A DNA stretch of 64,000 bases. Origin: Acheta domesticus. Lineage: Eukaryota > Arthropoda > Insecta > Orthoptera > Gryllidae. Each line of letters starts with the position of its first letter. The first letter of the stretch is position 1. The translations under genes and the position numbers were made by a program. Of the stretch, positions 1-64,000 are shown one piece after another. The notes under the pieces are model-generated. The model made no database searches, had not been told where the DNA came from, and saw only the letters and a list, made by a program, of their open reading frames with translations. Location: NCBI GenBank assembly GCA_031308135.1, contig JAHLJT010002813.1, positions 1 through 64,000 on the forward strand, read 5' to 3'.

Positions 1-581
1 AAACATCTCTAAAAGGCCCTGTATCAACCAAATCAGACTTTGTAGATTTATGTTGAGGGGGATCAATGTATTGATTTTGATTAGGCCTATATAGAGAACC
101 ATCCCAACATAGGTTTATATATGGACTTAGGTCCACAATATATCCTACGTATCAATATATCCTATGTCCATATTATTATAAACATTATCAACATATCTTT
201 ACTATTTAAATTATTATAGTTAAAAATATTTCAATAAATATAAATAATAATTTTTACAGGCGTAGCCAAATTGGTATTGTCCAGGGCAACAGAGAGCCTA
301 AATCCACATTTGGACCCTGGTCTTTCAAATTCAATATTTCTAAAATATACAGTATAACACATTATTATATCTCATTTAATAATAGTGTTAATAAATCTTA
401 ACTTTCAAACCAGACCCAAGAAATAAAAAATATTGGGGAATGTTAAAATTTAAGTATCTGATCCTTTAGTATCTGCTCTTATGCTCCTGTTCATTTTGCT
501 AAATATTTCTTCATCAATCACAAAATACAGACTTTAGCTTAATGATATAATCTAATCTGAACTGAATTGCAGGTAACTTAC
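1..581. other. AT-rich non-coding stretch, probably intron of the RUN-domain-like gene
   Basis: No exon could be supported here. The stretch lies downstream of the donor of the third - strand exon of the RUN-like gene, so it should be intron. A short open segment on the - strand near positions 1-75 has no convincing acceptor and was not called. Confidence 0.4.
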
Positions 582-1903
582 CAGAATTTCAACAGGAACA
601 TGCAAACATCTGTGAGAAGGCACACACGTATGAGATATCGCAGTTTCCCTAAAGCAGTTGATAATTTTGGTGAATTCTTCACAAGTGTCACAGATGATAT
701 GTAATTATAGTTTGCTCTAAATCAGAACAAACAAATATAAGAATAAAAAGTCAAATAAAATTTCAATAACACAGAATGAATAAATTAGTTTAATAATTTA
801 CCCATGTTCCATTGTGGCAACTTCCTCTAACCAATGCCAACTCTCTGGCACTTTGAGAAATCCAAGAGAATAGCTACGCAAGAGAAGCCCTTTTTGGAAA
901 ATCCTTTCAACATAGCTGCAAAATTGTTTCAGATTTTCATTACTATCTAAAACCTCTAATTTACTGGATGACTGAACCAACTGCAGTGTACAGTCTGAAA
1001 TAAAAACAAAATTAGAGCTGTAGGCCTAATAATTACATCTGTATGCCATCTACATTCTTAAGTCAAATTCTAACTTGGATACACTGCGAACAGTATACTT
1101 TGCAAATGTACACTCACATCTAAAATACGGAATTATATTCTGGGGAAATTCTCCAGAAAGTATTCACACTTTCATCATCCAAAAACGAATATTGAGAACA
1201 ATGACAAACACTCACAAATACGAGTCCTGCAAACCACTTTTCAAAAAATTACAAATCCTACCGCTACCATGCGTGTACATTTTAGAAATATTAATCTTCA
1301 CAAAGAAGGCACTTTTAGAAAACAAGGACTCTGTTACTCTAAACACAGAAGTTCATAACTATGATACTAGACAAAAAAGAAACCTGCATGTCCCACACAG
1401 AGAAACTTCACTCTTTCAAAAAAGTACCCTTATAGAAGGCATTACACTACACAACAAACTCCCTAGTGAATTTTAAAAGCTTAAACTCTGTACACACATT
1501 CAAAAATAAACTGAAAGCTTCCTGTTAAACCATACATTTTACAGTACAAAAGAATATATACATCAAAAAACACGTATCTACCCAAATATAAACTAGTACT
1601 AATCAATTTTATACACTCTGTTGCATGGTTCGAAACCCCCGAACTGACTGTTGAATGCAAGGGATGGACCCAGCCCAGGCATCAACTCATAAGAAGACGA
1701 CTACTTTTTTTTTCTCTCTCTCTCTTTCTTTTTTCCTTTCTTCTTTTTATTAGTATAGTTTTTTCAATTTTAATATTCATTTCTTTTTTTTCTTCTTTTC
1801 TGTATTTAATACTTAGAAATATCTATATTGTACATTTTATTATTATGTACATATGCTGACTTGTCATACATGGCTTATGCTGTATTTATGTGACAAATAA
1901 ATA

Positions 1904-1945
<42 letters not shown>

Positions 1946-2051
1946 GTATTGACATCACTTCTCAATTTCATTTACTGGAAAATCAATAAATTTAGGTTAT
2001 GAAATATCACTTACTTTTTAACTGTTTCAATAAGGGGTCAGTAACAGACAT
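582..2051 (-). CDS. RUN-domain-like protein, first three coding exons
   Basis: Three exons join in phase on the - strand: 2051-2015 (ATG, 12 codons plus 1 base, donor GTAAGT), 994-802 (acceptor TTTCAG, donor GTAAAT) and 716-582 (acceptor TTTAG, donor GTAAGT). The joined protein starts MSVTDPLLKQLK and contains ENLKQFCSYVERIFQKGLL, ESWHWLEEVATM and LGKLRYLIRVCLL. This helical layout (a VERI-type helix, an aromatic W-x-W-L-E block, then a G-K-x-R-x-L-I-R helix) resembles RUN domains of small-GTPase/vesicle-trafficking adaptors (RUFY, FYCO1, PLEKHM type); the subfamily is not resolved. An in-frame TGA lies upstream of the ATG. Both intron phases (1 and 2) match exactly, which is strong evidence of real exons. 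The rest of the gene lies beyond the left edge. Intron 1 holds a LINE 3' fragment. It is divergent from GALK1, with about 408 bp between the two ATGs. Confidence 0.62.
1060..1945 (+). mobile_element. 5'-truncated non-LTR retrotransposon 3' end (Jockey/CR1-like) with (TTA)n tail
   Basis: A 133-codon open frame at 1075-1476 carries the C-terminal end of an insect LINE ORF2: the VHSHLKYGIIFWG block, CKPLFKKLQILPLPC, then YDTRQKRNLHVP and LHNKLPSEF. A T/C-rich 3' UTR and ACAAATAAATA precede a (TTA)n tract at 1904-1945. Only the last ~15% of ORF2 is present. A related 3' fragment sits in reverse at 21634-22060. It is inserted in the first intron of the RUN-like gene. The exact LINE clade is not resolved. 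Confidence 0.7.
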
Positions 2052-27563
<25,512 letters not shown>

Positions 27564-29075
27564 TATATCTATGTACAAGTTTTCATTTTCATTTGACTAT
27601 GTAGTTTTGAGGCATTGTAAAAAATATATATGTAGAAGAAAATGTCATACGTTGTGTGTACAAAATATAGAAGGTCAAAGATTATTCATGTCATAATCTA
27701 AACGAGAAAATAATGGTTTTCCATCAAACAATCCTTCCTCCATGTAATTCACCTAGGAAAGTTGAAGGGTTTACAGAATTTATAAGAAGAAATCCACAAA
27801 AAATCTCCATAAGTAAGTCCAAAGTGAATAAGCAATTACCCCTCCCCCCGGAGTAATAATATGTACTAAAGACGAAAATTGAACGGTTTTGGAGATTCTA
27901 CTGCTGAAGTCAACAAGCACAAATGCAATTCGCTACACGTTACATTGCAACATCTGTTACGCTGTAGCACGTTACAGTCGCGCTATTCCCATCTACCCGC
28001 ATCGCGCGAAGCGGACCCTCAACGGAGTAAACACGACGAAAATAATAGCAGCCATGGTCTATTATGACAATTCCAACCATGAACATATTCACAAATAACG
28101 TACATAAGCGTGGCAAATCTGCGCAAATGTGGGTCTACAACAAGGCTGTCCAATTTAGAAGGGCTTATGGACCACAAAGCGAGTTATGCCGCGGGCCGCA
28201 CCAAAATTTAAGACGTTTTTTACCTGACTACTGAGATTATAATGAAACAAATATATATTAGATACGAATTTTATTCAACATACTTAATGATGAACGTACA
28301 TATAACGAGACAATTAATATATTATAAAATAAAAAGAGATGAATTGTGCAATTGTTCAGTGAGAAGATTGAGGGCGTTCAGCTTAATTCACCAACGGATT
28401 TATGTCCACTGTTCAGCTCTACGGAACCCAGCCTCATTAAGGTACTAACGGTTGATTTCACCAACCTTCGTCAAATCATCATTTGACCTCATCATCAAAA
28501 AGTCATTTGTGACGAACGTCAAATACTTGACGCCTCGCTACATTTCACCAACACTTTTGATGCCGAGATGACGCTCCATTAAATTTGATGATTCGTCAGC
28601 AGACATGCGTAGAGTTTTCTTCGTCGTACAGAGGTTGGCTACATGTCAATTTTACAAGGCGGCTCCACATTGGCTGCAGAATATTGATGACGTAGTGTAT
28701 CCGGAAAAAGGCCAGCTTTGCCCGGAAACCCCGGACGTTCGGGAGCACATGGATCACACCACGTGCTCCCTCTGCGTTGTTTGTTCCTGTTATTTGTTTG
28801 ATAAGCGTATTGGACGTTATTTGCATGGCGCTATTAATATATGGAGATGGCATGACGTCATAAACTTGAAGCCACCTGCGCCATATTTTGGAGCCCAGAA
28901 ATCTTGTAGCATAAACAAACCGCGTGAGTTCTGTAGCTTGTTTAGCTGTGAACGTGTTCAGTTGTGTTTGGCATCGTTTTTATTTAATATTTAAAAACCT
29001 CATTCAGAATAGATAGTTTGCATCCAGAATTAACTGTTGTTCATTTCCTCCTAATAATAGAAAGGTAATAAAATG
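27564..29075. other. Intergenic sequence downstream of GALK1
   Basis: It holds the GALK1 3' UTR of unknown length, a worn hAT-like segment (GGCTGTCCAATTTAG and GCCGCGGGCCGCA at 28140-28200), a TCAAAT/ATTTGA-rich stretch at 28440-28590 and a 129-codon frame (28605-28994) with no recognisable domain. I could not support a gene. Confidence 0.4.
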
Positions 29076-29111
29076 AATAATAATAATAATAATAACAATA
29101 ACAACAACAAC
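29076..29111. repeat. (AAT)n/(AAC)n microsatellite
   Basis: A run of AAT units grading into AAC, directly abutting the 5' side of the R4-type LINE. It is a plausible remnant of that LINE's target. Confidence 0.85.
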
Positions 29112-32100
29112 ACCTAGAGAGTGCACGACCTTGTGGTTGGTGGTAGAGCTTCAGTACCCTCATGATCCAGTGAGCTATGTCAGTAGTAGCCTATGCTATT
29201 GGTAGGGCCTCCCCTGCTGAATAGGCTGAAGGTGAGGGGTCCGACGACGAAGTACTCCATTTTGAGGAGAGAGGGAAGTAAGTAGAGAGGGAGGGTTATG
29301 AACCGTTGGACTTCCTGTTATCGGCCAATGGATGGTTCAAGAGAGAAACTGCGTTCGCACACCATGCCACTGATTAGAGTAGAGGCCGGAACCTTGTATT
29401 AGCCAGCGAAGGAGGCTGCCTTCAGCAGTCATCGAAAATCCCATAGGGTTTAGTAATACCGACTGGCGATCGGAGGGACCTCTTGCTGGGCCCTGCGGGG
29501 GAGATGTCCCGAGGCCACAGTGGGTCGCAGTAACGGATGGCAGGAAACAACCCAAAGGTTAAGTGTGATCTGTGAACTCGAACTTGCTACCTGCGAATCT
29601 TCACTTGAAACCAAAGAGCAATATGGATAGAACACGAAATGTAATGGATCTTTACGTGCCTTGTTCTACCTGCTCAGAAACCGAGCTAATGTCACCTTGT
29701 CGACATCTGGCCATCCCACGGATGTTAGTCCCAGGGACCCAGAGCCGGCAGTAGCTCGAAGCCGTCGACAGAGATGGACCGGGGTTGAATTAAAGGAGGT
29801 GATGTGGTACTTTTACTACGCAAAAGCGAAAAATGGGGGCTCAGAAATAGAAGTTTTTAAGATAAGGAGAGAGCGGAACCCAGATATGAGACCTACCGTA
29901 TACTCAAAGAAGCTTGCCAGTCAACGACGATACATACTCAGCAGTGGAAAACTCACAACAGAACAACTTGCAGACCATCCAGAGAAACGCGGAGAATATT
30001 CTTCGATCGAACTATCCACAGGAACAGTTAGAACCATTTAATATCCCTGAAAATGATGGTTCTCTTGAAGGTTCATCTCTTCCAAATGAAACATCCGTCA
30101 GTGGTGAAAATTCATCTGGCCATGAGTCACATCATAAGGGCATGACATCTGACCTCCTCCGACGAGAGATACGAGTCTACTTCAATTCGAATATCGTGCA
30201 CCGTTGAGGACAATTTACGAAAATGCTAAAGCTAAGAGAGAGATAGACACAGCGAATTCTGTCTTAAATGAGGTTGTACAGACCACAAGTAGAGATATAG
30301 ATATTACTGAAATCAATCACATCGTATATGCAATTGGATATCTAGTGTCTCAGATAATTTTGGGGCCAGCCAAGAACACTGATGGCCGAAAGCCAGACAA
30401 AGTAAAAAGATCCGTACCTCCATGGGCGAAAATAATTATGAAACGGATAGCCGACACGCAGTGTGAAATATTACTCATAGCCGAGGCATATTCTAAATCA
30501 AATCACACTTCTAAAATTCAACAAAAATACTCCATGTTGAACAAAAATACCTGATTCAAAAGGGCACAACAAGGCTAATAGTAGCTGAAAAGCTAAAAGA
30601 GAAAATTCAAGCATGGGCTCAACGAATTAGATGGTACAAACGTAGAGAAGATTTCCGTGTACTGAACCGGTTGTTTGAAACAGACGCGAAGAGATTCAAT
30701 CGCAGTATGACTCAAAAACCGAATGGCAATGCTGCCCCTCCTTCAAAAGATGACGTCAAAACATTTTGGGCAGGAATCTGGGAGGAAACCAGATCCTACA
30801 ACAAAGATGCATCTTGGCTTCAATCTGAAGTTGATACTGCCAATGGACTCGTGGAAACGGTGTAACATGTTCGCGGATTCTCTTCCAAGGAACCTCTTCC
30901 AAGCAATTAAGAACATGGGAAACTGGAAATCCCACGGGATTGATATGATTCACATTTATTGAATTAAGAAATTAACATCATTACATTCTCATCTAGCAAA
31001 GGCTGTTAATAAAATTTTTGAAAACCCTAAGGAACTCCCCGAAAGGCTCACTCACGGTAAAATGTATTTGCTACCCAAAGCGGGAGACAGCTCTTTGGCA
31101 AAGAACTACAGGCCAATCACTTGCCGGGCAGTAATGTACAAACTTATAACTGCAGCCATAGCTGACAAAATGTATAGACACCTAGGGAAGAACAATCTGT
31201 CGTCAGTTGAACAGAAAGGATGTCGTAAAGGTTCCTATGGCTGTAAGGAAATCTTGCTTCTGAATAAAATCATTTCGAATGATGTAAAGAAACGAAAACG
31301 TAATTTAAGCATTTCTTGGATTGACTACCAGAAGGCCTTTGACAGTGTACCACAAAATTGAATTTTGAAGACCCTGGATTTCATCCTAGAGTTATTAAGT
31401 TTTACAAGGCTAGTATGAAGTTGTGGAGTACCAGGTTACTAAGACACGGAATACGCGGAAAGGGAGTAGTAGGAACAAGAAGTATTCAGATTAAGAGGGG
31501 AATTTTCCAAAGTTATTCGCTATCCCGTCTGTTGTTTGCATTAGTTTGATGCCACTACCGAGACAGTTGTTGCACACTGACTTTGTGGTACAAGCTCCGT
31601 GGTGATGAAAGGCCTGTATCACATTTATTTTACATGGATGATCTTAAACTATTTGCTAAGAATGAAGCGATTCTCTCCCAAATGCTGTCCGTCATCAGTG
31701 ATTTTAGCAAAGACATCTGCATGAAGTTTGGTCTTGACAAGTGTGCAAAAGTCAACTTAAAAAGAGGCAAAATGACCACGTCAGAGAACATTGGATTTGA
31801 TAGGCACTCTTTGATTCATGATCTTGAGCTAGGTAAAAATTACAAATATCTGGAAATTGAAGAATGTGAGACCATCTCGAACGACATAATGAAAGAGAAA
31901 ATCCGCAGGGAGTATTAGAGAGGGAGAGTGAGACATGTTCTACAGTCCGCTCTGAACTCCAGGAATAAAATAATAGCAATAGGTAGTTTGGCGGTGCCTG
32001 TAGCCGAATACAGCTTCTAACTAGTAGACTTGAATGAGCAGAAAATTCGCGTGATGGAACGAAAAACCAGAAAACTGCTAACAATGTTGCCCACCCTCGA

Positions 32101-33200
32101 GCTGATGTACATAGACTTTATGTGTCACGTAAGAAAGGAGGAAGAAGCTTCAGACAAATTGAGGCCTCCTGGTACAACGCAATATACGGGCTGGGAAAGT
32201 AGTCAGCCATCAAGATGACCCTCTAATGAAAAAGGTCATGAAACCTGACCGGAGAATGGGAAACAGAGGCATTGTAAGTGTAGCAAGAAGCATTGCGAAC
32301 AAAACTATGCAAGACACCCAGAATAACATAGACACTGAACTTCTGATGCTGCTAAACATGAAGTGTGAGACACAAAAAATGTTAAAGAAATCGTGGAGAG
32401 ACAAACCACTCCACGGACAATATTTGAAACGAATGGACAAGGTGCAGATCAATAAAGATCAATCATTAATGTGGCTTAAAAGGGGAAGAATGAAGCCAGA
32501 ATCAGAAGCACTTGTAATAGCTGCCTAAGATCAGGCGTTGAGAACACGACATTATGATAAAGCGGTTCTCAAAATTTCCCCAGATGATAAGTGCCGCATT
32601 TGCCAGGAAAACGTAGAAACCATTGATTATATTGTCTCAGCTTGTCCAATCCTGGCAAAGACCGAATACTTGAAAAGACACGTCGTGGTGTGAAGCTACT
32701 TCCACTGGCAGATAAGTACCGCCCTCGAAGTTCCAAACACATGCCCCAAGTGGTATGAACACTCACCAAAGCCGGTGACAAGCCGGTGAAAGCCACAATC
32801 TGTTGGATTGTGTACGTACAATATTGTATGACCAACAAATGCAAACTAATCGCACGATAACGGCAAGCAAACCGGATATAGTTATCCGGGATTTGGAGAA
32901 AAAATCGTGTCTACTTGTCGATGTTGCTGTACCTTGCGATCAAGAGGTCGTTACCAAGAAGGCAGAGAAACGTATTAAATACGTTTGGAAATCGACATCA
33001 GCCGAATATAGGGCATAAAAGCACAGGTCGTACCGATAGTTATCGGAGCTCTGGGATTTGTTCTGGGAAAACTTGTGTAACAACTTGTTAATAACTTTAT
33101 AAGAAGGAGAGATGTTGGGCAGCGTAAGACTTTTGCAGATAACTACCAAGATAACCAGAGCATAAGACTTTTGCAGATAACCAGAAGAACCAAACAAGGT
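29112..33200 (+). mobile_element. R4-clade (Dong-like) LINE, near full length but decayed
   Basis: About 4.1 kb. A 5' leader (29112-29560) precedes a single ORF broken by many frameshifts and stops. RT motifs: KNYRPITCRAVMYK, WIDYQKAFDSVP (motif A), LFYMDDLKLFAKNE (motif C, YMDD). A Cys block follows (CRICQENVETIDYIVSAC; the expected His is Tyr here), then a restriction-like endonuclease, KPDIVIRDLEKKSCLLVDVA (PD-x14-D), and IVIGALGFVLGKLV. A C-terminal restriction-like endonuclease is diagnostic of the R2/R4/NeSL LINEs, and Dong-type members insert into TAA repeats. The 3' boundary is approximate. Confidence 0.82.
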
Positions 33201-33344
33201 TAGTAGTATTAAGTTTTCTAGCTTGTTATATTTATTATTGAGCATTGACTATTCTTGATTTAATGTAACAACTTAATATTTATTTAATTGCTGATTTCAC
33301 TAATATGTTTTTAAGGTCTAATCCCTTGTACAAAAAATTAACAG

Positions 33345-33491
33345 TGTTCGAACGTTGGGTCAGCAAATGCTCGAGGAGTTCGAGGTGGGTCTGCAAATAC
33401 ACCATTGCTGGATGATACCCTGCTATCTATATTCCAGAAAGAATTAGAAACGGTAACCAACCCGTGTGATTCGGATGCAGTGTCCACAACG
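33345..33491 (+). CDS. Candidate exon of an unrecognised gene
   Basis: Acceptor TTAACAG and donor GTAAGA bound 49 open codons: CSNVGSANARGVRGGSANTP, LLDDTLLSIFQKELETVTNP, CDSDAVSTT. It enters and leaves in phase 0. The composition looks coding rather than transposon-like, and the next candidate exon joins in phase. I do not recognise the protein. Confidence 0.42.
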
Positions 33492-33561
33492 GTAAGAGTA
33501 TTTTAAAACCAACGTGCTGTAGGGAATAAGACAATACTAAAATGAAATACCAATTAGAAAA

Positions 33562-33930
33562 CTAGTGGTGCTACAGAATGGCACAGACTTTCCCATATTA
33601 GTTTTCTATTTCCTTGGGTCTTTCCTAGCTATTTGGTATAGTCACATACTCTTTCTTACCAGCTGCCATCTATCACCGCCAAAAGTAAATTTTTGGTCAT
33701 TTTCTTAATTTTTCGGTTTCCTATTGGTACAACGGAAATATTAATTTTAGAATATTAAAGAGCACAAAAACCTAGTCCTAAATGGCAATTTTCTTTTAAA
33801 AATTATGTGCCCTTTTAAAGAAAATTGTGTTTTAGCGCTACTAAAAATGCAAAATTTGAAGCTTATTTTCACAAAAATGTTGAAATTACGTTACTTGGCT
33901 TCATATTAAACTGAGATTAAAAATAAATTG
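33562..33930. repeat. 5' part of a 'CTACAGAATGGCACAGACTTT' family copy
   Basis: It starts TAGTGGTGCTACAGAATGGC, with CTGCCATCTATCACCGCC about 100 bp in. It lacks the far arm. Confidence 0.6.
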
Positions 33931-34384
33931 AAAGTACATTTATAACAAAAATACTGATATTTTATGTTTTTAATTTCTGGGTGAATCGAGAACATTATAT
34001 ACACTGAGAACAAACATAGAACAAATATAGTAAGACAATATCGCATTTATTTAATTAATAAAACGGAATTCTATGTCTATATATGAATTATTGATGTTTT
34101 TTCTCCTATTTTCAAATTATATTATGCGTAGTAAATCCGCATTCGTTAGAAGAAATCCGCATTTTCGAACTTAAAACTTCGCAATCGGAAGTTTCACATG
34201 TGGCAACATTGCTTCTGACCCAGTAAGCAGCACGGAGTAGGAATGAGAGCTCCCACACAATAAACCGTTTCTCACTCACGACAGTTTTCGACCATTATTT
34301 TTATTGTGTGGGCGTTATTCGAAATTTTACAAATATCATTTTTCTATTTCGGTGTAATGTAAATAATTTATAATTAATTTGCAG

Positions 34385-34427
34385 GGCTGTAATGAAAAAG
34401 TCATCATTTTAAATGGCAAATTTCAAG
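34385..34427 (+). CDS. Second candidate exon of the unrecognised gene
   Basis: Acceptor TTTGCAG, donor GTGAGA, encoding GCNEKVIILNGKFQ plus one base. It follows the phase-0 end of the exon at 33491. It is short, and supported only by splice sites and phase. Confidence 0.35.
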
Positions 34428-34829
34428 GTGAGAATATATTACTGCTACGGATCCGTATTATACCCCCAGATGTGCCAATTCAATTTACACGTCTTCAATT
34501 TCCGTTAAGATCGGTATTTGAGCCATTCCACGTCAAATCGCACAAAAAAGACCAAGATTTGACCTACATCTTTTTATTTATTTTCTAATTTTTTATTTGT
34601 TATATGGATCAAATAAGTGAACACGTGTATTTTTATTTTTTTCTAACTTCATTATTTTCGGAAATATTGTATAATGAAATTTGCTAAAAATGACGCGCAT
34701 CACTAACTTAAAAATATCATACATTTGAATACACCAATTATAGAAATTCCGTTCAAATTCCATTCGAAACTTAAAAACTCACAAAAATTTATGATATGTG
34801 TACTCATAAAACCAACAAGGGTAAGTACG

Positions 34830-34832
34830 GTC

Positions 34833-34881
<49 letters not shown>

Positions 34882-34963
34882 TTCATAATAATCGGTCAAG
34901 CCGTTTCGGAGGAGTATGGTAACTAAAACTGTGACACGAGAATTTTATATGTATAGATATAAG

Positions 34964-35019
<56 letters not shown>

Positions 35020-35300
35020 CAGAGTTGTGTTAGTTACACCACTTATAACTCAAGAACGACTCAACCAATTTTTATTATCTCTGTTTTGTTGGATTCATCT
35101 TCGTCCCGAATAACATAATAACTGATAAAATATCGAAATGGCACTACATGGCGCTGAAGAATAAAAAACTCAATATTCATGCAAACGCAGCCCGCTACAC
35201 AGTTTGAATCTATATCGTTAAATAACTCCTAAACGAAGCGTTATAGAGCCTTAAAAACTAAAATTTTGAAGCCAAAGACCTCAAAGAAACATTTCTGACT
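34830..35300. repeat. (TA)n tracts flanking a dispersed 'CTCAAGAACGACTCAACC' repeat
   Basis: (TA)n runs occupy about 34838-34877 and 34963-35018. Beside them are TCGGTCAAGCCGTTTCGG and, in the other sense, AACTCAAGAACGACTCAACC, a motif pair I associate with short non-autonomous insect repeats. The class is uncertain. Confidence 0.5.
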
Positions 35301-35431
35301 CCGTATTCTACAGGATGAGATTTTTTGAGCATTCTATTACATTTTGTTGGTCCGGCGCTTCTTAATATTACTCCACCTACTCAAAGACGTGTAGAATGTA
35401 AGTAAATAAAACTAAGTCGGGTTAATTAAAC

Positions 35432-38022
35432 CAGGCGCGGATCCAGAAAGTACACTTGGGTGGGGGGGAATTTTCTCTCACTCTTTTTCTCTAGTGTATA
35501 ATATATATCCTAAACATGAGAAATAATTTACTATATAATATAATATTCTAGCAAAACGTTAAAATGATTATTTAGTGAATTACTTTATGTTGTAAACATT
35601 TATTTATTTATTAGCAAAATCATTGAATTTAAAGTTGCTAAGTGATGAACAATTATAATATAATTTTCCGTCTATTATTAATTTGTGAATGTTTACGATT
35701 TAAATAAAAACACAACACGTAAATATTTACATTTTATTTAATCATACAACATAAGAATATTACATGTTTTATTTTTAGACTTTCACAATACTATTATATG
35801 GTTCCCCATTTTCGAAAATCGATCCACCACTTCTTCTGGCTTTAATACGATATCATGGTGAATGTGTAATAACGCCAATCCAATTAATCTTTCCTGAAGC
35901 ATTGTTGCTCGAAGACAAGTTTTTAAACAGCGCAATGAGGAGAAACCGTTCAGAACTTGAGTTTGTGACTGGCAAAGTACTGAGAATCTGGAGAAAATGT
36001 TTAATTATCGGATACATGGGATATCGGATTATCACATCTCTCAAGAGTTTCGAGAGTAGAATCTGGAAGACTACAGTCACTTAAGGATTTTTGCAGTTTC
36101 CAGTTACGTTGCCAATGTGCAATTTCGCCTTTCAGTTTTGAAATTTGCATGTCTTTGCCTCCTTCCAGTAAATTGCTAAATCTTTCAACGAGACAATTGA
36201 TTACTTCTCTAATTTGTTCGGAATTCAAGCTTATCACATTTTCAGGAAGCAGTAAAATTAACTGGAAAGCATCTAGTACATCCTGAGAGAATCGTGATTT
36301 TAAATCATGTATAACATTATCCAAAAAAAGGAATATATGCAGAAATTCTGTAGAAATCCTTGCAATCTTCTACTTCTGGATTAGTGCGATTTGTTTGTCG
36401 ACCGCAAGTTCGGGGCTTTTTCATATCAATATTTAATTTTTCTGTCATTTTCTTCGCATTATTAAATATTTCACAAAAGTGTTCCTTTACTTCTTGTCGA
36501 CGGTTCTCCAGAGTTACAATCAATGATTGCACAATTTTAACTGCTTTTGCCAGGTCCATAGCTTTCTTTTGCAATAGGACGCTGAGTGGAAGCGTAAGCG
36601 ATAATATATCACTAAGGCTAAAAAGCCCTATAATAAATTCACACGTGCACAACGCATGAACAAGAACTGATGCCTTACAAGCCGTTTCCTTATTCTTCCA
36701 CTGACTAATTTTTGTAAGAGCCTCAATAATCTCAGGTAAACTTACCGTAAATTGGAGAACTGCATCGTGTCTTTCTACCCACCGTGTATCACAGAGCTGA
36801 ACAAGTTTTTTACCAAGGAATTGAATCAAAGCAGTGTTTTGTTTAGGTCTGGTCATTTTTTTGAAAAAAAATGTCACTTCCCTTATAACGCTGCAAACTT
36901 TGTCAATCATACATACTTTTGATGATTTTGATATGCTGTTATTGAGTGTATGCGAGAAACGTGGTGTCATGACAGCATTCACAGAATCTTTTTGTATTTC
37001 TTTTACTGCTTCCTAAGTAGTTTCGTAAGTTTTCAATTTTTTAAAAAAATACTTTGAGTTAAATCTAAAAGTTGTAATTTTTACTGAAGTTTGGTATGAT
37101 AGCGGTCTAGCAAGTGTGCAATTTTCAGATTTTTATCTCGTCCCCCAACAGAGATATTGCAGTTCAAAATTGGGAAAATATACAAAAATCCAATTTTCAA
37201 GAGGATGTAATATTTAAGGGGTACGTTATACACAAATGATATTGTACAAAACGTAACTATACTGTTGTGTGTAACTGCACAGAAAAAATTAAGGCTTAGA
37301 TTCTATTCCTTCTTTGCCAAATTACTCTCTGAAAATCGAATTTCGTTAATTCGCGTTCCATAGATTTGGTTACAGATATTTCCCAAATAAAAACATAGAA
37401 AATAGGTAAATAATATTTCGATTTGCAGGCCAGAGTATGCTGAATCGAATGCTTTTATTCTAGAATGCTGGAACAACCTAGAGCTGAGTAATGTAGGAAA
37501 GAGTAAATGTCTGCAAACGCGAAAAATGGTGCACGGCGCGAAACAAAAATGGCCGCCATTTGTAAACCAGGTACATTTAAAAAAAGTTAAAGATGGTTTT
37601 GAACAGCCAAGATATAAGGAAATTTATGTACAAAGTATGAATTTTTTTCGAGATGGTCGAGCGACCAATTTATTAAATTCTGGACCACTTAAAATGGATT
37701 GACCCGAAGGTGTTTCTTCAGACATTCCTCTGCAATATTTTTACGTTCACGATTTTTCCACAACATTTGGAACACAACAAAAATTGACATATTTGACGAA
37801 ATCTTAAACTTATCCTATAAGATAAGAAAACAAATATACTTATAATAGGATTAGGATATTTGTTTCTGTTGTCGCATATTTTTCTCAAAACAACAACAAG
37901 ACTTTACTAATTGAAATATTTATGTTTCAAATGCCTGTGACAAATTAAAATGTACATTGACTGAAATTTTTGTGGGGGGCGGGGGATTTCTCTTATTTCC
38001 CCCTCCCATGGATCCGCGCCTG
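35432..38022 (-). mobile_element. hAT element with degraded transposase
   Basis: Ends are CAGGCGCGGATCCA and TGGATCCGCGCCTG (14-bp perfect inverted repeat). The flanks aattaaac on the left and attaaacc on the right agree as an 8-bp duplication if one C is lost at the left junction. Length is 2.59 kb. It encodes a hAT transposase relic on the - strand (35853-36982). Confidence 0.8.
35853..36982 (-). pseudogene. hAT transposase relic (DUF4371/ZMYM- or P52rIPK-like)
   Basis: From N to C: KKLVQLCDTRWVERHDAVLQ (the conserved C-x-T-R-W-x-x-R/E-H block), a helical insertion, ENRRQEVKEHFCEIFNNAKK, DLKSRFSQDVLDAFQLILLL, and the C-terminal dimerisation segment ILSTLPVTNSSSERF. Frames change near 36320 and 36080. 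No full ORF remains, and the N-terminal zinc finger region is not seen. Confidence 0.75.
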
Positions 38023-38129
38023 ATTAAACCATGGCCATGATGGCGCTTCGGTTAAATGCAATTCCCAATTCACGTGAGCTGCATTGTTGCTGGGCTTTGC
38101 CGTGTGCCGTGGGGCGAGGTCGAGGAGAA

Positions 38130-38515
38130 CATGAGGAGCAGGGAGGGCCAAGTTGAAAGGAGGGGGAAAAAGAGACAGGGACAAAGAAAGAGGGAAAATA
38201 GAAAGAGGAAGAGAGGAAAAAATAAAAAGGGAAAATAGAGAAGGAAATAGAGAGGGGAAATAGAGAAAGAGAAAGAAAGGAGAGAGGGGGAAATATAGGG
38301 AGAAATGGAGAGAGGAGGAAAGAGAGAGAGAGATGGAAATGCGAAAACGGGAAAAGAGAGCCAGAGACTGGGGGAAGAAGAGACACAGAGGGGAGAGGTG
38401 ACGCGGAGGGGAGAAGAGAGAAACGGGGGAGAGAAAAGAATCACGGAGGGGAGAAAAATGAAAGAGGGGGAAAAATTAGTGAGGGGGAAAGAGAGGGGGA
38501 GAGGAATATTTCCTC
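38130..38515. repeat. Purine-rich (GA)-type low-complexity tract
   Basis: Almost all A and G on the + strand (gagagggggaaa, agagagagagat and similar). The long open frames on both strands are compositional. Confidence 0.9.
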
Positions 38516-39400
38516 AATTATTTCTTCTGCGGCAGCAACGCGCCGGCATAGAGTAAAGATGTAAGACTAAGGATGGAAGGATGTATAGACAGCGCACTGC
38601 GCGAAGCGCAGGGGCTATGCGGAAACGGTAACTCATTCAGAGATGACACTACCGACGCATTTTAGTGCCATAAAATGTGGTAACCGAGTAGAGCGCGCAC
38701 AGGTCGCAACTCTGCCCCCACTACCGATTTCACCCCTCCACCATTCACTGGCGGTATTTTCAAATTATTGAAACTATTACTGCCACAAGATCTTTCTACG
38801 GCATTTACATCTAGGGAGCACATGGTGGGCTGTTGCCCTAAGCATAAGTATGCGGGACCTTCCGCCTTCACTCTACCAATTAACTGCACCCCAACAATGA
38901 CGTGATCCTGTGACCATAATTATTATAATCATGCGAGCACTTCTCTTATCCATTCATTGCAACGTTTCTTTAAAAACAATATTATTTATCATATAGTGGT
39001 GAAGTATCCTGCGTTGCTCAAGCATTTATTAATCAGGGACTGAAAATAAATTATCGTAATCTATATTAAATTAACATAATTTCCGTTTTACTTCTCACCA
39101 ACAGGGACATCAATAATTGAAAAATATATTAAAAATTAGTTTAGAGTTCATTTTTATAAATATTAGAAACCACATCCTACTATTTCTCTGACGCCACAAG
39201 AGCAATGACCGTGTATTCCAACTTCCAACTTCCAAAGAGCACAGCAGGTACAAGGATTAGGCTTCATACTTCCACGCCAGATGTGCGAAATATTCCTCTT
39301 GCGAGCGAGATGGTCAGCGCTACCCTGATGACAACCCGAAAGTTCCGTCCCGCAGTACAGTTTGCGAGTGCTTATGGACAACATACACGCGAGGTTTCTC
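38516..39400. other. Intergenic sequence without recognised genes
   Basis: Mixed composition. No coding signal was supported. Confidence 0.35.
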
Positions 39401-39670
39401 AAAGGAGTTTAAGTCGAACAGAGTATACGCTGTAGAGCTCTGCAATCAGGCGAAAACAACCGCTCGAGACTCTCGGGCTCCGCGCCGACGCTCGGCGAAG
39501 GGTGGGGGACCTTGCTTGGGGGGAAGAGATAGCTGTTTAACGGACATTTCGACCGGCCGCCTTGCGGCTCCCGCCGAGACGCGGGAGTCGCCGAGCGCCC
39601 GGGCGCTCGAGCGCTCGGCCGCTCGGCCAAGCGCCGGACTGCACAGTAGCTTCGCCCCTCAATGCATGTA
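39400..39670. promoter_or_regulatory. CpG-rich island with nested palindromes
   Basis: GC-rich, with CCGAGCGCCCGGGCGCTCGA- and GAGCGCTCGGCCGCTCGGCC-type palindromes and a GATATAAAG box just after (39675). It could be a promoter or the GC core of a repeat; no transcript is evident on either side. Confidence 0.3.
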
Positions 39671-40663
39671 CGGGATATAAAGTCGCCGCATGTAGTGATC
39701 GCAACACTTTCAATTCATTTTAATCGAAAGAAAATACAATTTCAATTAAACGATTAATTTGTTGAAAAGTAACAATTTATCGATTGACTGGAAATAATTT
39801 TATAGAGACAAACAATACAATTTTTGAAAGAATTAAGGCAAACAAAGACTCTGAAAATAAATTTTTATTGTTTTTCTATATTTATAGTGCTTGAGGGAAG
39901 ATAATTCGTTGCGTACCAATTGTAATGTCATTGAAGTTTCTTACAAACCCGAATATAAGGCATATTTATTAAATACAATGAATATTTGGTCATAATTTCA
40001 CGAGTATATAAGAAAAAAGCAAATGCTAAACAAAAATGAGGTGGGTACTATTTTCCTTGCATCAAAACGTCTTGTCATTGGGCGTAGTAATTTATTGTGA
40101 AATAGTTTATGTAAGCCGACATGGCCTTTGTATTTGTCGACTCAGTCGGCGGCCAAACAACAGCGGTCACGGCACATCAGCCTATTCAACTCAATAATTC
40201 AAAATACATTATTTACTATTATATACACACGTTTAACATTATTTTAAATTCGTCAAAAGTATGTATACATGAAATGATGCATATAAAGTTTTATATGTAC
40301 GAGTACAATGTTTTTCAATTATTCCATTATTTTCGTTTCAATACAAGATAAGCGATTAATTGTAAATAAAAAAATCGTAAAAGCTGAAATTGTGAATCAT
40401 TGACTTCTGTGGAGTAGTATTGAAGCTCCACGAGACCCCCTTCCTTTGAGTGAACTACTGTGAACAGCGTGGCAGGAAGCGATAACGAAGGTTGTGCGAG
40501 GTGACTCGGTGGCTCCCACGCAGCGCGCCATCGCCGTTGCGACGAAATTTCCAGGAAAGGACAGGAAGCAGTTGAAAGAGAAGAGTGGAGATATGTGCAC
40601 AAAGCTTTCCTCGAAAGATATTGAGAAGCTCGCAAGATTATAAATAAAACTAAAAGTACAATG

Positions 40664-40812
40664 AGCTCAAATGCTGAGGTGACTGAGGCAACCCGCACGC
40701 CTACTGCCGGATTAAGAAACCAAGACCTGCGTTTCAAATGCCTGAAAATTACAACAGCAACAACAAAAATATTTGGAAAAAGACGGCAAAAATACAAAAT
40801 TGGAAGGGAAAG
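40664..40812 (+). CDS. Possible first exon, unrecognised
   Basis: An ATG after a CpG-enriched leader opens MSSNAEVTEATRTPTAGLRN, continues to RQKYKIGRER and meets a GTATTA donor-like site. It has no known domain, and the reverse strand is also open. Weak evidence. Confidence 0.22.
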
Positions 40813-41129
40813 GTATTAATATATTTCATTGCACTTGCATCTAAATTTAGCAGAGCATTTGTATTTGCTCCATATTGCACCATATAAAATGAAGGAAAAT
40901 TAATAATTTTATGTTCATTAGAATAAAATAGGCAATTTCCGAAGCATCCGATACCTAGTCATTACAAAGAACGGAATTTATCTCTAAAACTTTTGAGTGC
41001 CTTTTCTTTGAAGTCACAGGCAGAACTGCAATAGATCCACTTGAGGTTCTCCCGTGCGTCCGAGGAGTCGATTTTTAAAGCTTTTTATTCTTTTTTTATA
41101 CAATTTATTCAAATTATTGATACGATTGT

Positions 41130-41366
41130 TACGTGGCGCAGTTCCCGTGAACGGGGTCCGCCGGTTGTCGAGTCTCGGCCGGTTGCAGAGACCGGCCGAG
41201 TCTCGGGCGGTCGCCGGCTCCCGGGAGTCCGCAACCGGCTGCGAAGGACAGTCGAGCGCGTGGTCTCGAGAGAAGAGAGGCGGGCGAGCGCTGGTCGGTA
41301 AAAATCGCGGAGAATGCAGACCTCTAATACGCTGTATTAATTTTCGACCAGAGAAGTAAGTTCACT
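41130..41366 (+). promoter_or_regulatory. GC-rich leader/promoter of the THAP exon
   Basis: A CpG-rich block with GGCCGGTTGCAGAGACCGGCC-like dyads directly precedes the THAP-domain ATG at 41367. The promoter role is inferred from position and composition. Confidence 0.4.
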
Positions 41367-41493
41367 ATGTCTTGTGGAAGAAAATGTTCGAATGCCGAAT
41401 GTGACAACAGTTATCGAAAACATCCAGGGATAAGTTTTCATAAATTTCGAACAATGAATCCAGCTCTGTGTGAAAAATTGATTCTTCATTCTA
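41367..41493 (+). CDS. THAP-domain exon 1 (P-element/THAP9-like)
   Basis: 42 codons plus one base ending at a GTAAGTACT donor. MSCGRKCSNAECDNSYRKHP and then GISFHKFRTMNPALCEK show the first half of a THAP zinc finger: the C-x4-C pair (CSNAEC) followed by the S-F-H-K-F block. THAP fingers are sequence-specific DNA-binding domains of P-element transposases and host regulators. The phase-1 end fits the start of the exon at 58746 (A+GT = Ser), which carries the second half of a THAP finger. I infer a single gene with a 17.25-kb intron. Confidence 0.7.
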
Positions 41494-41699
41494 GTAAGTA
41501 CTTATCATTCCTAAGAAGAAAATATTTATTTCGCTTACTAATATTTTTAAAAAACGACTGAGTTTATAATGAGACGCCGAATTATTTATTATTTATATTA
41601 AGGCTAACTTTTAGCGCTAAATTGAACTTTTGGCACGCCCTGAAAGAATCGCTTTTACGCGACTGTCTAAAAAATATACATATTTGAAATATTGTCACT

Positions 41700-42060
41700 T
41701 TCTCGCTACTGCTTACGCAGTATAGAGAAAGTATTGTAATGCTGCGGGGGAGAAAACCGGGGAATTTTCGGCAGAAACTCTTATTGTCGGGCCGTGGTAA
41801 AGAAAAAGTGGATAAATCTTGTCCCTATAAATAGTAAATTAATTTCTCTAATACGTCGTTGTGTAATCTGAATTCATGTATTGTGGGTCCTTGAGACAGT
41901 AAAATCGATTGACGGCAAAACTGCCCTCACGTCCATCTGTCTGTGATAAATCGTAAGCACGATTTTCATCAACGTTGATGTCCCCAATCGATCTGGCTGT
42001 TGTCGTGGCCCCTTGCATTTGAAACATATGTTAATTGTTATTTTTCCTTTGTTACACCTC
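41700..42060. repeat. Partial copy of the 'GTAATGCTG / TTGTCGGGCC' inverted-repeat family
   Basis: It starts TCACTTTCTCGCTACTGC with a TTGTAATGCTGCGG block and TTATTGTCGGGCC, like the left end of the element at 61848-62157. No matching right end was found. Confidence 0.5.
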
Positions 42061-42109
42061 AATATTTTGACATTTAAATTATTGTATTACCAGATTAGCA
42101 ATCACATAA

Positions 42110-42155
42110 CTTTATTTACGTTTCGGGCACATTGTGGCCCCATCATCAGGTATAA
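42110..42155 (-). ncRNA. Candidate hammerhead ribozyme motif (Penelope-like repeat)
   Basis: On the - strand CTGATGA (42149-42143), then GGGC(CACAATGT)GCCC as a 4-bp stem II, then GAAAC (42124-42120). This is the conserved hammerhead core order. Minimal type I hammerheads of this kind are known from the terminal repeats of Penelope-like elements. Stem III would be very short, so activity may need a dimer. No Penelope RT is seen nearby. Confidence 0.5.
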
Positions 42156-42222
42156 ACTGTAATACATAAAAATTACACATAAAATAACAAAAGGTAGTAC
42201 AATATTATATGTATACATTTAA

Positions 42223-42224
<2 letters not shown>

Positions 42225-42275
<51 letters not shown>
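42225..42275. repeat. (AAT)n microsatellite
   Basis: An uninterrupted AAT run of about 17 units. Confidence 0.95.
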
Positions 42276-42276
<1 letters not shown>

Positions 42277-42811
42277 CAGATTTTTTGATCAAATAATTCA
42301 AGTTGAATATGTGTTATAATGCAGGGAGCAAAATCACCATTCATAAATACGAATGAAACTCCAACTCACAACACATAATCACAATAAAATATGGATATTT
42401 TTATTGTAATGTATTATATTGTATATTTTAATTTTGAGGGTATTTTACCTAAAGCCCCTGGAATTATTTTTTAATTTCTAAAAAATGCCGTCAAATGTTT
42501 TGGTCATGGTCTAATGGTGAAGATCTTAATTTTCTTTAAAAATCCTAAATTTTCAAAAATTGCAAAATCAATATTTTTAGGCGTCTTCCTACAACTACAA
42601 TTAAGAAGAAAATTTATTTTCTTATTGAAACGTGTTCATCAGAAACATATCTTCAAATGAGGAAACGTTCAATCTTTCGAAAACATGAGTATTTTTCGTG
42701 TAATTTTGCGTGAAACAGGCAATTTTGAATTACAAACAATTATTTTCTCAGAAATGGCTCCAATTTTTTCTTTAATTTTTTAAACGTAGAGCTTACAAAT
42801 GCATTTCCCTA

Positions 42812-43369
42812 TTAACCCTTCGTTAGGCGCGCATGGGTCTAGTAGACCCATTGCATTTTAAGAACTCAATATCTCACTGAGCCCTAGGTGTAAGATTATG
42901 AGTTCTGGTGACATCCAATGTTGAACGATTCTGCATCCGTTGGTGAGGTTACCCCAAGATAAGCAGGATGATGATAGGTCACGTAGCTCGTCTTTCTGAC
43001 CGCGCGCGACGCTTGGGATTGCCAGACCCCACGCGCCAAAAGGCGTCACATACTGTTCGCAGAATTTCTTGGTGCCGTTGCGTTGCATTCCTCTCACGCC
43101 AAATCTTTCGGGCATGATTCTTGTGTTCGTGTGTGAACGGAATATTCTCTCTACAGGACGTATATAGTTCTCAATATGAGTGAATATGGTGATCTCCAAA
43201 ATGCGGATGACTCCATGGTTTGTTACTCAAACAATTGCAAAGATCCACAATTACTAGTCTTCCAGGAGATATTCAACAAATGCAAACTAAATCCAGAAAA
43301 CAAAAAATTAAAATAAGATCCTATGTAACCACACATTACAAAAAGAAAAATGTGTCAGTCTGCTACAAC
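42812..43369 (+). pseudogene. piggyBac-like relic, left part
   Basis: TTAACCCTTCGTTAGGCGCG followed by the ATGGGTCTAGTAGACCCATT dyad resembles a piggyBac-type terminus next to its TTAA target. At 43220-43369 the frame reads LQRSTITSLPGDIQQMQTKS, then RSYVTTHYKKKNVSVCY, the region before the C-terminal Cys-rich finger of piggyBac transposases. The 10.5-kb insertion cuts the finger, and the reading resumes at 53877. Most of the transposase is missing. Confidence 0.5.
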
Positions 43370-43774
43370 CAGGGACCGAATGCCGAAATAATAGCGGTAA
43401 AGGTATTTATACCAGTATAGAAATACCTTTACCTCTATTATACCTTTATTCAAAATACCTTAAAAAATACCGGTATAAGACGTCAAATACCTGTATTTTT
43501 AGAGGTATTTTACCTTTATTCGACGTCTATACCGGTAAAATACCTCTATTTAGAGGTATTTTACCGGTATTTTCTCATGAAAAGGATTTTCTCATGAAAA
43601 TACCGGTATTTTCATGACAAAATACCGGTATTTCAGTAGAATCATACAGGTTTCGAAGGGAAACAATCTGACATTTTACGCTGAGATGGCTCAGAGGAAC
43701 AATTATAGACTGCGCAGAGTTTCTGACCGGGGGTCCTAGGGTTCGAGTCTCAACGGTGGCATATTTTCGTCGTG

Positions 43775-44330
43775 GGGGCGCAAACGCGGGTGTGGGGGCG
43801 CGAATGCGCGCGAGGGGGCGCGAACGCGCTTGTGGGCTCTCGCGCGCGTGTAAGGGAACGAACGCGCGTGTCGAGGCGCAAACGCGCGTGGGGTCGCGCG
43901 CGCGTGTGGGCGCGCGAACGCGCGTGTGGGAGCGCGAACGCGCTTGTGGGGTCGTGCGAGCGTGTAAGGGAACGAACGCGCGTGTGGGGGGAGCGAACGC
44001 AGCGTGTGGGAGCGCGAACGCGGGTGCGGGATCGCGAACGCGAGTGTGGGGGCGGGAACGCACGTGTGTTTGGGCGCGAACGCGCGCGTTAGGGCGTGTA
44101 CGCGCGTGCGGGGTCGCGCGCGCGTGTAAGGGCGCGAACGCGCGTGTGGGGGTGCAAACGCGCGTGTGGGGTTCGCGCGCGCGTGTAAGGGCGCGAACGC
44201 GCGTGTGGGGGTGCAAACGCGCGTGTGAGAGCGCGAACGTGCGTGTGGGAGCGCGAACACGCGTGTGGGGGGCGCAAACGCGCGTGGGTTGGGCGTGAAC
44301 GCGCGCGCGTGGGAGCCCGAACGGGCCACT
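43775..44330. repeat. CpG-rich minisatellite, left slot
   Basis: Degenerate units of about 19-21 bp such as gggggcgcgaacgcgcgtgt. Open frames on both strands (up to 213 codons) result from repetition. It occupies the same slot as the 19-bp array of the small family member. Confidence 0.85.
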
Positions 44331-44518
44331 GGATCGGACATTATCTTTTGTTCCTAATCCTTTCGCCTTAAATACACACTCACGCTCTACACTATTAGAC
44401 CTCAGGAGACTAGTCAGAGTGTGTTCCTATTAACGATTGAATGATTATAAGTGATTCCGGGCGCGGCAATTGCTAACCCCGTAAGTGCAGTGCATGCGTT
44501 TTCTACGAGAGGCGGCAG

Positions 44519-47473
44519 ACCTCCGTGAAGATAGCCAGAAAAAATCTCAAAATTCAAAATTTTTTATGGATACGTTTGTCCACCGTTTGACCACATTTGA
44601 CCACCCTTTAGAAAATTTTTACCAGCCTCCGTTCACAAATTAGAACAAAAACAAATTTTTCTGGCCAACTTCACGATTTGACGAAATTACAAGATTTTGC
44701 CCAAAATATTAAAAATATCGAAATTTGAAGTGCGCTTTTGTTTGTCCATCGTTTGACCACCTTTAATCACTAACTACATTATTTTTACCACGTTTCCTCC
44801 AGCAGATATTCGCGAAAAAACGTATTCCACTGCACCCAAAAAACCGTGAAGATGGCCAGAAAAAGTTTTAAAATGCAATTTTTTTGGTCGATTCGTTTGT
44901 CCATCGTTTGACCACTTTTGACCACCCTTTAGAAAATTTTTACCAGGCCGGGTTCAAAAGTTATAGGCCAAAAAAACGTTTTTCCCGCCATTTCTCAAAT
45001 CGACGAATTAGCAACAATCAAATGAAAAATTCGAAACTTTTAATTTGCATTCGTTTCTTACCTCCTAATGACCTCGTAATCACCTTCAGACGTGCTTTAC
45101 CACCAACGGAACAACCCAAAAAAATTTCCAAAAAAGCGTGAAGATGGCCAAAAAATAATTCGAAAATGCAATTTTTTGGGCTAATTCGTTTGTCCATCGT
45201 TTGACCACGTTTGACCACCCTTTAGAAAATTTTTACCAGGCCGCGTTCAAAAGTTACTGCCAAACAACGTTTTTCCCGCCATTTTTTCAATTCGAAAAAA
45301 CAACAAGAAACACGCAGAATTTTCCGTACTTTTCTAACCTCTGCGTTTGTCCATCTTTGCCAAGTGATTGTCCATCACTTAAAATTCGTAAGCTACGTGT
45401 ATTTCCAGAAATACAGGCGAAAAACGTATTTTTCCACAATTTTTTGTAAAATTCCCCAAAAAAACAAAAAATACATTCAAAATTATATAAAAAATACATT
45501 CGCATTCGTTTGTCCATCGTTTGAGCCACGTTTGACCACTCTTTAGAAAATTTTTACCAGCCTCCGTTCACAAATTAGAACAAAAACAAATTTTTCTGGC
45601 CAACTCACCATTTGACGAAATTACACGATTTTGCCCAAAATATTAAAAATATCGAAATTTGAAGTGCGCTTTTGTTTGTCCATCGTTTGAACCACCTTTA
45701 ATCACTACCTACATTATTTTTACCACGTTTCCTCCAGCACATATTCGCGAAAAACGTATTCCACTGCACCAGAAACCGTGAAGATGGCCAGAAAAAGTTT
45801 TAAAATGCAAATTTTTTTGGTCGATTCGTTTGTCCTCGTTTGACCCTTTTGACCACCCTTTAGAAAATTTTTACCAGGCCGGGTTCAAAAGTTATAGGCA
45901 AAAAAACGTTTTTTCCCGCCATTTCTCAAAATCGACGAATTAGCAACAATCAAATGAAAAATTCGAAACTTTTAATTTGCATTCGTTTCTTACCTCCTTA
46001 TGACCTCTTAATCACCTTCAGACGTGATTTACCACCAACGGAACAACCCAAAAAAAAATTTCCAAAAAAGCGTGAAGATGGCCAAAAAATATTCGAAAAT
46101 GCATTTTTTGGGTAATTCGTTTGTCCATCGTTTGACCACGTTTGACCACCCTTTGGAAAATTTTTACCAGGCGCGTTCAAAAGTTAATGCCAAAAAAACG
46201 TTTTTCCCGCCATTTTTTCAATTCGAAAAAACAACAAGAAACACGCAGAATTTTCCGTACTTTTCAAACCTCTGCGTTTGTCCATCTTTGGAACGTGATT
46301 GTCCATCACTTAAAATTCGTAAGCTACGTGTATTTCAAGAAATACAGGCGAAAAAACCTATTTTTTCCACAATTTTTTGTAAAATTCCCCAAAAAAAAAC
46401 AAAAATACATTCAAATCATATAAAAATACATTCGCATTCGTTGTCCATCGTTTGACCACGTTGACCACTCTTTAGAAAATTTTTACCAGGCCGCGTTCAA
46501 AAGTTAATGCCAAAAAACTTTTTTCCCGCCACTTTTTCAATTCGAAAAAAAAAACAAGAAACACGCAGAATTTTCCGTACATTTCTACTCTCTGCGTTTG
46601 GTCCATCTTTGGAACGTGATTGTCCATCACTTAAAATTCGTAAACTACATGTATTCAAGAAATACAGGTGAAAAAACGAATTTTCCCACCTTTTCTTGTA
46701 AAATTCCTCAAAACACAAAAAATATATTCAAATTATATCAAAAAATCATTCGCATTCGTTTGTCCATCGTTTCATGTCGTTTGCTTAACCTTTAGAAAAT
46801 TTTTAACCAGCCTCCATTCATAAATTTGCGCACAAACAAATTTTCGGGCCAAGTTCTTGTCTTGATGAAATTACAAGATTTCCTTGGAAATTATTAAAAA
46901 TACCACAATTTGACGTGGCGCATCTCGTTTATCCATCTTTTGATGACGTTTCCCTAGCGTTTAGAAATTTTTACCAGCCTCCGTTGAGAAAATAGAGCAA
47001 AAACAAAGGTTTCGGGCCAACTTGACTGTTTGAAATTTAGTCCCATTATTGGAACATGATTGAGCTGTATGAAACGCACTATTAGTTGCCGAATATGTTT
47101 TAGTAGTTGTATGAAAATAATTTGTTTTCGCACGTAATGTTGTAGAACTTGTAACGTGTTTCAGAAAAAAGATGACATATGCGCCGCTGTGACAAAATTA
47201 TTTTCTCAGGAGTTAAGTTTCGTTACAAGTAACGAAACGAAAGTCTGCGCGAATTTAGTTTTGTTACAGAAAGAACAGATCGTCTAAGAACAGTTTCGTT
47301 TCGTTTCTTTACTGAAATGAAACAAATGTGACTTTCCTTTTCGTGGGTAAGAAACGTTGTTTCTTTATTTAGTTTCGTTATTAATATTTTTAGAAGGAGA
47401 AGTAACGAAATTCGAGAGAGGGCCATTGAGAGGAGTTGTACACCAGACTACATTTCTGTACTTTATTTTTGTC
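44519..47473. repeat. Left arm of the giant palindrome (higher-order repeat)
   Basis: It is built from recurring blocks TTCGTTTGTCCATCGTTTGA, CCACCCTTTAGAAAATTTTT and GGCCAACTTCACGATTTGAC. A unit of about 934 bp is repeated (compare 44627 with 45561), with partial third copies to about 47000. The inner end (47260-47473) carries AACGAAACTAAATAAAGAAA-type sequence in reverse and GTTGTACACCAGACTACATT. About 270 bp near 46960-47240 has no partner in the right arm. No coding frame is supported. Confidence 0.9.
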
Positions 47474-47860
47474 GCGGCGTCCGCTATCAGCGTGTCTGTC
47501 AGCAGAGTGTCCTTTTACTTGGAGGGCACTGCAGGTCACCGAGGCGTAGGACTCTCGAAGTCCCTCCCATTCTGGGCGAGCGGGGGTGTGGCCGTGAGCG
47601 GGGTGAGAAGGGCACTGCCGCTTCTCAGAAGCGCTGCTGAGAGGTGTCGTTGGAAGGGGCGTGGGCCTGCGAGCAAATCGGTCGGTGGACATAGCCCCCC
47701 CCCCTTCCCATTTTTTTTAGGTAATTCCGCTGTAATCCGTACCAAACAAAGTTTTTATTTCATGTTAACCATGTATCCAGAACGGTGAGTATTGCGAGTA
47801 AACATTTACCACAAGAGCCAGAACATATTTTAAGAGTAATTAAATTATCGATAGAGGATA
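47474..47860. repeat. GC-rich loop segment related to the 19-kb tandem repeat
   Basis: It contains AGAAGCGCTGCTGAGAGGTG, close to GAAGCGCTGCTGAGAGGCGC in the array at 19560-19860, plus a CCCCCCCCCTTCCC run. It forms part of the original loop between the palindrome arms. Confidence 0.6.
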
Positions 47861-50075
47861 GAAGAAAACGTTAATAACCACCAAAATTATACCTCCCCCA
47901 CATGCTCCAACTCAGAAACTAATCACCCAAAACATAAATTGGGAAACATTTAGGAAAATAGTGAAAACCAAGACACCACAATTCAAAATATTAAACTCCC
48001 CTATGGAAATAGAAAAATCAGTCATGCAGATAAACGAAATAATAACAAACACAATAAACACTTACAAGAAAACAAACCCACATATTCTTCTAAACAGACA
48101 AAACCAAAACTACCCAAAGAGAAAACAGAAATAATCAACACACGCAATAAAACTAGAAGGCTATGGAGCAAGAATAGAATTCCCCAACAGAAAAAAGAAC
48201 TAAATCTTCTCAATGAAATAACAAAAAGGGCAATAAATATACACATCCAAAAATCCTTTGACAGGAAAACAGAAACATTAAATACCTCAAACAAATCACT
48301 ATGGCACTTCTCAAAATGTCTTAATAAAAAAATAACCATTCCGCCACTCAACACGACACAAGGTATAAAATATGCCCCAAGATAAGGCAGAAGCACTAGC
48401 AGAACACTTCGCTCAAACATTCAAGCTTAATAACACACCCGTACACCCAGACCACCAAGCAATAATTGATTCAAATGGAGCACCCAACTATGACGTCCCA
48501 CAGAGATTAAAATTAATTTCACCTACTGAAGTCAAAAACCTCATAAAAAAATTGCCTAAAAGAAAAACTCTCGGACATGACCTAATTAGCAACCAAATAT
48601 TAAAAAACCTGCCCACAACCACAATCGCATACATAAACAACATCTATAATTCATCATTCAGACTAGGTTATTTCCCAAGAACTTGGACAATATCAAATAT
48701 AATCCCGATCCCTAAACCAAGCACAAATCATAGCCTCGCAGTGAATTACAGACCAATAAGTCTCCTCCCAACGTTATCTAAATTATTTGAAAAAAATAAT
48801 GTTAAAAATACTCAATAATCATCTAACAAAATCAGAAGCTATTCCAAACCACCAATTTGGTTTTAGAAAGCGTATCTCAACTGCACATCAATTGCTAAGG
48901 ATTACTGAATACATTCACACTGCCTTCCAAGAAAAGAAACACTCAATAGTAACACTCTTAGATGTATCTCAAGCATTTGACAGAGTGTGGCACCCCTGAT
49001 TAATATACAAACTCAAAACAATAGCAACACCTAAATACTTACTAAATATTATCACACAATTTATATCAGACAGAGTAACCATAGATAATCATAGCTCCAA
49101 CCCACGCCCTATAGAAGCAGGACTTCCACAAGGCACACCCTTATCCCTAACACTATTCAATATTTACACAGCAGATATCCCCACCACACGATACACTCAA
49201 CTTGCACAATTTGCTGACGATACGGCAATATTCACATCAAGTTGCACCCTGACATATAGTAGCACAAAAATTCAACAACATTTGAATAAAATAGACGAAA
49301 GGGCAATAAAATGGAAAATAGAACTAAATCCAAATAAATGAAAATTTAGACCATTCTCTGCTCCCCACCCATTACTATTAAACAATAGTCAAATAAACTG
49401 GACACCATCAAACCAACCTATAAAATACTTAGGTCTAAATCTTGACACAAGACTAAACTGGAAAAACCACATCAATATAAAAACACAACAGGCTAAAATC
49501 AAATTAATCCAACTCAAGCCAATACTTAATAAAACTTCCAAACTTTCACTAACAAATGCAATAACACTATATGAAATTTTCATAAGACCCATAATGCTAT
49601 ACGCTTGCCCCACCTGGACAAATGCTGCACCATCCAATGTAAATAAAATACAAATATTACAGAACAGATTCCTCAGAATATTCACAAACGCCCCATGGTT
49701 CATTTCAAACCATCAACTCCATAGTGAATTATTTATAAACTCAATCATCCATCAAATAGCACGCCTATCCAATAATTTCTACTCTAACATAAACTCAATA
49801 GATCAACTCAAACAATACAATTTAGCCTCAACAAACAACACACAGACCAGAATAAACAATAGATACCCGTTCGAATTCCTTCCTAAAAATATTCTCAGAC
49901 AATTGTGATCTGTAGATACTCTTATGAGTAATCTACCCCATTGTAGTAGCAATAGTAGAACTAGGTTAAGCATAGTTTAAGTTAGTAGTAAGTCATCACA
50001 TATATGAAAGAGTGTTGTACTGATCTATGTACATCCCAACAAGCAATAAATAAATTTTAAAAAAAGAGGAAAACG
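47861..50075 (+). mobile_element. 5'-truncated Jockey-like LINE in the palindrome loop
   Basis: A target duplication around GAAAACGT (47864-47871 and 50069-50076) brackets about 2.2 kb ending AATAAATAAATTTTAAAAAA. Broken ORF2 reads RRLWSKNRIPQQKKELN, KLPKRKTLGHDLISNQILKN, VNYRPISLLPTLSKLFEK, GFRKRISTAHQLLRI, VTLLDVSQAFDRVWHP, GLPQGTPLSLTLFNIY and LAQFADDTAIF, covering the RT domain to the C-terminal tail. The endonuclease domain is absent. At least four frame breaks or stops make it inactive. It is younger than the palindrome it interrupts. Confidence 0.85.
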
Positions 50076-50112
50076 TAGAGATAATAACTCGTGTTTAAGT
50101 AGTTCTGTTCTG

Positions 50113-52800
50113 AAACAAAAATAAAGTACAGAAATGTAGTCTGGTGTACAACTCCTCTCAATGGCCCTCTCTCGACTTTCGTTACTTCTCCTTCTAAAAA
50201 TATTAATAACGAAACTAAATAAAGAAACAACGTTTCTTACCCCACGAAAAGTAAGTCACATTTGTTTCATTTCAGTAAAGAAACGAAACGAAACTGTCTT
50301 AGACGATCTGTTCTTTCTGTAACAAAACTAAATTCGCGCAGACTTTTCTAAAATTTCTAACGCTAGGGAAACGTCATCAAAAGATGGATAAACGAATGCG
50401 CACGTCAAATTGTGGTATTTTTAATATTTCCAAGGAAATCTTGTAATTTCATCAAGACAAGAACTTGGCCCGAAAAATTTGTTGTGCGCAAATTTATGAA
50501 TGGAGGCTGGTAAAAATTTTCTAAAGGTTAAGCAAACGACATGAAACGATGGACACAACGAATGCGAATGATTTTTGATATATTTGAATATATTTTTTGT
50601 TGTTTTGAGGGAATTTTACAAGAAAAGGTGGGAAATTCGTTTTTCACCTGTATTTCTTGAAATACATGTAGTTTACGAATTTTAAGTGATGGACAATCAC
50701 GTTCCAAAGATGGACAAACGCAGAGAGTAGAAATGTACGGAAAATTCTGCGTGTTTCTTGTTTTTTTTTCGAATTGAAAAAGTGGCGGGAAAAAAGTTTT
50801 TTGGCATTAACTTTTGAACGCGGCCTGGTAAAAATTTTCTAAAGAGTGGTCAAACGTGGTCAAACGATGGACAAACGAATGCGAATGTATTTTTATATGA
50901 TTTGAATGTATTTTTTGTTTTTTGGGGGAATTTTACAAAAAATTGTGGAAAAATAGGTTTTTCGCCTGTATTTCTTGAAATACACGTAGCTTACGAATTT
51001 TAAGTGATGGACAATCACGTTCCAAAGATGGACAAACGCAGAGGTTTGAAAAGTACGGAAAATTCTGCGTGTTTCTTGTTGTTTTTTCGAATTGAAAAAA
51101 TGGCGGGAAAAATGTTTTTTGGCATTAACTTTTGAAGCGCGGCCTGGTAAAAATTTTCCAAGAGGGTGGTCCAAACGTGGTCAAACGATGGACAAACGAA
51201 TTAGCCCAAAAAATTGCATTTTCGAATTATTTTTTTGGCCATCTTCACGCTTTTTTGGAAATTTTTTTTGGGTTGTTCCGTTGGTGGTAAATCACGTCTG
51301 AAGGTGATTAAGAGGTCATAAGGAGGTAAAGAAACGAATGCAAATTAAAAGTTTCGAATTTTTCATTTGATTGTTGCTAATTCGTCGATTTTGAGAAATG
51401 GCGGGAAAAAACGTTTTTTGCCTATAACTTTTGAACCCGGCCTGGTAAAATTTTCTAAAGGGTGGTCAAAAGTGGTCCAAACGATGGACAAACGAAATCG
51501 ACCAAAAAAATTTGCATTTTAAAACTTTTCCTGGCCATCTTCACGGTTTCTGGGTGCAGTGGAATAACGTTTTTCGCGAATATGTGCTGGAGGAAACGTG
51601 GTAAAAATAATGTAGTTAGTGATTAAAGGTGGTCAAACGATGGACAAACAAAAGCGCACTTCAAATTTCGATATTTTTAATATTTTGGGCAAAATCGTGT
51701 AATTTCGTCAAATGGTGAGTTGGCCAGAAAAATTTGTTTTTTGTTCTAATTTGTGAACGGAGGCTGGTAAAAATTTTCTAAAGAGTGGTCAAACGTGGTC
51801 AAACGATGGACAAACGAATGCGAATGTATTTTTATATAATTTGAATGTATTTTTTGTTTTTTGGGGAATTTTACAAAAAATTGTGGAAAAATACGTTTTT
51901 CGCCTGTATTTCTGGAATACACGTAGCTTACGAATTTTAAGTGATGGACAATCACTTGGCAAAGATGGACAAACGCAGAGGTTAGAAAGTACGGAAAATT
52001 CTGCGTGTTTCTTGTTGTTTTTTCGAATTGAAAAAATGGCGGGAAAAACGTTGTTTGGCAGTAACTTTTGAACGCGGCCTGGTAAAAATTTTCTAAAGGG
52101 TGGTCAAACGTGGTCAAACGATGGACAAACGAATTAGCCAAAAAATTGCATTTTCGAATTATTTTTTTGGCCATCTTCACGCTTTTTTGGAAATTTTTTT
52201 TGGGTTGTTCCGTTGGTGGTAAAGCACGTCTGAAGGTGATTACGAGGTCATTAGGAGGTAAAGAAACGAATGCAAATTAAAAGTTTCGAATTTTTCATTT
52301 GATTGTTGCTAATTCGTCGATTTTGAGAAATGGCGGGAAAAAACGTTTTTTGCCTATAACTTTTGAACCCGGCCTGGTAAAATTTTCTAAAGGGTGGTCA
52401 AAAGTGGTCAAACGATGGAGAAACGAATCGACCAAAAAAATTTGCATTTTAAAACTTTTTCTGGCCATCTTCACGGTTTTTGGGTGCAGTGGAATACGTT
52501 TTTCGCGAATATCTGCTGGAGGAAACGTGGTAAAATAATGTAGTTAGTGATTAAAGGTGGTCAAACGATGGACAAACAAAAGCGCACTTCAAATTTCGAT
52601 ATTTTTTAATATTTTGGGCAAAATCTTGTAATTTCGTCAAATCGTGAAGTTGGCCAGAAAAATTTGTTTTTGTTCTAATTTGTGAACGGAGGCTGGTAAA
52701 AATTTTCTAAAGGGTGGTCAAATGTGGTCAAACGGTGGACAAACGTATCCATAAAAAAATTTTGAATTTTGAGATTTTTTCTGGCCATCTTCACGGAGGT
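50113..52800. repeat. Right arm of the giant palindrome
   Basis: Reverse complement of the left arm block for block: AAATGTAGTCTGGTGTACAA near 50130, ATGGACAATCACGTTCCAAA, TCAAACGATGGACAAACGAA and CTGGCCATCTTCACGGAGGT at 52782-52801. It lacks the ~270-bp block present in the left arm. The alignment by eye is very close (few differences per 100 bp). Confidence 0.9.
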
Positions 52801-53018
52801 AGGCGGCAGTTATTGCATGGCAAGATCAGGCGCCGAGGGCTGCGCCGTTGCGTAGGCAGTTTCCGGAGATCAGCGTTTCGACCCACGGGCGTCTCCGTTT
52901 CGGCAGAGGATAACGCACTCGACCTATATACTCCACGGTATTAATTTCTTTTCGCACTGAGTAGAATTGAAATATGAGAGAAGGATGTTTGACCGTAGGC
53001 CCCAACAAACGCTTTGCC

Positions 53019-53069
53019 GAATGTGTAGTGTGTGTGTGGTGTGTGTGTGTGTGTGTGTGTGTGTGGTGT

Positions 53070-53100
<31 letters not shown>

Positions 53101-53140
53101 AATCGAAAGAGAACGAAAGAGAGAAAGAGAAAGAAGAGCG
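53019..53140. repeat. (GT)n then (GA)n microsatellites
   Basis: A GT-rich run (about 53022-53070) passes into a GA-rich run (about 53070-53140). Confidence 0.9.
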
Positions 53141-53213
53141 TGTGTATATAGCGCGTGAGTGCATAGAGCATGAGTGTATAGCGCATAAGTGTGTAGCGCG
53201 CGTGTGAGAGGTG

Positions 53214-53570
53214 CAAGCGTTTGTTTGGCTCGCGCGTTTGTTCGGCGCGCGCGTTTGCTCGGCGCGCGCGTTTGTTAGGCGCGCGCGTTTGTTCGGCACG
53301 CACGTTTGTTCGGCGCGCGCGTTTGTTCGGCGCGCGCGTTTGTTCGGCGCGCGCGTTTGTTCGGCGCGCGCGTTTGTTCGGCGCGCGCGTTTGCTCGGCG
53401 CGCGCGTTTGTTCGGGCGCGCGCGTTTGCTCGGCGCGCGCATTTGTTCGGCGCGCGCGTTTGTTCGGCGCGCGCGTTTGTTCGGCGCGCGCGTTTATTCG
53501 GTGCGCGCGTTTGTTCGGCGCGCGCATTTGTTCGGCGCGCGCGTTTGTTCGGTCGACGCGTCGTTTGTTC
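53214..53570. repeat. 17-bp CpG minisatellite, right slot
   Basis: About 20 copies of tttgttcggcgcgcgcg. Peptide-like frames such as RRARLFGARVCSA appear in all frames and are artefacts of the repeat. The monomer differs from the left-slot array of the same insertion. Confidence 0.9.
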
Positions 53571-53876
53571 GGCGTTGTGTTCGGCGCGTTGTGTGGGCGC
53601 GCGCGTGTGGTTAGCGCGTGCATGGGTTTGCCGCGAGAGCGTGTGGCACGCGTTTGTGGCGCGTGTGTGGCGTGCGCGTTGTGGTGCGGGTGTGGGGCAC
53701 GCGGCACTATTTCCATTGAAAATACCGGTATACCTTTTGGACGTCCATACCGGTATAGACGTCCTATAAAGGTATTTTTACCGGTATAAAAGAATAAAGG
53801 TATTTTATACCGGTATGAAAAAATACCGGTATTTTACCGGTATTTTTACCGGTATTCAATACCTTTTCGGTCCCTG

Positions 53877-53960
53877 GCTACAAGGAAAAAAATTGTCGCC
53901 CAAAATATGCTTGTATAAAATGTGACAATTTCTTATGTTAATACAAACATCACCATAGGC
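53877..53960 (+). pseudogene. piggyBac-like relic, right part (Cys-rich finger)
   Basis: Joined to the sequence left of the insertion at the target duplication, the frame reads VSVCYKEKNCRPKYACIKCD then NFLC. This resembles the C-terminal cysteine-rich finger of piggyBac transposases. Confidence 0.45.
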
Positions 53961-54659
53961 ACTTCATTGAAATTGATTGATTTGGCCTTTTCCAAGTTAA
54001 AAATTAGTTGTTATACTAAAAATAATTATATATTTCATTATAGTCATTAATAGTCACATAGACTATTTTCAATAATGAGAGAAATTTGTGCTTTTGTAGC
54101 ATCTCTAGTTGTAATTGACATGATTGTTTTGTACGTAAGCATTTACTTCAACTGTACATGCGGAATTTCATTCAAATCGATTTGTTATGGAAGACCTGTA
54201 ATTGTGGATCGTCTTTGTCTCCCGGTCGGTTTACGTCTAGCATTACTGTCAATATTGATTCGAGGTCGGCGGTCGGGAAAATTTTATGTGCCGCCAAAAG
54301 TACTTTTTATGTAAAATTCAATATTTTGTCACAAAAATTCAATCTTATTTTTTCGATGATGAGGAAACCCAATTTTATATAAAATACCGTGGATTTGTTA
54401 ATTCAATTTCTTTTCAAAACGTATATATCTTTTCCCCAGGGTGAACAGCGGAGCAACAAAACAATTTCTGAAAGGTGTCAACCCTCTACGAATATATTAG
54501 GAAATGATGGAAATATATGGTCACCCTAAAGAGAATCGTACCAAAGGCACACATTTTTCGAAGTGGTGATCTCCAAACTTTTCTTATTATTTCAGGTCGC
54601 ATCAACGACTGGGTCATTAGAGATCATTATTGGATTTCACGTTATAGTATGAGGATGAA
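53961..54659. other. AT-rich sequence without recognised genes
   Basis: An open frame at 54075-54311 has hydrophobic stretches but no recognisable domain. No right piggyBac terminus was identified. Confidence 0.35.
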
Positions 54660-54689
54660 ACGATATGCTGATGATAGGGGGTGAAGGGA

Positions 54690-54795
54690 CTAACACATAC
54701 AGCCATGCTCGTGGTGGGACTCGAACTCGCGACTCCTCGGTCCGAGATCACTACGGCACTACTTTCTTAGCGATCTCGGCCACGGCGCCGACTCC
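54690..54795 (-). repeat. tRNA-derived SINE head
   Basis: The - strand carries GCCGTGGCCGAGATCGCTAA (A-box region) and GCGAGTTCGAGTCCCACCAC (B-box region) at tRNA spacing. The acceptor stem does not pair, so a functional tRNA is unlikely. Confidence 0.5.
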
Positions 54796-55271
54796 AAACA
54801 TTGTTACATCTAGGGCCTGCCCCCAGTATTTTCACCTTCGCTGAATTCTCACAGTTAATTAAAATGTATAAATGCATATTAATGAAAAATGCTGCAATAT
54901 TTCAAAATAATTCCATTATTCGAATAATAATTATCAACAAGAGGAAATAAATACAAGTAGAATCAGTACAAATAAAAGAACTGTATAAAAGAGGTTTATC
55001 ATTGTAATAAATTATTTTTTCTCAGAAGTGTGATATGTGACACAATGTGCCGAAGTAACGAGAGAGCGTCTTAGGCAACTTCCTGGGCACAGGACGCACG
55101 GGCTGGTTCAAATGACAGGTTTCGACGGTTCAGTTTAATTATTTATTCACAGGTTATTGTGTATAAAATACATTTTCCTGCATTCAGCGTTGTTTCATCA
55201 ACTACTCATTATGTTAAACAATTTATAAACTCGACATCTTTTGTCGACTTTTGTGTTCTTTTCCACTTATC

Positions 55272-55558
55272 TATACCGGGTGTCCTGGGAGGAAACGTCG
55301 AAACTTCGAAAATAAGCTCTTATGACAATTCTAAGCATATTCTATCTAATAAACTACGTGGATATTCCCAATGGTTGGGCCGCAATGAGTACTAAAAATG
55401 TGGTTTGAAAAAATGATTTCAAGGCAATAATTTGTATTTCCTTATTGCGGCTCAACCATTCAGAATATCCAAGTAATTTATTAGACAAAATATGCTTAGA
55501 ATTGTTTTAAGAGCTTATTTTCGAAGTTTCGACGTTTCCTCCCCGGACACTCTGTATA
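55272..55558. mobile_element. MITE with ~115-bp inverted arms
   Basis: Arms begin TATACCGGGTGTCC and end GGACACTCTGTATA. The inner parts (GGAAACGTCGAAACTTCG and its complement; CTCTTATGACAATTCTAAGC and counterpart) match nearly base for base. The total is about 287 bp. TA ends suggest a Tc1/mariner-type element. Confidence 0.85.
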
Positions 55559-55740
55559 TTTTCATTCTTCCTCTTGCAATTTATTTCCTTTTAAAATTTG
55601 GATTATTTCTTTATTCCATGTATGTTTTGGAGGCGTTTTTTGAGAAAAATTTTGAAAATGTCCCGAGGGCTTCATGTAAAGTGTCCTCAAATTTTGAAGA
55701 AAATTTTTGAAAATCTCAAAGCTTGGACTAGAACCATATC

Positions 55741-56235
55741 GACTTTCCCTATACTATGTATATTTCTCCGTATATACGTACGTATATAGGAAAGTAAAAA
55801 TGGAGCCATTTTTTAGGAAACTTTGAAAATGTAATTGAGGCTTCATATAAAGAACTCCCCAGAAAAATCAATATATCATTTTCAAACCCGTAGGATCTCC
55901 AGTTGCTTTCAATCGATCGGGGAATACGAATGTTGAAGAAAATTATGTGAACGGTTTAGGCACTAGAATTGATCACTGACGGACACACTGACTGAGTGAC
56001 GGAAAGAGGAACACATGGACGGACGTTTTGCCATCGATCGATTTTTCGGTATCAAAGATCTACAATGCATCTATTAATACAACACGACGTAATGAAAGTA
56101 ATTCTCTACAAAATGGAACACTATCCACTTTTCCTACCAGGGTCCCGTAATAAGAATTTTTCTACCGAAAAATCGCCGTTTTCCGGCGCACGATTACAAT
56201 ATTTTCTCTTCTTTCGAGGTAAGGCGAGAAGATAA
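55741..56235. repeat. Copy of the 'TTTCCCTATACTA / GGAAAGT' family
   Basis: It has CTTTCCCTATACTATGTATA and TATACGTACGTATATAGGAA near the left, and GGGTCCCGTAATAAGAATTT with CGCACGATTACAATATTTTC near the right, as in the other copies. Confidence 0.5.
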
Positions 56236-56518
56236 AAATCGGTTATGCGGTAGTTAATTAGTTATTAAATAGTAGTTAAAAAATTCTCGTACTACGCTTA
56301 TCTCATTCAGATATGGTGGCTAGGACACTTTAATAGATCTGCCAATGCGCGCGTGTCGGAATTTTAAACATAATTTAAACATATACTTTAGTGTTTCAGA
56401 TTAACTTTTTAATGTTTAACAAGTTAGCATCTAGCATAAATGAATTAAAATAAGCTTACTCTATTTGTATTTTAAGTAACAATGATTGATTTTCTCCCAT
56501 TTAAACTTATTTTTGCAT

Positions 56519-56947
56519 TTAAGGAATTCCCGACACATAACTTCTTGTCCATGCTTCGCTGATTGGATCTACAAAAACTGCTGCTCCAGTCCAGTGTTCT
56601 AGTGTCTGTTCAGAATGTGTGTGAGTTCCAGTGCAGATCGCTGACCAAGCATTTATTAGGGAGTTTTTGCACAGCGAGGCGTTACAGCAATCGACAACAT
56701 TATCAATCTTCTGTATATGCGCCGTCAGAGTTTTGGGTGCGCCGAAGATAGGATTGCAGTCGATTGTTGTACGGTAAACCGTGCAAAAATTCCCTATTAA
56801 TTCTGTTGTATTTTCCCGTTCGACGAATAATTCTGAAGCAAATATGCTGAAGTGCATCTCATTCAATTGGGGTCTATGCAACAGCGAAATTGTTTTCATC
56901 GCTCCATCGCAAGTAGCGATTCTTCGTAAGAAAAAACGTCTTAACAT
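56519..56947 (-). other. 142-codon open frame, unrecognised
   Basis: The - strand frame begins MLRRFFLRRIATCDGAMKTI and ends DPISEAWTRSYVSGIP. The composition is protein-like (several Cys and Trp, no low complexity), but I recognise no family. It lies in the presumed 17-kb intron and may be part of an old transposon. Confidence 0.25.
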
Positions 56948-57089
56948 TTTCCCGTTTACCTGTAGCCATTATACGGAATATATTTGCAATGAATATGGTT
57001 ACAGTGAACTGGTCGTTCGTTACTGTAATGAGTCTTCACCATTCTAGATAAGGATAAATACCTATTTTAAAGAGTTGTGTATAATTAAA

Positions 57090-58680
57090 AATTAGTGGTG
57101 CAACAGAATGGCACAGACTTTCCCGTATTAGTTTTCTATTTTCCTGGGTCTTCGCTAGCTATTCGGATTGCAACATACTCTATCATCGCCAAAAGTACAT
57201 TTTTTTTTGTCATTTTCTTAATTTTTTCGGTTTCCTATTGGTAGAACAGAAACATTAATTTTAGAATATTAAAGAACACAAAAACCTAGCCGTAAATGGC
57301 AATTTTCTTTTAAAAATTATGTGCCGTTTAAGAGAAAATGGCGTTTTAGCACTACTAAAAATGCGAAATTTCAAGCTCATTTTCACAGAAAAAAAATTTT
57401 TGAGTTTTGAGAATACTTTATTTGAAGTTATTTGAAGCACTTACACTCACAAATATAATCATCTTTACAAATTGCGGATAATGTGCATATTAAAGATGTG
57501 AGAGATGTTTCAAAAAATTTACATTTATATATAATTTTTGAAAAAAAAACAAAAAAAAAACTCAAAATAAACTTCACGCTATACTAATGAGTGTAATTAG
57601 CACTATCCGTTAAAAAGTTTCAAGAAAAAAATTGCAGCCATATACGAGAAAATGACGTTTGAGCATTTCTGAAAATGCCGAAATTTGAGCTACTTTTCAC
57701 AGAAAACGGTAGTGTTTCGAGAAATTTTACTTGACATTATTTAAAGCATATATACTCGTAAATATAATAATGTAAAAAAAAATCGCCGATAATGTAAATA
57801 TTAACGACGTGAGAGACAAGTCAAAAAATTTACATTTTTGTAATTTTTGAAAAAACCAACCGATAGACCAAAATGGCTTTTATGTCATTGATAGAGTACA
57901 TTTACCACTATCCCTACTAAAAGTTTAAAGAAAAAATTGGAGCTGTTTTTGAGAAAATTTTGTTTTTGTAATTTTTTAAAATTGCACATATTGCACGCAA
58001 TATTGCACGAAAACTACCAAAATTGTGAAAAACATTTACATGACCTTTATTAAAGAACTCAATATGCAGAACAAGTTTTATTTGAAGAAAAAATCTCTAT
58101 CTTCAATTTTGTAGTTGGAGAAAGACGTCGAAAAAATTCAAACTTTCACATTTTCGAAAATTCAGAGCTGTACGTGAAATCAGACTATGCCATGTTAAAA
58201 GTGTATTTTCCTCTATTCATACAAGAAATTTAAAGAAAAAATTTGGAGCCGTTTTTGAGAAAATGTTGAAAATCCCCGGGGGCTTCATATAAAGTACCCC
58301 AAAATTTTTAAAGAATCTTTTTCAAAATCACAAAGCTTCGACTAGAATCAGATCGACTGGGGAATTCAATTTTGAAGAAAATCGACCGAACGGTTTAGGC
58401 GCTAGCAGTGTTCACAGACAGACGACAGACGGAGCAGACGGACAGGAACGGACCTCAATTTCGATTTTTAAGTATAAAGAAGCAACAAATCATGGAGTTT
58501 GACCACGAGATAGAGGATTTTTTTTCTTAATTTAGCAACTGGTTTTATCCACTTACTCGTTTTCACGGCCCGGCAATTAATTTTTTTCCGCCAAAAATTG
58601 GCCATTTTTTCGCGCAGCATTACATAACTTTCCCTATACTACGTATATCACTCCGTGTATACGTACGTATTCGGGAAAGT
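57090..58680. mobile_element. Long copy of the 'CAACAGAATGGCACAGACTTT' foldback family
   Basis: It starts TAGTGGTGCAACAGAATGGC, runs through repeated GAGCCATATACGAGAAAATG-type blocks and ends in the GTCCGT-type / TTTCCCTATACTACGTATAT end seen at 15660. No coding capacity. Confidence 0.6.
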
Positions 58681-58745
58681 AAAAATTTAAGAAGTACTTA
58701 TGTTTTATTTACTAGAAATATCAGTAATGTGGATTCCTTTTTTAG

Positions 58746-61546
58746 GTAATTCAAATCTGTTCGACGTCTCTCCTGGAAACCTGAAGAGAAAAGAATATGC
58801 AGTACCATTTTCAGAATGCTGATGTGCTGCACAGTGGTCGCCTAATGAGAGACGCTGCTCCTTTGCCATTCTCTCCCCCTTGTCTCACATTAGTATCTGA
58901 CACCTTACTGAACCAACCTACTCAATCTACGAAATCTGCGCAATCAGGTTCATTTCGGGACGATGCATATTAAGACCCGTAATCTCCCCGGTTCCCCCAT
59001 ATCCTCTCCATTCAATCGGGAACAAAACAGGGCTCCAGAAACCACACCCCATCCAATTTATTTCTATCGACTAAAAGGGACAAACTCAATATCTGTACCG
59101 CTCTTGAAGGAGAAGGAAGTCCTCTGCCGAAAACATATTGCACTAAAAGGAGGCTGCAATACAATGAAGAGAGAAGTGAGATATCACTGAATGATCGGTG
59201 CATTATTTAACACCATCTAAAAATGATGCAATGAAGTGGCATCCCCATTGACACCTCTCCCTCAAGAAGGCAATGAATGGATTGATAATATTTCAATAGG
59301 TCGGAATGTAAAAGAAATCATCCCAAGAAAGAAAAACTGAAAGCGAGAATTGCTATTCAGAAAAGCAGTTGAACAGAAAGAGGGCTTGTATTTGAAAACT
59401 AAAAAGATCACTGCGAAGAAATGTTTCAAAAAATTTCTTAAGAATAATATTTCAACTTTGTTGACAAAATGTAAATTTAAAAGTGGCTATGGAAAATCTG
59501 TAGTTGAAATGCAACTTCTCCTTCGACCACGAACTGCATGGAAAATGAAAGAAAAATATTTTTCAATCTCTCTTTTTTTAAAATCTCCAGCAGCGTATAG
59601 ATTTCTTCGCAAACATTTAGTTCTGCCTGGAGTATCAACGGTTAAACGCTGGATTTCTTCAAATTAGACTTTGAGACTGGAATAAATAAAGATGTAATTA
59701 ACATTTTGAAAACAAGGCCGAAGATATGAATGAATCTCAAAAAGTTTGTGTCATCAGTTTCGACGAAATGGCCATTCGCCGAGGACTGGAATACTCCAAT
59801 AAGTTGGATTTGATAGAAGGTTTTGCTGACCTTGGTAAAAGAAAAAAGGTATTGTTTAATGGGAAAAAAGCCCTTGTTATATTGCTTCGTGGATTATACG
59901 AAAAATTGGAAGTTTCCTTTCGCGTATTACATCACAGCGACTAGTGTTTCCGCAGAAGACATCGTCAGTAAGAACAAGATGTTGTTCGGCATCTTTTGAA
60001 AATAAATATTCAACCTATAGCTGATACTTTGTGACCTGGCTTCAGGCAACAGAAAAGCTTATGAAATCTTAGGTGTTACTCCCCTGTCTCTCTTTATCTA
60101 TGTGGATAACAAAACAAATTGCGCTATTTGACGCTCCACATTTGCTAAAGTCACTGAGAAATAACTTGAGAAAAGAGATTTCGTTCTCAATGACGACCGA
60201 ATATCATTTTCAGACACTGAAGAAGTCTTTAAAATCGATAGTAAGAGTAATAGCAAGAGATCTTTGTGTAAACTGACGGCTGCACACATTTGGCCCAACA
60301 ATTTCCAAAAAAATGTCTGTGAAATTAGCAGCACAGGTCTTCAGTTTTTTCTACTGCGGCTGCAATCAGAACCGCAGTTGACACTGGAGAACTGAAGTCG
60401 GAAACGGCCTTTAGCACAGCTGCATTTATTGAGCAAATAAATTGGCTCTTCGACTCTCTTAACAGTAATTTCCTCTCATCGGAGAATCCTTACCGATCTC
60501 CTGCTTCAATGAAAAATACTTAAGTGATAAAAATTCTTAAAAATGGTATGAAAACATTTTTTGAACTCAGAAAAGAGACATCGAAGAAAAGAAAACTGCA
60601 AACTTGTGAACTCGAGGAGACTAGTAGAGTGTCAGCCTACCCACCCTGTTTTGAGGGGTTTGTGCAAACTATTATTGCCGTGATGAATATTGTTTCATCA
60701 ACAAAAAACTACATTTTAACTTCGCGTCTAAACCAAGACGCTTTGGAAAATTTCTTTTCTGCCGTCAGACAGAAAGGTGGATTCAACGCAAATCCCACTG
60801 TGAGGAACGTCCGAGTAGTGATGCGACACTCGACAATAAGGTCGCTTCTACAGACTCCACAAACAACCAATTGTGAACCAGATGAGGATGAACCTCTTGA
60901 TTTAGATGTCAGCACATCAGGAGAATGTACGACCGGACTTGAACACCTACAACGTGAAGCGGAGGATTTAAATTCGTGTGACTCCCCATCTTCAAGGTGT
61001 TGGTGAAGCTAATAATATTTCTAATCCCAATTCCACAATTTGTTTCCCCTCTAATTCCCATCAAATCTCGACTTTTTTCAATGGAAGAGTTGAGCGTGAT
61101 TTACTTTGCCGGATGGTTAGCAAAGAAATGCACTGATAAGTTCCAGTGTAAAATTTGTGAAATTTAGTTTGTAAACAAAACAATTTCTATTACTGACCGA
61201 ATTGATTTTTCAAAAGATGTTTCCTTCAATTTCTTCACAGGATTTATGTAGGTTAAAATCACCAACTGGTGAACTTTTGGAAATTGTCAGAAATGCTATA
61301 AACATATTTAAGTGTTCTTTTCCTAAAATCTGGCACAGAAGGAACATTAAAAAGAATCTTTTGAAGGAGTTAATGTTTTCTGAAGTTCACCGGAAAAGAA
61401 GTATTGCAGAAAGTTGTGTCCTTCACGAAAACTTTGTTTTAGATCTTCTTTTCAGGGTCTTAATACAAAAACACTGTAAATGGTCAGTGACAGATGTACC
61501 TTACCACGAAAAAAGTTTTAGAAAACTCAAAATGATTGACCAGTAG
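58746..61546 (+). pseudogene. P-element-type THAP transposase, frameshifted
   Basis: After acceptor TTTTTAG: NSNLFDVSPGNLKRKEY, then across a frame break CST(H)F and QNADVLHSGRLMRDAAPLPF, the distal half of a THAP finger completing the exon at 41367. Then LLLRPRTAWKMKEKYFSISL and HLVLPGVSTVKRWISS; the RNase-H-like start KVCVISFDEMAIRRGLEYSN with its catalytic Asp; FDAPHLLKSLRNNLRK; LTSRLNQDALENFFSAVRQK then GGFNANPT (P-element C-terminal signature); and YFAGWLAKKCTDKFQCKIC. These are hallmarks of P-element/THAP9 transposases. At least seven frame changes are needed. No terminal repeats or target duplication were found, so both a domesticated gene and a decayed P element are possible. Confidence 0.8.
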
Positions 61547-61847
61547 AGAGAAAGTATTATTTTACCTTATGTTTTGCATATGAGTACATAATTAACTAGG
61601 AGAAGGCATAGGAATGTGGAAAGTTCCTTTAATGCGAATCTTTCTCAATTGTTATTGAGTTTGAAATTATTAATATTCATATAATTATATTTTTGTGTTT
61701 ATAGAGCAGTAAGTTTTAATGAAAAGGATCTCCAATTTTAATTCTATGATATATCGAAGGTATCTAAGGAGGGCATAATTTATTGTTTGGGCACCTTGAT
61801 GTTTTTTACGGTGCAACCTAGAATGAAATTTTTGGCACTACTCATTA

Positions 61848-62157
61848 CTTTCTCAGCGGAGAGAAAGTTACGTAATGGTGTGGCAAAAAGCGACTTATTG
61901 TCGGGCCCATATGGGAAAATGGATACATCCAGTTGCTATATTTAAGTAAAAAAAATCTTCTAACTGGTGTTTACGCCAAAATCAATGTTTTGTGGTTCCT
62001 GATTCCGGAAAAATCGATTGACGGCAAAACGTCTGTCCGTCCGTCCGTCAGTTTTTTTGTTACCCAGGGCCTCTAATAAGAGCTTTTCTGACGAAAATTC
62101 GCCTTTTTGCGCAGCATTACATAACTTTCTCTCTTCTACGTAAGCGGTAGCGAGAAT
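61848..62157. mobile_element. Short inverted-repeat element (MITE)
   Basis: GAGAGAAAGTTACGTAATGG on the left pairs with CATTACATAACTTTCTCTC on the right, and CAAAAAGCGA with CGCCTTTTTG. About 310 bp with a GTCCGTCCGTCCGTCAG block inside. Same family as the 14175 and 41700 copies. Confidence 0.7.
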
Positions 62158-64000
62158 GTAAAAAAATGTCTACCCTTCAGGGAATACAGTCTGGAAAGCA
62201 ACAATGCCATTCCGCGCCGCGACTCGGCAGCTGAATTTTCTGTGAATTCCGTCTCATAGTTGGGGCGTGATTTAGCTGTATGAAAGACAGTTCCGATTGT
62301 CAAATTTGTGTTGATATTTGCTTGAAAATACTTAGTTTTTGCACCAAATGTCTGCAATTTGTAAAGAGTTTTTACAAAAAAGATGACTTAGATGTGATAA
62401 TTCAGAGAGAAATTGTTGTATAAATAGTATAACCATTAATGAATGTGAGAAAGTACGTGCTGTTTCGCACCACTAGTTTTGTTTTGTGTTTTCAAACTTT
62501 TTTCTTATAACGTTTTAACTACAGTATTATCACGGAGATGTATCAATGCTTATTTCCTTGTTTCACATATGTTTTAATTTCTTTAGGATGCTGAAAATCA
62601 TTTTAAATGAGCTTTTTGATCAAAATATTATTCCAATTATCACAAGCGTTTATTATAATCTGAGTTATTGCACAAACTCTACAGCCTTACTAATAAAAGC
62701 TTGGTGTAACTTCGTTATATCACGCTTATTCCTGTATAGTTATTTCCCAGCATAAGTTCGAAATAAGGATGGATTAATTTTTACCAATATGTCACTAAAC
62801 CGTAGCTTAACTATTCCTTGTTAAATACGGAATCAATGCTTGCCACGTTGCATCTCATATACCATCTTTGGCGTATTTGCTCTCTTCCTTGGTGTCTTTG
62901 TAAGGGCTTAGCGGGAACTTGGCGTTGAGTTTGCACAGAATTTTCGCATTTTCTCCCGAAGTGTGTTATGCAGTTGTAGTTAGTGGATTCAGATTGACTC
63001 AATCGAATTACGATTGTAATAATGCTGGTGTCCATTTTATAGAATTTAAATTAATGTCCAAAAGCGCGTGTGTAGTTTATGAATGGATAAAGGACTACAA
63101 AAGAGCACAGTTTAAAAATGAAATCTGACGAATATGTTGAGAGAAAGATGTGGATTCGGTGAAATAATAAATAGTTCAGCAATTTATGAATATAACACTT
63201 GCAGAAATGTATTTCTCACCTTTTTTATTTTTATTTGAGCAACAATACTTGTGAAATTTTTTAAAAATTGCTGTAAATCCGAATAATTACATAAGAATCC
63301 CAAAAAAACAAATACTAGAGAACTTAAAATCGATTCTTTTAAATCCTTTATTCTTCATCTCACAAAAAATTTTATAACCTCCTTCACCTGTATCTAAAAA
63401 TTTTGCTTTACGACCAAAGTATTTTCAATGTCCTTGAATAGATTAGTGTTTTCCCTAAGACGTTTTCCATCCTCCTTACTTTAAATAATTATTTTTCCCT
63501 TTTCATTCACATCTTTTTAAATAGAATGCTATTTACTCAAATATAGTTAATCTTTTAAATTATAGGTAATATTATTTACCTGCAGATTATATGCTGCCAT
63601 CTTGCCATGTATAATTGAAAAATGTACGAGTGAATAGTTAGAAAATAAATATAAAAAATATAATAAGTGTGTTTTAATTTGATTAGAGAATGTTAATATG
63701 ATTCTTGTACAACAATTATTAAAGAAGAAATCTTCCAATCAACTTAACTTCTAATTAAAACTGGAGCTTCAATTCATTTTAACTTTTGCTATTAGGACTA
63801 CTTATTACTGATATATGAACTATAAAAAGTTAAATTGCTCAAAGCAAGCCCATGTGAAGTTGAATTTTCCTACGCTCAGAAAAAATTATTTTTCATTTTT
63901 GTTGACATACAAACTACGTCAAATAGTAAAATGAATTAGTTAAGTTTCTGACCTGTATGACCAGATTTATCATCTCAAGAATATTTATTGTTATTTATTC
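62158..64000. other. AT-rich sequence without recognised genes
   Basis: 62160-62400 resembles 47030-47190 in the left palindrome arm (GATTTAGCTGTATGAAA / GATTGAGCTGTATGAAA and an AAAAAAGATGAC block). Otherwise no exon, RNA or clear repeat was seen to the window end. Confidence 0.4.

Follow-up and report, generated by a model that had tools for sequence, protein, structure and literature searches.

The 64-kb window, the whole stretch of cricket DNA analysed here, carries a hAT-ended structure of 10,507 bp at 43370-53876, with the ends CAGGGACCGAA and TTCGGTCCCTG. The order within it is a hAT-type end, a minisatellite, an arm, a loop, a second arm, a second minisatellite and the opposite hAT-type end. 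Comparison with relatives assigns the two outer parts, both on the plus strand, to one interrupted hAT-type non-autonomous element. The left part (43370-44518) holds the end CAGGGACCGAA, a TACCGGTATTTT-rich subterminal block, minisatellite 1 (43772-44305, 20-bp unit), a middle tract and the left copy of a 9-bp target-site duplication. The right part (52801-53876) holds a middle tract, a TG/GA run, minisatellite 2 (53217-53574, 17-bp unit), a 3' block and the end TTCGGTCCCTG. Between them lies a complete foldback transposon, loop included, of 8,282 bp (44519-52800, plus strand), with a left arm of 2,954 bp (44519-47472, plus strand), a loop of 2,642 bp (47473-50114, plus strand) and a right arm of 2,686 bp (50115-52800, minus strand). 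Scans of the window for Rfam families and tRNAs returned no matches. A sequence-only reading of the window had described hAT-type ends, palindrome arms of about 2.7-3.0 kb and minisatellites on both sides, and this anatomy holds. The 8-bp duplication that it had also reported is present on the plus strand but not exact, with GCTACAAC on the left (43362-43369) matching GCTACAAG on the right (53877-53884) at 7 of 8 positions.

Foldback arms and loop

Both arm borders adjoin an exact 9-bp direct repeat, AGGCGGCAG, at 44510-44518 and 52801-52809 on the plus strand. These are the only two occurrences on the plus strand of the window, each flush with an arm, and the palindrome is therefore a separate insertion. 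The sequence-only reading had proposed the arm borders as the place to look for such a second target duplication. The borders were set by local alignment of 44519-47472 against 50115-52800, which gave 2,645 identities, 9 mismatches and 332 gap columns. Left-arm positions 46972-47239, missing from the right arm, account for about 268 of these columns, and the remaining indels are small and mostly in homopolymers. Since 12 fetched copies keep this sequence in both arms, its absence from the right arm is a deletion at this locus. The arms are tandem arrays with sub-units of roughly 0.3 kb and a higher-order unit of about 0.93 kb, and an inner domain outside the array occupies about 47034-47472 of the left arm. 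The left arm ends in ACCTCCGTGAAGATAGCCAG and the other arm reads AGATGG. The 14-bp end motif recurs at about 6, 326, 620, 1257 and 1551 bp in many arms.

The loop carries a truncated, broken fragment of a non-LTR retrotransposon (LINE) on the plus strand (47872-50064), recognized by a reverse-transcriptase domain (RVT_1, E 9.2e-16). The fragment is bounded by AGAAGAAAACGT (47860-47871) and AGAGGAAAACGT (50065-50076), which are alike at 11 of 12 positions. The loop outside it amounts to about 400 bp before and about 40-50 bp after. Comparisons with a slice of 2,184 bp (47883-50066) recovered the fragment in 14 of 15 other distinct loci, covering at least 1,888 bp of the slice at 96.7-97.9% identity. 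An insertion private to the window copy is thus rejected, with the same junctions found wherever these exist. As the junctions are constant across copies (16 rows at the 5' side, 14 at the 3' side), the LINE fragment was captured once into an ancestral loop and then amplified as a passenger. Its decay would have taken place between insertion and amplification.

The foldback family across the genome

The exact 25-bp arm end occurs 79 and 87 times on searching the window's own 2.33-Gb genome (control: 0 and 0). Among the matches listed (100 of 166 ends), 72 form 36 inward-facing pairs less than 20 kb apart, spanning 2,252-17,164 bp, with no outward pairs, one same-direction neighbour and 28 unpaired ends. 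Twenty foldback stretches were fetched. Target duplications were counted in 17 sequences with both foldback ends, namely the window, 15 other loci and a second assembled copy of the window locus (L025), which is left out of the count of 16 distinct loci. In L017, L021, L027 and L028, the second end or a clean flank lay outside the stretch, and these were not counted. An exact 9-bp duplication is found in 15 of the 17 sequences and 14 of the 16 distinct loci. The two exceptions are imperfect 9-bp duplications, with one mismatch in L013 and two in L015. Duplications of 7, 8, 10 or 11 bp were seen in none of the 17, and when 9-mers were compared across loci 0 of 270 matched.

Empty sites were sought by joining the flanks of family copies with one duplication copy, leaving out L025. 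The joined flanks of L009 match the window itself at 17112-17242 (plus strand), a paralogous empty site with 113 identities, 18 mismatches and 5 gap columns across the junction, the gaps lying away from the junction. L012 and L022 are neighbouring insertions in one repeat and each shows the other's empty site, with gaps close to the junction. The joined flanks of L016 aligned to a repeat with 95 identities, 21 mismatches and 7 gap columns, and this site was not counted owing to a gap beside the duplication. The joined flanks of L026 also spanned repeats. The target duplications and the empty-site paralogues show that the arm ends, ACCTCCGTGAAGATGGCCAG, delimit the unit in which the foldback moves. 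The family thus has long, near-identical inverted repeats with tandem sub-repeats, its own ends, target duplications and empty sites, which are the structural features of a foldback element. Exact arm patterns were found at no place in viral and prokaryote contig collections, as expected for a foldback residing in a large eukaryotic genome.

Differences between copies and between arms show that tandem units are gained and lost, which alters arm length. The median arm mismatch is about 0.6% within copies and 1.25% between copies (L025 kept, L013 left out). The means are nearly equal (1.24% within, 1.39% between) because of one outlier, L024, at 10%. These values suggest that exchange may keep the two arms within a copy similar. 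This sizeable family, with 166 exact ends in a single genome, combines clean target duplications with arms that vary in length by tandem units and with a fixed passenger derived from a retrotransposon, and it can serve as a natural series for studying how foldback arms grow and stay alike. A broader joint reading appears improbable as a whole. It would have one arm copied from the other within each element, the end-motif copies kept as a transposase-binding array, the broken LINE fixed as a loop spacer aiding persistence of the palindrome, and the outer hAT ends giving the window copy a second, independent movement as a 10.5-kb unit.

Nested origin of the structure

Inverted ends of the CAGGG type are typical of hAT elements, which duplicate 8 bp. 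Both features are found in the outer element, the ends in the window and in relatives alike. We classify it as a putative hAT-type non-autonomous element of the MITE type, a label taken from its ends and duplication length. CpG-rich minisatellites distinguish it from hAT MITEs, with which it shares the ends and the 8-bp duplication. After removal of the foldback and one duplication copy the element measures 2,216 bp, following a plan of minisatellite, middle and minisatellite between CAGGGACCGAA-type ends. A relative of 854 bp without foldback (copy A; 3547-4400, plus strand) has an exact 8-bp duplication, GTTTAAAA, and shares its ends with the larger structure, as the sequence-only reading had noted. 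Twelve further hAT loci were fetched. Eight of these show both ends (855-1,627 bp), and the left end lay outside the stretch in the other four (L033, L038, L039, L042). Six of the eight have an exact 8-bp duplication, the exceptions being L035 (7/8) and L037 (no match in register). The 361-bp 5' block is 89.5-90.6% identical to the genomic copies L034, L040, L041 and L043, and the foldback arm had no match in any of the 12 fetched hAT stretches. The four hAT relatives that carry the rest of the middle do not share a tract of about 215 bp on either side of the insertion (44325-44518 and about 52810-52834), and for this reason a clean empty site of the window's own foldback insertion was not seen.

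The structure almost certainly consists of two unrelated, independent DNA transposons, a foldback family (probably Mutator-like) nested inside a hAT-type MITE with 8-bp target duplications. A non-autonomous hAT-type element would have inserted first, duplicating 8 bp, and a foldback of 8.3 kb from another family would later have entered its middle and duplicated AGGCGGCAG. The sequence-only reading had offered both a distinct foldback transposon landing in a small copy and a composite mega-element mobilised by hAT ends. The former is right, the arms having their own ends and 9-bp duplications genome-wide. The composite, a 10.5-kb unit moved as a whole by hAT transposase with the palindrome as a built-in part, is very improbable and fails the refutation test that the reading itself had set. 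The unit may still be movable, with outer hAT ends on both sides and a 7/8 duplication flanking them. However, the palindrome carries its own 9-bp duplication, and hAT relatives with both ends were read without it. The reading had also raised the question of whether arms always lie between hAT-type ends, and in the flanks read they do not. Flanks read at the 15 other foldback loci (0.4-6.2 kb per side) lack hAT sequence, apart from a single spot in L022 with two overlapping TG-run matches (41 and 32 bases). Most of these flanks were read for about 400 bp, less than the distance of about 1.1 kb from arm to hAT end in the window; at eight loci one side was read for 1.2 kb or more.

The sole other sequence seen with both parts is C2935 (locus L025), which at 98.6% identity shares the foldback, its 9-bp duplication and the right hAT end with the window. 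We rejected it as proof of composite transposition, since its wider surroundings match the window, and we regard it as a second assembly of one locus. On its left side C2935 is interrupted by an N gap, and the left hAT end of the window structure is thus known from a single sequence. The second assembled sequence argues against the palindrome being an artefact, that is an inverted duplication arising from assembly or scaffolding. Most of the differences between the arms are indels, often in homopolymers, of the kind that noisy long reads produce. Yet C2935 repeats the structure and other loci hold paired inward ends with matching 9-bp duplications, and an artefact is exceedingly improbable. 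Nested insertions can pass for a single giant element in raw sequence. The earlier view that no described element has such a combination is correct only because the combination is two elements; the structural features of the foldback have described counterparts in Tetris, Tm1 and Galileo.

Superfamily and described foldback systems

Mutator elements (MULEs) duplicate about 8-11 bp of target, commonly 9, P elements duplicate 7-8 bp, and the duplication of Galileo is 7 bp long. The foldback has an exact 9-bp duplication in 15 of 17 sequences and the P/Galileo length of 7-8 bp in 0 of 17. We suggest that its transposase is most likely Mutator-like, judging by the 9-bp duplication, the long and internally repetitive arms and the presence of MULE-type domains elsewhere in the genome. 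Transposase was not found in the foldback copies read and would thus act in trans. The genome search for transposase covered the MULE domain PF10551 and gave 63 matches, none of them inside the 36 inward pairs (among the matches listed, 100 of 166 ends) or 11 further fetched copies. It is therefore the length of the duplication and the build of the element that support the Mutator label. Membership of P/Galileo, hAT or another superfamily, with convergent long repetitive arms, is unlikely but carries some weight. Galileo arms, of the P superfamily, have the same build and measure 4,246 and 4,680 bp in one copy, no transposase is tied to the cricket family among the copies examined, and the description of Tetris relays a proposal that separate lineages can give rise to foldback forms (PMC4079207). 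Against such an assignment stand the duplication of exactly 9 bp, never 7 or 8, and the lengths described for Tm1 (Mutator/Foldback, most commonly 9 bp) and Tetris (8-10 bp).

Set against Tetris, Tm1, Galileo and FB4 by their descriptions, the foldback would be a new family within a structural kind already described, rather than a new giant element. Tetris of Drosophila virilis is described as a non-autonomous foldback with 8-10 bp duplications, inverted repeats of up to 1,735 bp composed of an outer domain, an internal tandem array of about 220-bp units and an inner domain, and a middle domain without apparent coding capacity; its array length differs between allelic copies (PMC4079207). The cricket foldback shares the non-autonomous state, this arm organization, a duplication within that range, a middle that appears non-coding and array length that varies among copies. 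Its arms, however, reach about 3.3 kb across the family, its tandem unit is larger (about 0.3 kb within about 0.93 kb), its duplication is exactly 9 bp in 15 of 17 sequences, and its loop has one fixed LINE fragment. Tm1 of root-knot nematodes is described with composite inverted repeats containing internal repeated motifs and with duplications most commonly of 9 bp (8-10 bp in 45 of 53), and one Tm1 copy is reported to host a different inverted-repeat element (PMC3169594). Composite repeats and 9-bp duplications are common to both families, whereas Tm1 differs in its short repeated motifs (about 14 bp), in asymmetric end motifs of 7 bp that lie beyond the inverted repeat and in a putative transposase present in some copies, which was not found in the cricket copies read.

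For Galileo of Drosophila, one copy of 9,021 bp is described with the two repeats of the lengths given above, internal direct repeats are linked to secondary transposase-binding sites, other transposons' fragments are carried and sequence exchange among copies is proposed (PMC4168063, PMC3573991). The very long inverted repeats, internal direct repeats and carried transposon fragments recur in the cricket family, in contrast to the transposase that places Galileo in the P superfamily. By analogy with Galileo, the internal end-motif copies at near-fixed positions could serve as extra transposase-binding sites. FB4 of Drosophila is described as a terminal-inverted-repeat element that carries and multiplies foreign sequence, as in the Ssk-FB4 family (PMC8277862). 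The cricket foldback likewise carries and multiplies foreign sequence, but its passenger is a broken LINE in the loop and not a host gene.

Nesting of the foldback in a hAT-type element

The palindrome at 44519-52800 is a separate insertion into a hAT-type non-autonomous element. The insertion is marked by the duplication AGGCGGCAG, which abuts both arm ends (44510-44518 and 52801-52809) and is otherwise missing from the + strand of the 64-kb window. A second target duplication at the arm borders, raised by the sequence-only reading, is thus present and flush with both arms. The anatomy described in that reading is also borne out, including the outer ends, an 854-bp relative, the palindrome arms and two minisatellites, one on each side of the palindrome. 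One of its two alternatives, a single 10.5-kb element, dissolves into ordinary nesting of a foldback inside a hAT element. The outer element spans 10,507 bp (43370-53876), with ends CAGGGACCGAA and TTCGGTCCCTG and a flanking duplication agreeing at 7/8 bp. The small relative (3547-4400; 854 bp) has an exact 8-bp duplication. The hAT element was present before the foldback because it is interrupted by it.

We fetched 12 hAT loci from the genome (40 were scored among 1,062 candidates). Both hAT ends lie inside the stretch at eight of these, with element lengths of 855-1,627 bp, and six of the eight copies carry an exact 8-bp duplication. None of the 12 stretches (~3.1 kb each) contains a match to the foldback arm. 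The right middle tract and the second minisatellite are present in four hAT loci (L033, L034, L037 and L038), three of which also contain the first minisatellite. Hence, the layout of minisatellite, middle and minisatellite is a property of a hAT subfamily. A ~215-bp tract around the insertion point (44325-44518 and about 52810-52834) is absent from the same four loci. Inside the hAT element, A-box- and B-box-like, tRNA-like stretches were seen by eye at 43688-43763, but an ARAGORN scan of the window detects no tRNA. The flanks of the 15 other foldback loci were compared mostly over ~400 bp and, at eight loci, over 1.2 kb or more on one side. Nothing in these flanks resembles the hAT element except at a single place in L022, where two TG-run matches of 41 and 32 bases overlap.

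A mobile foldback family

The foldback family is large and clean. The assembly (2.33 Gb, 6,511 contigs) contains 79 forward and 87 reverse exact copies of the 25-base arm end, with 0 + 0 occurrences of the reversed control. The 185-base arm end has 40 matches at 99-100% identity (40 scored among 1,626 first-look candidates). Among the first 100 listed copies of the exact 25-base end, there are 36 inward-facing pairs of neighbours less than 20 kb apart (2,252-17,164 bp), no outward pairs, one same-direction neighbour pair and 28 unpaired ends. Twenty foldback stretches were fetched, 16 of which have both ends and comparable flanks, making 17 sequences with the window copy. An exact 9-bp duplication lies flush with the ends in 15/17 sequences, the other two departing from it by a single mismatch (L013) and by two mismatches (L015). 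A duplication of 7, 8, 10 or 11 bp fits none of the 17 copies, and 9-mers from different loci never match (0/270). L025, a foldback locus on the chromosome-scale sequence C2935, is the window locus assembled twice, giving an exact duplication at 14/16 distinct loci. Together with its neighbours, L025 matches window 12597-25965 (99.0%) and 44447-64000 (98.6%), with an N gap left of the foldback. No block corresponding to window 25966-44446 was seen at the equivalent position in C2935 (68.15-68.20 Mb). These alignments suggest that the window represents an alternative haplotype or a duplicated contig of the chromosome-scale sequence.

Empty sites were also recovered. The joined flanks of foldback locus L009, with one duplication copy, give an alignment with window 17112-17242 that spans the junction (113 identities, 18 mismatches, 5 gap columns). 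This segment falls within a reading frame (16979-17476) that is Tc1-like by eye and has no Pfam match. Foldback loci L012 and L022 lie near each other within one repeat, and each provides the empty site of the other, the alignments having small gaps close to the junction (112 identities, 17 mismatches and 16 gap columns; 88, 10 and 14). The foldback has been shown to move as a unit, producing 9-bp duplications.

Arm evolution and a passenger LINE

The left arm (44519-47472) and right arm (50115-52800) align with 2,645 identities, 9 mismatches and 332 gap columns, ~268 of which correspond to left-arm 46972-47239. This domain is present in both arms of 12 fetched copies, therefore the window's right arm lost it. 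A stretch of the inner left-arm domain (47034-47179) resembles window 62245-62390 (71% identity over 147 columns), so a portion of another repeat may have been incorporated into the arm. Arm length ranges from ~1.7 to 3.3 kb among copies, with size increments consistent with tandem units. In L012, L022 and L023, one arm is longer than its partner by roughly one 0.93-kb unit. The end motif CGTGAAGATGGCCA repeats within many arms at ~6, 326, 620, 1257 and 1551 bp from the end, additionally at 2189 in some longer arms and at 2482 in one arm (L014). Over the outer 960 bp, median arm mismatch is ~0.6% within copies (16 copies) and 1.25% between copies (476 comparisons). The means are nearly equal (1.24% within vs 1.39% between) because of the outlier L024 at 10%. 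The lower within-copy median suggests, short of proof, exchange between the arms of one copy.

The loop holds a ~2.2-kb reverse-transcriptase fragment; one piece matches RVT_1 (E 9.2e-16) and the other two have no Pfam match. At least 1,888 of the 2,184 bp of this LINE fragment are found in 14/15 other distinct loci at 96.7-97.9% identity, the exception being L013, a 3.3-kb deletion copy. In the window, the fragment is flanked by an 11/12 repeat. The LINE junctions are constant in 16 aligned rows on the 5' side and 14 rows on the 3' side. Constant junctions and the presence in 14/15 loci indicate that the LINE inserted once and then multiplied as a passenger. A common LINE truncation in L010 and L014, and a common ~580-bp insertion at the same LINE position in L011 and L023, point to putative subfamilies with several source copies. 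Stretches with longer or unpaired foldback ends (L027, L028, L021) hold a Ty3/gypsy-like frame, a mariner-type transposase and, in L021, a longer LINE relative with endonuclease and reverse-transcriptase domains, its kinship being a visual judgement based on protein segments in common.

Transposase source and described relatives

No open frame in the 17 complete sequences exceeds 323 aa, the longest found. A transposase would act on the foldback in trans. This transposase is most likely Mutator-like given the duplication length, the parallel with Tm1 and 63 MULE-domain matches in the genome. None of the 63 matches lies inside the 36 pairs or 11 further fetched copies in a transposase search covering MULE only, which counts against a Mutator-like source. 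Duplications in the Tm1 family of root-knot nematodes are mostly 9 bp (PMC3169594). Tetris, Tm1 and Galileo jointly cover the foldback's features: kilobase arms, internal tandem units, arm-length change, secondary binding sites, pieces of other elements carried as passengers, and nesting. The structure appears to be already known in kind. Among the titles and abstract openings listed from the open-licence literature, none describes the family itself or the nesting of a foldback within a hAT element. The window also contains other transposase-related sequences. An open 567-aa frame at 5615-7318 (- strand) has the Pfam domains DDE_1, HTH_Tnp_Tc5 and CENP-B_N; it is pogo/Tigger-like. A fragment at 60524-61006 (+ strand) has a TNP-like RNase H C-terminal domain and is presumably P/THAP9-like.
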